From: Pelagibacterium sediminicola
GTDB taxonomy: Bacteria; Pseudomonadota; Alphaproteobacteria; Rhizobiales; Devosiaceae
Length of the DNA: 64,000 bases
Reading direction: 5' to 3'
NCBI RefSeq assembly: GCF_003390885.1
Contig: NZ_QMEL01000008.1
Coordinates: forward strand, 1 to 64,000
Below, piece by piece: positions 1 to 64,000 of the stretch (positions within the stretch are counted from its first letter, which is position 1; the number at the start of each line of letters is the position of its first letter). Both the position numbers and the translations under genes were made by a program. The notes under the pieces were generated by a model. The model was not told where the DNA came from. It did no database searches and saw only the letters and a list, made by a program, of their open reading frames with translations.

Positions 1-72
1 TCGAACCTGGGCTTCCAGAAAGTCCCGCTCTTCGACGCTTAAAACAATTTCATCCGCTACCCGGCCCGCCAT
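1..72 (-). CDS. IS630-like transposase, N-terminal end only (runs off window)
   Basis: Reading the minus strand from the ATG at 72-70 gives 24 residues, open to the window edge. The stretch IVLSVEERDFLEAQVR resembles the N-terminus of IS630-family transposases, where a similar LS-x-EER-x-x-LE segment begins the helix-turn-helix region. It starts 36 bp beyond the stop of the glycerophosphotransferase gene, in the same direction. Only the extreme N-terminus is visible, so no catalytic residue can be checked and the call rests on this short resemblance. Confidence 0.4.
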   Translation of the reverse strand, partial: MAGRVADEIVLSVEERDFLEAQVR

Positions 73-107
73 ATCATTCTCCAAATCGCTTGGACCAATG
101 ATACGAA

Positions 108-1289
108 TTACAGTTCCAGGTGACTAGCATGTTCGTCTATACGGTCGAGAATGCGCTCCGTCGCCTTTGCGTCATTGTAGTCAAAAAAGAGATCACGCAG
201 CCGGCGCCGGCGCTCTCGGTATGGATCCAGGTCTTCCTGCACCTTTGTCAATTCGCCCATGAACTCGGTGAAGCTACGTGTCACCGGCGCCGGGAGATAG
301 TCGGTCACGGGATCTAGCATGAAGCCACGGCTATCCCCGTACGCTTCAATGTCTTCGAACAGCAGGACTACAGGACGGTCTACAATCAGGAAGTCTGTAA
401 TGACGCTGGATATGTCGGAGATAAGGCAGTCGACGGCGCCAAGAAGCTGGTAAAGCGTGATCCCATGGTGAGCCATCCATGCTTCATCTATGAAGTGCAA
501 ATGAGAGTGGCTTGCGTTATCAGTTTTTTTTGCCATCGGGTGAGGCTTCACAAGGCAAACCGAGTTGTTAACTGCCAGATACGAGTTGAATTCCACTTCT
601 GAAAAATCCGAACAATTAAAGACATTGCCGAAGCTTCTTCCGTCTTGCTGATGAGCGAGATAGGGCGACTGGCGATACGTTGGGAGCCATAAGTATACTT
701 TTTCGGGTAACGGATACTTGGGAAGCGTACGATTCCACAGCGTTTTCTTATCAAAATCGAACAATCGGTCGGTCCGAGCCTGGCCGGTGATGAGGACTCG
801 ATCTTCGGGCATATCGAAAGCATCGGCGAAAATACGCTTAGTGAAGGCGGACGTAGCGATACATAAGGTGTCAAGTCGCCCCGGATTGCCCAGAGCCGTG
901 CCTATCCGCTTAAAGGGAATGCCGTGCCAGAGGTTAACGCAAATCTGGTTTGGAGGTATCTCGGTCAGAAAGTGCCCGTGGGTGATGAAAAGGTACCGGG
1001 CCACGGTGGAGAACAAGATATCGAGCAGGCTTCCGTACTTTATAAGCCTGACGCCTGGTGCAATATTGATCGGCGGAGGAGCCGCCGGGTCTTCAAGAAC
1101 CCAAACAATGCGTTTTGTCCCGCGTGCTATAAGGCCATCGTAAATGGCGAGCAGATTGTCATTATAATCGGGAAAACCGCGGAGAACCACTGTGTCGCTC
1201 TTCGGGGTCAGCCACGTTACGAGGTAGAGGAATTTTCGAATGCCGTTTTTTAAAGCGGTTTTCATAAATGAACTCGACGTGCTTCTCAT
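108..1289 (-). CDS. CDP-glycerol:poly(glycerophosphate) glycerophosphotransferase family protein
   Basis: This 393-residue protein belongs to the TagB/TagF-type CDP-glycerol glycerophosphotransferase family, which adds glycerol phosphate units to a surface polymer or capsule from CDP-glycerol at the inner membrane face. Family signatures visible are NLWHGIPFKRIG near residues 118-130, the TSAFTKRIF segment with VLITGQARTD, LVKPHP near 250, and the CLISDISSVITDF motif near 290. The gene lies 13 bp downstream of a flippase gene on the same strand, and a CDP-glycerol-producing cytidylyltransferase relic follows further upstream, so the three form one pathway. Base composition is lower in GC than the rest of the window, which suggests separate acquisition. 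The acceptor and polymer are unknown. Confidence 0.85.
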   Translation of the reverse strand: MRSTSSSFMKTALKNGIRKFLYLVTWLTPKSDTVVLRGFPDYNDNLLAIYDGLIARGTKRIVWVLEDPAAPPPINIAPGVRLIKYGSLLDILFSTVARYLFITHGHFLTEIPPNQICVNLWHGIPFKRIGTALGNPGRLDTLCIATSAFTKRIFADAFDMPEDRVLITGQARTDRLFDFDKKTLWNRTLPKYPLPEKVYLWLPTYRQSPYLAHQQDGRSFGNVFNCSDFSEVEFNSYLAVNNSVCLVKPHPMAKKTDNASHSHLHFIDEAWMAHHGITLYQLLGAVDCLISDISSVITDFLIVDRPVVLLFEDIEAYGDSRGFMLDPVTDYLPAPVTRSFTEFMGELTKVQEDLDPYRERRRRLRDLFFDYNDAKATERILDRIDEHASHLEL

Positions 1290-1302
1290 CGCTCAGGACA
1301 TA

Positions 1303-2541
1303 TCATCGTGGTAGGCGTTTGAGGGCAATAGCGTACACCGCCCATTTCCAGATGAGGAGCAACACAAAAGCGGCGTTGATGCCAGCGAGAACGGCGTAGG
1401 TGCCCAGTTGCCCACTCGTAAACCACATTACGACAGCGAATGTCGTTAGCGATGCGACATGGCTGAACAGAATCTGCCGGTCCTGACCGCTGGCGTAGAG
1501 CGCCCAATGTGCGACCTGGCTCATGGCCAGTGCACTCATCGCCAGCAGGAGCCACGGGTACATGCCGACATGCTCCAAATGAACTGGATCGCCTACCCAG
1601 TCAAGGATAACGGGCAGCAACGCCATACTGATGATCGCAAATCCGGCGCAGACGACCGCCGTCTGGTAGAACATTCGCCGCACTTTTGCGCGTGCGAGTG
1701 TATGCTCATTGCGGTGATGGTGATTAATCAGCTCCGGATAGACAAAAGAGAAGATGCCAGCTTCAAGAAAAACCGACAGCCCGCTGATAATCCCAAAAAA
1801 CAGGACGTAGGAGCCCACCACACCGATTCCGCCCAAGGACTCGAGCCAATACCGATCCAACGTAATGACACCGCGTTGTGAGAGCGTTGCAATCAAAAAA
1901 GGCAGAGCAACGCTGACGCCATGTCTCACCCAAATCCAATCAACTCGCTTGCGCCAGCCTTCAATGTCAAGCTTGGTCACTTCCCACGCCCCTAGCAAAG
2001 CCGCAGCGAAGGTCGCGACAAACCAGTTCAACATGACAATATCGAGCGAGCGGCCGCCTTCGTTTAAAAAGAAGATGGCGATGATTGCCAGTGCCCACGT
2101 TCCCTGACGGACAAAGAGCAAAAGACTAGCGGCAATCTGCCTTTGCATTACCACAAGCAGCCGGAAAATTTCCTGGTTAAAGTGCTCCAGGATCATGATG
2201 GGCATGAACCAGAACACCAGATGCTCTGGCCAGCCGGTATTGAGCAGGAAAAGGCACACAAGTGGGGCGGAGCCGATGTAAAGCAGGCTCGATAAAGCAA
2301 TTTGCCCCTTCAGTATCTGCCCACGCTCGTCCACACTCGCCTTACCGAAATTGCGGGTCACGTGAGTGTAGAATTCCAGTCCAAAAAACAGCATCCCGTA
2401 ACTCACGGTTGCTGTAAAAATCCCATAATAGCCAACCGACTCAGCGTCGAGAAAGCGGGCCAAGAAAAAGATGAAAAAAAAGCGCGTGCCAAGCGTTCCA
2501 AACCGCAAGCCAATGTTCAATAGACGGCTAAGCTGGATCAA
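1303..2541 (-). CDS. Polysaccharide flippase / oligosaccharide export protein (MATE-like fold)
   Basis: The 412-residue product is almost entirely hydrophobic, with about twelve predicted membrane segments starting at a basic and aromatic N-terminus (GTRFFFIFFLARFL). This is typical of Wzx-type flippases and polysaccharide biosynthesis proteins of the MOP superfamily, which move lipid-linked saccharide across the inner membrane. It precedes the glycerophosphotransferase gene in the same transcript direction with a 13-bp gap, so it probably exports the glycerol-phosphate-containing polymer or its unit. The family has no short catalytic motif, so the substrate cannot be read from sequence. GC content is low compared with the catabolic and defence regions. 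Confidence 0.75.
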   Translation of the reverse strand: MIQLSRLLNIGLRFGTLGTRFFFIFFLARFLDAESVGYYGIFTATVSYGMLFFGLEFYTHVTRNFGKASVDERGQILKGQIALSSLLYIGSAPLVCLFLLNTGWPEHLVFWFMPIMILEHFNQEIFRLLVVMQRQIAASLLLFVRQGTWALAIIAIFFLNEGGRSLDIVMLNWFVATFAAALLGAWEVTKLDIEGWRKRVDWIWVRHGVSVALPFLIATLSQRGVITLDRYWLESLGGIGVVGSYVLFFGIISGLSVFLEAGIFSFVYPELINHHHRNEHTLARAKVRRMFYQTAVVCAGFAIISMALLPVILDWVGDPVHLEHVGMYPWLLLAMSALAMSQVAHWALYASGQDRQILFSHVASLTTFAVVMWFTSGQLGTYAVLAGINAAFVLLLIWKWAVYAIALKRLPR

Positions 2542-3047
2542 GGGGGACGTTTCCTATTAGAGCTTTGAATCTCTACCGTGGGTCAGGAATGATAAGCTGG
2601 GCACCCTCTGTGGTTGCCGCCCGAAGTGCAAGAGATTTTTCCCAGCATGGGAGCCATTTTTCGTGCTCCTCTATAACGGACAAGCTAATAGTTCATTTGC
2701 CAGAGATCCGTCTGTACTTATGCTCGATGGTCGCGACCGTAAATAATAGTAGGCAGCATGCTGAGACTGACACCAGGCAACTTGGATCGACAGCCGTGAA
2801 GCACTATCCTAAGGCAAAATTGCGACCAGAGCGGCAGGTGGACATTGGCAGGTTAAAATCCGCGCCACAGAAGCCGTGGATAGTATACAGTCTGACAGCG
2901 AGCTTAATATCGCCATCCTTGTGGTCAAGGTCGAAAGGTCGCATGGTGCGCGATCCAGAAAGTATGGGGACGAAGGCGCGTTAGACTCGGACCGCAATGA
3001 GCTGTCGCAACCACCTATGTATGTAACTACCCAACCGGAGCATTGCC
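2542..3047. other. 506-bp divergent intergenic region, no gene seen
   Basis: This stretch separates the minus-strand flippase from the plus-strand cytidylyltransferase relic. All reading frames I examined are short and lack family resemblance or a good ribosome site. It should contain the divergent promoters for both transcripts, but I could not assign convincing -35/-10 pairs. Confidence 0.5.
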
Positions 3048-3453
3048 TTGAGCTACAAGACTGTGATTACGTTTGGAACGTATGATCTATTCCACATCGG
3101 CCACCTGAACATAATCAGGCGAGCCGCTGAGCTTGGAGATCGCCTCGTGGTCGGTGTTGCGTCCGATGCCTTTAATTTCCGTAAGAAGGGTGTATATCCG
3201 TTCGTTAGGCAAGAGGAGCGCGCAGAGATCATTAGTGCGCTGCGCTGGGTCGATGAGGTTTTCTATGAAGAGAGCTTCGAGCTAAAGCGACAGTATATTT
3301 TGGGCGCCGGGGCCGACCTAATGGTCATGGGGGACGATTGGGCTGGAAGGTTCGATGAGTTCAAGGACGTTTGCGACGTAGTCTACCTCCCTCCCCCGCA
3401 CTGAAGGCATATCAACCACGCATATCAAGGTATCACTCGCCGCAAATAGCTAG
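3048..3453 (+). pseudogene. tagD: Glycerol-3-phosphate cytidylyltransferase, frameshifted at the C-terminus
   Basis: The frame opens with TTG at 3048 and encodes a nucleotidyltransferase making CDP-glycerol from CTP and glycerol-3-phosphate. TFGTYDLFHIGHL near residues 6-18 carries the HxGH motif. The normal C-terminal motif R-T-x-G-I-S-T-T is not in this frame: after VVYLP the frame reads PPH and stops at 3402-3404. In the next frame 3397-3453 reads RTEGISTTHIKVSLAANS, which is the expected family ending. The break sits in a run of five C residues at 3393-3397. The gene is therefore a recent frameshift mutant, a phase-variable gene, or a sequencing error. A 280-bp stretch with nothing recognisable follows before the integrase. 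Confidence 0.8.
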
Positions 3454-3733
3454 GGTCCTCACCCAATCAGATTATGGAGTTGGAGCCGTAATTCAGATTC
3501 CGTCGCTTGGATACGAGCTACTTCCCAATCGTTGGGCAGTTCTCGACGCAAATCTAGCTGCTCGTTGCGCCTGCTGGTCAGATTTGTTTGCTCATTGCGC
3601 TACCAACAGGTCACGGTAGGGTCATCATTGTCCTTCATCCCGGGGGCATCTACGTTCTGAGAGACCAGTCAGCGCAACCGGCAAAATATTTCTTGATCGC
3701 TATGCATTGTCTCAAAACATCCAATACGGATCG

Positions 3734-4951
3734 TTAAAAACCCTTGCTCCGCTTTGTCCCACGGTTCCTTTGCGCCCTATCCCTACGCGCATGCTCGAGG
3801 TTTGCGACAATTTCGTTGGGATCGCGCGGATCCGACAGGGCGTCCCAATGGCGTTGAACTTCTTCGGGGGAGAGCGCTTCATTACCCACGTCCCCCTTAG
3901 GCGGCATCTCAGGAAACGCTTCCACGATGAAATCTGGCACTTCGTTCTGAGGGCCCCTGAAAGGGTGCTTGGAAAGGTGCGCGGCATCATGGCCATCGCC
4001 GACCGATCTTTCCGTGTCTTTGGCCTCGGCAGCAGCTTGAGGTGACAAGCCTGCTCGGGCAACAGCCTTACGCTTGTGACCGACCGAAGCTCGCGCGTAG
4101 TGAGTATGCGCCGTGCGAATCGAAAGATGGCCACAAAGGCGGGCAATTTCTTCCGGTGAAAGTCCTGCGGCAGACCAAGTAGCAATAGCAACGTGGCGAA
4201 AACTATATAAAGAAAGCGGACGTATATTTATGCGTTCGCAGGCCCGCGTGATTTGGCTGGCAATGCATTTGGTCCAGCTTGCGAACTCTTTCTTTATCAA
4301 ATCATGATCGATAAGCGAGAGCAGCAATTCAATGGCAACAAGAACGTCCTTATGGAGTGCTGAGACATCAAGTGCGCGAGTCGCGGCCTGGCCTGGTCGC
4401 TTTTTTGCATTGGGCAGCGTCAGAACACGACCATCAAATGCAGCTCCCCGCAACTCGATTGGTCGAAATCCGCTATGTGCTGCCACCAGCACGATCAGAG
4501 CCGCCAGGACTGAGTTCGGGTTACCGTATTTCAGCGCGTGACGTTTGAGTTCATAAAAAAGCGCCCTCGCCTCGTCTTCTGTCGCGTCAATAACCTTTTT
4601 GGCAGATGTTCGCCGGTCCTTGAACGGGATCTTTGCCTTTTTCGCGGTCAGAACGGCGTCGACCTTGGCAAACGCGACCGGAAACATGTCCGCTCGATCT
4701 GTCGACTGCATCAACTCAGCCAGAGCATACTTCAGATCAGCCCGATAATGACCCACCGTTCTGGCCGCAAGCGGGCCCCATCCCTCGATCATTCTCGCCA
4801 GGGCGTCCTCTGGCGCCAACTCCGGATAGAGTTCGATTGCCTGGGCAATACGGCGGCGCCCGGTTTCGAGGTGATCTGCAATGGTCTCCGGCGAAGCTGG
4901 TCCAGACATCGGCAGGGCCATTTGTCCACTCCTGTTTCCTGCACAGCTCAT
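3734..4951 (-). CDS. Tyrosine-type site-specific recombinase (integrase)
   Basis: The 405-residue protein has an N-terminal core-binding region and a tyrosine recombinase catalytic domain. I see Arg163 in SGFRPIEL, a box-II segment LYSFRHVAIA with Arg252 (the usual first His of HxxR is Tyr249 here), Gly274-His275 in LCGHLS, and the nucleophile candidate Tyr285 in HTHYAR. These residues support strand exchange for integration or excision of a mobile element. About 120 extra residues follow the catalytic tyrosine, which is long for the family. Starts at M1, M11 or M15 are all possible. It marks one edge of the accessory region next to the surface-polymer genes; no att site could be established. 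Confidence 0.8.
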   Translation of the reverse strand: MSCAGNRSGQMALPMSGPASPETIADHLETGRRRIAQAIELYPELAPEDALARMIEGWGPLAARTVGHYRADLKYALAELMQSTDRADMFPVAFAKVDAVLTAKKAKIPFKDRRTSAKKVIDATEDEARALFYELKRHALKYGNPNSVLAALIVLVAAHSGFRPIELRGAAFDGRVLTLPNAKKRPGQAATRALDVSALHKDVLVAIELLLSLIDHDLIKKEFASWTKCIASQITRACERINIRPLSLYSFRHVAIATWSAAGLSPEEIARLCGHLSIRTAHTHYARASVGHKRKAVARAGLSPQAAAEAKDTERSVGDGHDAAHLSKHPFRGPQNEVPDFIVEAFPEMPPKGDVGNEALSPEEVQRHWDALSDPRDPNEIVANLEHARRDRAQRNRGTKRSKGF

Positions 4952-5000
4952 GACTATAACATAGATGACTACATTACTCCACGGTTTTTCTGGCCAGCTT

Positions 5001-5058
5001 CAACCAACAGATGGCCAGTTGCTGATCAACCCGCGACCAATGAACAACCAACGACCAG
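5001..5058. repeat. Short CAACC-type direct repeats upstream of the integrase gene
   Basis: Within the 221-bp gap between the integrase and the next gene, CAACCAAC (5001-5008), CAACCCGCGACCAA (5027-5040) and CAACCAACGACCAG (5045-5058) occur in the same direction. TGGCCAG also occurs twice (4991-4997 and 5012-5018). Such clustered repeats are compatible with recombinase arm-type binding sites or a regulator site, but the match is short and imperfect. Confidence 0.3.
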
Positions 5059-5172
5059 CAAACCTTCTGCCAACGTTTTGGGCCATAGATGTGGGAACAC
5101 CCACACAAGAACAACGCCTCCTCAACGACTTATCAGCAGATGATCAACTCCCTTCCCCACTATGCGAAAAAG

Positions 5173-6120
5173 CTATCTGAACTGATCTTCGTGAAATAGG
5201 TCGGCAAGAAATGAGCGGGTGGTGGAGACGACGATTTTGCGCGGCCCCACCTTGGCAATCGCTGGGCGACTCTCGCACCGGCTCCTTGCTCCCGATCGCC
5301 TGGGAGCAGGTGGGTGATTTATCCATACCGCGCCATCGCTGGGTATCCGCGAAAGGAAATGTCGGCGTGCCGCCGAGCTGGGAAGAACCAGAAACACCGC
5401 ATCAGAATAAACGGTCGCTGCCAACGCTCTGGCCCAGATCGATCGCGCTTCAGTTCGAAACCGTTCAAGAACGACCATCGACGGAATCTCGATTATGCTC
5501 ATGGTAAAATAATCAAATCTACGATCAACGTGCGGCTTCCATTTGAAATCGGCACCATTATCGGATTCGTGAATGCGAAGCATAGCCTTAAGCCCCAGCA
5601 ATTGGGCAAGCGGGTCTATGGGCTGATGAATGGTCAGGTCAAAGTACTGCGTGTTTAGCTGGGGGGCCAAGCGGTAAATCAGGTCCTTGCGCGACACATC
5701 ATCGGCTGTATCAAGCCAGGTTTTGAGCTGCACCTCGGCACTTTCAGGCACGGCATGACGGGACTGCGTCGACCGTTGCGCCTGACGGGCCGCAACGAGC
5801 AGCGCGCGGTCATTGGTAACCGCACCATTCAGCGTATTCTTGGCGATATAAGCCCGCGCCGGCTGGGGATCACGGTGTAACCATCTGGCCAGCGTAGAAG
5901 CCGCCACAGCGCTCGACCGAAACAGGATTTGCCTTAATGCCGGATCGGGCAGCCTGCGCACGAGACGAACTGCATCCGCATAGTTGCGCAACGCTCCCCT
6001 CGTCAAACCCAGCTTGATTGCGAGATCGGTTTCAAATTCTAGCCTGGGTATATCACGCGCATGCCTTTGCTCGATCGCAGCCAGCCTGCCGATAACCGCC
6101 CATTTTCTAACGCGCCGCAT
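5173..6120 (-). CDS. Hypothetical protein, possible DNA-binding plasmid protein
   Basis: I do not recognise a family for this 315-residue protein. The N-terminal third is basic and helical (RKWAVIGRLAAIEQRHARDI, then LGLTRGALRNYADAVRLVRR), and the second segment could be a helix-turn-helix. The C-terminal half holds EIPSMVVLERFRTEARSIWAR and ends in a basic tail. It is transcribed divergently from the next gene across a 91-bp gap, beside an integrase and other plasmid-style genes. A role in element replication or recombination is only a guess from context. Confidence 0.45.
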   Translation of the reverse strand: MRRVRKWAVIGRLAAIEQRHARDIPRLEFETDLAIKLGLTRGALRNYADAVRLVRRLPDPALRQILFRSSAVAASTLARWLHRDPQPARAYIAKNTLNGAVTNDRALLVAARQAQRSTQSRHAVPESAEVQLKTWLDTADDVSRKDLIYRLAPQLNTQYFDLTIHQPIDPLAQLLGLKAMLRIHESDNGADFKWKPHVDRRFDYFTMSIIEIPSMVVLERFRTEARSIWARALAATVYSDAVFLVLPSSAARRHFLSRIPSDGAVWINHPPAPRRSGARSRCESRPAIAKVGPRKIVVSTTRSFLADLFHEDQFR

Positions 6121-6211
6121 GCGATTCTCGTGCCCGACTTTGAGGTGCTTGACAACCGGAATATACCGACGGACACTATGCTAGTGAAATTTAACTAGCG
6201 ATTCGTTTGAA

Positions 6212-6664
6212 ATGATAGATCAGAATCATCACAACACGCTGGTCGCGGCATTGAGGAACCATTGGCGCGAAGCCGGAGGGCCGATTTCGTTGACTGCCTA
6301 TCTATTGCTGTGTCGGCCAACCATTGCGCCGCTCCTGGCTCGCGGCGTGCCATGGTCCTGGATCGGTGCGCGGGTACTTGCTGTTTACGAAAGTGCAGAC
6401 GCGGAGGTTCCTGCAGATATCTCGCCACTCACCGAGCGCAAGAAGAAGAGCATTATCGAGCTCTATTCTCGCGCCACGCGCCGCCTCCGCTCATCACAAG
6501 AGGGCAGTGCGGCGGGAACAAGCCACTCAGCCGGTGTGAACCTGGAAATCGCAGATCCTCGGCAAGCGGGACGCCCGCAACAAGGTGTGGACCCACCCCA
6601 CCAGCGCCGCGCCCGTATCAAGCAGAGCTTGGAGATAACGAGCCGGCTTGGCCAATTCGATTAA
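6212..6664 (+). CDS. Hypothetical protein, first gene of a three-gene plasmid-type cluster
   Basis: The 150-residue product begins MIDQNHHNTLVAALRNHWRE and has a predicted helical N-terminal half followed by a low-complexity basic C-terminal half. No family is recognised. It ends 20 bp before the start of the ParA-like gene and is probably cotranscribed with it. The arrangement of a small protein, a ParA/StbB/TraL-like protein and a second small basic protein resembles stabilisation or mobilisation cassettes in general layout only. Confidence 0.5.
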   Translation: MIDQNHHNTLVAALRNHWREAGGPISLTAYLLLCRPTIAPLLARGVPWSWIGARVLAVYESADAEVPADISPLTERKKKSIIELYSRATRRLRSSQEGSAAGTSHSAGVNLEIADPRQAGRPQQGVDPPHQRRARIKQSLEITSRLGQFD

Positions 6665-6684
6665 CGCTGTAGTTGAGAACGATC

Positions 6685-7515
6685 ATGACATCCATATTCC
6701 CCCCTCTCTCCATTCCGTCGGACATCCGCATCGGTTTTTTTGCGACTGTCAGTCCCAAAAAATCGGCAAAGACAACCGTTTGCCGTATTGCGGCCAATGA
6801 GTTCGCAGATGCAGGGCGCGAACTCATCATTTTCCAGCATGATGAGCACCCTCTCCTTTCCGCCTATGCCGAGCCGACCAGAATCGAGCTCGCAAAAGCT
6901 GCGCAAGTCATGCGCGGTAACGTTACGATCGATCTGACCAACCATACCCCGCTTAGCGACGCCCTTCTCACGCTTCCCAGCAACCCTCATCGCATCGTCA
7001 TGCTTGATGCCTCGGCGGTCGGGTCGGAGCGCATAGCGTCCATTCTGCACGCCGGTCGCTTCAATAGCTGGCTTGCCAGCCAGTCAATTCATGCAATGTT
7101 TTGCGTTCCAATGCGGGCAATCGAAGATTCGGCCCTGGGGGCGATCTCCATGATCGAGGAACTGCATGCTGTTATGCCGGAGCATTTCGTTGTGCCCATT
7201 CCGATTTGCGACCCCCGTGATCTGGCACTTCTTCCCAACGATCACCCGTTCTTTGCAGCTCTCAAGATGGCCCGGCATGGTGTGATCCCTTTGCCGACCT
7301 TGTCGCCAGAATTTGCATCTGCGCTCGAGCGTCTTGAGCGCCCCTTGACTGAAATCGCTGACCCGGACAGCGAAGATATGCTTACCTATATCTCGCACTC
7401 GACGGGCCATGGCCGGCTCGTGGCGGGCCTCGTTTCCGAAGCCGCGCAACATTTGATTGCCGAGTTCGAGGAGGGAATGCGCCCTTTGACCTCGGCCCTC
7501 GAGCCGGACGAATAG
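6685..7515 (+). CDS. ParA/StbB/TraL-like protein with a degenerate P-loop
   Basis: The ATG at 6685 gives 276 residues; an upstream in-frame TTG at 6673 is possible. The fold signature is a beta strand followed by a glycine-poor loop, IGFFATVSPKKSAKTTVCR, at the place where deviant Walker A motifs of ParA-like ATPases read KGGVGKT. A second strand RIVMLDAS and a third segment AMFCVPMRAIEDS are in the usual order. The glycines of the P-loop are replaced by S, P and K, so nucleotide binding may be lost or altered. It is flanked by small genes on both sides in the same direction. It may be a partition, stabilisation or conjugation accessory protein; function is not proven. Confidence 0.45.
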   Translation: MTSIFPPLSIPSDIRIGFFATVSPKKSAKTTVCRIAANEFADAGRELIIFQHDEHPLLSAYAEPTRIELAKAAQVMRGNVTIDLTNHTPLSDALLTLPSNPHRIVMLDASAVGSERIASILHAGRFNSWLASQSIHAMFCVPMRAIEDSALGAISMIEELHAVMPEHFVVPIPICDPRDLALLPNDHPFFAALKMARHGVIPLPTLSPEFASALERLERPLTEIADPDSEDMLTYISHSTGHGRLVAGLVSEAAQHLIAEFEEGMRPLTSALEPDE

Positions 7516-7664
7516 CATCCGGCATCAAGAAGCGGGCGACTGGCAAGCGCCTGATACAATGGGCGTCGTCACAAACGGCGAAAGGTGACTATAATTGGCT
7601 GAGCGGACTGGCGCCGGTTGTACGCTATCTGCCTCAAGAGGACCTGGCGGCACTCTTTGAGAGC

Positions 7665-8063
7665 GTGCGCAAAGAGCTTGAGCAACGGGACGATGAGAGA
7701 CTGACTCGGCTCGTCCAAAGCCATGGGCGCAAAGCGTTCGTAACGCGCTATCCGAAACTATCGCGCGCCCTCAACCGTGAATATGCTGCTGCTTGGCGAG
7801 GCATGACCCGCAAAACCATCAGACGCATAAACAACGCTCAACCCCTGAAAACCCCTCACGAAAAGGCCCTTGCACAATTGCTTTTGCGTCTCTCACTATC
7901 GGGGCTGGGCCATATATACCTCGTATTTTGGCGCAACGGCCTGCTCAGAGTTCTTGCGCGACGGCGACTAAAACGGTTTGGTCAACAGATCGCTGCAACC
8001 ATACACACCCGCTTCGCACGGTTCAAAAAATTGGTGACCGGTCATAACAATCGAAAAAAGTGA
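7665..8063 (+). CDS. Hypothetical basic protein, start uncertain
   Basis: The frame from GTG 7665 encodes 132 residues, rich in Arg and Lys, with a moderately hydrophobic segment LLRLSLSGLGHIYLVFW near residues 72-88. The same frame stays open upstream through 7512 and into the end of the preceding gene, and that stretch reads like coding sequence (KRLIQWASSQTAKGDYNWLS). The real start may therefore be earlier and overlap the ParA-like gene. No family is recognised. It is the last gene before the IS66 remnant. Confidence 0.4.
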   Translation: MRKELEQRDDERLTRLVQSHGRKAFVTRYPKLSRALNREYAAAWRGMTRKTIRRINNAQPLKTPHEKALAQLLLRLSLSGLGHIYLVFWRNGLLRVLARRRLKRFGQQIAATIHTRFARFKKLVTGHNNRKK

Positions 8064-8199
8064 CCCTATCTGCGCGCCGCGCCCGTCACGGCGTTCGCGC
8101 GTCGGTTTTTGCGCCTGCAAAGGCCCAGATTTGCTGAGAATCTGCGATAACGCCTCTAGGAAAGGCCACCCTGCCGACCATGCCCGTGACGACAGCTTG

Positions 8200-8760
8200 T
8201 TCAGTGGATCAGTGCCGCCCATGGTCGCCTATCTGTTTGAAGGCAGCCACTCGGGCACCTGTTCGGAAAGGCACCTTGATAGATATCGCGGAATCCTGCA
8301 AGTGGATGGCAATGCCGACTACAACCGGCTGGCAAGACCGACTGGGCCAATGACGGCGTGCTGGAGCCATATGCGGCGCAAGTTCTCCGAACTGCACGCG
8401 ACCGACTCTTCACAGTTCACCTCGCGTACCGTCGAGATCATAAGCTGGCTCTGAGCAACCAAGGAAGGCGCTTGTGGCCAGAATCAAACCGCCCGCCTTG
8501 AGGCGCGTCGGCAATCGGCGTCGGTTGTGCCAAACTGTTCGGCTTATGGGAATCGACCCTGCAAAGAATTTTCTATTGGCCGCCTCCGATGCGGGTGGGG
8601 AAACACTCGCTGATGCGATGACCATTATCGAGACGCAAAGCTCCACAATATCGATCCGCAGGCTTACCTCATCGATATTCTCAACCGCATCAGCGATCAC
8701 AAGATCAAATGCACTCGATGAACTGCTGCCCTGGCACTGGCGGTCGGCTGCCATTAGCCA
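8200..8760 (+). pseudogene. IS66-family transposase (TnpC) remnant
   Basis: Two stretches match the C-terminal half of IS66 transposases. The first (about 8210-8450) reads HLDRYRGILQVDGNADYNRL and CWSHMRRKFSELH, the second catalytic region. The second (about 8550-8755) reads DPAKNFLLAASDAGGE, then after a frame change KLHNIDPQAYLIDILNRISD, and after another change ALDELLPWHW. The segment between them with the catalytic glutamate (NPVEN-type) is missing. The gene is internally deleted and frameshifted, so it is a dead relic and unrelated to the intact IS66 at 36030-38549. Confidence 0.75.
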
Positions 8761-9330
8761 AATCGTTGCTGCGGCCTCATCCTGCCGATTACGCAACGCG
8801 AACAGCATTTGGTTTGCTTTGCACGATTTCAGGAAGCACTGCGTCCAATGAAAGGGCCATCCGGTCAAGGCAGGAGCCGGCGTCAACCATCCCCATAGAG
8901 CTTCCGGGTCAGGTCTAATGCCGCTGCCCCCGCTATGCGCGCCCTGTTTGCGTCGCGCGATAATCTATTGCCGCACGTCGACCCCTTGCGCGCGCTTCTT
9001 ATGATGACCGAAGCGACCAGGCACCAGCGCTAAAGGCCCGCCCTGACCCAAAAGCGAGCGGAATGTTGACTTGGCGTTGACTTGAAAACGAAAGCCCCGA
9101 CGCGACGGCCGGGGGCTTGGTCGTAAGTCGCTGTTATAGCGGTAGTTTTTTGGTTGCGGGGGCGTGCAACCAACGATACTTGCGATTGGTCGAATGCCAA
9201 ATCCCCAAACTCGCTGCTTAATGTAACTCATTGGCGCCGCTTGGGAAACCCTGCTTTCGAGGTATTCATGCCTCGCATTTAGCAGCAGAGACCGGTCAGT
9301 CCCCGAACGGAGCGGCAGCCGTACTGGTGA
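8761..9330. other. 570-bp region without a convincing gene; two short hairpins
   Basis: I find no complete gene. A 45-codon open stretch on the plus strand ending at 9033 (…PHVDPLRALLMMTEATRHQR) reads like the C-terminus of a lost protein but I cannot name it. Two stem-loops are visible: AAGCCCC/GGGGCTT at 9092-9118 and TGGTTGC/GCAACCA at 9151-9172. Neither is followed by a clear T-run. Confidence 0.4.
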
Positions 9331-10249
9331 CTAACTGAACAGCGCTTCCAGCGCTGATCTGTGCTCCGCATGCTTGGCCAGGTTATCCCTCTTTAGCTTC
9401 TCCAGATTGATCAGCTTCCAACGAACCGCAGGAAGGTCAGCCGCCCGCGGCCGCTCAATAGCGTCGAAGTCAGGCGTGCCGTCATGCAGGCTCAGGAGAA
9501 AGGTCCTGACCTTTTCGTCGAGACGAGACCGGATGTCCGCGACCAGTCGCTCTCGGGTTTCGAGAAGGTCGTCGAGGTTGACATGCACCTTCGTCATGCC
9601 CTCGAACTCTTTCGTATAGGGCTGGTCAAGGTCGATGAAGTTCGGGTTCAGAAGTTCATGCGCCGGACGGGATGAGCAGGCGATGCAGATCAGGAAAGTC
9701 CGGAACAGATCCTCTGTCAGGCCTTCATTTTCATAGAGCAGTTTGATGTCATAGAGGTCGCGCGGATGCTGGCGGTCCACTGCCGCATGCAACTTGCCAC
9801 CGAACAGGTCTTCGAAGGAAACGACCTGCATCTCCGCATAACCGAATTCATCCTCCACCGCATCCGACACCGGGCGCATCTCGGGATCGTGGACGACGCC
9901 GCGCATGACCGGCGAGGTCTCGATTTTGATCTCGGCGCTGCCCAGACGAGCGAGAACGCGGGTGGCCCCCCCCTCCCCCACCCTGGATGCGCCGCGTCTT
10001 CGCGCCGATGATGGCGCTTTCGATGGCGGCCGCGATGCGATTCATTGCCTCGTTGATTTCAGCGAGGCTTTCGCCGCGATCCTTGATTGGCAGATAGGTC
10101 AGATCGATGTCGACCGACAGACGAGGCAGATCACGGTAGAACAGGTTGATCGCCGTACCGCCTTTGAGCGCGAACACCTTTTCCTTGGCAACATGCGGGA
10201 GCAGGCGTACGAGCAGCGCGACTTGGGCTTCATAATCCTCACGCGCCAT
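9331..10249 (-). pseudogene. abiEii: AbiEii-type nucleotidyltransferase toxin, frameshifted in a G tract
   Basis: Starting at ATG 10249 (MAREDYEAQV), the N-terminal part shows the AbiEii/DUF1814 nucleotidyltransferase core: KGGTAINLFYRDLPRLSVDIDLT, with the GG and DxD residues, here split for length as KGGTAINLF and SVDIDLT. The frame is lost after KTRRIQG in a tract of G residues (plus-strand C runs at 9966-9973 and 9975-9979). Sequence from 9981 down in the next frame, GATRVLARLGSAEIKIETSP onward, is the normal continuation to 9331. One base too many in the tract explains the break. The start overlaps the antitoxin stop, so the pair is translationally coupled. In the AbiE family the toxin modifies RNA and the antitoxin represses and neutralises it. 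Confidence 0.8.
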
Positions 10250-11060
10250 CGCCAGCCCCGGTCGCCACGAATTCCTCCGGCACAACGATACGGTAACGTA
10301 AATGTATCCTGCCACCCTTGACCAGAGCGCGGTCGCCACGACCGAGGTTGAATTCCTCAGGGTCGAGACGTTTGCGCCAGGGATGATCGTGGCGATCGGC
10401 GAAAACGAAGAACAACCGCTTCACCTTGATCTTCCGGCAACTGTGCAGCAGCGCAGACAGCATCTTCGGCCGCAGCGTCGTCAGGCTCTCGAACACCTTG
10501 TCGACGTTGTGAAAGCTCTCGTGGTCGGGCAGCTCATCCATGGCCTCCAGGATCGCCCGTTCGGGATACGACATCCTGAGCTGCCATTCCCAGGGAACGG
10601 TTTGCCCTGCCTCCGTGCCCTTATCGGGAAGACCAAGCTGCGGATCGTCAAAGAGGGACCTGCTGCGCGATTCGATCGGCGCGTTCAGCGGCAGTCTCGG
10701 GAGCCAGTTCGGTATGGTTTCACCATAGGCCCATACCGGCGCATTGCCGCCCAGACGCAAATAGTGGCCATGACCCTGCTGGGCAAGCGCCGTCATGCCA
10801 CCGACATGGACATCGTAGCGCATGATCTGCTGGACCGAGAGCAGGCAGATCTTCCAGTCGATCGTATCCGACGCAAAAGCGCCCGGAGACGGGCGACGGA
10901 AAACACCGCGGGTCAGACGCTCGAGCCAGCCGCGCTTGACGTAGTCACGAAAGGTCTCGTAGGCGATGCCATGCGCCGTGAGCCATGCCGCATCGACCAG
11001 ATACCCGGAGGGCACTGCATCAAGAACCTTCTTCAGATTTTGCGCTCGTTCGGCCAGCAT
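10239..11060 (-). CDS. abiEi: AbiEi-family antitoxin / transcriptional repressor
   Basis: The 273-residue protein has an N-terminal winged-helix region (GYLVDAAWLTAHGIAYETFRDY with RGWLERLTRGVFRRP) followed by the AbiEi antitoxin body (DVHVGGMTALAQQGHGHYL, LRMSYPERAILEAMDELP). In the type IV AbiE system this protein binds its own promoter and counteracts the nucleotidyltransferase toxin. Its stop codon overlaps the start of the toxin gene (stop 10239-10241, toxin ATG 10247-10249). The pair is flanked by an IS66 relic and by the sugar-acid locus. The promoter should lie in 11061-11200; I did not identify an operator palindrome with confidence. Confidence 0.85.
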   Translation of the reverse strand: MLAERAQNLKKVLDAVPSGYLVDAAWLTAHGIAYETFRDYVKRGWLERLTRGVFRRPSPGAFASDTIDWKICLLSVQQIMRYDVHVGGMTALAQQGHGHYLRLGGNAPVWAYGETIPNWLPRLPLNAPIESRSRSLFDDPQLGLPDKGTEAGQTVPWEWQLRMSYPERAILEAMDELPDHESFHNVDKVFESLTTLRPKMLSALLHSCRKIKVKRLFFVFADRHDHPWRKRLDPEEFNLGRGDRALVKGGRIHLRYRIVVPEEFVATGAGDGA

Positions 11061-11230
11061 GACGCCTATAATGACACTTTTTCAAAGCGTACGCCATACG
11101 ACTCTTTAAGAAACACCCAGATCCAGTGCTCCAAGCACTCCAATCGGGGATTTTTTCAAGGGAAGCTCGGAGCGTACGACAGCCCTGCAGGCCAGGACAT
11201 GTCAATCAGATTAACATTACTGACCCGAGT

Positions 11231-11255
11231 GCCGCAGATAAGACCAGCCTGCGGC
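11231..11255 (-). terminator. Stem-loop just after eda
   Basis: GCCGCAG (11231-11237) pairs with CTGCGGC (11249-11255) around an 11-base loop immediately downstream of the eda stop. There is no U-run after it on the minus strand, so it may be an RNA-stabilising hairpin or Rho-assisted terminator rather than a canonical intrinsic terminator. Confidence 0.4.
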
Positions 11256-11891
11256 CTATTCGCTGACCGCGCGAGCGGCATCCTCGATGGCCTGCCAGTC
11301 TTCTGCCTGCACCGCATCGACAGGCGTGATCCAGCTTCCACCGACGCAGACAACGTTGGACAATCCCCGGTATTGCGCTAGGTTGTCGGGACCGACACCG
11401 CCGGTCGGACAGAACCGGACGTTCGGGATCGGACCGGCGATCCCCTTGAGCATCGCCACGCCGCCCGATGCCTCGGCCGGAAAGAACTTCATCAGGTCGT
11501 ATCCCCGGGCGCGCAGGCGCATCACCTCGGACACTGTGGACACGCCGGGCAGGAACGGCAGCCGCCGTGCCTCGCAGGTGTCGAGCAACTCGTCGGTCGA
11601 GCCCGGCGAGACCCCGAATTGCGCACCGGCCCCAATCACCGCGTCGACATCTTCGGGGTCGAGCAGCGTGCCCGCCCCGACGATGGCGCCCGGTTCGTCG
11701 GACATGGTCGCGATAATATCCAGCGCTGCGGGCGTCCGCAATGTCACCTCCAGCACCGGCAGGCCGCCCCTGACAAGCGCGGCGGCAAGGGGCCGGGCAT
11801 GGCGCACGTCTTCGACTACCAAGACCGGGATGACCGGCGCTGCGGTGCAGATGTCCAGCATGCGTGCGCCGCATTCCTTGACTATCGACAT
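11256..11891 (-). CDS. eda: 2-dehydro-3-deoxy-6-phosphogluconate (KDPG) aldolase
   Basis: This protein cleaves KDPG to pyruvate and glyceraldehyde-3-phosphate through a Schiff-base lysine. Seen are VIPVLVVEDV, PVLEVTLRTP with the catalytic glutamate, GAGTLLDPEDV, FGVSPGSTDELL, and LMKFFPAEASGG with the Schiff-base lysine. The length, about 211 residues, is normal. I use the ATG at 11891; a TTG at 11897 overlaps the kduD stop codon and is an alternative that would couple translation. It is the last gene of the minus-strand operon zinc dehydrogenase-kduD-eda, and provides the final cleavage step for KDG made by the neighbouring reductase and phosphorylated by KdgK. Confidence 0.9.
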   Translation of the reverse strand: MSIVKECGARMLDICTAAPVIPVLVVEDVRHARPLAAALVRGGLPVLEVTLRTPAALDIIATMSDEPGAIVGAGTLLDPEDVDAVIGAGAQFGVSPGSTDELLDTCEARRLPFLPGVSTVSEVMRLRARGYDLMKFFPAEASGGVAMLKGIAGPIPNVRFCPTGGVGPDNLAQYRGLSNVVCVGGSWITPVDAVQAEDWQAIEDAARAVSE

Positions 11892-11893
11892 GG

Positions 11894-12664
11894 TCAACGC
11901 CCCATCCAGCCGCCGTCGACGACCAGGATCTCGCCGTTGACGTAGTCGGAGGCCGTGGAGGCAAGGAAGACAGCCGGTCCGGCGAAGTCTTCCGGCCTGC
12001 CCCAGCGACCTGCCGGAATACGTTCGAGTATGGATTTCGAACGGTCGGGATCATCCTGCAGAGCCTGGGTGTTGTCGGTCGCAATGTAACCCGGTGCGAT
12101 GGCGTTGACGTTCACGCCCTTGCTCGCCCATTCGTTCGCCAAAGCCTTGGTCAGCTGGCCGATGCCGCCCTTCGATGCGGCGTATCCCGGTACCGTAATG
12201 CCACCCTGAAACGTGAGCAGCGAGGCGGTGAATATGATCTTGCCCGAGCCACGCTCGACCATGCCGCGACCGATCTCACGGCTCAGGATGAACTGGGCCG
12301 AAAGGTTGACCTCGATCACCTCGTCCCACCATTCATCCGGGTGCTCCGCCGCAGGCTTGCGCTTGATAGTCCCGGCGTTGTTGACCAGGATGTCAGGCTT
12401 CACCCCGTCGCTTTCCAGCTGCGCGGCAAAGGCCTTAACCGCCGCGCGGTCCGAAAAATCGCACTGGTAGGCGGTGAACGTGCGGCCCAGCTTCTCGACC
12501 GCGTCACCCACGGCGGAACCTGAGGTTTCCAGAGAGGCCGAAACGCCTACGATATCGGCCCCTGCCTGCGCCAGGGCTTCGGCCATGCCGCGACCGATGC
12601 CACGCTTGGCGCCGGTGACAATGGCGGTCTTGCCGGAAAGTTCGAAAGATTTCAGGACGGACAT
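11894..12664 (-). CDS. kduD: KduD-type short-chain dehydrogenase (2,5-diketo-3-deoxygluconate / KDG 5-dehydrogenase)
   Basis: The 256-residue classical SDR has the cofactor motif [10 protein letters not shown] near residues 18-27, NNAG near 92-95, the catalytic YAASK near 157-161, and the KduD-like features FQGGITVPGYAASKGG, NVNAIAPGYIATDNTQAL and RIPAGRWGRPEDFAGP. KduD interconverts 2-keto-3-deoxygluconate (KDG) and 2,5-diketo-3-deoxygluconate. A good ribosome site, AGGAG, lies 8 bases before the ATG, inside the tail of the upstream dehydrogenase gene. The context (zinc dehydrogenase, KDPG aldolase, KDG kinase) suggests it works in the reductive direction to make KDG. The first 109 bases lie within the 1,306-bp direct repeat. 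Confidence 0.85.
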   Translation of the reverse strand: MSVLKSFELSGKTAIVTGAKRGIGRGMAEALAQAGADIVGVSASLETSGSAVGDAVEKLGRTFTAYQCDFSDRAAVKAFAAQLESDGVKPDILVNNAGTIKRKPAAEHPDEWWDEVIEVNLSAQFILSREIGRGMVERGSGKIIFTASLLTFQGGITVPGYAASKGGIGQLTKALANEWASKGVNVNAIAPGYIATDNTQALQDDPDRSKSILERIPAGRWGRPEDFAGPAVFLASTASDYVNGEILVVDGGWMGR

Positions 12665-12667
12665 GGA

Positions 12668-13699
12668 TCAGGCTCCTACCTTGATAAGGCTTTTCAACGC
12701 GGTGGGCGAAGCGTCGAGTGCCTCGAACGCCTGCTGGATTTCGGACAGCGGACTGACATCTGTGATGACCGTGTCGGCAGCAATGGCGCCCGAAATCACC
12801 AAGGCGATGGCCTTGTCGTAATCCTCGGCCTCGTAGACTCTCGCGCCTACCAGTTGCAGCTCACGCCAGAAGAAGCGGAACATGTCCACGGTCGGTTTCT
12901 TGGCGTGAATGGCGACCATGCAGATACGGCCGCGCGTTGCCGCCACGCCTGTCATCGCGTCGACGCCGGGCTGGCTGCCCGACACCTCGAAAACCACGTC
13001 GGCACCCTTGTTGCCGGTACGTCCGTTGATTTCGTCCACCAGGTTCGACTTGGCGGGGTTCACGGTGTCGAAGCCCAGGTCGCGGGCAATCGCCAACCGG
13101 TTCTCGTTGACCTCTGAGATCACGACCTTGCCGCCTGCGTCTCGGGCCACCATGGCGACCAGCACGCCAATCGGACCGCCGCCGATCACCACCACGTCCT
13201 CGCCCGCCTTCAAGCCGGCCATACGCACGTCGTGACACGCCACCGCCACGGGCTCGACAAGCGCGGCATGGTCAAGCCGCATGTCTTCGGGCAGGGCGTG
13301 CAGAGTGTGTGCGGGTACGGTCCAGACCTCTTGCATCGCGCCATCGGTGTCGAGCCCGAGAAACTTCAGGTTGTGGCAGATGTGGGTGTGACCTGCGTTG
13401 CATGCCGGGCAGTTGCCGCAGTGATTCAGCGGGCGCACAACGACCTTCTGACCTTGTTCAAAGCCTTGCACGCCATCGCCCAAAGCGTAGACCGTACCGG
13501 ACATCTCGTGCCCGATCACCCGCTCGAACCCGACGCGGGCGTCCATGTTGCCGTGGAAGACGTGCATGTCGGTGCCGCAAATGCCGCAATAGGCGATCCG
13601 AACGGAAACTTCGCCCGCCTTCGGGCTAGGAGCCTGCTTTTCCTCGACGCTGAAGCGCCGCTCTCCGCGGTAGTAAGCGGCGGAAATCGTGTCGGCCAT
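12668..13699 (-). CDS. Zinc-dependent medium-chain sugar-acid dehydrogenase (copy 1)
   Basis: The 343-residue MDR protein has catalytic zinc ligands in CGICGTDMH and IGHE, the four structural-zinc cysteines in CGNCPACNAGHTHIC, and the NAD(P) loop VIGGGPIGV. It belongs with L-idonate 5-dehydrogenase, threonine and butanediol dehydrogenases. I choose ATG 13699 (MADTISAAYYRGE), preceded by GAGAGGAG 8 bases upstream, rather than the longer frame from 13741. Cotranscription with kduD suggests that the two interconvert epimers by oxidation and re-reduction at C5, for example 2-keto-3-deoxy-L-galactonate to the 2,5-diketo acid and then to KDG. An identical copy lies at 28267-29298. The substrate is inferred, not shown. 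Confidence 0.8.
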   Translation of the reverse strand: MADTISAAYYRGERRFSVEEKQAPSPKAGEVSVRIAYCGICGTDMHVFHGNMDARVGFERVIGHEMSGTVYALGDGVQGFEQGQKVVVRPLNHCGNCPACNAGHTHICHNLKFLGLDTDGAMQEVWTVPAHTLHALPEDMRLDHAALVEPVAVACHDVRMAGLKAGEDVVVIGGGPIGVLVAMVARDAGGKVVISEVNENRLAIARDLGFDTVNPAKSNLVDEINGRTGNKGADVVFEVSGSQPGVDAMTGVAATRGRICMVAIHAKKPTVDMFRFFWRELQLVGARVYEAEDYDKAIALVISGAIAADTVITDVSPLSEIQQAFEALDASPTALKSLIKVGA

Positions 13700-13763
13700 G
13701 TCGGTAACTCCTCTCCATCTCTGCTGCGAAGCGGCGGTCAATCAGCCTCCGAATCCATCACTA

Positions 13764-13780
13764 TTTTGGTATGACCAAAA
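13764..13780. promoter_or_regulatory. Palindromic operator in the zinc dehydrogenase promoter, probable GntR site
   Basis: TTTTGGTATGACCAAAA is a near-perfect palindrome. On the minus strand a promoter reads TTGACA (13792-13797), 17-bp spacer, TCATAC (13769-13774), so the operator covers the -10 box. The same palindrome class occurs before dctP and in repeat copy 2, which points to the adjacent GntR-family regulator as the binder. Confidence 0.65.
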
Positions 13781-13838
13781 ATAATTCAACATGTCAACAT
13801 TTTTTGCTTTTCCCGAGCGATTGCGGCCTTCAAACATT

Positions 13839-13853
13839 TATGGTATTACCATA
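13839..13853. promoter_or_regulatory. Second palindromic operator upstream of the zinc dehydrogenase
   Basis: TATGGTATTACCATA is a perfect 15-bp palindrome sharing the TGGTATTACCA core with the other operators. Its centre lies 74 bases from that of the first site, about seven helical turns, which could allow looping or cooperative repression. Confidence 0.6.
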
Positions 13854-13925
13854 CTCTGTGACGCGCTAAAGGCTAGCTGGTCCATGACGGGCCCGAAACA
13901 CGCCACTTTCGTGCAGAGCCGGATA

Positions 13926-13993
13926 TCGATGCAGGTAACACGACAGCGGCAGGAGACCGTTTCAACGGCAGATTTCCGGCACCGTTGATGCCC
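13926..13993 (+). pseudogene. Relic of a KDG kinase (kdgK) 3' region
   Basis: The plus strand reads NTTAAGDRFNGRFPAPLMPS, recognisably the PfkB-family anion-hole and catalytic motif found intact in the kdgK at 29470-30381 (DTTAAGDSFNGGFLAALM). The rest of the gene is missing. It sits in the same position relative to the repeat as kdgK does to repeat copy 2, so this locus once carried its own, divergent kdgK. Confidence 0.6.
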
Positions 13994-14069
13994 AGCCTGT
14001 CTGCGCTGGCGCGTGTGGTGATTCGGCCTGTCGACGATCTGGCCCCGGCGGGTCCGCGTCGAAATCCGA

Positions 14070-14798
14070 TCAGTCGAACATGTCGCGCACCTGCGCCCAC
14101 GCGGCTTCTAGGTGACTGCGCAGCACCTGTTCCGCGCGATCGGGATCGCGGTCGAGGATCGCCTCCAGGATGGCGGCGTGCGCCTGATAGTTCTTCAGGT
14201 TACGCTCGGGCAGCCGCGGCATCTTGCGCCAGCTTGCATCCAGCCAGTCGCGAAAGGCGCCGTGCAGCGCCGGAAAGATCGGGTTAGCGGGGATCGAATA
14301 GAGTACGCCGTGGAAGGCGGTGTCGGTCCTGTAGAAATTCAACGAATCGCCGATGCTAGCCCGGTTGGCCTCCAGCGCCTCGCGCAGCCGGGCGATGTCG
14401 CCCTTCCCCGCAGAAAGAGCCGCCTGCCGCACAAGGCCGGCCTCGACGAAGATCCGCACGTCGAAGATCTGCCGGATCCCGCCGGGTTGGCCGGTCAGAT
14501 GGCCGACAAGCCCCCCCAGAACGCCCATGACCATGCGTATATCGGGCTTTCGCACGATCGGCCGGTGACGCGGCTGGACATCCAGCAACCCCTTGCCGCC
14601 GAGGATCTTGATGGCCTCTCGGGCGACCGGACGGCTGACGCCCATGGTCTCGACGATGCTTCGCTCGGCAGGCAGCGATTCACCATCCTTCAACTCGCCC
14701 GAGAAGATCTGCGCCTCGATGGCGGCGACGACGCGGCCGACCGCACTGTCAAGCTGCGCAGCCTCCGGGTCCGGGGAAACAGGGTGAATGTCGCTCAT
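14070..14798 (-). CDS. GntR-family (FadR subfamily) transcriptional regulator
   Basis: The 242-residue protein has an N-terminal winged helix (GRVVAAIEAQIFSGELKDGE with SLPAERSIVETMGVSRPVAREAI across residues 22-66) and an all-helical FCD ligand domain (IFDVRIFVEAGLVRQAALSA, FHGVLYSIPANPIF, HAAILEAILDRD). FadR-type regulators usually sense the sugar acid or an intermediate and act as repressors. The gene is divergent from the TRAP operon, and operator-like palindromes lie before dctP and before the dehydrogenase operon. It is therefore the best candidate for controlling import and catabolism together. It stands between the kdgK relic and transporter 1. Confidence 0.85.
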   Translation of the reverse strand: MSDIHPVSPDPEAAQLDSAVGRVVAAIEAQIFSGELKDGESLPAERSIVETMGVSRPVAREAIKILGGKGLLDVQPRHRPIVRKPDIRMVMGVLGGLVGHLTGQPGGIRQIFDVRIFVEAGLVRQAALSAGKGDIARLREALEANRASIGDSLNFYRTDTAFHGVLYSIPANPIFPALHGAFRDWLDASWRKMPRLPERNLKNYQAHAAILEAILDRDPDRAEQVLRSHLEAAWAQVRDMFD

Positions 14799-14875
14799 AG
14801 GCTCTTATCCCACCGAAGTTTAGGCTTATCAACTTTTCCTTTATGGACTTACCAAAAATATTACCAGAAAAGTTA

Positions 14876-14905
14876 TTGACCAACTTTATGCTCTTTTGGT
14901 ATTAC
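14876..14905 (+). promoter_or_regulatory. Promoter for the TRAP transporter 1 operon
   Basis: TTGACC (14876-14881) and TATTAC (14900-14905) are separated by 18 bases and precede the dctP leader. The -10 box is embedded in the palindrome at 14894-14910, so bound repressor would block RNA polymerase. Confidence 0.5.
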
Positions 14906-14910
14906 CAAAA
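14894..14910. promoter_or_regulatory. Perfect GntR-type operator palindrome before dctP
   Basis: TTTTGGTATTACCAAAA is a perfect 17-bp palindrome. A looser half-site pair (ATGGACTTACCAAAA, 14843-14857) lies about 50 bases upstream, near the start of the GntR gene, and may serve autoregulation. Confidence 0.7.
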
Positions 14911-14927
14911 AAGCGGAGGAGACACAT

Positions 14928-15038
14928 ATGGCCAGAACTGAGCCCTGCATTCCTTCCAAACTGCCCAGCAGCCCATTGGCTGCTCTAGGCCATCCCTGTC
15001 ACGACCGCGGGATAGCGGGCGGATGGGTGGAAAACTGA
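14928..15038 (+). CDS. 36-codon leader ORF before dctP
   Basis: An ATG at 14928 follows a strong ribosome site (GGAGGAG, 7-8 bases upstream) and encodes 36 residues, MARTEPCIPSKLPSS… to …AGGWVEN, ending 58 bases before the dctP start. It resembles no family I know. It could be a leader peptide, the fused remains of a deleted gene's start, or noise; the ribosome site is the only positive evidence. Confidence 0.3.
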   Translation: MARTEPCIPSKLPSSPLAALGHPCHDRGIAGGWVEN

Positions 15039-15096
15039 TCGTCCGCAAGGCCCCTGACAAATCACCCCGCACATGAAGCCCTTGGAGGAAAAACCC

Positions 15097-16077
15097 ATGA
15101 AATTTAGCAAGTTCCTAGTCGCGACCGTGATTGCCGCCCTGTCGTCTGGCGTCACATCGGTCCATGCCGATGTCCTGAAATTCGCCCATGTCTACGAAGT
15201 CAGCCACCCGTTGCACGACGCGGCCCTCAGGGCGGCGGAACTGTTCGCCGAGCGCACGGAAGGGCGTCACAGTATTGAGGTTTTTCCGGCGTCGTCCCTT
15301 GGCAAGGAGGTCGATCTGAACGAAGGCCTCTCGCTTGGCACCGTCGACATCATCTATACCGGCGCCGGCTTTGCGGGTTCGATCTACGGCCCCGCCTCGA
15401 TGACGGACTTCCCGTTCACGCTGCGCAACCTCGATCACTGGGCCGCCTATTTCGACAGCGACGTCTTTGACGAGGTCGCCCGGGGCTATACCGACGCCAC
15501 CGGTGGCAATGAGATCGCCGCCGTCAGCTACTATGGCTCGCGCCATGTAACGGCGAACAAGCCGATCCAGAAGCCCCAGGACATGCAGGGCCTCAAGATC
15601 CGCGTCCCCGACGCGCCGGCCTATGTGCTGTTCCCCAAGGCGGTGGGCGCCAATCCCACCCCGATCGCCTTCGCCGAGGTCTATCTTGCGCTGCAACAGG
15701 GCGTGGTCGATGCCCAGGAGAACCCGCTGACGACAATCAAGGCCAATCGCTTCTACGAGGTGCAAAGCGACATCAGCCTGACCGGCCATATCATCAACTC
15801 GACCTATACGGTGGTCTCGGGACTGCGGCTGAACTCGCTGCCCGAGGAAGATGTCGAGATCCTTCGAGACGTGCTGCAGGAAACCGGCGACGAAGTCACG
15901 GCCGCCATCCTGAAGGACGAAGGCGAACTGGTCGACTGGTTCCGCACCGAGGGCGTCAATGTCAACGAGGTCGATCGCGCGCCGTTCATCGAGGCCGTGA
16001 CCCCCGCGCTGACCGCCGGCGACCTGCCGTTCTCGACCGAGTTGTTCGAACGCCTGCAGACGATCGAGGACAAATAA
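15097..16077 (+). CDS. dctP: TRAP transporter solute-binding protein DctP (transporter 1)
   Basis: The ATG at 15097 is preceded by GGAGG and opens a signal peptide, MKFSKFLVATVIAALSSGVTSVHA, given here as MKFSKFLVATVIAALSS then GVTSVHA with cleavage after Ala. The mature 300-residue periplasmic protein has DctP-family features: LKFAHVYEVSHPLHDAA, LPF/FPFTLRNLDHW, GLKIRVPDAPAYVLFPKAVGA with the substrate-carboxylate arginine, and ALQQGVVDAQENPL. It captures an organic or sugar acid for the membrane subunits encoded next. An in-frame ATG at 15073 is less likely because it lies before the ribosome site. Confidence 0.9.
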   Translation: MKFSKFLVATVIAALSSGVTSVHADVLKFAHVYEVSHPLHDAALRAAELFAERTEGRHSIEVFPASSLGKEVDLNEGLSLGTVDIIYTGAGFAGSIYGPASMTDFPFTLRNLDHWAAYFDSDVFDEVARGYTDATGGNEIAAVSYYGSRHVTANKPIQKPQDMQGLKIRVPDAPAYVLFPKAVGANPTPIAFAEVYLALQQGVVDAQENPLTTIKANRFYEVQSDISLTGHIINSTYTVVSGLRLNSLPEEDVEILRDVLQETGDEVTAAILKDEGELVDWFRTEGVNVNEVDRAPFIEAVTPALTAGDLPFSTELFERLQTIEDK

Positions 16078-16086
16078 TAGCCACCA

Positions 16087-16118
16087 GCGCCGCAGCCCCG
16101 GTTCCGGGGGTGCGGCGC
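16087..16118 (+). promoter_or_regulatory. Strong stem-loop between dctP and dctQ
   Basis: GCGCCGCA (16087-16094) pairs with TGCGGCGC (16111-16118), and CCCCGG/CCGGGG extends the stem. No T-run follows. Such intercistronic hairpins commonly protect the upstream binding-protein message, giving more DctP than membrane subunits. Confidence 0.55.
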
Positions 16119-16139
16119 GTCGTCAGGGAGGAGGAACCG

Positions 16140-16694
16140 ATGACCCGAAAAGACGATATCGATGCGCTGATCGACGAGGCCGAGGAAGTGTCCGACGACA
16201 TCTCGGATGTCAGCTGGATGGACATTCCGATACTGGTTGTCTTCGTACTTCTGTTCCTGATCGTGGCGCTGCAATTCTTCACGCGCTATGTCCTGAACGA
16301 CAGTCTGGGATGGACTGAGGAGATCGCGCGTTATTTCCTGATCCTGCTGGGTTTCGTGGGCGGGATCACCTGCGTCCGGCAAGGCAAGCATATCTTCCTT
16401 GAATTCGCCTATCGCGCGATGCCCGAATCGATCATCAAGCCCGTGGTGCTGCTGGTCGAAACGCTGGTGACGGGCTTTTGGGGCTATGCCGCCTGGCTAG
16501 GGGTCGAGCTGGCGCAGCGGACCAATTCCAACATGGTGTCGGTGCAGATGCCCAAGGCGGTGCTCTACTATGCCGTCAGCGCAAGCTGCGCCCTCATGGC
16601 GCTGTTCGCGGCCTTGATCCTTGTGCGGCAGGCCCGCCGCCCCGCGCATGAGATCATCGCTGAAAAAACCGCGTTCCTGCGGGAGACCGTATAA
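16140..16694 (+). CDS. dctQ: TRAP transporter small permease DctQ (transporter 1)
   Basis: The start ATG 16140 follows AGGGAGGAGG. The 184-residue protein has an acidic N-terminus and four hydrophobic segments (IPILVVFVLLFLIVALQFF first) with the DctQ signature RYVLNDSLGWTEEIARYFL and GGITCVRQGKHI. It pairs with DctM in the inner membrane and couples the binding protein to sodium-driven uptake. Its stop TAA and the following dctM ATG are adjacent, so the two are cotranslated. Confidence 0.9.
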   Translation: MTRKDDIDALIDEAEEVSDDISDVSWMDIPILVVFVLLFLIVALQFFTRYVLNDSLGWTEEIARYFLILLGFVGGITCVRQGKHIFLEFAYRAMPESIIKPVVLLVETLVTGFWGYAAWLGVELAQRTNSNMVSVQMPKAVLYYAVSASCALMALFAALILVRQARRPAHEIIAEKTAFLRETV

Positions 16695-17972
16695 ATGGCG
16701 TTGACCGTTCTTTTCGTCCTGCTCGCAATCTTCCTGATTCTCGGGGTGCCCGTGGCCGTGGCACTTGGTGGCGCTTCGCTGGCCTATGTCGTGCTGAAGG
16801 GGCTTCCCGATGTCGTGGTGATCCACCGCATGATCGGCGGCATCGACAGTTTTCCGCTCTTGGCCATCCCCTTCTTCATTCTGGCGGGCCATTTGATGAA
16901 TACCGGTGGGATCACCACCAAGATCTTCGCGTTTGCCCGCTCGCTCGTCGGCTGGCTGCCCGGGGGGCTAGGTCATGTCAATGTTGGCGCCAGCGTGATC
17001 TTCGCGGGCATGTCGGGTGCTGCCGTCGCCGATGCGGGCGGCCTGGGCAATGTCGAGATCAAGGCCATGCGCGAGGCGGGTTACGATACCGATTTCTCGG
17101 TCGGCATCACCGCCGCCTCATCGACCATCGGGCCGATCATTCCACCCTCGCTGCCCCTCGTGATATATGGGGTTATGGCCTCGGTCTCGATCGGCGAGCT
17201 GTTTGCTGCCGGCCTAGTGCCCGGCCTGCTGATGGCCGTATCGCTTATGATCATGGTCGCCTGGTATTCCTGGAAGCGCGGCTATCCCCGCGACGGCGGC
17301 ATCAGTGCCTGCAGGATCTGGGAAACGTTCAAGCAGGCTTTCCTGCCCTTGTTGACCCCGGTGATCATTGTCGGCGGAATCGCCGCAGGTGTTTTCACCC
17401 CGACCGAGGCCGCGGTTGCCGCCGTTTGCTATGCGCTGTTTCTGGGTCTGGCCGTCTATCGCACATTGACATGGCGGCATCTTGTCCGGGTATCGATGGA
17501 TACGATTATCACCTCGGCCGCGATCCTGATGATCGTTGCCTCGGCGGCGGTCTTCGCCTGGATCCTGACATCCGAGCAGGTGGCGACAAAGCTGGGCGCG
17601 GCGCTTCTGGGTATCACCACCAATAAGCAACTCCTGCTGTTGATCATGATGCTGATCGTGCTGCTGATCGGCTTATTCATGGAGACGATCGCCGCCATCA
17701 CCATCCTGGTGCCGGTGCTGATGCCGATCGCGATCAGCGCGGGGATTGACCCGATCCATCTTGGCATCCTGCTGATCCTGAACCTGATGCTGGGGCTGTT
17801 GACACCGCCGGTGGGCATGGTCCTGTTCGTCCTGTCGGATGTCTCTGGCGTGCCATTCGAGCGATGCGTGCGGGCCACGATGCCGTTCATCCTGCCGCTG
17901 TTGATCGTCCTACTGCTGATCACCTTCGTCCCCGAAATCGCACTGTGGCTTCCCAATGTCGTGTACCGCTGA
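16695..17972 (+). CDS. dctM: TRAP transporter large permease DctM (transporter 1)
   Basis: The 425-residue protein has about twelve membrane segments and the classical DctM features: PFFILAGHLMNTGGIT, ASVIFAGMSGAAVADAGGLG, SSTIGPIIPPSLPLVIYG and LGLLTPPVGMVLFV. It forms the transport channel with DctQ. The gene begins immediately after dctQ. A 60-bp gap separates it from pntA, which may be read through from the same transcript or have its own start. Confidence 0.92.
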   Translation: MALTVLFVLLAIFLILGVPVAVALGGASLAYVVLKGLPDVVVIHRMIGGIDSFPLLAIPFFILAGHLMNTGGITTKIFAFARSLVGWLPGGLGHVNVGASVIFAGMSGAAVADAGGLGNVEIKAMREAGYDTDFSVGITAASSTIGPIIPPSLPLVIYGVMASVSIGELFAAGLVPGLLMAVSLMIMVAWYSWKRGYPRDGGISACRIWETFKQAFLPLLTPVIIVGGIAAGVFTPTEAAVAAVCYALFLGLAVYRTLTWRHLVRVSMDTIITSAAILMIVASAAVFAWILTSEQVATKLGAALLGITTNKQLLLLIMMLIVLLIGLFMETIAAITILVPVLMPIAISAGIDPIHLGILLILNLMLGLLTPPVGMVLFVLSDVSGVPFERCVRATMPFILPLLIVLLLITFVPEIALWLPNVVYR

Positions 17973-18032
17973 GCGGATAATTCGATACAACTAGCATCGG
18001 CAGGGCCAATTGCGACATCCAATAGGTGAATC

Positions 18033-19607
18033 ATGAAGATTGGCACTTTGAAGGAAAGCTTTGCAGGGGAGGCGAGAGTGGCGGTCACCCCGTCGTCGGC
18101 AGCGCATCTTCAGAAACTGGGGCACGAGGTCTTTGTCGAAAGCGACGCGGGATCGCTGGCCGGCTTCTCGGACGACGACTATCGCAAGGCGGGTGTGACG
18201 GTCGAAGGGTCGGCCGCCGATCTGGTGGCCGCGGTCGATGTCGTCGCGAAGGTCCGCCAGCCCTCCGAGGGCGAAATCGCCCAGATGCGCGAGGGTCAGA
18301 CCCTGATCTCGTTCTTCTACCCGGGCCAAAACAAGGACTTGCTGGAAAAGGCCAAGGATCAGGGCATCACCGCCATCGCCATGGACATGGTGCCCCGGAT
18401 CAGCCGTGCACAGAAGATGGACGCGCTGTCGTCGATGGCCAATATCGCCGGATATCGCGCGGTGATCGAGGCCGCGAACAATTTCGGCCGCTTCTTCACC
18501 GGTCAGGTGACCGCCGCAGGCAAGGTGCCGCCGGCCAAGGTTCTTGTGGTGGGTGCAGGCGTGGCCGGCCTTGCCGCGATTGGCACCGCAACCAGCCTTG
18601 GTGCACAGGTCTTTGCCTTCGACGTTCGTCCCGAGGTGGCCGAGCAGATCGAATCGATGGGGGCCGAATTCGTGTTCCTCGATTTCGAGGAAAAGGCCCA
18701 GGACGGTGCGGCGACCGGCGGCTATGCCGCGCCTTCCAGTCCGGAATTCCGCGAAAAGCAGCTGGAAAAGTTCCGCGAACTGGCGCCGCAAATGGATGTC
18801 GTCATCACCACCGCGCTGATCCCCGGCCGCGATGCGCCCAAGCTTTGGACCAAGGACATGGTCGAGGCGATGAAGCCCGGCAGCGTGATCGTGGATCTGG
18901 CGGCCGAGAAGGGCGGGAACTGCGACCTGACCGTGCCCGAGCAGCGGATCGTGACCGATAATGGCGTGGTCATCATCGGCTATACTGACTTCCCGTCGCG
19001 CATGGGTACGCAGGCATCCGAGCTTTACGGCAACAATATCCGCCATTTCATGGCCGACCTGACGCCGAAGAAAGACGGGGTCGTCAATCACAATATGGAA
19101 GATGACGTGATCCGCGGCGCGACCGTCGCGCGCGATCATGACATCACCTGGCCACCCCCGCCGCCGAAAGTCGCGGCCATCGCCGCGCAGAAGCCGAAGG
19201 AAAAGAAGAAGGAGCTGACGCCCGAGGAACGCCGCGCGGCCGAGATCGCCACCTTCAAGGCCGAAACGAAATCGCAAGTCACGCTGCTGGCGGCGGGCGC
19301 GGTGGTCCTGCTGCTGGTGGGCCTGGTCGCGCCGGCCAGCTTCATGTCGCATTTCATCGTCTTCGTGCTGGCCTGTTTCGTCGGTTTCCGGGTGATCTGG
19401 AACGTCGCCCATTCGCTGCACACGCCGCTGATGGCGATCACCAACGCGATTTCCTCGATCATCATCCTGGGTGCGCTGATGCAGATCGGATCGGGCTCGG
19501 CCTGGGTGATGATCCTCGCGACGCTGGCCGTGCTGATGGCAGGGGTCAACATCTTCGGCGGCTTCCTGGTCACGCGCCGGATGCTGGCCATGTTCCAGAA
19601 GTCGTAA
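18033..19607 (+). CDS. pntA: Proton-translocating NAD(P) transhydrogenase subunit alpha
   Basis: The 524-residue protein combines the NAD(H)-binding domain ([73 protein letters not shown]) with a Lys/Glu-rich linker and four C-terminal membrane helices. This is the fused enterobacterial layout; many alphaproteobacteria split this subunit in two, so the fused form is notable here. With PntB it uses proton motive force to exchange hydride between NADH and NADP. Its place inside a sugar-acid locus suggests a role in balancing NADH and NADPH used by the C5 dehydrogenase and reductase. The product is complete and shows no lesion. Confidence 0.95.
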
Positions 19608-19617
19608 GGGGGCAGGC

Positions 19618-21060
19618 ATGGAATACGGATTCACCACCGCGGCCTATGTGGTCGCAGCCATCCTGTTCATCCTGTCGCTGGGCGGGCTTTCGGGACAGGA
19701 AAGCGCCAAGCGCGCGATCTGGTACGGCATTGTCGGCATGGCCCTTGCGGTCCTGGCTACCCTGTTCGGGCCGGGCGCGGGCAACTGGCTGCTGTCGCTG
19801 ATCATGATCGCCATCGGCGGCGGTATCGGCTATGTCGTGGCCAAGCGCGTCCAGATGACCGAGATGCCGCAGCTTGTCGCCGCGATGCACAGCCTCGTGG
19901 GCCTCGCCGCCGTCTTCGTCGGCTTCAACGCCCAGATCGAGCTGGCCCGCGTGTTGCGCATCAAGGCCGAGGACGCGGGCCATGTCTTCCAGGGCTTCGC
20001 CGCCGTGCTGGCCCACAAGACGCCCTCCGAGATCGCGATGCTGAAGATCGAGGTCGCGCTTGGCGTCTTTATCGGCGCCGTGACCTTCGCCGGTTCGGTC
20101 GTCGCCTTCGGCAAGCTGGCGGGCCGGGTGGATGGCAAGCCGAAAAAGCTGCCGGGCGGGCATATGCTGAACGCGGGCGCGATGGCGCTGTCGGTGCTGC
20201 TGGGCATCCTGTTCTGCACCGGCACCGGCCCGGCGATCCTCTGGCTGATCCTGATCACGCTCCTGGCCTTCTTCATCGGCTATCACCTGATCATGGGCAT
20301 CGGCGGCGCCGACATGCCGGTGGTGGTGTCGATGCTGAACAGCTATTCCGGCTGGGCGGCGGCTATGATCGGCTTCACCCTGTCCAACGACCTGCTGATC
20401 GTGACCGGCGCGCTGGTCGGATCCTCGGGTGCGATCCTCAGCTATATCATGTGCAAGGCGATGAACCGGCATTTCGTGTCGGTGATCCTCGGCGGTTTCG
20501 GCGGCGAGACCGGCCCCGCGGCCGCCATCGAGGGCGAGCAGGTGGCGATCGACGCCGACAGCGTGGCGGCAGCGCTGAACGATGCCGACAGCGTCATCAT
20601 CGTGCCGGGTTACGGCATGGCGGTCGCGCAGGCGCAGAGCGCGGTCAGCGAACTGACGCGAAAACTGCGCGCGGCGGGCAAGGAGGTGCGTTTCGCGATC
20701 CACCCGGTCGCGGGCCGTCTGCCGGGCCATATGAACGTGCTCTTGGCCGAGGCAAAGGTGCCCTACGACATCGTGCTGGAGATGGACGAGATCAACGAGG
20801 ATTTCCCCTCGACCGATGTGGTCATCGTCATCGGCTCGAACGACATCGTGAACCCGGCCGCACAGGACGACCCGAACTCGCCCATCGCCGGTATGCCGGT
20901 GTTGGAGGTGTGGAAGGCGAAACAGGTCTTCGTCAGCAAGCGTGGCCAGGGCACCGGCTATTCCGGCATCGAGAACCCGCTGTTCTTCAAGGAGAACACC
21001 CGAATGTTCTATGGCGACGCAAAAGACAGCGTCAACAAGCTCCTGCCGCTGCTGGACTAG
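19618..21060 (+). CDS. pntB: NAD(P) transhydrogenase subunit beta
   Basis: The 480-residue protein has about nine membrane helices in its first 280 residues ([20 protein letters not shown] onward) and a soluble NADP(H) domain at the end, with [55 protein letters not shown] and [12 protein letters not shown]. These are hallmark PntB motifs. It starts 10 bp after pntA and must work with it as the membrane proton channel and NADP-binding half. The aldolase gene follows after 40 bp, suggesting one operon pntA-pntB-fba-fbp. Confidence 0.95.
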
Positions 21061-21100
21061 ATGCCATCCTTCCCTGAATCCCCTGACTGGAGAACTGGAT

Positions 21101-22171
21101 ATGCCTTTGGTACCTATGCGGTGCATACTCGACCACGCGGCAGAGCGCGGCTATGGAATGCCTGCCTTCAACATCACCAATCTTGAGACGCTGCAAGGCG
21201 TGCTACGCGCCGCAGATGCGACCGACAGCCCGGTGATCCTTCAGGCGACGCGGAGCGCGCGGGGCTATGTCGGCGATATCTTCCTGCGGCATATGCTGCA
21301 GGCATCCGTGGCGACCTACCCGCACCTGCCGATCGCCATGCATCTGGATCACGGCAGCAGCCCATCGGATTGCGAAGGCGCTTTCGCTGTCGGGTTTTCC
21401 TCGGTGATGATGGACGGCTCGCTGATGGAGGACGGCAAGACGCCATCGTCCTATGCCTACAATGTGGATGTGACGGCCCGGGTCGTGCGGAACGCGCATA
21501 CCAGAGGGATTTCGGTCGAGGGCGAGATCGGTGTGCTGGGATCACTCGAGACCGGATCTGGCGACCAGGAAGACGGGCATGGCTTCGAAGGTACGCTGGG
21601 ACGCGACAAGCTCGTCACGGATCCCGACGAGGCCGCGTCTTTCGTGCGGGACACCGGCGTCGATGCCCTGGCCGTGGCTATCGGCACCTCGCACGGAGCC
21701 TACAAGTTCAGCCGCAAACCGAGCGGAGAGATCCTGGCCATGGATGCTCTTGCCGAGATCCATGCGCGCCTTCCCAATACTCATCTGGTGATGCACGGCG
21801 CATCGACCGTGCCGATGGAGCTGCAGGAGAAACTGAACAAGTTCGGCGGCGACATTCCGCAGACCTACGGCGTGCCGATGGAAGAGGTTGAAAAAGGCAT
21901 CCGCCACGGCGTGCGCAAGGTGAATATCGACACGGATATCCGTATGGCGATGACCGCGGCGATCCGCCGGCAATTCGCCGAGAAACCAGCCTCGTTCGAT
22001 ATTCGCGGTTATCTCAAGCCCGCTGTCGAGTCCGTCGCGAGCCTGTGTCGAGAACGCTATGAGCGTTTCGGCTGCGCGGGGAACGGGTCAAGGGTCAGAC
22101 CGGTCGGGCTTGAGGAGATGGCCAAAAGATACGCAGCAGGGCTGGTCCCGATGGCAGGAGCGAGCGAATGA
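21101..22171 (+). CDS. fba: Class II fructose-1,6-bisphosphate aldolase
   Basis: The ATG at 21101 (MPLVPMRCILDHAAERGYG) with GGAG upstream gives 356 residues. Motifs of the metal-dependent class II (CbbA-type) aldolase are present: PAFNITNLE, AMHLDHGSS with the catalytic aspartate and zinc histidine, SVEGEIGVLGSLETG, AIGTSHGAYKF, LVMHGASTVP and KVNIDTDIRMAMT. It condenses glyceraldehyde-3-phosphate and dihydroxyacetone phosphate. A much longer open frame begins inside pntB but the family start is at 21101. The stop overlaps the FBPase ATG (ATGA), so the two enzymes are coupled and probably return triose phosphate from KDPG cleavage to fructose-6-phosphate. Confidence 0.92.
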   Translation: MPLVPMRCILDHAAERGYGMPAFNITNLETLQGVLRAADATDSPVILQATRSARGYVGDIFLRHMLQASVATYPHLPIAMHLDHGSSPSDCEGAFAVGFSSVMMDGSLMEDGKTPSSYAYNVDVTARVVRNAHTRGISVEGEIGVLGSLETGSGDQEDGHGFEGTLGRDKLVTDPDEAASFVRDTGVDALAVAIGTSHGAYKFSRKPSGEILAMDALAEIHARLPNTHLVMHGASTVPMELQEKLNKFGGDIPQTYGVPMEEVEKGIRHGVRKVNIDTDIRMAMTAAIRRQFAEKPASFDIRGYLKPAVESVASLCRERYERFGCAGNGSRVRPVGLEEMAKRYAAGLVPMAGASE

Positions 22172-23193
22172 CCGAAACAAGTGTCACACTGATCCAGTAC
22201 CTGCTCCAACGGCGCCATGAGGGCGCGGTCGAACGCGACCTGACCACGCTGCTGCATTCCGTGGCTACCTCCTGCAAGGCCGTGTCCAACTACCTGAGGA
22301 CCGGTGCTTTCGCGGACATTCTGGGAAGCCATGGCACCGAGAACGTCCAGGGCGAGACGCAGAAGAAGCTGGACGTCGTCGCCAATGACATCTTTTTGCG
22401 GCGGTGCGAGTGCTCGGGCGTGCTTGCGGCGATGGTTTCCGAAGAAATGGACGAGATCTACGGCATCCCCGACCACTTTCCCAAGGGCCGCTATGTGCTG
22501 CTGTTCGATCCGCTGGACGGTTCGTCGAACATCGACGTCAACGTCTCGGTCGGTTCCATCTTCTCTGTTCTCAGGTTGGACGAGGTGCCCGAAACCATCA
22601 CTTATGATACAGTACTGCGCCCGGGAGTCGAGCAGGTGGCGGCCGGCTATGCGCTGTATGGCCCCTCGACCGTCCTGGTTCTCAGCGTGGGTCACGGTGT
22701 CGATCTCTTCACGTTCGATAGCGGGATCGGAGAGTTCCGGCTGACGCAATCCGGCCTCCGCATTCCCGAGGAAACCAACGAATTCGCGATCAACGCATCC
22801 CGGATGCGGCACTGGCCCGAGCCGATCAGAAGCTATGTTTCCGATTGCATCGCGGGGAAAGACGGACCGCGAGGACGCGATTTCAACATGCGTTGGATTG
22901 CCTCGATGGTCGCCGAGGTGCATCGGATCCTGTTGCGTGGCGGCGTCTTCCTCTACCCGGTTGACGATGCGAACGCCGACATCGGAGGCAAGCTGCGATT
23001 GCTTTACGAGGCCAACCCGATGGCCATGCTGGTCGAGAATGCCGGTGGATTGGCGACCGACGGGCGGGACCGGATTCTGGAGCTTCGGCCCGATGGCCCG
23101 CATCAGAGAGTCGGCACGATCCTGGGGTCTTCGGAGGAGGTGCGTGATGTGCTTAACCGGTTGAAGGCGAACGCGCCGGCAACCTTACACTGA
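22168..23193 (+). CDS. fbp: Class I fructose-1,6-bisphosphatase
   Basis: The 341-residue protein carries the class I FBPase landmarks: KLDVVANDIF, SEEMDEIYGIP (metal ligand glutamates), LFDPLDGSSNIDVNVSVG with the DPLDGS metal site, YALYGPSTVLV, RWIASMVAEVHRIL and GGVFLYPVDD. It hydrolyses fructose-1,6-bisphosphate to fructose-6-phosphate. It overlaps the aldolase stop by four bases. With that gene it makes a short gluconeogenic or Calvin-type branch in the locus; no RuBisCO or phosphoribulokinase gene is present in the window. Confidence 0.92.
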   Translation: MTETSVTLIQYLLQRRHEGAVERDLTTLLHSVATSCKAVSNYLRTGAFADILGSHGTENVQGETQKKLDVVANDIFLRRCECSGVLAAMVSEEMDEIYGIPDHFPKGRYVLLFDPLDGSSNIDVNVSVGSIFSVLRLDEVPETITYDTVLRPGVEQVAAGYALYGPSTVLVLSVGHGVDLFTFDSGIGEFRLTQSGLRIPEETNEFAINASRMRHWPEPIRSYVSDCIAGKDGPRGRDFNMRWIASMVAEVHRILLRGGVFLYPVDDANADIGGKLRLLYEANPMAMLVENAGGLATDGRDRILELRPDGPHQRVGTILGSSEEVRDVLNRLKANAPATLH

Positions 23194-23900
23194 CGTCGGT
23201 TTTGATGTGGCTGAACGGCGATGAGGGCCAGGGCCCGGTGCCCTTCGGGCTGGCGGTGGCGGATATGTTCGCGGGGGCCAATCTGGTGCAGGGAATCCTT
23301 GCCGCGCTGGTGCGCCGGGGCCTGGGCGGCACCGGCGCCCATGTCGAGACCAGCCTGCTGGAAAGCATGGTCGATTTCCAGTTCGAGATGCTGGCCACCC
23401 ATCTCAACGATGGCGGCCGCCCGCCACGCCGGTCGGAATACCGCTCGGCCCATGCCGGGCTGGCCGCGCCCTACGGCGTCTACCGCACCGCCGACGGCTA
23501 TATCGCCATCGCGATGACGCCCATCGACCGGCTGGCCGATCTGCTGCAACTGACCGATCTGGGCGCCTTCGCCGGCGCGCCGCGAAGCTGGTTCACCGAG
23601 CGCGACAACATCAAGCGCCTGATCGCCGCGCATCTGGAACGGCAGGGAACCGACCATTGGCTGGCCTTGCTGGAGCCGCATGACATCTGGTGCGCCATGG
23701 TGCTGGACTGGCAGGAGTTGATGGAGCATGAGGCGTTCCGGCGACTGGACATGATCCAGACCGTCCGGCGGGACGGCGGCGACACGATGCGGCTGACGCG
23801 CCCGCCGCTGCGCATCGACGGCGCGCGCGGGGCCAGCTGCAGCGCCGCCCCGGCCATCGGCGCGCATTCCGCGGCGATCCGGGACGAGTTCGACCTCTAG
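23194..23900 (+). pseudogene. CaiB/BaiF (class III) CoA-transferase, 5'-truncated
   Basis: The open stretch reads LNGDEGQGPVPFGLAVADMF, then GILAALVRRGLGGTGAHVET and SLLESMVDFQF, which match the middle and C-terminal domains of family III CoA-transferases. About 150 N-terminal residues with the catalytic aspartate region are missing. It begins right after the FBPase stop with no ribosome site, so a rearrangement joined this tail to fbp. It runs in-frame to a stop at 23898-23900, and is followed by the convergent TRAP transporter 2. Confidence 0.7.
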
Positions 23901-23919
23901 CCGCCCCGCTGCCGCCCGC

Positions 23920-25203
23920 CTAATCCAACGCCAGGGCCGGCAGCAGCAGCGACAGCGCCGGAACGAAAGTCACCAGCGCCATCGAGATCAGCATCGCGAC
24001 CATGAAGGGCAGGACGCGGACCACCACCGCCTCGACCGGGACCCGCGCGATCGAACTGGCGATGAACAGGTTGATGCCGACCGGCGGCGTGCAGAAGCCG
24101 ATGGCGAGGTTGCAGGTGATGATGACCCCGAAATGCACCGGATCGACACCCAGCGTTTGCGTCACCGGCAGCAGGATCGGCGTCAGGATGATGATCGCGG
24201 CGACCGGTTCGAGGAACATGCCGGTGATCAGCAGCACCAGATTCAGCAGCAGCAGGATCGCGATGGGGTTGTCGGTCGCACCGGTGATCAGATCGGCCAG
24301 CGCGCCGGGGATCCCCTCGATCGTCATGAACCGTCCGAAGGCGAAGGCCATGGCGACCATGATCATGATCGTCGCGGTCATCGTGCCGCTGCGGACCAGA
24401 ATGCCGGGAAGCTGGGCGAGGGTGATCTCGCGATAGACGACCATGCCGACGAACAGCGCATAGACGACCGCCACGCCCGCGGCCTCGGTCGGGGTGAAGA
24501 CGCCGCCATAGATGCCGCCCAGGATGATGATCGGCACGAACAGCGCCCAGATGCCGCCTCTGCCTTGACCGGACACCTCCTCTGCGGCGGCGGTAGCCAC
24601 CGATTCGTCCAGATTGCCGCGCAGCACCATTCGCGCCACGACCATGAAACCGATGCCGAACAGGATCCCGGGCACGATCCCCGCCAGAAACAACGCCCCC
24701 AGCGAGACATTGGCCACGACGCCATAGATGATCAGCGGAATCGAGGGCGGGATCATCACGCCCAGCATCCCCGATGCCGAGGTCAGCGCCGCGGCGAAAT
24801 CCGGCCGGTATCCGCGCTTGGCCATCTCGGGGATCAGATTCGAGCCGATGGCGGCGACGGTTGCCGGTGACGACCCCGAGATCGCCGCGAAGAACATCGA
24901 GGCGATGACATTCACATAGGCCAGCCCGCCTCTGACCCGCCCGACCAGCAGCGCGGCCATGCCGACGATCCGGCCGGACAGGCCGCCCGCCAGCATGATC
25001 TCGCCCGCGAGGATGAACATCGGCACCGCGACCAGCGGAAAATTGTCCGATCCGACGATGGCGTTCTTGATCAGCAGCGAGGCGGGCGGCGCGCCGGGCA
25101 CGAATTGCATCACCAGCAGCGTCGCCGCGCCGATGGCGATGCCCAGGGGCGTGCCAAGCACCATCAGCAGCAGGAACAGGGCAAAGAGGATCGCCGCCGA
25201 CAT
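23920..25203 (-). CDS. dctM: TRAP transporter large permease DctM (transporter 2)
   Basis: The 427-residue membrane protein shows PMFILAGEIMLAGGLSGRIV, FFAAISGSSPATVAAIGSNL, SGMLGVMIPPSIPLIIYG and IGFCTPPVGINLFIA, all typical of DctM. It differs clearly from the transporter 1 large subunit, so transporter 2 was not produced by duplication of transporter 1. The gene starts 3 bp after the dctQ stop and ends the minus-strand operon that begins with the cycloisomerase-like gene. It convergently meets the CoA-transferase relic with a 19-bp gap. Confidence 0.92.
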   Translation of the reverse strand: MSAAILFALFLLLMVLGTPLGIAIGAATLLVMQFVPGAPPASLLIKNAIVGSDNFPLVAVPMFILAGEIMLAGGLSGRIVGMAALLVGRVRGGLAYVNVIASMFFAAISGSSPATVAAIGSNLIPEMAKRGYRPDFAAALTSASGMLGVMIPPSIPLIIYGVVANVSLGALFLAGIVPGILFGIGFMVVARMVLRGNLDESVATAAAEEVSGQGRGGIWALFVPIIILGGIYGGVFTPTEAAGVAVVYALFVGMVVYREITLAQLPGILVRSGTMTATIMIMVAMAFAFGRFMTIEGIPGALADLITGATDNPIAILLLLNLVLLITGMFLEPVAAIIILTPILLPVTQTLGVDPVHFGVIITCNLAIGFCTPPVGINLFIASSIARVPVEAVVVRVLPFMVAMLISMALVTFVPALSLLLPALALD

Positions 25204-25206
25204 GAA

Positions 25207-25725
25207 TCAGGCCTCCGATGCGGATATGGGTTCGCCGCGCGCCAGCCGCTGCACCAGCCGAAGCGCGGCCAGCAGCGAGCCGAAGGGCAGCGTCATGTAG
25301 AGCCATGTCAGGCTGACCTTCGCGCCGGTGAGCGGCCAATGCATGACGATGGAGGATTGCCGCGCCACGATGGGCGAGGTGGCCTGCTGCACGCCCAGCC
25401 AGGCGATCCAGAGGAAGAAGACCACCATCGCGACCTGGATCGCGCGTTCAAGCCGCAGCGCCATCGCCCCCGGCAGCCGGTCGGTGAAGGCGGTGATGCG
25501 AATATGCTGGCCGGTGCGGAACGCATAGGCGATACCGATCCAGATCGTCCAGATGAACAGCCAGCGGACCAGTTCCTCGGACCAGACAAGCGAGTTCTGG
25601 AAGACATAGCGCATGATGACCTGCAAGAAGATCAGCATCGCGATCAGGCCCATCGTCAGGGTCAGGGCAATCGGCTCGAACCAGCGGTCGAGCCAGCGTA
25701 GAATGCGCATCTGATCTCCTCCCAT
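25207..25725 (-). CDS. dctQ: TRAP transporter small permease DctQ (transporter 2)
   Basis: The 172-residue protein has four membrane segments and the DctQ signature MRYVFQNSLVWSEELVRWLF with AYAFRTGQHIRI. The GTG or ATG choice is settled by MGGDQMRILRWLDRWF at the N-terminus; the internal Met6 is a possible alternative start. It lies between dctM and dctP of the same operon and joins DctM in the membrane. A hairpin occupies the gap to dctP. Confidence 0.9.
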   Translation of the reverse strand: MGGDQMRILRWLDRWFEPIALTLTMGLIAMLIFLQVIMRYVFQNSLVWSEELVRWLFIWTIWIGIAYAFRTGQHIRITAFTDRLPGAMALRLERAIQVAMVVFFLWIAWLGVQQATSPIVARQSSIVMHWPLTGAKVSLTWLYMTLPFGSLLAALRLVQRLARGEPISASEA

Positions 25726-25741
25726 CGGATGCAGGACCGGT

Positions 25742-25764
25742 GGCCGGGCGCTGCGGTGCCGGCC
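25742..25764 (-). promoter_or_regulatory. Stem-loop between dctP and dctQ of transporter 2
   Basis: GGCCGG (25742-25747) pairs with CCGGCC (25759-25764) around 11 bases. It occupies the same intercistronic position as the hairpin in transporter 1, supporting a shared differential-expression device. Confidence 0.45.
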
Positions 25765-25779
25765 GGAACGGCCCGCGTC

Positions 25780-26787
25780 TTATTGCGCCTTTTCGGCATT
25801 CGCGACCGCCTTCGCCAGTTCGGCATAGGCGTCCGCGCCGACCAGCTTTTCGAACTCGCCCGAAAGCTCTCCGATCTTGTCGCGGAAGGCGGCGAGTTCC
25901 TCGTCCGACAGGGTGTTCACCTCGACGCCCGCCTCCCTGATGATCTCAAGGTTCCTGGCCTCGGCCTCGTCGATCAGCGACAGTTCGTGGTCCAGCGCCT
26001 TGTCCAGCGAGGCTTTCAGGATGTCCTGAAGATCCGCCGGCATCGCCTCGAAACGGCCCTGGTTCATCACGGCGATATAGGCGCTGTAGACGTGATTGGT
26101 CATCGAGACATAGCGCTGAACCTCGTACATCTTGTTGTTGACGATGTTGGTCAGAGGGTTTTCCTGCCCGTCCACGACATTCTGCTGCAAGGCCGAGTAA
26201 AGCTCGGAGAACGCCATCGGCGTGGGATTGGCGCCCAGATGATCGAAGGCCTCGATATGCGCCTCGACCGCCATGGTCCGCAGCTTGATCCCGGACAGAT
26301 CCTCGGGCCTGGTGATCGGGCGGACATTATTCGTCATCTCGCGAAAGCCGTTCTCGAACCAGCCGACCGTGGTCAGGCCCAGATCGTTCAGCCGAGGCTC
26401 CAGGAAGGCGCCGAAATCGCCTTTCAGCACGGCGAGGGCGACCTTGCGGTCGGGGAACATGTAGGGGATCTCGGGGGCCGAGAAAGCCGGATCCCAGGCC
26501 GACAACTTGGACACGGTCGGCACGGCAATGTCAATCGTCCCCTCCTGCGCCAGTTCGACCAGCTCGCGGTCATCGCCCATCTGGCCGCCGCCGAATATCT
26601 CGACGCTGATCCGCCCGTCGGACGCGGCCTCGACACCCTCGGCGAAGAATTCCACCGCCCGGTTCAGCGGATTGTCCTCGCCGATCGCGGCGTGGCCCAG
26701 CTTCAGGTCGAATTCCGCCGCGAACCCGAGGCTGGTCGTCGCCAGCAACAGCGCCAGGGCACCGCCGGTCAGTGATGTGATTTTCAT
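25780..26787 (-). CDS. dctP: TRAP transporter solute-binding protein DctP (transporter 2)
   Basis: The 335-residue protein has a signal peptide (MKITSLTGGALALLLATT, then SLGFA before the cleavage) and DctP family features FDLKLGHAAIGEDNPLNRAV, IPYMFPDRKVA, LSGIKLRTMAVEAHIEAFDH with the conserved arginine, and ALQQNVVDGQENPL. It delivers a substrate to DctQM of transporter 2. The gene immediately downstream of the cycloisomerase-like gene in the same operon suggests that the imported acid is that enzyme's substrate or a related anhydro- or sugar acid. Confidence 0.9.
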   Translation of the reverse strand: MKITSLTGGALALLLATTSLGFAAEFDLKLGHAAIGEDNPLNRAVEFFAEGVEAASDGRISVEIFGGGQMGDDRELVELAQEGTIDIAVPTVSKLSAWDPAFSAPEIPYMFPDRKVALAVLKGDFGAFLEPRLNDLGLTTVGWFENGFREMTNNVRPITRPEDLSGIKLRTMAVEAHIEAFDHLGANPTPMAFSELYSALQQNVVDGQENPLTNIVNNKMYEVQRYVSMTNHVYSAYIAVMNQGRFEAMPADLQDILKASLDKALDHELSLIDEAEARNLEIIREAGVEVNTLSDEELAAFRDKIGELSGEFEKLVGADAYAELAKAVANAEKAQ

Positions 26788-26816
26788 TCTCTCTTCTCCC
26801 TATGAATCTGTCATGA

Positions 26817-26838
26817 CCGGCGCGGCAGGGCGCGCCGG
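26817..26838 (-). promoter_or_regulatory. Perfect 8-bp stem-loop between the cycloisomerase-like gene and dctP
   Basis: CCGGCGCG (26817-26824) pairs with CGCGCCGG (26831-26838) around six bases. It lies in the 67-bp intercistronic gap and has no U-run after it on the minus strand, so attenuation or message protection is more likely than termination. Confidence 0.45.
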
Positions 26839-26854
26839 ATTTTCCCAGCCGCGC

Positions 26855-27964
26855 TCAGTCGGCGCGGTGCGGCATCAGCCGGTCCTCGATGAAGGTCACG
26901 CCGGTGCCGGGGCTGTCGGGGGCCAGCGCCATGCCGTCTTGCAGTTCGACCGCACGGTCGGCGAAGGTCTCGATGTCGAAGGAATGCGATTCCACCCAGC
27001 CCGCATTGGGCTGGGCGGCGACCAGGCTGACCGACAGTTCCTGCATCCCATGCGTGCAAACCGGGATGCCGTGGCGGCGCGCCATCGCCGCGACCCTCAG
27101 AAAGCCGGTGATACCGCCGCAATTTCCCGCATCGGGCTGCACGAAGGACAGCTTGGCCGTGTTCAGCGCGCGGTCGAATTCCGCCATCGTATGCAGGTTC
27201 TCGCCCATGGCCAGCGGCATGCCCGTGGCCTCGGCGATGCGCGCGTAGCCCTCGAAATCATCGGGATCGATGGGTTCCTCGAACCAGGTCAGGTCATAGG
27301 GCGCGAAGGCGCGGGCGGCGGCGATCGCCTGATCCACGTCCAGCCCGTAATTCGCATCCACCATGAAGACCGCATCCGGGCCGATGGCCTCGCGCACGGC
27401 GGCGACGCGGGCGACATCCTCGGCAAGATCGGGCTTGCCGACCTTGATCTTGACGGCATTATAGCCCGCCGCCAGATGCGCGCGGTTATCGGCCGCCAGA
27501 CGCTCGATGGGGAAGTTCAGGTCGATGCCGCCGCGATAGATGCGGGCGCGGCGGGACGCGCCGCCAGCCATTTTCCACAGCGGTTCCGCCCGCCGCTTGC
27601 CGCGCAGATCCCACAGAGCGATGTCGATGGCGGAAATGGCGAAACTGGCGATCCCGCCCCGGCCGACATAGTGAATATGAAGCTGCATCTCGTCGAAGAT
27701 CGCGTCGATCGCCTCGGCATCGCGCCCGATCAGCATCGGCGCCAGATCGTGGCGCAGCATGGCCAGGATCGCATGGCCGCCCTTGCCGCCAGTATAGCTG
27801 TAGCCGCTGCCCGTGGCGCCGTCCTCGGTCGTGATCGTGCAGACGACCAGTTCGAAATGGGTGTGATCGCCGTGCTTGGCATCGCTCAGCACCTCGGCAA
27901 GGGGTGGGCGATAAAGATGCGCCTCGACGGAACGGATGCGGGTGGCGTTGGAAGAGGCTGTCAT
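26855..27964 (-). CDS. Enolase-superfamily enzyme resembling 3,6-anhydro-L-galactonate cycloisomerase
   Basis: The ATG at 27964 (MTASSNATRIRSVEAHLYRP) gives 369 residues. The mandelate racemase/muconate-lactonising barrel is complete: KIKVG with the base lysines, FMVDANYGLDVDQ and WFEEPI with metal ligands, MGENLH, DAGNCGGI and PVCTHGMQELSVS with a candidate catalytic histidine. The segments LSDAKHGDHTHFELVVCTIT, YSYTGGKGGHAILAML, HIHYVGRGGIASFAISAID and LWDLRGKRRAEPLWKMAGG match my memory of the agar-pathway cycloisomerase group more closely than mannonate or galactarate dehydratases. That enzyme makes 2-keto-3-deoxygalactonate from 3,6-anhydrogalactonate. Neighbouring KduD-like, zinc dehydrogenase, KDG kinase and KDPG aldolase genes complete that route. 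No anhydrogalactose dehydrogenase is in view. Confidence 0.65.
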   Translation of the reverse strand: MTASSNATRIRSVEAHLYRPPLAEVLSDAKHGDHTHFELVVCTITTEDGATGSGYSYTGGKGGHAILAMLRHDLAPMLIGRDAEAIDAIFDEMQLHIHYVGRGGIASFAISAIDIALWDLRGKRRAEPLWKMAGGASRRARIYRGGIDLNFPIERLAADNRAHLAAGYNAVKIKVGKPDLAEDVARVAAVREAIGPDAVFMVDANYGLDVDQAIAAARAFAPYDLTWFEEPIDPDDFEGYARIAEATGMPLAMGENLHTMAEFDRALNTAKLSFVQPDAGNCGGITGFLRVAAMARRHGIPVCTHGMQELSVSLVAAQPNAGWVESHSFDIETFADRAVELQDGMALAPDSPGTGVTFIEDRLMPHRAD

Positions 27965-28055
27965 GATCTGGGACTTCCGGCTGATATCCGTCCGCGCCGA
28001 TCCCCGCCGCTGGCGGTCGTCTTCCCTCGGCCGGGACGGACAGGTTGCAATGAGG

Positions 28056-28263
28056 TTACCGAGGATGCTGGCCCCAGTGGCCCATCCAGCCGCCATCGAC
28101 GACCAGAACTTCGCCATTCACGTAATCCGAGGCGGCCGAAGACAGAAACACCACCGGCCCCTGCCTGCGCCAGGGCTTCGGCCATGCCGCGACCGATGCC
28201 ACGCTTGGCGCCGGTGACAATGGCGGTCTTGCCGGAAAGTTCGAAAGATTTCAGGACGGACAT
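28056..28263 (-). pseudogene. Hybrid kduD: 5' end of one copy joined out of frame to the 3' end of another
   Basis: The first 39 codons equal the intact kduD at 12664, up to ALAQAGA. At 28155 the sequence jumps to a different SDR tail, which in another frame reads [18 protein letters not shown] then VDGGWMG and stops at 28056-28058. The join is shifted by one base, and about 550 bp of SDR coding sequence is missing. The bases GGGGCCG fit both parents at the join, so a microhomology-mediated deletion between two kduD-like genes is the simplest explanation. The C-terminal part is not identical to the intact kduD, so it came from a second homologue. Confidence 0.85.
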
Positions 28264-28266
28264 GGA

Positions 28267-29298
28267 TCAGGCTCCTACCTTGATAAGGCTTTTCAACGCG
28301 GTGGGCGAAGCGTCGAGTGCCTCGAACGCCTGCTGGATTTCGGACAGCGGACTGACATCTGTGATGACCGTGTCGGCAGCAATGGCGCCCGAAATCACCA
28401 AGGCGATGGCCTTGTCGTAATCCTCGGCCTCGTAGACTCTCGCGCCTACCAGTTGCAGCTCACGCCAGAAGAAGCGGAACATGTCCACGGTCGGTTTCTT
28501 GGCGTGAATGGCGACCATGCAGATACGGCCGCGCGTTGCCGCCACGCCTGTCATCGCGTCGACGCCGGGCTGGCTGCCCGACACCTCGAAAACCACGTCG
28601 GCACCCTTGTTGCCGGTACGTCCGTTGATTTCGTCCACCAGGTTCGACTTGGCGGGGTTCACGGTGTCGAAGCCCAGGTCGCGGGCAATCGCCAACCGGT
28701 TCTCGTTGACCTCTGAGATCACGACCTTGCCGCCTGCGTCTCGGGCCACCATGGCGACCAGCACGCCAATCGGACCGCCGCCGATCACCACCACGTCCTC
28801 GCCCGCCTTCAAGCCGGCCATACGCACGTCGTGACACGCCACCGCCACGGGCTCGACAAGCGCGGCATGGTCAAGCCGCATGTCTTCGGGCAGGGCGTGC
28901 AGAGTGTGTGCGGGTACGGTCCAGACCTCTTGCATCGCGCCATCGGTGTCGAGCCCGAGAAACTTCAGGTTGTGGCAGATGTGGGTGTGACCTGCGTTGC
29001 ATGCCGGGCAGTTGCCGCAGTGATTCAGCGGGCGCACAACGACCTTCTGACCTTGTTCAAAGCCTTGCACGCCATCGCCCAAAGCGTAGACCGTACCGGA
29101 CATCTCGTGCCCGATCACCCGCTCGAACCCGACGCGGGCGTCCATGTTGCCGTGGAAGACGTGCATGTCGGTGCCGCAAATGCCGCAATAGGCGATCCGA
29201 ACGGAAACTTCGCCCGCCTTCGGGCTAGGAGCCTGCTTTTCCTCGACGCTGAAGCGCCGCTCTCCGCGGTAGTAAGCGGCGGAAATCGTGTCGGCCAT
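28267..29298 (-). CDS. Zinc-dependent medium-chain sugar-acid dehydrogenase (copy 2)
   Basis: The translated product is identical to the one at 12668-13699, including the zinc ligands and the start with its GAGAGGAG ribosome site. The promoter and both operator palindromes are also duplicated. Unlike copy 1, the downstream kduD is broken and no eda follows; the next intact gene on this strand is the cycloisomerase-like gene, which may be read from this promoter through the hybrid kduD. Confidence 0.85.
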   Translation of the reverse strand: MADTISAAYYRGERRFSVEEKQAPSPKAGEVSVRIAYCGICGTDMHVFHGNMDARVGFERVIGHEMSGTVYALGDGVQGFEQGQKVVVRPLNHCGNCPACNAGHTHICHNLKFLGLDTDGAMQEVWTVPAHTLHALPEDMRLDHAALVEPVAVACHDVRMAGLKAGEDVVVIGGGPIGVLVAMVARDAGGKVVISEVNENRLAIARDLGFDTVNPAKSNLVDEINGRTGNKGADVVFEVSGSQPGVDAMTGVAATRGRICMVAIHAKKPTVDMFRFFWRELQLVGARVYEAEDYDKAIALVISGAIAADTVITDVSPLSEIQQAFEALDASPTALKSLIKVGA

Positions 29299-29362
29299 GT
29301 CGGTAACTCCTCTCCATCTCTGCTGCGAAGCGGCGGTCAATCAGCCTCCGAATCCATCACTA

Positions 29363-29379
29363 TTTTGGTATGACCAAAA
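29363..29379. promoter_or_regulatory. GntR-type operator, repeat copy 2 (first site)
   Basis: This is the duplicate of the palindrome TTTTGGTATGACCAAAA at 13764-13780, covering the -10 box of the copy 2 dehydrogenase promoter. Confidence 0.65.
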
Positions 29380-29437
29380 ATAATTCAACATGTCAACATT
29401 TTTTGCTTTTCCCGAGCGATTGCGGCCTTCAAACATT

Positions 29438-29452
29438 TATGGTATTACCATA
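29438..29452. promoter_or_regulatory. GntR-type operator, repeat copy 2 (second site), next to kdgK
   Basis: TATGGTATTACCATA lies 17 bp before the kdgK ATG, so in this copy the site could control both the dehydrogenase on the minus strand and kdgK on the plus strand. Confidence 0.6.
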
Positions 29453-29469
29453 CTCTGTGAGACAGGGAA

Positions 29470-30381
29470 ATGACTATGCCCACCAGACCGCGCGCCGCCT
29501 TTGTGGGAGAGGCCATGATCGAGTTGACTGCGATGGACGGCACGCGTGATGCGGCGCGGCTGCGGCCGGCTGGGGACGTGCTGAACTCGGCTGTCTACTT
29601 CCAGAGAGCCAGTGGCCGGAATGATGCCGCGCGGTTCGTGACGGTACTTGGCGACGATCCGTTCTCGGACAGGATCATCGACCTGGCCGCCGAAGAGGCG
29701 GTCGAAGCTTCCGGCATTCGGCGTGCGGAGGGTCGGTCCTGCGGGCTCTACGCGGTCTCGACGACGCCGGAGGGCGAGCGCAGCTTCAGCTACTGGCGCA
29801 GCGCGTCAGCAGCGCGGAGCCTGTTCGCTGATCCCCGCGATTTCGAGGCGCTCTTGGGGTGCGACGTGGTCCTGATTACGGGCATCACCCTGGCGATCAT
29901 CCAGCCCGAAGCGCGCCGTGCCTTGCTCGAATGGGCCGAAAAGGCGCGTACCGATGGCGTGCGCCTCGCCTTCGATTCGAACTTTCGTCCTGCGCTCTGG
30001 GAAGACCTCCAAACGGCGCGGGACTGGACCTAACTTTTCTGGCACGCCTGCGACATCGCCTTCCCGTCCGTTGATGATGAAATGGCCCTGTTCGGCGATG
30101 CCGATACCGACGCGGTTCTGGCACGATTCGAACGCTACGGTGTAAGTACGGGTGCCCTCAAGGCGGGCCGTGACGGATCGTGGCTCTTGGGCGATGTGCC
30201 TGCGCTGGTGTCGGTCGAACCGGTGGAAAGAGTCGTAGACACCACCGCCGCAGGAGACAGCTTCAACGGCGGGTTCCTCGCAGCGCTGATGCGGGGCGCG
30301 GGGCCGGAAGATTGCGCGCGCGCCGCACACGAGATTGCGCGGGAAGTCATCCAGACATCAGGTGCGATCATCCCGCGCTGA
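29470..30381 (+). pseudogene. kdgK: 2-keto-3-deoxygluconate kinase with an in-frame stop codon
   Basis: The frame encodes a PfkB-family sugar kinase: AFVGEAMIELTAMDG, RPAGDVLNSAVYFQR, VTVLGDDPFSDRI, LAFDSNFRPALW and the C-terminal DTTAAGDSFNGGFLAALM with the catalytic aspartate. The frame is interrupted by TAA at 30031-30033 (after EDLQTARDWT) but continues without a shift as LFWHACDIAFPSVDDEMALF to the stop at 30379-30381. A single base substitution therefore separates it from a full-length enzyme of about 303 residues. KdgK would phosphorylate KDG to KDPG for the aldolase encoded at 11256-11891. Unless read through, the step must come from another gene outside the window. Confidence 0.85.
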
Positions 30382-30531
30382 GATTCAGAGACCGCCGAAG
30401 GTGTCTCGCACCTGGGATCACGTGACAAGAGTTGCACGCACAGGCTGCGCCATTATCGCGATTGCGGTCGACGTCGTTCATATTGGTCTCAAGTCATTTA
30501 TGGCGATGAGGCTCGCTCAAGGAGTGGGTGT

Positions 30532-31503
30532 ATGAAAATGGATTTGGCGAAGCGCCCAGACTCTATTGAGCTTCGCCACCTCCGCAATTTTGTGGCTGCC
30601 GCCGAGCATGGCAGCTTTCGCAAAACAGGTGCTGCCCTTGGTCGTTCGCAGGCTGCGATCAGCCGCAGCATCGCCCACCTCGAAGACCAGATCGGCGCCT
30701 CGCTGTTTCAGCGACATACCTGGGGCGTATCTCTGACCTATGCCGGGCAACGCTTTCTGCGGCGAGCACGCTTGGCCATCAGGACCATCAGCGAAGGCGC
30801 AGATGACGTAGCCTCGGTCGGTCGATCCGAGAACGGGCTGATCCGGATCGGCATCTATTCCTCCATCGCCTCGGGCTTCCTCGCCGAATTGCTGCGTGCC
30901 TATGGCGAACGCCATGGTGGGGTCCGGATCGAACTGGTCGACGGAAACCCGGCCGAGCACGTCGCTGCTATCCGACAGTTGAACCTCGATGTCGCCTTCA
31001 TCACCGGAACGAGGGACTGGCCAGATTGCGAGCGCACGCCCTTGTGGTCGGAACGCATTTTCGTGGCGCTGCCGGACCATCATCACCTTGCCGGCCGTTC
31101 CGAGCTTACCTGGCAGAATCTGATCGCGGAGCCCTTCATCGTGACCGAGGTTGCGCCGGGCCAGGAAATACATGATCACCTGATCCGGGAAATCGCCGAT
31201 CTCGGTCGCCATATTGCGGTTCAGATACAATCGGTCGGGCGGGACAACCTGTTATCGCTCGTGTCGCTTGGCCAGGGTCTGACGCTGACCAGCGAGGCAA
31301 TGACCGTGACGCAGTTTCCTGGCATCGTCTACCGGCCAATCACCGGCGAAGTTCTCCCATTCTCTGCCGTCTGGTCCCCCAACAATGACAATCCCGCATT
31401 CAGGCGCTTCCTGTCCATGGCGAAGGTAATGGCCGTCAGACCGGCGTCGTGGACGATTGAACAGAGCGCCGAGCCTTCGCAAATCCACGATCCGTTGCAA
31501 TGA
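30532..31503 (+). CDS. LysR-family transcriptional regulator next to trb genes (copy 1)
   Basis: The 323-residue protein has the LysR winged-helix (RHLRNFVAAAEHGSFRKTGA, RSQAAISRSIAHLEDQIGAS) and a periplasmic-binding-type effector domain (IRIGIYSSIASGFLAELLRA, VDGNPAEHVAAIRQLNLDVA). The ATG at 30532 or the Met two codons later can start it. Its 3' end overlaps the convergent DUF2274 gene by 68 bp. In many alphaproteobacterial conjugative elements such a LysR gene stands beside trbI, so it probably belongs to the Trb module and not to the sugar locus. A clear paralogue lies at 62223-63209. Confidence 0.85.
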   Translation: MKMDLAKRPDSIELRHLRNFVAAAEHGSFRKTGAALGRSQAAISRSIAHLEDQIGASLFQRHTWGVSLTYAGQRFLRRARLAIRTISEGADDVASVGRSENGLIRIGIYSSIASGFLAELLRAYGERHGGVRIELVDGNPAEHVAAIRQLNLDVAFITGTRDWPDCERTPLWSERIFVALPDHHHLAGRSELTWQNLIAEPFIVTEVAPGQEIHDHLIREIADLGRHIAVQIQSVGRDNLLSLVSLGQGLTLTSEAMTVTQFPGIVYRPITGEVLPFSAVWSPNNDNPAFRRFLSMAKVMAVRPASWTIEQSAEPSQIHDPLQ

Positions 31504-31675
31504 ATCGCTCCAGCATCGGCACAATCAGCCTGACAGGATCGACGGCGGGTTGATCGCTCTCGCGGGCCAGCACCTCGGCATAGGCGGTCAGATCGCGGTG
31601 AAGCGGCGCAGGCAATTCCACCGTCACCTTGACGGGCTTGTCGTCGGACAGCGGGCCGAGTTTCAGCTTGGTCAT
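31436..31675 (-). CDS. DUF2274 domain protein of a Trb conjugation module
   Basis: The 79-residue protein begins MTKLKLGPLSDDKPVKVTVE and contains LPAPLHRDLTAYAEVLARES, features of the DUF2274 proteins that follow trbI in alphaproteobacterial integrative elements. Its function is unknown; the layout resembles small ribbon-helix-helix proteins. It starts 2 bp after the trbI stop and overlaps the LysR gene on the other strand. A diverged second copy is at 43875-44165. Confidence 0.8.
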   Translation of the reverse strand: MTKLKLGPLSDDKPVKVTVELPAPLHRDLTAYAEVLARESDQPAVDPVRLIVPMLERFIATDRGFAKARRSVQSSTTPV

Positions 31676-31677
31676 GG

Positions 31678-32790
31678 TCAGCCTCCCGCGGGTTCGAATA
31701 CCAAATCGCGCGTGACGATGATCCTGACCGGGAAACCCGGCCGAATGGTCAACGTGGGCGCAACCTGCAAATGGCGCTGGACGATCTGCTGGCCCGCCTG
31801 ATTGACGGTATCCTGCGCCCCGTCACGGATCGCCCGGATCAGCCGGTCCTCGTCGCTGGTGGCAAGTTCGGTTCCGACTGCGAGTAGCGTGGACAGGCCC
31901 GCGGCCTTCATCAGATCCCACCAGTGGTAATCAACACCATCCTCAAGGCCCGCATAGCCGCTGGCATCCGAGCCCGGCAGACGTTCAAGGACGATGGACC
32001 GGCCGCCCGGCAGGATCAGGCGGTTCCACACCAGCAGGACGCGGCGCTGACCGAAGGTCACGCCGTCATCGTATTGACCGATGATGCGCGTTCCCTGCGG
32101 GATCAAAAGCAGCGAGCCGGTCGGACTGTCATAGACGTTTTCGGTCACCTGCGCCGTAATCTGGCCCGGCAGGTCGGAACGGATGCCGGTGATGAGTGCA
32201 GCCGGGATCACGGCCCCGGCCTGAAGGATGTAGGGCGATGCCGGCGGCGCGACACGATCCGGCGCGACGGTCTGCCGGTCCACGGGCCCATTGAGGAAAG
32301 CGGAATGGCGGCTCTGCCCGTCCGGTTGTCCGCTGAGACCGGGCATCGCGGTTCCCGTCGGTGCTCCCGTGCGCGGGCCAGACTGGAAGAACACGCCGCT
32401 CACTCGCGCGGCTTCTTCCTCGGCAAGTCGTCGTTGCTCGTCAGGATCGACGGCAGGTGTCGTGATGGTCGGCGGCACGACCGGCTGGCCACGCCTCTCG
32501 GCTTCAAGGATCGGGCGACCGAGGTCGCCCGGCAAGGGCGGGCCAAGCACCGGGCCGGTATAGTCCGATGGCAAGCCGGCAAGGCCGTCCGCCGTTGGGC
32601 GGTTCTCGGTCGAATAAAGTTCTTCGCCGCCCGTTCCTGCGTCACGGGTCTGGAGCGCGTAGATCAGCGCCCCGCCAATGCCGAGAAGAGCGACGGCGCC
32701 AGCACCAGCCAGCATCTTGCGGGACAGGCGGGTGACGCGGGGAGGCTCGGCGCGCAACCGCATGGGCGCCGTGATGTCGGCGCCACTCAT
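31678..32790 (-). CDS. trbI: Conjugative transfer protein TrbI (VirB10-like)
   Basis: The 370-residue protein has one N-terminal membrane segment (LSRKMLAGAGAVALLGIGGA), a Pro-rich periplasmic linker, and the TrbI/VirB10 C-terminal beta domain: YILQAGAVIPAALITGIRSD, LPGQITAQVTENVYDSPTG, LLIPQGTRIIGQYD and WDLMKAAGLSTLLAVGTELA. It spans the envelope in the type IV secretion channel. The gene overlaps the trbG stop by four bases. It looks complete, although the rest of the trb operon upstream has been lost at the IS21 insertion. Confidence 0.92.
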   Translation of the reverse strand: MSGADITAPMRLRAEPPRVTRLSRKMLAGAGAVALLGIGGALIYALQTRDAGTGGEELYSTENRPTADGLAGLPSDYTGPVLGPPLPGDLGRPILEAERRGQPVVPPTITTPAVDPDEQRRLAEEEAARVSGVFFQSGPRTGAPTGTAMPGLSGQPDGQSRHSAFLNGPVDRQTVAPDRVAPPASPYILQAGAVIPAALITGIRSDLPGQITAQVTENVYDSPTGSLLLIPQGTRIIGQYDDGVTFGQRRVLLVWNRLILPGGRSIVLERLPGSDASGYAGLEDGVDYHWWDLMKAAGLSTLLAVGTELATSDEDRLIRAIRDGAQDTVNQAGQQIVQRHLQVAPTLTIRPGFPVRIIVTRDLVFEPAGG

Positions 32791-33815
32791 GAGGGCGATC
32801 CTTCCGTGGTCTTACCGGCGGGCTGGACCACGGCCTGCGTCTGCTCGACCCGGACGATCCTGACGACCTGCTGGCGGTCGCCGGAGCCGAGGCGCAGTTC
32901 GGCCGCGCCGAAGAGGCGATCCACGATCAGGACGTTCTGGTGTATGCGGCTGTTGACGATCTGCGGTTCACCGTCCGATCCAAGGACGAACAGGGGCGGC
33001 ATCTCGCCCTGCACGATGCCGCGCGGGAAGACCACATAGACGCGCCGGCCGTCGTCGAAGACTGCAACTGGCCGCCATGGCGGGCTGCTGCCCCGCATCT
33101 GCAAGCCATAGCGATAGTTGCGCGCTGCCTCGGCCGGGATGGCAGGAGCCGATGGCGCGGTCGCGCGGCTGCCCGGCGGTGGTGCCGGATAGGCCCAGGC
33201 GACGGCGGGCATGTAGAGGGCTTCCCGCGCACGGAGTTCAATCATGTAGATGCGCCGGTCGGTGGTGATGACGAGATTGGTCGAGATCTCCGGCCGGGTC
33301 GGTTTCACCAGCACATGCACCCGGCGCGTCGGGCCGCTGCCGCTCTCGGTGTCACCGATGATCCAGCGAGCAGTATCACCGGCGGCAATCGGCCCTGCGC
33401 CGGTCAGGTTTTCGCCCGGCTCCAGCGCGATGGTGGTGATCTGCCCGACAGCGGCATAAACCTGATAAAGCGCGCCTTCCGACCAGGGATAGATCTGGAT
33501 GGCGTTGTAATAGCCTTCCCGGCGCGGCTCGACGCGGGCGGCGGCATTGGCATTCTCGACCCGGGCCGTCGCCGTGCCAGCAGCCCCGCCGCCCCGCGCC
33601 ACAGTCCAGGCGGGCGGAACATGCAGCGGACGGGGCGTTGTGTCGGTCGCAGCAGCCTGCACGGTTGGCAGCGGCGGCACGTCGGCGTCGTAACTGACCT
33701 GCGGCGGCCGGTTGGTTGCGCAGCCCGCGAGCATGGTGGCGGAAAGCAACAAAGCCGCGCAGGCGGGTTTACGGAAAGCCGGAACCCCGGCTTTACGGGA
33801 AGTCGTGGCGGTCAT
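32787..33815 (-). CDS. trbG: Conjugative transfer outer-membrane lipoprotein-type TrbG (VirB9-like)
   Basis: The 342-residue protein starts with a signal sequence ending in a lipobox-like LLSATMLAGCATN, then the VirB9/TrbG beta domain with IYPWSEGALYQVYAAVGQIT, TTIALEPGENLTGAGPIAAG, WIIGDTESGSG and VVFPRGIVQGEMPPLFVLGS. It forms the outer-membrane ring of the mating channel with TrbI. Its ATG overlaps the trbF stop (ATGA), which is how the trbF relic was recognised. Confidence 0.92.
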   Translation of the reverse strand: MTATTSRKAGVPAFRKPACAALLLSATMLAGCATNRPPQVSYDADVPPLPTVQAAATDTTPRPLHVPPAWTVARGGGAAGTATARVENANAAARVEPRREGYYNAIQIYPWSEGALYQVYAAVGQITTIALEPGENLTGAGPIAAGDTARWIIGDTESGSGPTRRVHVLVKPTRPEISTNLVITTDRRIYMIELRAREALYMPAVAWAYPAPPPGSRATAPSAPAIPAEAARNYRYGLQMRGSSPPWRPVAVFDDGRRVYVVFPRGIVQGEMPPLFVLGSDGEPQIVNSRIHQNVLIVDRLFGAAELRLGSGDRQQVVRIVRVEQTQAVVQPAGKTTEGSPS

Positions 33816-33878
33816 TGGCTCATCTCCCGCGACCAGTTGATCGCGTTGACATAGATTCCGAGGGGATTGGCCCGCAGC
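33812..33878 (-). pseudogene. trbF: trbF, last 22 codons only, cut by the IS21 element
   Basis: Reading upstream of trbG, the minus strand gives NPLGIYVNAINWSREMSQ and a stop overlapping the trbG start. This is the conserved C-terminus of TrbF. The IS21 end begins immediately beyond at 33879, and the remaining trbF and trb genes are absent on the far side at 40182. Confidence 0.8.
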
Positions 33879-33990
33879 TGTTGATTTTCACCCAGAACTG
33901 AGCCGGTTAGGCGCATAATTTTCACTGAGAACTGAGCCATGTGAACCTTCCTCCAAAGCGGTGAGCGGCGGGGGCAACGGAGTGATCCAC

Positions 33991-35523
33991 ATGGGACTTT
34001 TGAACATCATTCGCCGGATGTATTTGCGGCAGAAGCTGTCGATCCGCGAGATTGCGCGGTTGACTGGCGTGTCGCGGAATACCGTGACCAAGCATCTGGC
34101 GGCGAACACGATCGAGCCAAAGTTCGCGACGCCGGAACGCCCAAGCAAGATTGACCCCTTTGCCGAGAAGCTGTCGGGCTGGCTGAAGACCGAAGCAGGG
34201 AAGTCGCGCAAGCAGCGGCGAACCATGAAGCAGTTGCACGCTGATCTGGTGACGCTTGGCTTCACGGGCTCTTATGCCCGGGTGGCAGCTTTTGCGCGAC
34301 GGTGGCGCGCGGACCGCCAGCGTGAGCAGCAGACGACAGGGCGCGGGACTTTCGTGCCGCTGCACTTTGAGCCCGGCGATGCCTTTCAGTTCGACTGGAG
34401 CGAGGACTTTGCAGTTCTGGGCGGTGAACGCACCAAGCTGCAGATGGCGCATATCAAGCTGTCGCACAGCCGCGCCTTTTTGCTGCGGGCCTATCCGTTG
34501 CAAACCCACGAGATGCTGTTCGACGCCCATTGGCACGCGTTCCGGGTCTTTGGCGGCGTCCCGGGGCGTGGCATCTACGACAACATGAAGACGGCGGTGG
34601 ATCGTGTCGGCCGTGGCAAGGAGCGCCAGATCAACATGCGCTTCCTCGCCATGACGAACCACTATGTCTACGCGCCTGAGTTTTGCAATCCGGCTGCAGG
34701 GTGGGAAAAAGGTCAGGTTGAGAAGAACGTCCGGGATTCCCGTCACCAGATGCTGCAAGGGATGCCGGACTTTCCCGACCTTGCCGCGCTGAATGCCTGG
34801 CTGGAAGAGCGCTGCCTCGCGTTGTGGCAGCAGACCCCGCATGGCAAACTGCCTGGCACCATCGCCGATGTCTGGGCGGAAGAGCAGGCGACCCTGATGC
34901 CACTGCCCGTCGCGTTTGACGGCTTTGTGGAACTGAGCAAGCGCGTCTCGCCCACTTGCCTGATCAGCTTCGAGCGCAATCGCTACAGCGTTCCGGCGTC
35001 GTTTGCGAACCGGCCTGTCAGCCTGCGGATCTATCCCGATCGGCTGGTGGTGGCGGCCGAGGGCAACATCCTGTGCGAACATGCCCGTGTGATCCAGCGC
35101 AGTCATAAGCTGCTCGCAAAGACGGTTTACGACTGGCGGCACTATCTGGCGGTCGTTCAGCGTAAGCCTGGGGCTTTGCGGAATGGCGCACCGTTCGTGA
35201 AATTACCACCTGCCTTCAGGCAGTTGCAGGACCACATGCTGCGCAAACCCGGTGGGGATAGGGAGATGGTCGATATCCTCGCCCTTGTCTTGCACCACGA
35301 TGAACAAGCCGTGCTGACCGCCGTGGAGCTGTCGCTGGCCGAGGGCGTGCCAACCAAGACCCACGTCCTGAACCTGCTGCACCGGCTGGTCGATGGCAAG
35401 GTGATCGGCGGGCCTCCGCTGGACACGCCGCAAGCTCTGGCTCTGCACCGCGAACCCAAGGCCAATGTCGCACGTTACGACGGCCTGCGCGCCGAGATCA
35501 CCGGAGGCCGTCATGCGTCATGA
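33991..35523 (+). CDS. istA: IS21-family transposase IstA
   Basis: From ATG 33991 (MGLLNIIRRMYLRQ) the 510-residue protein has an N-terminal helix-turn-helix (LSIREIARLTGVSRNTVTKH) and a DDE integrase core: FQFDWSEDFAVL, GVPGRGIYDNMKTAV and GWEKGQVEKNVRD. The C-terminal beta-rich region SFERNRYSVPASFANRPVSL is typical. It inserts the element together with IstB. Its stop overlaps the istB start. A start at 33961 is open but less likely. Confidence 0.9.
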   Translation: MGLLNIIRRMYLRQKLSIREIARLTGVSRNTVTKHLAANTIEPKFATPERPSKIDPFAEKLSGWLKTEAGKSRKQRRTMKQLHADLVTLGFTGSYARVAAFARRWRADRQREQQTTGRGTFVPLHFEPGDAFQFDWSEDFAVLGGERTKLQMAHIKLSHSRAFLLRAYPLQTHEMLFDAHWHAFRVFGGVPGRGIYDNMKTAVDRVGRGKERQINMRFLAMTNHYVYAPEFCNPAAGWEKGQVEKNVRDSRHQMLQGMPDFPDLAALNAWLEERCLALWQQTPHGKLPGTIADVWAEEQATLMPLPVAFDGFVELSKRVSPTCLISFERNRYSVPASFANRPVSLRIYPDRLVVAAEGNILCEHARVIQRSHKLLAKTVYDWRHYLAVVQRKPGALRNGAPFVKLPPAFRQLQDHMLRKPGGDREMVDILALVLHHDEQAVLTAVELSLAEGVPTKTHVLNLLHRLVDGKVIGGPPLDTPQALALHREPKANVARYDGLRAEITGGRHAS

Positions 35524-36049
35524 TCCCGCCGCCGGCGCCATCGTCATCATGCTCCGAAGCCTCAAAATGTATGGCATGGCCCAAGCCGTCACTGACCTGA
35601 TCGAACAAGGGGCGCCAGCCTTTGAGGCCGCAATCCCGATGCTGTCGCAATTGTTGAAGGCAGAACTGGCCGAACGCGAGGTGCGTTCGATCGCCTACCA
35701 CATGAAGTCCGCGCGGTTCCCGGCCTACAAGGACCTCGCAGGCTTCGACTTTGCCAACAGCGAGATCAATGAGGCCACTGTCCGGACCCTGCACCGCTGC
35801 GAGTTCATGGAAAGTGCCCAGAACGTGGTCCTGATCGGTGGTCCGGGAACCGGCAAGACTCATGTCGCCACCGCCCTCGGCATCCAAGCGATCGAACACC
35901 ACCGCAGGAAGGGCCGCTTCTTCTCGACCATCGAACTGGTCAACGCCCTCGAACAGGAAAAGGCCAAGGGAAAGGCCGGCCAGATCGCCGAAGGCCTGAC
36001 CAAGCTGGACCTCGTGATCTTGGATGAGTGTAAGCGCGATGACGCGGCC

Positions 36050-37615
36050 CTATGCGGCGAGGCTTGACGTCTGCGTATGCTGCCAGGGCATGAGGTCCTC
36101 GATGCGGGATTTTGGATGTCCATCGAGGATAGCCCGAAGGGTGTCGGCGATGTAGTCGACGGGGTTCACGCTGGACATCTTGCAGGTGGCGACGAGCGAG
36201 GCGAGCATGGCCCAGTTCTCGGCGCCAACCTCATTGCCGGCGAAGAGGGCGTTCTTCCTTGTCAACGCGATCGGACGGATCTGGTTCTCGACCGGGTTAG
36301 TGTCGAGTTCGAGGGTGCCGTCCTCGAGGAAGCGGATCAGGCCGGGCCAGTGGGCGAGGGTGTAGCGGATGTCCTCCGCGAGCTGGGACTTCTGCGGGAT
36401 ACGGGAGAGTTGGGCCTCCAGCCAGGGCTTGAGCGCGGCGATGATCGGCGCTGCATACTCGCGCCGAGCGGCCCGCCGGACGTCCGCATCCTTGCCGCGC
36501 ACGGTCTTCTCGACCCCATAGAGGGCAGCGATCTGGCGCAGCATCTCCTCGGCAATGGGCGAGCCCTCGTTCTCGAAGCGTTTGACGAAGCGGCGGCGGA
36601 CATGGGTCCAGCAATAGACGAGCTGCCACGGGCCGCTGTCGCGCGCGATCTGTGTCATCGCATTGTAGGACTGGTAGGCGTCGCATTGCAGGAAGCGACC
36701 GCGGTATCCGCCGAGGAACTTCAGCGGATGCTCCTTTCCCCGACCGGGGGCGTAGTGGAACAGAACGATGGGCGGGCCCGCGCCGCCATGGCCGCGGTCG
36801 TCGGCGACGACGGCCCAGAAGAATCCGCTCTTGGTGGTCTTCCGGCCTGGCTCCAGCACCGGCGCGCGGGTCTCGTCGACGAAGATCCGTTCCGCCCCGC
36901 GCAGATGGGCTCGCATGTGGTCGATGACCGGCATCAGATGGAAACAGGCGCGGCCGACCCAGTTGCCGAGCGTGCCGCGGTCGAGGTGGAGCCCCTGCCG
37001 TTCGAAGACCCCGGACTGGCGGTAGAATGGCAGGTGGTCCCCGAACTTTGAGACGATGATCCAAGCAATCAGCCGCTCTGTCGGCAGCCCGCCCGGCACA
37101 ACATGTTCGGGGGCATGGGCCTGCACGACGGCCTGCGAGCACCGGCGACAGGCATATCTGGGGCGCCGCGTCACCAGGACGTGGAACTGCGCCGGGATCA
37201 CGTCGAGCCGTTCGGAGATGTCCTCGCCGATCCGGGCCATCTCGCCACAACCACAGGGGCACTGGATGCTCTCTGGATCGATCACCCGCTCGATCCGTGG
37301 CAGATGCGCCGGCAGATGACCACGGTTGCGCTTTGGCTTGCGGGTCGCTTCCCCCCGCGCGCGCTGTAGAGCAGCCTCGGCCTTTTCCTGCGCGGCCGCG
37401 AGCACGCCCTGGGCCAGCTCGGCATCTTCCAGCGGCAGGTTGAACTGGTCCGGCGACAGCTTCTCAGAGCGCTTGCCGAACTTCTCGCGCTGTGACGTGC
37501 GCAGGATATCCTCCAGCCGACGGTTGGCCTCCTGCACCTCGGCCAGCACCGCCTCGACCTCGGCCAGGCGGGCCTTCAGATGGGCGTTCTCGCGGTTGAG
37601 GGCATCGGCGTCCAT
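36050..37615 (-). CDS. tnpC: IS66 transposase TnpC
   Basis: The 521-residue transposase has a coiled-coil N-terminus (ALNRENAHLKARLAEVEAVL), a zinc-finger-like region IQCPCGCGEMARIGED with CRRCS, and the DDE core: RIFVDETRAPVLEPGRKTTK, GYRGRFLQCDAYQSYNAM and TNPVENQIRPIALTRKN. The C-terminal IEDLMPWQ tail is the usual IS66 ending. It appears complete. The nearby IS66 relic at 8200-8760 aligns with its C-terminal half but is a different, diverged element. Confidence 0.95.
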   Translation of the reverse strand: MDADALNRENAHLKARLAEVEAVLAEVQEANRRLEDILRTSQREKFGKRSEKLSPDQFNLPLEDAELAQGVLAAAQEKAEAALQRARGEATRKPKRNRGHLPAHLPRIERVIDPESIQCPCGCGEMARIGEDISERLDVIPAQFHVLVTRRPRYACRRCSQAVVQAHAPEHVVPGGLPTERLIAWIIVSKFGDHLPFYRQSGVFERQGLHLDRGTLGNWVGRACFHLMPVIDHMRAHLRGAERIFVDETRAPVLEPGRKTTKSGFFWAVVADDRGHGGAGPPIVLFHYAPGRGKEHPLKFLGGYRGRFLQCDAYQSYNAMTQIARDSGPWQLVYCWTHVRRRFVKRFENEGSPIAEEMLRQIAALYGVEKTVRGKDADVRRAARREYAAPIIAALKPWLEAQLSRIPQKSQLAEDIRYTLAHWPGLIRFLEDGTLELDTNPVENQIRPIALTRKNALFAGNEVGAENWAMLASLVATCKMSSVNPVDYIADTLRAILDGHPKSRIEDLMPWQHTQTSSLAA

Positions 37616-37676
37616 GCGCCGGATTGAATCACTCCAGCCTGGTTCTGGCCAGCAAAAACAGGGACTTCCCGCATAA

Positions 37677-38033
37677 TCACCCGGCTGCCACCGGTCGCCG
37701 CGCCCGCTCCGGTCTCACCAGCCGCCAGTCCAGCCCCTCGAACAGCGCCGCCAACTGCGCCGACGACATCCGCATCACCCCGTCCCGCACCTGAGGCCAA
37801 ACGAACTTGCCTCCCTCGAGGCGCTTGTGAACGAGCACCATCCCGCTCTGGTCCCAGGCCAACAGCTTGACGCGGTCCGCCCGTTTCGAGCGGAACACGA
37901 AGACGGCGCCGCAGAAAGGGTCGAGGCCGAACATCTCCTGCACCGCCAGTGCCAGACCGTCGATCCCCTTGCGGAAGTCCACCGGGCGCGTCGCCACATA
38001 AACCTTCACCGGCCCGCCCTGGCCGAAGATCAT
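37677..38033 (-). CDS. tnpB: IS66 accessory protein TnpB
   Basis: The 118-residue protein contains the TnpB signatures [40 protein letters not shown] and [16 protein letters not shown]. This is the IS66 Orf2 family needed for transposition. Its start overlaps the tnpA stop by four bases (ATGA), so the two are translationally coupled. Confidence 0.95.
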
Positions 38034-38488
38034 GATGCGGCCGCTCGCGCTGCCCGGATCGTGCGCGTCAGCAGATCCTCATCGGCACCGACCCCGACAC
38101 GGATCACGACATCGCCGACGACGATTTCCACCCGAGACGTGGCGTCCATCGCCAGCGACGTTCCCGCCGCATCGCTCTCGAGCACCAGTTCCGCGAACAT
38201 CGGCAACGCCGCCAAGCTCTCGGGCACGACAAGCTGTCCCGTCCGCAGCTTCTTTCGCCAGGCGTAGATCTGCCAGCGTGTCGTCCCATGCCGCCGCGCA
38301 ACATCCGCCACCGAAGCGCCGGGCACCAGGCTCTCCGCCGCAATCCGCGCTCGCTCCGCCTCCGAGCGCATCCGTCGCCCCGTCGGACCCTCGAGCACCT
38401 CGAGTCGAGAAACCCCACCGTCCGTCGAGCCGTCCAAATGGACGCCTACTTTGCCGCCTCTTTCCAAGCCAACTCCTCCATCGCTCAT
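38030..38488 (-). CDS. tnpA: IS66 accessory protein TnpA
   Basis: The 152-residue protein has the helix-turn-helix region [32 protein letters not shown] typical of IS66 TnpA (given here with a break), and a C-terminal segment [20 protein letters not shown]. It is the first gene of the tnpA-tnpB-tnpC operon and lies 61 bp inside the right end of the element. The exact start among the upstream codons is uncertain. Confidence 0.85.
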
Positions 38489-38920
38489 GCGCGCGGAGTA
38501 TGGCCCGGTCAGATCACCAGCGGCAGGAGGGGAACGGCGTGGCGCTTACGGATGAGTTGGGATACCTCCCATTCAGCGCATCAGGCGGGGCCCTGCTGTT
38601 CCATCTGCTCAGCAAGCTTTACGAGCGCACCAGCGTCGTCATCACCACCAACCTCAGCTTCAGCGAATGGGCATCAGTCTTTGGTGATGCCAAGATGACC
38701 ACGGCCTTGCTCGACCGCCTTACCCATCGCTGCCACATCCTGGAAACTGGCAACGACAGCTTCCGCTTCAAGGCAAGTTCAGCCGCGGCAGCCCGAAAAA
38801 AGAAGGAGACAAACCCGCCCTTGACCCCAGCATGAACCGAAATCCATAATCAGAGGTGGCTCACTTCTCGGTGAAAAAATGGAGTGAACCCCTGGGACTG
38901 GACCAGCGCAGCGTTCCAAA

Positions 38921-39715
38921 CTAAGCCGCCTGTTGGGCGAGTTGGGTTTCAAATTCCTCTGGTGTGCGGTAGCCGAGGGCAGAGTGGAGCCTGCGGGTAT
39001 TGTAGATGTCCTCGATGAATCTTGGCAAGCTGTCGACGACATCGGCGAAGGTTTCGTATTCGCAGAGATAGACCTCCTCGACCTTGAGCGTTTTCATGAA
39101 GCTCTCGGCCTGCGCGTTATGGTAAGGATTACCGATGGCGCTCATCGAGCCCCGCAATCCGGCGGCTTCAAGCTCATTGCGATACCGCTCGCTTGCGTAT
39201 TGGCAGCCGCGGTCCGAATGGTGAATGCAACCGGGGGGTGGTTTCCTGTTTTCCAATGCAGATTGCAGCGCTGCCAGGGTCAGCGACGTATCGACCTGCC
39301 TGGACAAGGCATAGCCGACCACCTTACGGCTGCACGCATCGAGAATGACCGCGAGATAGCAGAAGCCGCGTGCAAGGCGGATATAGGTCAGATCAGCTAC
39401 CCACGCCATATCAGGCCGCTCCGGGATGATGTTGCGATATAGGTTCGGGTAGATCGGCGAGGTATGAGCGCTGTCAGTCGTTTTTACAAACCGCTTTCGC
39501 GGCTTAATCCCCAACCCGTTCTCCCTCATGATCCTGGCGATCCTTTTGTGATTGATCCTATGACCGCGGCGGTGCAATTCGTGGGTGATGCGACGATAGC
39601 CATAGCCAGGCAGATCGTCCTGAATGGCCTCTATCAGCTCGACCACTTCCGTATCTGCGATTCCGCTGGACGTGTTGGGGCGGTAATAGAACGTGCTGCG
39701 CGGAAGACCGATCAT
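38921..39715 (-). CDS. IS3-family transposase OrfB
   Basis: The 264-residue protein has the HTH_21 segment [20 protein letters not shown] and the rve catalytic core: [39 protein letters not shown] and [18 protein letters not shown], giving the DDE triad. Its ATG overlaps the orfA stop (ATGA), so translational coupling is possible in place of, or besides, programmed frameshifting. It appears intact. Confidence 0.95.
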
Positions 39716-40074
39716 TTGACATCCCCGCCTGATGGAGCAATGCGCGGGCCGGTGACAATCGATGAGTTCTCGTTGACGGGTCCTGGAGAGGGGCGCGGCG
39801 TTTTTTTGGCCATGTCCAGTTCCATGGTCAGTTGCCCGACCTTGCGCTCAAGAGCTGCAATGCGGCCCTCGTATTCCGCGACGACGCTTGCTTCGGCTTC
39901 TTCCTGATTGAGTTCGCCACGATCGAACTGGGACAGCCAGAGCTGGATGAGATTGGCGGAAACGCTATAAGTGCGCTGCGCATCGCGGCGCCCGATGACG
40001 CCATTTCGAATGTCCTGGCATAACTGCAGCTTGAACTGCATCGAGTGACGGCGGTAGGGACCTCTTGGTGACAT
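39712..40074 (-). CDS. IS3-family transposase OrfA
   Basis: From ATG 40074 ([20 protein letters not shown]) the 120-residue protein has a helix-turn-helix ([20 protein letters not shown]) and a leucine-zipper-like region ([20 protein letters not shown]). This is the DNA-binding half that, with OrfB, makes the active transposase. A longer reading from 40146 would start inside the terminal repeat and is less likely. Confidence 0.9.
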
Positions 40075-40277
40075 GGACCTTCTCCATTCAAGGCCCACAG
40101 AGCGTATCAGCTTTTCTTCCCCGCTGGTCCAGTCCCAGGGGTTCACTCCAAAACCGGCTCAGTTCTGGGTGAAAATCAACAAACAGGAGTTTCAAGTCCC
40201 TGAAGCTGCGCGGCTCCACCTGGCCAGACAACGATCCACCCTCAGACAGCTTCCAATGGCACCGCCGAGCGTGCTTT

Positions 40278-42776
40278 CTATGTTCCGATGGATATGCCCG
40301 CAGCTATCAGGTTTTCGACCTCAGCGGCTATAGGCGTGATCAGGTCAACATCAACATCCGGCGTCTCAATGCCAACAACCAGTGCGTAGCGCGTCTTGCT
40401 CTCGGCTCGTCCGAGGGCTTTGCGCTCGCGCCACCAGCCTGAAATCGGATACACATAGAGGAGGTCCCGCGCCGCAAGCTCGACAGCGCTGCCCTCCCAG
40501 ATGTCCAAATGGATTGAGCCGGCAGACACCGATTTCGGCCCAAAGAACCAGCCGTCATTGTCTTCATTCACTGGCCTTGGATCCCCCTCAGCACGGTCAT
40601 CCTTATTGACCCGGCGCAGGAAATTCCTTTCCGTCTCCCTCGCTCGCTTCAAGTCGAAGCGAAGACCGAAAGACTGGTATCGTGCGGGATCGATCGCGCT
40701 TGCGAAGCTGGGATTCGGCTCAACGAAATACGACAATGTCGCCTTCAGCCTGACACATTCGTCACCGAGACCTTCAAGGACTTCCCGCGGCCAAGGCAGA
40801 CGATAGACATGGGCATCGCCAAACCGCACGTTGCCCCCGTCCATCCGGAAGGGCTGGATGTGCCGCTGGGCGACCAGGGCAAGGTCATCGCGTGCCGACG
40901 CTATCGCGCGACGCAGATTTGGCGCTCCATACCCGTACTTCCTCGCAAGGGCCTTTCTCTCGGTCTTGCCAGCAGCACCTGCAAATTCCGCGAGCATGTG
41001 CGGCGTCCATCGCGCGCTATGCACCATCAGTGCCCTAACCGTTTCTGGCCAAAAGTCAGGACGCTCAGCCATTACTCTCGCGGCCATCCTTCCCGCCTGG
41101 GCGGTCGCCGCGCTGGTAGCCCAGAAAGGTGCAACTGGCTCACGGCCTGCGGCTTTGGACGTCGTCAGCAGGGAAAGAGACGGCAGGCCGGACAGGGCCT
41201 CGGCCCCGGACCTGCTGAGCGCGCGGTTTCCAGCTTCGAACACGACCTCCGGCTTTATAGGGGATTGGCTCGACCGCCAGAGCGTAGTTGTCCGACTGTA
41301 AGGACTGCGGTCCCCCGGAGACGACCAGGCAGACCAGTCCTGGTAGCTGCGTTCGGCAATGTCGGATTTCAGTGTGGTGCCACCAACAGTAAGCACGTTC
41401 CAAGCCTGCGCCGGATCCTCGCCCGGGAAGGCATCGGCATCGGAGATTTCATCCGCTCTGGAATTGTCTCCGATATTTCCGAGCGCCTGCACAAACAGTC
41501 GGCGGATGTGGTCGGGCCCTTCCTCTATGGCATCAGCGCCGGAAGAAATCTGGTCGAGAGCCGCACTCCAGCCCGTCGGCTCCGCTCCCGAACGATTCTC
41601 GTTCGTAAGCGCCGCACAGAAGACCCGTGGACGTTCAGGTTCCGAGATTTCCGGCAATGAAGTCGCCGAGGTCGTGATCGCACCGTAGGAAAATGGATCA
41701 TTCGGCTCGAAACCGTCCGGCGGGAGAATTTTCACGGATTCCAGCCGGTGTGACAGGACAGGCCGTGACGCATCCCCCAGGGGCGCTGTAAGATCGCCGT
41801 GCAAAGCAAGTCCAGCCATTCCGGAGCCATGGCCGATGTCGCTGTGATCGTCGACGCCCCAGGCGGCAACCACAGCGAAGAGATCGCCGCGATCGAGAGC
41901 CGGCTCAATCAGGGCGTGTCCTCGATTGACTCCGGTATCGAGCAGGCAAATGGCCGGCACGTCCCTGCCCGGCCAGGTGATGCGCTCGGCGAGATCTTCG
42001 ACGAAATCATTCGCCATTCCAGAAAGTTCATCGGTGAACACCGCGGGCGTGTCGGTCGCCCGCCGGATCTCGGCAATGCCTCCGGTAGAAAACAGCAGCA
42101 GTTCGATCGCGGCGCGGCGACCATGGACAGGGAGAACGATCACCTCCGGAAAGCGGAGCCGCGTGTCGTCGCCTCCGACGGTCAGCCCCAGGCGTTGAGC
42201 CAGTTCGTCAACCCGCTCAACCCGATCTGTGAAGCACCAGAGCGCCCACCACATTTCTGCCTGCGGATCGTCTGGCAGTGCTGCCGGGTCGTCACGCCAG
42301 AAGGTCTGGAGGCGGGCGGTACGGATATGCTCGACCGGCTCGACGCGGGATTTCTTGGGGATCTTGTCCCCTTGCACCTCGGCGAACGCATAGTCACGAA
42401 AGATCGCGTCGAAGACATCGCGTGTATCGTCGGGCACGAAGAGCGCGATACGGCGGATACCGTTCGCGGTGACGGTTACAGCCCCCTGCCGTGTTCCTTC
42501 GCGCTTGCGTTCGAGAGTCGTCGGCCCCACCCCCAGCGCAAGCTCAACCTCAAGATAGATTCCATCGGGGGGCGACGTTCCGTCAGGCAGATCGAGCGCT
42601 TCTCTCCCCCGATCCGCAGACTGAAAAGCGGCATCAAGTTCTCCGACCACCCGGCGGCCGTGCTCTTCACGGATGCGCTGAAGTGATCTCTGGCGCGCAT
42701 TGCTGCCAGGAGACTTATAGTCGCGGACAACTCCCAGGCCGCTGAGATCAATATGACGGTGTTCGTATTCAGCCAA
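40278..42776 (-). CDS. ietS: Subtilisin-like serine protease, toxin-like half of an IetAS-type module
   Basis: The 832-residue S8 protein has Asp280 in AICLLDTGVNRGH, His316 in HSDIGHGSGMAGLALHG, and Ser555 in PFWATSAATAQAGRMAARVM, the subtilase triad. No signal peptide is present, so it acts in the cytoplasm. Pairs of an AAA ATPase and such a protease are known as ietAS: in Agrobacterium Ti plasmid work the protease was toxic and the ATPase protective, stabilising the plasmid, and the pair is also listed among antiphage systems. Here the start overlaps the end of the ATPase gene by eight bases. The protease target is unknown. Confidence 0.85.
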   Translation of the reverse strand: MAEYEHRHIDLSGLGVVRDYKSPGSNARQRSLQRIREEHGRRVVGELDAAFQSADRGREALDLPDGTSPPDGIYLEVELALGVGPTTLERKREGTRQGAVTVTANGIRRIALFVPDDTRDVFDAIFRDYAFAEVQGDKIPKKSRVEPVEHIRTARLQTFWRDDPAALPDDPQAEMWWALWCFTDRVERVDELAQRLGLTVGGDDTRLRFPEVIVLPVHGRRAAIELLLFSTGGIAEIRRATDTPAVFTDELSGMANDFVEDLAERITWPGRDVPAICLLDTGVNRGHALIEPALDRGDLFAVVAAWGVDDHSDIGHGSGMAGLALHGDLTAPLGDASRPVLSHRLESVKILPPDGFEPNDPFSYGAITTSATSLPEISEPERPRVFCAALTNENRSGAEPTGWSAALDQISSGADAIEEGPDHIRRLFVQALGNIGDNSRADEISDADAFPGEDPAQAWNVLTVGGTTLKSDIAERSYQDWSAWSSPGDRSPYSRTTTLWRSSQSPIKPEVVFEAGNRALSRSGAEALSGLPSLSLLTTSKAAGREPVAPFWATSAATAQAGRMAARVMAERPDFWPETVRALMVHSARWTPHMLAEFAGAAGKTERKALARKYGYGAPNLRRAIASARDDLALVAQRHIQPFRMDGGNVRFGDAHVYRLPWPREVLEGLGDECVRLKATLSYFVEPNPSFASAIDPARYQSFGLRFDLKRARETERNFLRRVNKDDRAEGDPRPVNEDNDGWFFGPKSVSAGSIHLDIWEGSAVELAARDLLYVYPISGWWRERKALGRAESKTRYALVVGIETPDVDVDLITPIAAEVENLIAAGISIGT

Positions 42777-43776
42777 GGCGTTCTTTTTCCTCGGCGAACA
42801 CCGTTTTCATGCTTTGCCTCTTGTTGAGCTGGCGCGTCAAATCGGCCGTAGAAACCTGCCCTCTTTCGGCCAAGATGGCTTCCTTCACCGCTTCTTCGGC
42901 AGCATGAACGATTTCCGCCTGGCTCAACCCGTCCGATGCGGCCTCGATGGCCTTCCAGGAGAGTTTGGGGTACTTCATCGGCGCCAGGTGCGCCTTGATG
43001 ATTGCGCGCACCTCCTCGGCAGTGGGCATTTCGAACCGCAACACCTCATCGAAGCGGCGGAGCAGAGCACGATCCAGAAGGGAAGGGTGATTGGTAGCGG
43101 CAACGAGAACGCTGTCGGTCGCAGATGGCTCCTCCATGAATTGAAGGAAGCTGTTCAGGACACGGCGCATCTCGGCTACATCGTTCGTCGCCAGACGGTT
43201 GCTGCCGACGGCATCGAACTCATCGAACAGATAGACACCCCTGCGCCGATGAGCCTCATCGAAGACAAGCCGCAGCTTGGCAGCCGTTTCCCCCATGAAG
43301 CGCGTGATCAGGCTTTCAAGGCGAATGACAAAGAGCGGCAAACGCAACTCGCCGGCCAATGCCTCCGCCGTCACGGTCTTGCCCGAACCCGGAGGCCCAG
43401 CGAAGAGCAGCCGGCGACTGGGTGTCTTGCCGTGTTCGCGGAGCCAGTCCCGGCGCCGCTGCTGAAGCACTACGGTGTCAAGATGCCCTTTGATATCGCT
43501 GCTGAGTATGACATCCGCGAGACGGATGCTTGGTTCCCGCAGGTCAAGCAGGCTGTCGAGATCGCCGCGCGGGCGCGAGAAGGAAATCGGAACCGAAGAT
43601 CGGGTACCACGCTGTGCACGCGCAGCATCCACCGCCGAGCGGATCTCTTCGGCGGTCGCCCGATGGCCCTGACGTGCTTCTCCGGCGGCAACCTGAAGCG
43701 CGATGGAGAAAAACTGCTCCTCATCGCCCTCCGCCTGGCTTCTCAGCATCGCCAGTATCTGCTTCGCATTTGACAC
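42769..43776 (-). CDS. ietA: AAA ATPase, antitoxin-like half of an IetAS-type module
   Basis: The 335-residue AAA+ protein has Walker A at residues 127-134 (LLFAGPPGSGKTVTAEAL), Walker B DEFD at 185-188 (VYLFDEFDAVG), sensor 1 VLVAATNH and an arginine-finger region RALLRRFDEVLRFEMP. The N-terminal 85 residues are helical and may bind the partner protease. It is the first gene of the pair; in the described module the ATPase restrains the protease. Upstream, 43777-43874 is a short gap to the broken DUF2274 gene, and should hold the promoter. Confidence 0.88.
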   Translation of the reverse strand: MSNAKQILAMLRSQAEGDEEQFFSIALQVAAGEARQGHRATAEEIRSAVDAARAQRGTRSSVPISFSRPRGDLDSLLDLREPSIRLADVILSSDIKGHLDTVVLQQRRRDWLREHGKTPSRRLLFAGPPGSGKTVTAEALAGELRLPLFVIRLESLITRFMGETAAKLRLVFDEAHRRRGVYLFDEFDAVGSNRLATNDVAEMRRVLNSFLQFMEEPSATDSVLVAATNHPSLLDRALLRRFDEVLRFEMPTAEEVRAIIKAHLAPMKYPKLSWKAIEAASDGLSQAEIVHAAEEAVKEAILAERGQVSTADLTRQLNKRQSMKTVFAEEKERLG

Positions 43777-43874
43777 CGCGTTGCCCTAACCGATCATCGT
43801 TTTCGTGGAATCGTAATCTAGTCACATCGATTTGGGAAGTTTTCAATCGCTGCTAGCAAGCAGAGACGTTCCGC

Positions 43875-44165
43875 TCAGTTGACGCAGGATCCTCCCCTGC
43901 CCTCTCCTTGGACACCGCACATCCAATCCCTCACAGCCGGCCTGCCCGCTTTCGCGCTGACAAAGCCGCGATCCGACGCCAGACACCGCGCCAGCTTCGG
44001 CACGACGAGCTTCTGCGGAGGGACCGCAACTCCTTGTCCGCCCGTGCCGGCGCGGCCCAGTAACTCTCCATAGAGGGCCAGCCCCCTGTGCAGGCCGACG
44101 GGCGGTCCGACGGACCGCTTCACCGGCGTATCGTCCGCGATCGGGCCCAGCTTCAGCTTCGTCAT
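43875..44165 (-). pseudogene. Diverged DUF2274 gene, second copy
   Basis: The frame from ATG 44165 begins TKLKLGPIADDTPVKRSVGP and continues LHRGLALYGELLGRAGTGGQ, recognisably the DUF2274 protein of trb modules but with several unusual replacements (VGPPVG for VELPAA) and a different C-terminal tail. It follows the trbI fragment by 9 bases in the usual order. It may still be translated, but with its partner genes lost I treat it as degenerate. Confidence 0.6.
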
Positions 44166-44173
44166 CATCTTTC

Positions 44174-44420
44174 TCATGCAGTCTCGAAGATCAAGTCGCG
44201 CCCCACGAGAATCCTGATCGGGAATCTCCACCGGATGGTCAGCGTGGGGGCGATCTGCAGCTGGCGCTGGACGATCTGCTGGCCGGCCTGGTTGCTGGTG
44301 TCCTGCGCCCCGTCGCGAATGGCGCGGATCAACCGGTTCTCCTCGTCGCCAGCGGCGAGTCCGGTGCCGGCCGCCATCAGCGTCGACAGCCCGGCGGCCT
44401 TCATCAGATCCCAGCCTGCC
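44174..44420 (-). pseudogene. trbI: trbI, 3' end only, second copy
   Basis: The frame reads WDLMKAAGLSTLMAAGTGLA, then NRLIRAIRDGAQDTSNQAGQ and QIVQRQLQIAPTLTIR to a stop at 44174-44176. It closely parallels the C-terminus of the intact TrbI at 31678-32790 but differs at many positions, so it comes from another conjugative element. Upstream of WDLMK, near 44415-44420, similarity ends abruptly and the CBASS flank begins. Confidence 0.85.
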
Positions 44421-44593
44421 TCCGGCACGCCGACACAAAAGAAAATACCGCTCAGCGAACCGTTGATTACAAATCTGCCGCGTACAGTAGCAGCAATCAG
44501 CCGAGGTTCGGAGATGGAATGTTCGAGCGGTTCACGGAGCGAGGGGCGTCGGCCCGGAGAACCATAATATATGAGAAGTATCCCATCCCTCGA

Positions 44594-46012
44594 TCAAATC
44601 AAAGCAGTGGGGACATACCTACGCTCGGAAATGACGAACTCATGCAACTGCGTCGGTGCCATCGCATTCCAGCGATGACCAAGCGCTACAGCGAGCGCTG
44701 CCGGCCCGGCGAAATAGAGTTGAATCCCTCGCGGGCGAAGGCGTGCAGCGGTGGAATCCACAATGCGCTTGATTGTCGAGACCGCAGCCTGCGCGCACTT
44801 GGCCGACGGAATGGGCTCTTCGAGGTAGAGCGCCAATGCCAACTGGTTAGGAATGCCAGCAGTCCGCTCAAGGTCAGCAGAAGGATCACGCAGGATACCT
44901 ACCGAAACGATGAGTTGATCACCATGCAAAGCCGTCGGCTCAGAAATCCGCCAAGGCTGCCGCATCTCAGGCGAAGGCCGGTCATCGGTCGCCCAGGCAC
45001 CGTCCCGCGTCGGGATATCCAACTCGAAGCCGATCGCTGCGCGGAACGAGCATCCCAGAGCCATGGCCGCCGTCAACCGGTAGGAACCGCTGAGGGCGAT
45101 GCGGGATACGGTCTGGCTGCCCAGCCATTGAGCCGTGCGATCCAGCGGCGCGAGAAAATCTTCAGCCCACTCCATTTGCGGCGGGAAGGTCCCGTCCCGC
45201 CCGGAAAATGCACTGGCGTCTATCTCGAGGCTCCGCTCGTTCGCTTCATTGCGATCTGACCGGATGTGCAGCGGGAAGCTCTGCGGCAGCGGAAGTGGAT
45301 GTCCTAAAGCGTCCTCGATCGTCTGGCGCAGGATGGCGCGTCCAAGCGGTGCGCCGATGGAACGCCGGGCCAGCGCGCTCAACGCCTCGAACGCTTCCCC
45401 GACCCGTCTAGATGATGCATCAAGGGAGGGATAGGCACGATCGAGTTCTATTCCGAACAGCGTGACGGCTGCGTCGCGATCCGGCAGATTGCGCTCGCAG
45501 ACTTCGACCGACCCGGCAACGAAGGCCCCAAGAGGATCGCCATAGGTTTCCGTGAGCTGTTTTCGTAGTTCGGCATCGCTTGCTGCCATCACATCAGCAA
45601 AGGGGGCGTAGAAAGGTCGGGCCTTTCGCACCCGATCAGGATCTCGGGCAAGCCAACGGACTTTCGGCGGCAACCGCGGCGTGACAAGGGTATGAACGCG
45701 CGCGGCATTCGGAAAGGCTGTCTCGAACTCGGAAAATGTCTGCAACACAGCGCGCACATCGGCAGGTGCCAGCACGCCGGCTTTCGCCTGAAATCGTTCG
45801 AGCAGCCTCTCTCTCTGTGCATGGGGCGCAAAGAACCGCGCTTCCAGGTCTTCCAACCCTTCAAAGATCATCTGTTCGAAAGCGGGATTGGCAAGCCATG
45901 CCGGCATCCGCGCAAGACCATCCCATAGCTGGTAGTCAAAGCCGTCCTGAGCGATCACCCCTCCCATGCCGCGGGCGTCCGTCAAGGCCGGCGCATTCTC
46001 ACTACTGCTCAA
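44594..46012 (-). CDS. cap4: CBASS effector Cap4: nuclease domain plus SAVED sensor
   Basis: I choose TTG 46012 as the start because GGAGG lies 7 bases before it and it overlaps the cap3 stop (TTGA); the product is 472 residues. The N-terminal part fits the DUF4297-type PD-(D/E)XK nuclease: GGVIAQDGFDYQLW, then IFEGLEDLEARF with Glu51/Asp55 and RFQAK with Gln75/Lys77. The C-terminal half is a SAVED domain: LALALYLEEPIPSAKCAQAA, LYFAGPAALAVALGHRWNAM, PTQLHEFVISERRYVPT. Cap4 proteins degrade DNA when the SAVED domain binds a cyclic oligonucleotide. It is the last gene of the minus-strand operon. Confidence 0.88.
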   Translation of the reverse strand: MSSSENAPALTDARGMGGVIAQDGFDYQLWDGLARMPAWLANPAFEQMIFEGLEDLEARFFAPHAQRERLLERFQAKAGVLAPADVRAVLQTFSEFETAFPNAARVHTLVTPRLPPKVRWLARDPDRVRKARPFYAPFADVMAASDAELRKQLTETYGDPLGAFVAGSVEVCERNLPDRDAAVTLFGIELDRAYPSLDASSRRVGEAFEALSALARRSIGAPLGRAILRQTIEDALGHPLPLPQSFPLHIRSDRNEANERSLEIDASAFSGRDGTFPPQMEWAEDFLAPLDRTAQWLGSQTVSRIALSGSYRLTAAMALGCSFRAAIGFELDIPTRDGAWATDDRPSPEMRQPWRISEPTALHGDQLIVSVGILRDPSADLERTAGIPNQLALALYLEEPIPSAKCAQAAVSTIKRIVDSTAARLRPRGIQLYFAGPAALAVALGHRWNAMAPTQLHEFVISERRYVPTALI

Positions 46013-46470
46013 GATTCTACCTCCAATGTCACCGGATGCTCGGCACCCTGCGGATCGAATACCCAAGCGCCGGCGGTCAGCATTGCAGCATCCAACCGCA
46101 CGATCATCAAAACAGCAAAGGAACCCGCGAACCGCGAATCGCGAACGATGCCCCGCATGGCTGCGACATCAGGGCCGCTGGGTTGCACAGCGAAGCTCGG
46201 ATGACTGTGCCATTCCCCAATATAATTGTAGCGCGTATAATGGCGCTCCGTCCGCTCGAAGAAACGAGCGGCATCCTTGGCGGCTTGCAGCAAATCGACG
46301 ACGAAGCGCGCGAAGGTTCCGGGACGAGACTGCACGGTCAGCTCCGTCACCCGAAAGATCGACGGCGCCAGTTGTTCACCGAACAATTGGCCTCCGGTTT
46401 CCTTGATGCCCGCTCGGCCGAGGGCCGCGACGAGCTTCTCGGTCTGATCAGCCGCCACCGCTATTTTCAT
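46009..46470 (-). CDS. cap3: CBASS deconjugating peptidase Cap3 (JAB/MPN fold)
   Basis: The 153-residue protein has the JAMM zinc-metalloprotease motif: Glu24 in IKETGGQLFGE, His88 and His90 in IGEWHSHPSF, and Ser98/Asp101 in QPSGPDVAAM. In type II CBASS, Cap3 removes the ubiquitin-like conjugation that Cap2 places on the CD-NTase. It overlaps the end of cap2 by 23 bases and the start of cap4 by four, so the operon is tightly coupled. It appears complete. Confidence 0.9.
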   Translation of the reverse strand: MKIAVAADQTEKLVAALGRAGIKETGGQLFGEQLAPSIFRVTELTVQSRPGTFARFVVDLLQAAKDAARFFERTERHYTRYNYIGEWHSHPSFAVQPSGPDVAAMRGIVRDSRFAGSFAVLMIVRLDAAMLTAGAWVFDPQGAEHPVTLEVES

Positions 46471-48142
46471 CCGCCCCCTCCTTCAACAATTCGAGCGCGA
46501 ACGCGATCGCCTCCGGTACATCTGCGGCCTGAGCCCTCTCCCCTCGCTCACCGACGTTCAGGCGGATCGTGTGCCCATGCCCGTCAAACAACCAGTTCTT
46601 CTGATAGCCCAATAGCAGCCAGGCAGCTTCAGCGGGAGGCGGATGACCATCGACAATATCCAGAATCGTGCGGGCAGCGTGGCCGGCGGTCATCGTGACG
46701 GCCGCATCATCAGCAATGACAGGCGACCCGTCTGTGGTCAGCATCTCGTAGCGGCGCGGCCCTGCCTCCGGTGGCTTGATGCCTTGCGTATCACACCAGG
46801 CGAGGAAGGTCGCACGACCTTCAACGAAGGGAGGATCACGCGGCGACACACAGGTTGCTATCAGCGCTCCGATACCGCCTTCGAACACTTCTACCGAAAC
46901 GAAAACCCGACCATTCGCCTCGGCAACGGCAGCGAGGAACAGGGCTGTCGCCGGATCGCCGGTCGCATCGACGATAACATGCGCCGCCGCCAAAGCCTCC
47001 ACCTGCCAGGCATGTGTCCTGGACGACCGCTGCCAGTTCAGATTGGCATCAACAACTTGGATGTCCGCACCAGGAACGATGTGGAGAAGATGCCGCTTCA
47101 ACCCGTGAACCTTGCGAAACCCGACGTCGCGCCAGTCGAGCGCATGGCGCTCCAGATTGCCAGGCAACATCACATCGCCGTCAACGAGGGTGAGATGGTG
47201 AACACCCGAGCGCAAAAGCGTTTCCGCAATCTTGGAACCCACCGAACCGGCTCCTACGATCGTCACGCGTTTCGCCATCGCCTCCTCGGCGCGTGCAGAG
47301 CGCGCACCAATTTCGTCCGGGAGGACGAACACGCGCCGCCGAAAAGTTCCCCCCTCAGTAGTAAGATGAAATATCTCGACCTGCCCCTCAGAAGGAAACA
47401 TGACGACAGCTGCGACCGACACTTCGACGATTGCGGCCGTCAACGGATCAAATCCAGCGGCCTGGACGAGTCCGGCCCGGTCCAGCGCACCCGGCGGTGG
47501 CGGTGGATTGCCGGAAACATAGACCGGCAAAGCTGAACGCCAGTTCTCGATACTGGCGTCCGGGGGGCGTTGCATCGCCCGTCGATCCTCTTCATCGTGA
47601 ATCATGATCGGCCATACATCGTCATGGGCCAACCAGCGCAAGGCGTTGAGACCGGCGGCGATTCCACTCTTAATCCGCGCCAGACAGCCCGCTCTGATCA
47701 GAACTGGAAACGCGCCCCAGTCGTAGGCCTGGAGTTCTCCAATATCATGGGCTGAGGGCGCCCGGTCCTCACCCCCGCCAAGAGGATTTTCGATGACAAG
47801 CAGATTGTAGGCGCTGCGAAGGACATCCGCTCCGGTTGCTCTGCCATCCCAGTTGTCAGGCCGAAGCTCCAGGCAGAGCGTCCCGGTGCCATATTGATGT
47901 GAACTCCACCGAACCTCACCCTGTGGTTCGACCCAGGCGGGGACTTCGGGATACTGATCAGGATAGATCAACCGGATCGGGTACCGATGCCCGTGCGCAA
48001 TCAGAAGCCCCTCCGCGCAGAACATATTTTTATGGAAGCGCCAGCACGCCAGCTCAAACCAGTTCTCGTTGTCGGCAACGGCCTCGACCGCGGATTTTTC
48101 CGCTGCCAGTCTGGCAGATTCGACGGCCCACCAGAACTTCAA
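46448..48142 (-). CDS. cap2: CBASS E1-E2 fusion protein Cap2
   Basis: The 564-residue protein has an N-terminal E2-like domain (YPIRLIYPDQYPEVPAWVEP, then GTGTLCLELRPDNW with candidate catalytic Cys90) and a ThiF/E1 domain (VTIVGAGSVGSKIAETLL at 294-311, LVDGDVMLPGNLERHAL with Asp321). Later cysteines at about 431 and 450 are candidates for the E1 catalytic residue. Cap2 attaches the CD-NTase C-terminus to target proteins and so primes it. Its ATG overlaps the CD-NTase stop (ATGA). Confidence 0.92.
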   Translation of the reverse strand: MKFWWAVESARLAAEKSAVEAVADNENWFELACWRFHKNMFCAEGLLIAHGHRYPIRLIYPDQYPEVPAWVEPQGEVRWSSHQYGTGTLCLELRPDNWDGRATGADVLRSAYNLLVIENPLGGGEDRAPSAHDIGELQAYDWGAFPVLIRAGCLARIKSGIAAGLNALRWLAHDDVWPIMIHDEEDRRAMQRPPDASIENWRSALPVYVSGNPPPPPGALDRAGLVQAAGFDPLTAAIVEVSVAAVVMFPSEGQVEIFHLTTEGGTFRRRVFVLPDEIGARSARAEEAMAKRVTIVGAGSVGSKIAETLLRSGVHHLTLVDGDVMLPGNLERHALDWRDVGFRKVHGLKRHLLHIVPGADIQVVDANLNWQRSSRTHAWQVEALAAAHVIVDATGDPATALFLAAVAEANGRVFVSVEVFEGGIGALIATCVSPRDPPFVEGRATFLAWCDTQGIKPPEAGPRRYEMLTTDGSPVIADDAAVTMTAGHAARTILDIVDGHPPPAEAAWLLLGYQKNWLFDGHGHTIRLNVGERGERAQAADVPEAIAFALELLKEGADENSGGG

Positions 48143-49194
48143 GCGAAACCACGAGGCTTATTCGCCGGAGCGGCCATGGCGTTAGGGAAGGTATAGCCCG
48201 CAGCGACAGGCGCCGCTGCCGCGAAGCCTCCGTAGGTCGCTGCCTTCGCCACGTTCGCGGTGAGTTTGAACCGATCACCGAACACCCGGCGCCACTGGCG
48301 GGTCGCCTCATCCATATCCACGGCGTCTTGGGCTCGACGGGCTATGTCGGCATAGACGCGAACCTTCTCGATGAAATCCTTCCATTGTGCGACCGACACT
48401 TTGCCAAGGATATCGTTCGACGGGTCCGCAGGGTCAGCGAGGAACGGCTTCTGATTATTCGCTGCGAGCCAGGCGTATTCATTGTAGATATTCGCGAGAA
48501 GCTGCGCGAACCCTTCGCCGTAATGCGTTTCTGTCGCTGGCGCGTGCCGCGAAACAAGAACTTCCAGGACAAAACCCTTCGGGCGACGCCCGCTCGGGTT
48601 CATCCTGCGCCACCACTTGAACAGTTTGACGAGCGGTTTGAACCGGCCGCCGAACCTTTGATTCTGCTCTGCGCTCCAACTGGTATGAACCGGCGGATTC
48701 GTGAACTTCCACGTGCCCGTATCACGATCAGGGATCATGTATCCGTTCCAAGCCGGCACGACCGGGACGATATCCATCTCGGCCTGCCACGTCTCCACAC
48801 GTACCGAGCGCTTGTTGATCCGCTCGACCACGTAACCATTGCCACCATCTTCAAGCGCGCGGCACACTTCTTTCAGCACATCGTCAGGATGATCACTGGT
48901 CGAGAAGTTCGTGACGACGATGATGTCAACATCCGGGCGCTCCAACTCGCCAGCTGAAGTGCGCGGCCGGATGGACGTACTGCGAGCATAACTCCCTGAC
49001 AGAAAGCTGCTTACGTATCTATCCTTGAAGCTCTGCTGGGTCCGCAGGTGTTTACGGATGCCGTTGTGGCCACCGGAAGCCTTGGTCTTCGTCGTTTGGC
49101 TGGGCTCGATATCTTCGAGCAATTCGGTAAATCGAGCCTGTGGAACCGGCATGGCATCCTCATATGTTCTTCGTTCGTTTAAAATCAGCGCCAT
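48139..49194 (-). CDS. cdnX: CBASS CD-NTase (cGAS/DncV-like nucleotidyltransferase)
   Basis: With ATG 49194 the protein has 351 residues. The nucleotidyltransferase core is clear: FLSGSYARSTSIRP with Gly67-Ser68, RPDVDIIVV with Asp88 and Asp90, and EMDIVPVVPAW with the third acid Asp141. It makes a cyclic oligonucleotide on phage infection, which activates Cap4. The C-terminus ends in AAPANKPRGFA, and a small terminal residue fits a Cap2 conjugation tail. A later ATG at 49152 with AGGA before it is an alternative start. The clade letter cannot be set by eye. Confidence 0.88.
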   Translation of the reverse strand: MALILNERRTYEDAMPVPQARFTELLEDIEPSQTTKTKASGGHNGIRKHLRTQQSFKDRYVSSFLSGSYARSTSIRPRTSAGELERPDVDIIVVTNFSTSDHPDDVLKEVCRALEDGGNGYVVERINKRSVRVETWQAEMDIVPVVPAWNGYMIPDRDTGTWKFTNPPVHTSWSAEQNQRFGGRFKPLVKLFKWWRRMNPSGRRPKGFVLEVLVSRHAPATETHYGEGFAQLLANIYNEYAWLAANNQKPFLADPADPSNDILGKVSVAQWKDFIEKVRVYADIARRAQDAVDMDEATRQWRRVFGDRFKLTANVAKAATYGGFAAAAPVAAGYTFPNAMAAPANKPRGFA

Positions 49195-49248
49195 CGACGC
49201 CACCCCCATCCAGTAGCGCACCTGTCGGCAACCGATCTTCCTTTGCCA

Positions 49249-49297
49249 TTGACTCGCTGGCAAGATAGATATACGAACTATACGCACGCCACGTCAA
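49249..49297. promoter_or_regulatory. Overlapping divergent promoters between CBASS and the WYL-led operon
   Basis: On the minus strand TTGACG (49292-49297), 18 bases and TATATC (49268-49273) make a plausible promoter for cdnX. On the plus strand TTGACT (49249-49254) with TATACG (49270-49275), spacing 15, or a nearby hexamer could drive the WYL gene. The two -10 boxes overlap. TATACG also recurs at 49280-49285 (ACTATACGC), and GCCA/TGGC with ATCTT/AAGAT arms span 49235-49266, possible regulator half-sites. Confidence 0.4.
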
Positions 49298-49333
49298 TAT
49301 CAGAATAGTTTCTAACCCCATGAAGGATCACGA

Positions 49334-50197
49334 GTGCGCTGGGGCATCGAGCAAAGGCTAGAGTTCATCGAGTTCCGTCTGTTCTGGGAGGGATCGATCA
49401 ATCGCGCCAACATCACAGAGTTCTTCGGCGTGTCGGTGCCGCAGGCGTCCAAGGATTTGACGCTCTATCAGGAGCGCGCGCCAGGAAACATGGAGTATGA
49501 CCCCCGCGCCAAGCGCTATGTCGCCGCCGAAAAGTTCGTTCTGCGCTTCCTCGAACCGGACCCTTACATCTATCTCTCGCAGCTTCGTTCGGTCGCCGAA
49601 GGCGCCGTGCCCGCGAGCGATTCCTGGATCGCGGCGCTTCCCAGCGCCGATGTCGCGCTGACCCCCAGGCGGGACATCGACATCGCGGTGCTGCGCAAGA
49701 TTCTCGACGCCAGCCGCGAGGGCGCCTCGATCGACGTCTTCTACCAGTCGATGAACAAGGTGCGGCCGGACCCCATTTGGCGGCGGATCACGCCGCACGC
49801 CTTCGGCTATGACGGGTTCCGCTGGCACGCGCGGGCCTATTGCCACCTTGAGCACAAGTTCAAGGACTTCCTCCTGCCGCGCATCCTCGAAGTCGGTGGG
49901 AAGGGCGAACCTGGGGAAGCCGGCGAGGGGGACTGGCTCTGGCACAACTATTTCGATGTCGTCATCGGCCCGCATCCGGGGCTTGCGACGAGCCAGAAGA
50001 AGGTCGTCGCCAAGGATTATGGGCTGGATCAGGGAAATGGTGTGCTCTCGGTCCGTTACGCGATGCTCTTCTATGTTTTGAAGCGTCTGGGTTTGCTTGG
50101 TGACGCCGCGAAACAGAGCGCCCATACGCAACATATCGTAACGATAAACCGCAAAGAAACTGAGGCTGCGCTTGAGAAGGCGGAGTTTCAGCTATGA
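49334..50197 (+). CDS. capW: WYL-domain transcriptional regulator, CapW/BrxR-like
   Basis: The GTG at 49334 has GAAGGA upstream. The 287-residue protein has an N-terminal winged helix (RLFWEGSINRANITEFFGVS, VPQASKDLTLYQERAPGNME), a WYL domain (GASIDVFYQSMNKVRPDP, ITPHAFGYDGFRWHARAYCH) and a C-terminal WCX-like extension. Proteins of this architecture repress CBASS (CapW) and BREX (BrxR) operons and are thought to respond to infection signals. It is divergent from the CBASS operon and 21 bp ahead of the helicase gene, so it may control both. The gene symbol reflects the CBASS neighbour and is tentative. Confidence 0.8.
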   Translation: MRWGIEQRLEFIEFRLFWEGSINRANITEFFGVSVPQASKDLTLYQERAPGNMEYDPRAKRYVAAEKFVLRFLEPDPYIYLSQLRSVAEGAVPASDSWIAALPSADVALTPRRDIDIAVLRKILDASREGASIDVFYQSMNKVRPDPIWRRITPHAFGYDGFRWHARAYCHLEHKFKDFLLPRILEVGGKGEPGEAGEGDWLWHNYFDVVIGPHPGLATSQKKVVAKDYGLDQGNGVLSVRYAMLFYVLKRLGLLGDAAKQSAHTQHIVTINRKETEAALEKAEFQL

Positions 50198-50218
50198 GAG
50201 AATCGGGGGCGCCGGCTA

Positions 50219-53727
<3,509 letters not shown>

Positions 53728-53731
<4 letters not shown>

Positions 53732-56532
53732 CCCAACCCTACAAGAAGAAACTGATCGAAGTCGCCATCCCGCTTGAGGCCATCAACGCCGCCTCGGCGC
53801 GGGAGAAGTCGATCCGGCATGGGCATCCCTCCACCCTGCATCTGTGGTGGGCGCGACGGCCGCTGGCGGCGTGCCGGGCGGTATTGTTTGCGCAACTGGT
53901 GGATGATCCGTCTAGCCTGCCCGACCAGTTCCCCACGCCCGAGGCGCAGGAGGCCGAACGCAAGCGGCTGTTCGCCATCATCGAAGACCTGGTGAAATGG
54001 GAGAATTCGACCAACGAAGAGGTGCTGGAGCGCGCGCGGGCGGAAATCCGACGCTCTTGCGGGGACGAGCTGCCGCCGGTCTATGACCCGTTCTCGGGCG
54101 GCGGGTCGATCCCGCTTGAGGCGCAGCGGCTGGGCCTGCCCGCCTATGGGTCCGACCTGAACCCGGTGGCGGTGATGATCGGCAAGGCGATGATCGAGAT
54201 CCCGCCCAAGTTCAAGGACATGCCCCCCATCCACCCCGGCATCAAGGAACGGTCGTTCTATCGCAACGCCGAGGGGCTGGCCGAGGATGTGAAATATTAC
54301 GGCGAATGGATGCGCGAGAAGGCGTGGGAGCGTATCGGGCATCTTTACCCGCAGGTGGACCTGCCAAAGGAGTATGGAGGAGGAAAGGCGACGGTGATCG
54401 CCTGGATCTGGGCGCGGACGGTGCCGAGCCCAGACCCGGCATTCGCGGATGTGCAGGTGCCGATTGCATCGAGCTTTCTGCTGAGTTCCAAGGCCGGACG
54501 CGAGGCTTGGGTCGAGCCCGTCGTGGACCGTCACGCCAAGACCATCAGCTATCGCATCCGGCAGGGCGGAACGAAGGCCGAGCTTGCGGCGGCGAAAGAG
54601 GGCACCAAGGCCGGTCGTGGAGCCAACTTCCGTTGCATCATCTCGGATACGGCAATCACGCCGGACTATGTGAAAGCCAAGGGCAAGGCCGGCCAAATGG
54701 GGCAGACCCTGATTGCCATCGTGGCCGAGGGCAACCGCAGCCGCGCCTATGTCGAACCGAAGGCCGATCATGCCGAACTGGCGCTTTCCGCCAAGCCGGA
54801 ATGGTCGCCGGAAACGCCCCTGCCGAACGATCCGCGCAATTTCTGGACGGTGGATTACGGACTTGATACGTTCGGAAAACTGTTCACCGACCGCCAGCTT
54901 GTCGCGCTGAACACGTTCAGCGATCTGGTGCATGAGGCGCGGGCGCAGGTTCAGGCCGACGCCCGCGCCGCCGGGATGAACCCCGACGAAACCCCGCTCC
55001 GCGACACCGGCAAAGGCGCTAAAGCCTATGCCGAGGCGGTAAGCGTGTATTTGGCGTTTGCCCTCAATCGGTCTGCTGATCGTGGATCAAGCATTTGCAC
55101 ATGGGATTCCTCACCCAAGATGGAGGCGCTGCGGAATACCTTCGGTCGGCAAGCAATTCCAATGACGTGGGATTTTGCCGAGGGAAACCCATTCTCGAAG
55201 GCAAGCGGCAATTTCCTCAACAATGTTGATTGGGTCCATAAATCTGTCCAGCTTCTCGTGCCAGCGGCTGCGGGATTTGAGGCGCAGCACGACGCACAGA
55301 CCGTCCAGTATCCTGCAAACACGGTGATTTCCTCTGACCCGCCATATTACGACAATATCGGCTACGCAGATCTGTCGGACTTCTTTTTCTGCTGGATGAA
55401 ACCAGCCATCAGACCTGTATTCGGTGACATCTTTGGTGTTCTGGCTACGCCAAAATCGGAAGAACTCGTCGCCACACCCTATCGCCACGGCGGGAAAGAG
55501 GCCGCCGAGACCTTCTTTCTTGATGGTATGGGCAAAGCGATTGCCAACATGGCCCAACAGTCTTCCGATCAGTTCCCGGCGTCCATCTATTACGCTTTCA
55601 AGCAAAGCGAGGTTGCGCAGGAAGGTATCAGTTCCACCGGCTGGGCCACCTTCCTGCAAGCCGTGGTCGAAGCCGGTTATGCCGTCGTCGGCACCTGGCC
55701 GATGCGCACCGAAATGGCGAACCGCATGATCGCCTCAGGTACCAACGCCCTCGCCAACTCGGTTGTCCTCGTCTGCCGCAAGAAGGACGCCTCGGCCGAG
55801 GTCATCACCCGCGCCGAGTTCATCCGCGCACTGAAACGCGAACTGCCCCCCGCCATCGCCGAGCTTCAGGCCGCCAACATCGCCCCTGCCGACATGCCCC
55901 AATCGGCCATCGGCCCCGGCATGGGCGTGTTCTCGCGCTACAAGGCGGTGCTGGAATCCGACGATAGCCCGATGAGCGTCAAGACCGCGCTGCAACTGAT
56001 CAACCGGGAACTCGACGAATATCTCGGCGGCATCGAGGGCGAGTTCGATTCCGAGACCCGCTTTGCCATCACCTGGTTCCAGCAGAACGGGAACGGCAAG
56101 GGCGATTACGGCGTGGCCGACAACCTCGCCCGTGCGCGCGGCATCTCGGTCGAAAGCGTGAAACATGCCGGGATCGTGGAAAGTGCCGCCGGCAAGGTCC
56201 GCATCCTGACCCGCGACGAGCTTGCCGAGGATTGGGAGCCGGAAAGCGATGGCCACTTGACGGTGTGGGAATGCCTCCAGCACCTCGTCAAGGCGCATGA
56301 GAGGGACGGCATCTCGCACGACACCGCCGTGTTGCTGAAAAAGATCGGCAGCCAGGCCGAGGCAGTGAAAGACCTAGCCTATTGCCTTTACGACATCAGC
56401 GCAAACAAGCGGAAGGATGCGAAGGAAGCGACGGCCTACAACGCCCTGATCGCCGACTGGGCCGAGTTGACCAAGGCGGCTGCGGGCATTCACGACACAA
56501 GCGGGGATCGCCAGATCCGCATGGGATTCTGA
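53728..56532 (+). CDS. DUF1156-family DNA methyltransferase
   Basis: The 934-residue protein opens with the DUF1156 signature (KKKLIEVAIPLEAINAASAR, then GHPSTLHLWWARRPLAACRA). The SAM-binding motif is DPFSGGGSIPLEAQRLGLPA at 120-139 and the catalytic motif is SDPPYYDNIGYADLSDFF near residue 537, so it is an amino-methyltransferase with motifs in permuted-type spacing. Such proteins presumably mark self DNA or modify a specific site in a defence system. It overlaps the helicase stop and is followed 13 bp later by the DUF499 gene. The target sequence cannot be read from the protein. Confidence 0.88.
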
Positions 56533-56545
56533 GGGGAGCCGGAAC

Positions 56546-59845
<3,300 letters not shown>

Positions 59846-59936
59846 TAGGAGCTGGTTGCTTATCTTCTCAAGGACAAGACTGGCAGCGCAATTTTTGGTG
59901 ACCGAAGTAGCAGCTTGATACAGAAAGCGGGGCGGC

Positions 59937-62057
59937 GTGGCTGACGGGCAGATCGAAACGGCGATAGCGGAACTGACGCGGCTGCGGGACGATGACAACG
60001 CACATCGCGAGGTTCTCGACCGCGCAAGCTATACGATGCTGCATCGGCCTGCATTGGGTGGACGCCTGATCGCCATTCTTTGCGCCACGGAGGAGAACGC
60101 CCCGGAGCTGGAGCCACTCACCGAATTGCTGGCATCGGCACTGGATGCCGCGCGTATCGCCAGGGAGAACCGAAAGAAGCGAGGTGATACCTTTCTTGAG
60201 GCAGTGACGGATGCGGTCGAACTGGCTTCTGGCCAGGGGCGCCTGAGCCCCTTCCACCGCCTGCTTCTTGCAAGCGCATGGACGAGGAACGGACTGCCCG
60301 CACCCGCATCTCTGGAGGTTTCTTCCGCCGATATGATGCTCGCAGCGCCCGGTCCTGCCCCGCAGGATCGTGTCGCGGCGGAGGCGGCGCTGGAAGATCT
60401 GTTCCGCAGCCTGATCGAGCAGACCGAAGGCGATGCGCTCGCGCTGCATGCCGCGCTGACCGAGACGTTCCCGGCAATGCCGTCGGCAATGCGTCAGCAC
60501 GTCATTGCATGGTCGGTTGGACGATCGGAGCCGATCCACGCGAAGCTGACATGTTTCTGGCTGCTCGATCCGTCAGCGCAGATCCGCGCTGCGGCGGCAC
60601 ACGCCTTGGTCGAACGCGCCGCCGCAGGCACGCTCTCGCAGGAGATAGCGAGCAAGATGGTGATCCTGCGCAGCTGGATGCCTCAGGACGAGGCTCGCGC
60701 CTCGGTGGACAGGGCATTGAAACTCGCCATGCGGTCGGGTCTGGCGACCGGCGCATCAGCCAAGCCGTGGACCATCCATTCGGTCATGGCCACACTGCCC
60801 GATGGCGGCGGCGCGCAAAGCCTCATGATCGCGCTACAATCGGGCGGAAGCCGCAAGACCGCGATGCTGCTCTTCAAGCAGGGCCACGGGGTCAAGGACG
60901 CCTATACCGTGCCCTGCACGTCGGCGAGCGAACAGAAGGCGCTGCTCAGCCGCATCAGCCAGGAGACCGGCGCGGTCAAGGTGCCCCTCTCTTGGCTCGA
61001 AGGCAGTATCGGCATGGCCCTGGCCGATGGCCTGGCAGGAGGGCTGCCCCCGGCTCCGGGGCTCATCGAGGTGGCGGAACTCTGCGGCCTCGACAAGCTG
61101 CGACCTGAAGCCGTCACGACTGAAGCCATGATCTCTGCCTTGCCCGCGTCGGAACGTATACGCGACCTCTCGGCTCAAGCGCGAGGCAGGCTGATCAATG
61201 CCAGCGAGGGCTGGTGGGATCGTCATGAGATCGTCCAGAGCTGGTTCGAGGAAAGCGATCATGCGCATGAAGTGCTCGAGGGCCGCCACAGCCCGCGCGC
61301 GCTGGACTCGGCGCTGTGGCGATGGCTTGACACCCGACGCGACTTCTGGGCGCGACTTGTCGCGCGGGCGGCCGATGTGCTGGCGGCGGCCGACCACCCG
61401 GACGCCAACAGCTTCACGGCCACGGCGATGGCGCTCCTCGAAGGACGCGATCTGAAGAAGATCCCGGTCATGGCCGATGTCCACGACCAGACAATCGAGG
61501 CATGGGTATTCGACGACCCGGACGTGGATCCGGACGCCACGCTTGAGGAATGGGTGGAAGAGGCGGAAGCAGAGGCGCCAAAGCCGGAGCGGAAGGGCGA
61601 ACTGGCACGCCTCGTGAAGGGCTCGGCGATTACGGCAGATTGGATCGACGGGTTCCTGATGTCGGTCACAATCGCGCCGAAGGTGATCGCGCCCAGCAGG
61701 TGGCTACCCGAGATCCTCGGCAGCGCCATCGGAAACCTGACGCCGGACAGTATCCAGCGCTTCGCCGATCTGATCCTGATGCGCGCAAACGCCTGCGTGG
61801 ACCAGGCGGACGAGCCTACGGAATTTTCGGGCGCGATGTCGGGACGCAGCCAGATGGCCATGCGGGACTGGGCGGCCGGATTCAGCCATGCCCGCGAGCA
61901 TTTTCGATCATCTTGGCCCGCGAAGTCCACGGCCCCGGGCGATCGGGCGATGATGCAGTGTGTTGCCGATGCGATGGCCACGGGCTTCGGCGCAGCCGAA
62001 TTGAAGGGCCTTGGCCAGTGGATCACTGCTCGGCATGATCGAAACAAGGAATCCTGA
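59937..62057 (+). CDS. Hypothetical 706-residue helical-repeat protein with a YecA/UPF0149-like C-terminal segment
   Basis: From GTG 59937 the protein is mostly helical with HEAT-like character (LDPSAQIRAAAAHALVERAA near 208-227, then repeated A/L-rich helices). Near residues 566-590 WIDGFLMSVTIAPKVIAPSR followed by WLPEILG resembles the WLDG-F-x-A-x-x-x-x-P core of YecA/UPF0149 proteins. No catalytic motif is visible. It is separated from the DUF499 gene by 91 bp without an obvious terminator and is probably cotranscribed. A scaffold, adaptor or sensor role is likely for such a protein, but is not shown. Confidence 0.6.
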   Translation: MADGQIETAIAELTRLRDDDNAHREVLDRASYTMLHRPALGGRLIAILCATEENAPELEPLTELLASALDAARIARENRKKRGDTFLEAVTDAVELASGQGRLSPFHRLLLASAWTRNGLPAPASLEVSSADMMLAAPGPAPQDRVAAEAALEDLFRSLIEQTEGDALALHAALTETFPAMPSAMRQHVIAWSVGRSEPIHAKLTCFWLLDPSAQIRAAAAHALVERAAAGTLSQEIASKMVILRSWMPQDEARASVDRALKLAMRSGLATGASAKPWTIHSVMATLPDGGGAQSLMIALQSGGSRKTAMLLFKQGHGVKDAYTVPCTSASEQKALLSRISQETGAVKVPLSWLEGSIGMALADGLAGGLPPAPGLIEVAELCGLDKLRPEAVTTEAMISALPASERIRDLSAQARGRLINASEGWWDRHEIVQSWFEESDHAHEVLEGRHSPRALDSALWRWLDTRRDFWARLVARAADVLAAADHPDANSFTATAMALLEGRDLKKIPVMADVHDQTIEAWVFDDPDVDPDATLEEWVEEAEAEAPKPERKGELARLVKGSAITADWIDGFLMSVTIAPKVIAPSRWLPEILGSAIGNLTPDSIQRFADLILMRANACVDQADEPTEFSGAMSGRSQMAMRDWAAGFSHAREHFRSSWPAKSTAPGDRAMMQCVADAMATGFGAAELKGLGQWITARHDRNKES

Positions 62058-62222
62058 TATTTGATCCACTGCGGATGTCGTCCGCCGGGGGCCAGCGCAC
62101 GGGTTCTCGTGACGCGCATCCTGCGGAGGTGAGGCTATCCGCCAGATCTGAAGGTGGCTGCTTCGAGGGCAAGCGAGCCAGGGGAAAAACCCACGACATT
62201 CTTGCTTCGAGGGTTGCCATCC

Positions 62223-63209
62223 TCAGGGAGGTGGTTGTGACCCTACAGAAGCTTTTCCCATCGCGCGAGCCATGCTGAGCAATCGCCGGCAGGCCGGGTT
62301 GTCGTTTTGATCTGACCACACCATGCTGAACGGCAACACTTCATCCACCAGTTGCCGGAATGCGATCCCCGGAAATTGCCCGACGGTGGTGGCTTCGCTC
62401 GTCAAGGTGAGGCCACGACCGACCGCGACCAGCGACAAGATGTTGTCGCGGCCCACCTGCTGGGAGTGAATGTCAGGGTGATGACCGAGACCGGCAAGGT
62501 GAGCGACCAGATAGTCGTGGATCTCCTGGCCCGGTGCGACATCGCTCACGATGAAGCGTTCACCTGTCAGATCAGGCCATCCGAGTTGGGCTTTGGCAGC
62601 CAGCGGGTGGTCGGTCGGCAGCACGACAAAGACCCGTTCGCACCAGAGATGCTCCGTTTCGCAGCCATCCCAGCGAGCAGTTCCGGTAATGAAGGCGATG
62701 TCCAGGTCCAACTGCCGGACAGCCGCGACATGCTCGGCAGGATTTCCGTCCATGAGGTCGATCTGAACCGTCGGATGGTGCCTCCCGAACTTCCGCAGGA
62801 GGTCAAACAGAAACCCCGACGCCAGCGACGAGAAAATTCCGACCTTGAGCAGTCCCCGGTCTACCCGGCCAACCGCAGCGACTTTTGTCACGCCGATGTC
62901 GATCTGCCGAAGGGCATGCCGGGCGCTGCGCAGAAACTCCTGCCCGGCGACTGTCAGCCGCACCCCGCCCGAATGTCGTATGAAAAGAGAAGCACCCAAT
63001 TCGTCCTCAAGGTCGCGGATCTGGCGGCTGACCGATGATTCATTGATGGCGAGCGCGATTGCTGCCTTGCGGAAACTCCCGTGGTCCGCCGCTGCAAGGA
63101 AATGCCGCAACTGGCGCAACCGGATTGTGTTCTTACCGGCGCCGCCCTCGACAATATGCGCGAGGACGGAGCTACCAGATGGGGCGTCCCTGTTCCGGCG
63201 CGCAGGCAT
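62223..63209 (-). CDS. LysR-family transcriptional regulator (paralogue, copy 2)
   Basis: The 328-residue protein has a LysR helix-turn-helix (RQLRHFLAAADHGSFRKAAI, NESSVSRQIRDLEDELGA) and effector domain with VGIFSSLASGFLFDLLRKFG, MDGNPAEHVAAVRQLDLDIA and VAPGQEIHDYLVAHLAGLGH. It aligns along its length with the LysR at 30532-31503, sharing GNPAEHVAA and APGQEIHD blocks. The first 30 residues are poorly conserved, so the true start may be a later codon. As the other LysR belongs to a trb module, this one probably marks the far edge of a second, interrupted module. Confidence 0.82.
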   Translation of the reverse strand: MPARRNRDAPSGSSVLAHIVEGGAGKNTIRLRQLRHFLAAADHGSFRKAAIALAINESSVSRQIRDLEDELGASLFIRHSGGVRLTVAGQEFLRSARHALRQIDIGVTKVAAVGRVDRGLLKVGIFSSLASGFLFDLLRKFGRHHPTVQIDLMDGNPAEHVAAVRQLDLDIAFITGTARWDGCETEHLWCERVFVVLPTDHPLAAKAQLGWPDLTGERFIVSDVAPGQEIHDYLVAHLAGLGHHPDIHSQQVGRDNILSLVAVGRGLTLTSEATTVGQFPGIAFRQLVDEVLPFSMVWSDQNDNPACRRLLSMARAMGKASVGSQPPP

Positions 63210-63459
63210 GACGCATCATCCCGAACCGCAGTTGGCTTCTGGCCGGCGCTCGTTTGCAGCCTGCCGACGAAGGCGACGGCGCGTACCAAAAGAGAGGCGC
63301 GCACCATGATGCCCAGATTCGTACGCGACCATCTCCCCTCCTCTCCGCCTCAAACTTAATATCATTCAGTTCTTGGGATGGTGCTGCTTGACATCGGCTC
63401 CGTCAACGAAAAAAATAAATCGCATTCAGTTTTCACGCACAGTTGCAGCAGGGATCCCG

Positions 63460-64000
63460 ATGGCTCGGCCCAGGAAGGAGCAGGAACTTGATATTCCTCG
63501 CCGCGCGGTCGAGGAAACGATCCGCCTGCTGGCACAGCAGGGTGACTTCGGTGTTCCACTGACGGCAGTGGCACAAGCCGTGGGATGCACGGCGCCGGCC
63601 CTTTACGGCCATTTCCGTAACAAGAATGCTTTGCTGCGCGCGGCGCGCGATGAAGGCTTTGGACGGCTCTACAATGAGAAGTTCGCGGTTTTCGAACAGA
63701 TGCGAGGCGATCCGTTCGGCTATTTGCGCGATGGTGGCTATGCCTATGCGCGCTTCGCCCTGGAGAACCCCACTCTGTACCGGCTGATGTTCTCACCCCC
63801 CCCGAAGCTTGGGGTGAGCGATGATCCGTGGTCAAGCGAAGCGGGTCGTCAGGTCCTGAGTCTGCTGCTGACCGGCCTTCGCTCATCTCAGGAGCATGGT
63901 TACTTGCCGGGCGCTGACCTGCAACGCTACGGCTTCATGTTCTGGTCAACGATCCATGGTGCGGTCAGTCTGAACATTCAGAACCGCCTGCTGGACCACG
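63460..64000 (+). CDS. TetR-family transcriptional regulator (3' end outside window)
   Basis: From ATG 63460, with AGGGA before it, 180 codons are open to the window edge. The N-terminal helix-turn-helix is typical (VPLTAVAQAVGCTAPALYGH, FRNKNALLRAARDEGFGRLY), followed by a TetR C-terminal helical domain (GYAYARFALENPTLYRLMFS). It is divergent from the LysR gene across 250 bp that should contain both promoters. The ligand and targets cannot be judged; regulators of this type often control an adjacent gene that would lie beyond the window. Confidence 0.85.
   Translation, partial: MARPRKEQELDIPRRAVEETIRLLAQQGDFGVPLTAVAQAVGCTAPALYGHFRNKNALLRAARDEGFGRLYNEKFAVFEQMRGDPFGYLRDGGYAYARFALENPTLYRLMFSPPPKLGVSDDPWSSEAGRQVLSLLLTGLRSSQEHGYLPGADLQRYGFMFWSTIHGAVSLNIQNRLLDH

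What the first reader, a model, noticed from the sequence alone, without database searches (positions are those of the whole stretch)
49334..62057. WYL-led operon: SNF2-DUF3883 helicase, DUF1156 methylase, HEPN-DUF499 ATPase and a YecA-like repeat protein
Five plus-strand genes are arranged with very short gaps (21 bp, a 4-base overlap, 13 bp, 91 bp). Each of the first four carries a family known from defence islands, but the set lacks the defining genes of BREX (PglZ/BrxC), DISARM (DrmA/DrmB) and restriction-modification (a specificity subunit). The combination of a methylase, a helicase-nuclease-like fusion and a HEPN ATPase suggests a self/non-self system ending in RNA cleavage. This is the best candidate in the window for a system that is undescribed or poorly described.
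Basis: partly seen in the sequence, partly recalled or inferred. Interest (0 to 1): 0.85.

Follow-up and report, generated by a model that had tools for sequence, protein, structure and literature searches.

The report
Known Hma defence system with regulator
These genes are a copy of an already named bacterial anti-phage system (Hma), led by a known kind of regulator gene; what looks new is a natural record of its DNA-recognition part being exchanged in two separate pieces and of the same core standing beside different neighbouring defence systems.

Summary
The five genes lie exactly where described. The middle three are not undescribed: they match PADLOC's HmaA, HmaB and HmaC over nearly their whole profiles. 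They form the Hma system (PMC8565338, 2021), called Type-1 BREX-related in 2026 (PMC12839542), which already includes the HEPN-fused form. The WYL gene is a CapW/BrxR-type regulator and directly precedes hmaA in 10 of 12 near loci, window included. The UPF0149 gene is a passenger at the edge of a conjugative-element insertion site: 8 of 12 loci carrying it have no adjacent Hma. Two additions I did not see in the texts read. (1) HmaB holds two cassettes between its cofactor and catalytic motifs that were exchanged independently: the window shares cassette A with Aquamicrobium (98%) and cassette B with P. kondratievae (99%). This predicts two-part, swappable target recognition. (2) The WYL-Hma core stands divergently beside four kinds of cassette: CBASS-Cap4 (here), E1/E2-JAB-patatin, UvrD/PD-(D/E)XK with or without Zac, and Qat. 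Likely mechanism: HmaB marks self DNA, HmaC and HmaA attack unmarked DNA, HEPN is a backup RNase, WYL represses the operon.

The parts
49334..50197 (+). WYL-domain transcription factor of the CapW/BrxR type; predicted repressor of the hma operon
   Evidence: Pfam WYL 1.5e-6; best PDB match S. maltophilia CapW 7tb6, 7.2e-58 over residues 1-277; BrxR 7t8k 3.8e-33; directly before hmaA in 10 of 12 near loci, window included
49276..49310 (.). Candidate WYL operator: AACTATAC-N19-GAATAGTT (one mismatch), 23 bp before the WYL start; candidate -35 TTGACT at 49249-49254 (read by eye)
   Evidence: The window copy alone is not significant (23 of 60 shuffles as good). A like-placed site is perfect in L060 and L063 (0 of 60 each) and strong in L064 (1 of 60). 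The promoter scan found none.
50219..53731 (+). HmaA: SNF2 helicase with C-terminal NOV_C/DUF3883 PD-(D/E)XK-type nuclease domain
   Evidence: PADLOC HmaA 1593.6 bits, residues 4-1168 of 1170; NOV_C 5.6e-21; IEVKGR, GAGKT and DEAH in 10 of 10 proteins, window included; the D before P is N in one of the 10
53728..56532 (+). HmaB: DUF1156 amino-methyltransferase (predicted N6-adenine) with two exchangeable cassettes
   Evidence: PADLOC HmaB 1258.5 bits, residues 6-923 of 934; DPFSGGG at residue 120 in 10 of 10, DPPYYDN at 537 in 9 of 10 and DPPYYSN in 1; cassettes
54568..54957 (+). HmaB cassette A (residues 281-410): differs from P. kondratievae, shared with Aquamicrobium
   Evidence: Against L005: dS 0.61, dN 0.285, with dS 0.02 or less after residue 410; residues 255-420 66% identical while 1-240 and 650-934 are 100%. 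Against L006: 98% identical, dS 0.01.
55048..55587 (+). HmaB cassette B (residues 441-620, protein divergence mostly 441-530): differs from Aquamicrobium, shared with P. kondratievae
   Evidence: Against L006: pS 0.82-0.96 (saturated), dN 0.489 (441-530) and 0.093 (531-620), against a gene background pS of about 0.25. Against L005: 99% identical over 435-560.
56546..59845 (+). HmaC: DUF499 AAA+ ATPase with N-terminal Swt1-like HEPN domain
   Evidence: PADLOC HmaC 949.7 bits over residues 167-1097; HEPN_Swt1 1.4e-24 over 12-122; GGGKTH and LIDEW in 11 of 11 proteins; RNKLSH in 9 and RNKLAH in 2 of 11 at residues 93-98
59937..62057 (+). 706-aa protein with C-terminal UPF0149 domain: passenger or edge gene, not part of Hma
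   Evidence: Pfam UPF0149 8.3e-9; no adjacent Hma in 8 of 12 loci; homology to the Hma-less locus L007 begins in the 200-bp step that holds its start
44594..49287 (-). Divergent neighbour, a separate system: CBASS with CD-NTase, E1-E2 (Cap2), JAB (Cap3) and SAVED endonuclease (Cap4-like)
   Evidence: The CD-NTase start in the ORF list (GTG, 49287) is probably too early: the candidate WYL promoter lies inside it and the P. kondratievae copy changes frame near residue 28.

Best explanation
A WYL-repressed Hma (Type-1 BREX-related) anti-phage system. Steps: (1) the CapW/BrxR-like WYL protein binds an inverted repeat just upstream of its own gene and keeps WYL-hmaABC low until a signal releases it (inferred from homology and the site). 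(2) HmaB methylates host DNA at a target read by two exchangeable cassettes that lie between its SAM-binding motif and its DPPY motif (the exchange is shown in sequence; the role in target reading is inferred). (3) HmaC, a BrxC-like AAA+ ATPase, and HmaA, a SNF2 helicase with a PD-(D/E)XK-type nuclease domain, assemble on unmarked DNA and cut or block it (inferred from the families and published proposals). (4) The HEPN domain of HmaC, with its RxxxxH motif intact, acts as a backup RNase (inferred, as proposed in print). The UPF0149 gene is not needed (inferred from its distribution).
For: PADLOC HmaA 1593.6, HmaB 1258.5, HmaC 949.7 bits. Published definitions: PMC8565338 (passages), PMC12839542 (passages and the whole of section 29). 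Catalytic motifs kept in the 10 or 11 proteins compared. WYL directly upstream of hmaA in 10 of 12 near loci. Inverted repeat in L060, L063, L064. Cassette exchange in HmaB. CapW binds palindromes over the -10 site and represses (PMC9122588, passages).
Against: No experiment here. L056 and L101 lack a like WYL gene before hmaA, and in the wider sample it adjoins hmaA in only 5 of 30 loci including the window. The window's own inverted repeat is imperfect and not significant alone (23 of 60 shuffles); L055, L062 and L065 show no repeat that stands out, and L054 has a different one. The promoter scan found nothing. HmaC has no PDB sequence match and its model failed (pLDDT 40). The compared proteins are one clade, so motif conservation is weak evidence. 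One of 10 HmaA proteins has N in place of the nuclease D. Shallower patches of lower identity also occur outside HmaB (HmaA ends, HmaC 950-1050).
Confidence: 0.85

Rival explanations
1. The WYL gene is the CapW of the divergent CBASS operon, not the regulator of Hma; the order WYL-hmaA is a by-product of island packing.
For: Best PDB match is CapW. capW is reported to lie upstream of the CBASS genes on the opposite strand (PMC9122588, passage), which is the layout here.
Against: The WYL gene stays with hmaA (short gap, same strand) when the divergent partner is E1/E2-JAB-patatin (L054), UvrD/PD-(D/E)XK (L055, L062, L063, L065) or Qat (L060, L061, L064/L066). The repeat lies 20-24 bp before the WYL start in window, L060, L063 and L064. 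Control of both operons is not excluded.
Confidence: 0.15
2. All five genes form one new system in which the UPF0149 protein is a sensor or scaffold.
For: Same strand, 91-bp gap; the gene follows hmaC in the window and in L005, L006, L010 and L011.
Against: 8 of 12 loci with the gene have no adjacent Hma; L016 has only a weak DUF499-like match (25% identity, 68 bits) 5.8 kb away. Eight Hma loci with 4 kb or more held beyond hmaC lack it: L017, L054, L055, L056, L064, L070, L101, L102. Homology to the Hma-less L007 starts at the gene. More distant relatives on plasmids sit beside relaxase, toxin-antitoxin, sugar or other genes.
Confidence: 0.05
3. The HmaB patches are neutral gene-conversion tracts with no effect on target choice.
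For: Recombination is evident: synonymous divergence jumps with the tract.
Against: Protein change is concentrated inside each tract. Against L005: residues 150-280 dN 0.003 at dS 0.30, but 281-410 dN 0.285. Against L006: 441-530 dN 0.489, 531-620 dN 0.093, synonymous sites saturated in both. The same two regions are the least alike in most pairs of the 10 proteins. PMC12839542 places a target recognition insert in the methyltransferase core.
Confidence: 0.2

Closest known systems
Hma system (PADLOC; PMC8565338)
   Same: Helicase, methylase and ATPase together; all three profiles matched over nearly their whole length
   Different: A WYL gene leads the operon; HmaC has an extra N-terminal HEPN domain outside the PADLOC HmaC profile (which aligns from residue 167)
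Type-1 BREX-related (BR) system (PMC12839542)
   Same: HEPN-DUF499 ATPase, DUF1156 methyltransferase, SNF2 helicase with C-terminal nuclease domain; 1370 of 2446 taxa there have the HEPN fusion (section 29)
   Different: I saw no WYL leader (the word occurs only twice, both in its reference list), no exchange of two methyltransferase cassettes and no recurrent divergent partners in the parts read; supplements not seen
HEPN-DUF499 with SNF2-DUF3883 restriction-type operon (Ava_2192, PMC3710099)
   Same: Same fusions described in 2013 (passages)
   Different: Family survey; the words WYL and UPF0149 do not occur in its main text
CapW of CBASS and BrxR of BREX (PMC9122588, PMC9122601)
   Same: Sequence similarity over most of the protein; palindrome near the promoter
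   Different: Here it heads an Hma operon; 'Hma' does not occur in the main text of PMC9122601

Membership tests
Hma (PADLOC) | HmaA, HmaB and HmaC adjacent | tested here: met
   for the hits; for adjacency
Hma (PADLOC) | Protection against phage | not testable with these tools
   PMC12839542 cites a 2024 experimental study of HmaA (Liu et al.), which is not held; I saw only the citation
Type-1 BR system | DUF499 ATPase, often with N-terminal HEPN | tested here: met
   RxxxxH in 11 of 11 proteins
Type-1 BR system | Helicase with C-terminal PD-(D/E)XK nuclease | tested here: met
   NOV_C 5.6e-21; IEVKGR in 10 of 10. Fold not tested.
Type-1 BR system | C-terminal RRM-like domain in the ATPase | tested here: inconclusive
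   HmaC model too poor (pLDDT 40)
Type-1 BR system | N-terminal Tudor domain in the helicase | not tested
   No structure job spent on HmaA; Pfam lists none
NCBIfam antiphage-associated DUF499 and DUF1156 equivalogs | Scores above curated cut-offs (1200 and 1000 bits) | tested here: not met
   167.6 and 132.1 bits
BREX | PglZ and BrxC (DUF6079) present | tested here: not met
   No such match among the five operon proteins (the PADLOC list for HmaA shows 25 of 53 families)
DISARM | DrmA and DrmB with DrmC; DrmD above cut-off | tested here: not met
   DrmD equivalog 391.2 bits against a cut-off of 610. HmaA matches DrmA and DrmD profiles only as a related helicase, far below HmaA. No DrmB or DrmC match shown (list for HmaA capped).
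CapW/BrxR-type WYL regulator | Sequence similarity over most of the protein | tested here: met
CapW/BrxR-type WYL regulator | Palindrome over the promoter | tested here: inconclusive
   Clear in L060 and L063, near-perfect in L064, imperfect and not significant in the window; not seen in L055, L062, L065
CapW/BrxR-type WYL regulator | Represses and is released by a ligand | not testable with these tools
   Needs a bench assay

The most novel reading that the evidence does not exclude
WYL-Hma is a mobile defence core with plug points. HmaB has two independently exchangeable target-reading halves, so one helicase-ATPase chassis can be given new specificities, as in Type I restriction. The WYL gene and the divergent promoter region beside it serve as a socket into which CBASS, Qat, UvrD/PD-(D/E)XK-Zac and other cassettes are plugged and jointly controlled; further modules are nested between hmaA and hmaB.
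Probability: 0.3. Interest if true: 0.65.

Novelty: new member of a known kind. Interest (0 to 1): 0.38.

Why it matters
The system is known, so the finding should not be counted as a new one. Its value is as a natural experiment. P. kondratievae, the window and Aquamicrobium carry HmaB proteins that pair the cassettes as A'-B, A-B and A-B'. Reading the methylation motifs of these strains would show which part of HmaB reads which part of the target; the texts I read propose a target recognition insert but report no such test. The WYL-Hma core beside four kinds of partner makes shared control of separate defence systems testable.

Tried and rejected
Undescribed four-gene system: rejected by PADLOC HmaA/B/C hits. 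BREX and DISARM membership: rejected on missing genes and sub-cut-off scores. UPF0149 gene as a component: rejected. Structure of the UPF0149 protein: usable only for the N-terminal part (blocks mostly above 70 to about residue 260; 61.9 overall); the PDB fold search gave no hit at E 0.001 or less, with helical-repeat proteins among the top rows, so no function follows. Structure of HmaC: failed. Viral contigs: no relative of the UPF0149 protein, two Hma loci. Promoter scan: none found. PADLOC 2021 calls HmaB an m5C methylase; its database label says DNA-adenine methylase and PMC12839542 says N6; that DPPY marks amino-methyltransferases is recalled knowledge.

Rows set aside or weak: the homologue counts include the window; L006 and L011 are near-identical, as are L060 and L061, and the window and L059, so the loci are not all independent. 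L102 lacks hmaA and the start of hmaB; the script returned only 7 residues of its HmaB, so L102 is used for HmaC alone. In one search, L092, L094 and L095 hold less than 0.7 kb upstream of hmaA, so a WYL gene could be missed. L083-L086, L096-L098 and L100 score only 514-612 bits with HmaA and may not be true HmaA; of these L084 has the WYL hit. One search used 60 shuffles per locus., 50 and 87 tables omit tblastn rows of low bit score (60, 50 and 50).
Full report
Observation. All five genes are present at the stated places with the stated gaps. Pfam gives WYL; SNF2 and Helicase_C plus NOV_C; DUF1156; HEPN_Swt1 plus DUF499; and UPF0149.

What the core is. Against PADLOC-DB the second, third and fourth proteins match HmaA (1593.6 bits, residues 4-1168 of 1170), HmaB (1258.5 bits, 6-923 of 934) and HmaC (949.7 bits, 167-1097 of 1099, nearly the whole 941-position profile). 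Hma was named in 2021 as a helicase-methylase-ATPase system with 1,638 instances (PMC8565338, passages). A 2026 study calls it Type-1 BREX-related and reports 2446 taxa, 1370 of them with an N-terminal HEPN domain on the DUF499 ATPase and 1921 with a helicase-nuclease fusion (PMC12839542, passages and section 29). The HEPN-DUF499 fusion in an operon with SNF2-DUF3883 was in print in 2013 (PMC3710099, passages).

Catalytic state. Helicase motifs GAGKT and DEAH and the nuclease motif IEVKGR are in 10 of 10 HmaA proteins; the D before it is N in one. In HmaB, DPFSGGG is in 10 of 10 and DPPYYDN in 9 of 10 (DPPYYSN in one). In HmaC, GGGKTH and LIDEW are in 11 of 11 and the HEPN motif R-N-K-L-S/A-H in 11 of 11 (window included in each count). 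These proteins are 58-99% identical to the window's, one clade, so the conservation is only suggestive. HmaC has no PDB sequence relative and its model failed.

The WYL gene. Its PDB matches are, in order, a CapW, an entry named only WYL domain-containing protein, another CapW, BrxR, and a further WYL protein. It directly precedes hmaA on the same strand in the window, L054, L055, L059, L060, L061, L062, L063 (same genome as L017), L064 and L065: 10 of 12 near loci with hmaA and sequence before it. The two others are L056, where an annotated WYL gene lies 0.8 kb upstream with another gene between and no tblastn match, and L101, with 3.2 kb held upstream and no match. In a wider sample of HmaA loci (16 of 385 class genomes, 14 of 398 phylum genomes at E 1e-150) a WYL profile hit adjoined hmaA in 5 of 30 loci, window included. 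So it is a trait of this clade and some others, not of Hma in general.

Operator. A pair of arms AACTATAC/GTATAGTT lies 20-24 bp before the WYL start: without mismatch in L060 and L063 (0 of 60 shuffles as good). In L064 and the window the right arm reads GAATAGTT; L064 is still strong through longer arms (1 of 60), the window is not (23 of 60). L054 has a different strong repeat (0 of 60); L055, L062 and L065 have none that stands out (41, 28 and 42 of 60). CapW is reported to bind palindromes over the -10 site and repress (PMC9122588, passages). The promoter scan of the window found no match.

Changing partners. The cassette divergent from the WYL gene differs among the 10 loci: CBASS with a Cap4-like endonuclease in the window and P. 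kondratievae L059; an E1/E2-JAB protein with patatin genes in L054, whose first gene did not match a CBASS cyclase; a UvrD helicase and a PD-(D/E)XK protein (AddAB-like, a recalled comparison) in L055, L062, L063 and L065, followed by ZacABC in L055 and L063 only; QatABCD in L060, L061 and L064 (its upstream stretch is L066). Modules are also nested between hmaA and hmaB: a TmtA-like ATPase in L054, L055, L062 and L064, a HEC-07-like protein in L017. The sample is small, from related Alphaproteobacteria, and several loci are near copies.

Exchanged cassettes in HmaB. The island from 40.2 kb to about 60.2 kb is 99-100% identical to P. kondratievae chromosome 2 in most 200-bp steps; the deepest drop, to 69%, is at 54,600 in hmaB. 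There residues 255-420 are 66% identical, while residues 1-240 and 650-934 are 100% and 435-560 are 99%. Against Aquamicrobium, residues 255-420 are 98% and 435-560 are 59%, with 1-240 and 650-934 at 98%. Synonymous sites show recombination. Against P. kondratievae dS is 0.02 in residues 1-150, 0.30 in 150-280, 0.61 in 281-410 and 0.02 or less after. Against Aquamicrobium the background is about 0.25-0.30 (pS 0.25 also in hmaA and hmaC), but dS is 0.03 and 0.01 in 150-280 and 281-410, and 441-620 is saturated. The window's HmaB thus joins an Aquamicrobium-like cassette A to a P. kondratievae-like cassette B, which needs at least two events. Protein change is concentrated inside each tract (dN 0.285 in 281-410 against 0.003 in 150-280; 0.489 in 441-530 against 0.093 in 531-620). 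Cassette A and the variable part of B lie between DPFSGGG (120) and DPPY (537). PMC12839542 describes a target recognition insert in the methyltransferase core. I infer two exchangeable target-reading halves. A search for DUF1156 with methyltransferase returned 3 papers; I read parts of one and no supplements, and saw no report of such exchange.

The UPF0149 gene. Twelve loci carry a close relative. Hma is adjacent in 4 (L005, L006, L010, L011). An exonuclease gene and a WYL gene are adjacent in 4 (L007, L008, L012, L014), with an MmeI-like enzyme seen in L007 and L008. Mza-type genes lie upstream in L013 and L015; a transposase and a PDC-S06 gene in L009; L016 has no identified system nearby and a weak DUF499-like match 5.8 kb off. 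A LysR gene follows in 8 of the 9 loci with sequence to the right (not L016), and trb genes further right in 7 of these 8 (L009 ends too soon). Right of the window lie VirB8, TrbL, TrbE-type, T2SSE-type, TraG and relaxase/DUF3363 genes, so the island appears to be cargo of a conjugative element. Homology to the Hma-less locus L007 starts in the 200-bp step that holds the gene's start. It is best read as an edge gene. Among 136 genomes of the window's family only the window's own holds a close copy; two others gave weak partial matches. The predicted fold is a helical repeat in the N-terminal part.

Verdict. A well preserved, probably working member of a known system. The added value is the two cassette exchanges and the WYL-Hma core with changing partners. 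On checking, the WYL count was mended from 10 of 11 to 10 of 12 (L101 added); the odds did not need to change.

Noticed in passing
window 40278-43776 (minus): A pair resembling IetAS: an IetS-like protein (PADLOC 2.6e-26, far below the NCBIfam cut-off) and an AAA ATPase; 99% identical in P. kondratievae beside the same CBASS.
   Followed up: partly
window 12556-13861 and 28155-29460: A perfect 1306-bp direct repeat carrying an alcohol-dehydrogenase-like gene flanks a 14-kb stretch with TRAP transporter genes, transhydrogenase pntAB and a fructose bisphosphatase gene.
   Followed up: partly
L054, L055, L062, L064 and L017, between hmaA and hmaB: The hmaA-hmaB junction is an insertion place for other modules: a TmtA-like ATPase in four loci and a HEC-07-like protein in one.
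   Followed up: partly
L056 hmaB (Rhodobacter sp. CZR27): The first 240 residues of its HmaB are 95-98% identical to the window and Aquamicrobium copies while residues 255-420 are 25% and 650-934 about 70%, another sign of recombination.
   Followed up: no
window 44000-44413: Short stretch 79% identical to TrbI/DUF2274 genes of a Paracoccus pantotrophus plasmid and 83% to an unannotated stretch of a P. denitrificans plasmid: possibly a remnant of conjugation genes on the far side of the CBASS operon.
   Followed up: no
plasmids of Sinorhizobium, Rhizobium, Mesorhizobium, Microvirga (for example H17-H45): Many plasmid proteins, mostly annotated as hypothetical, match only about residues 70-522 of the UPF0149 protein; whether they lack the C-terminal domain was not checked.
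   Followed up: no
L056 18151-27475: A protein with partial DruH similarity and a large gene annotated as DEAD/DEAH helicase follow hmaC directly on the same strand, perhaps a Druantia-like pair behind Hma.
   Followed up: no
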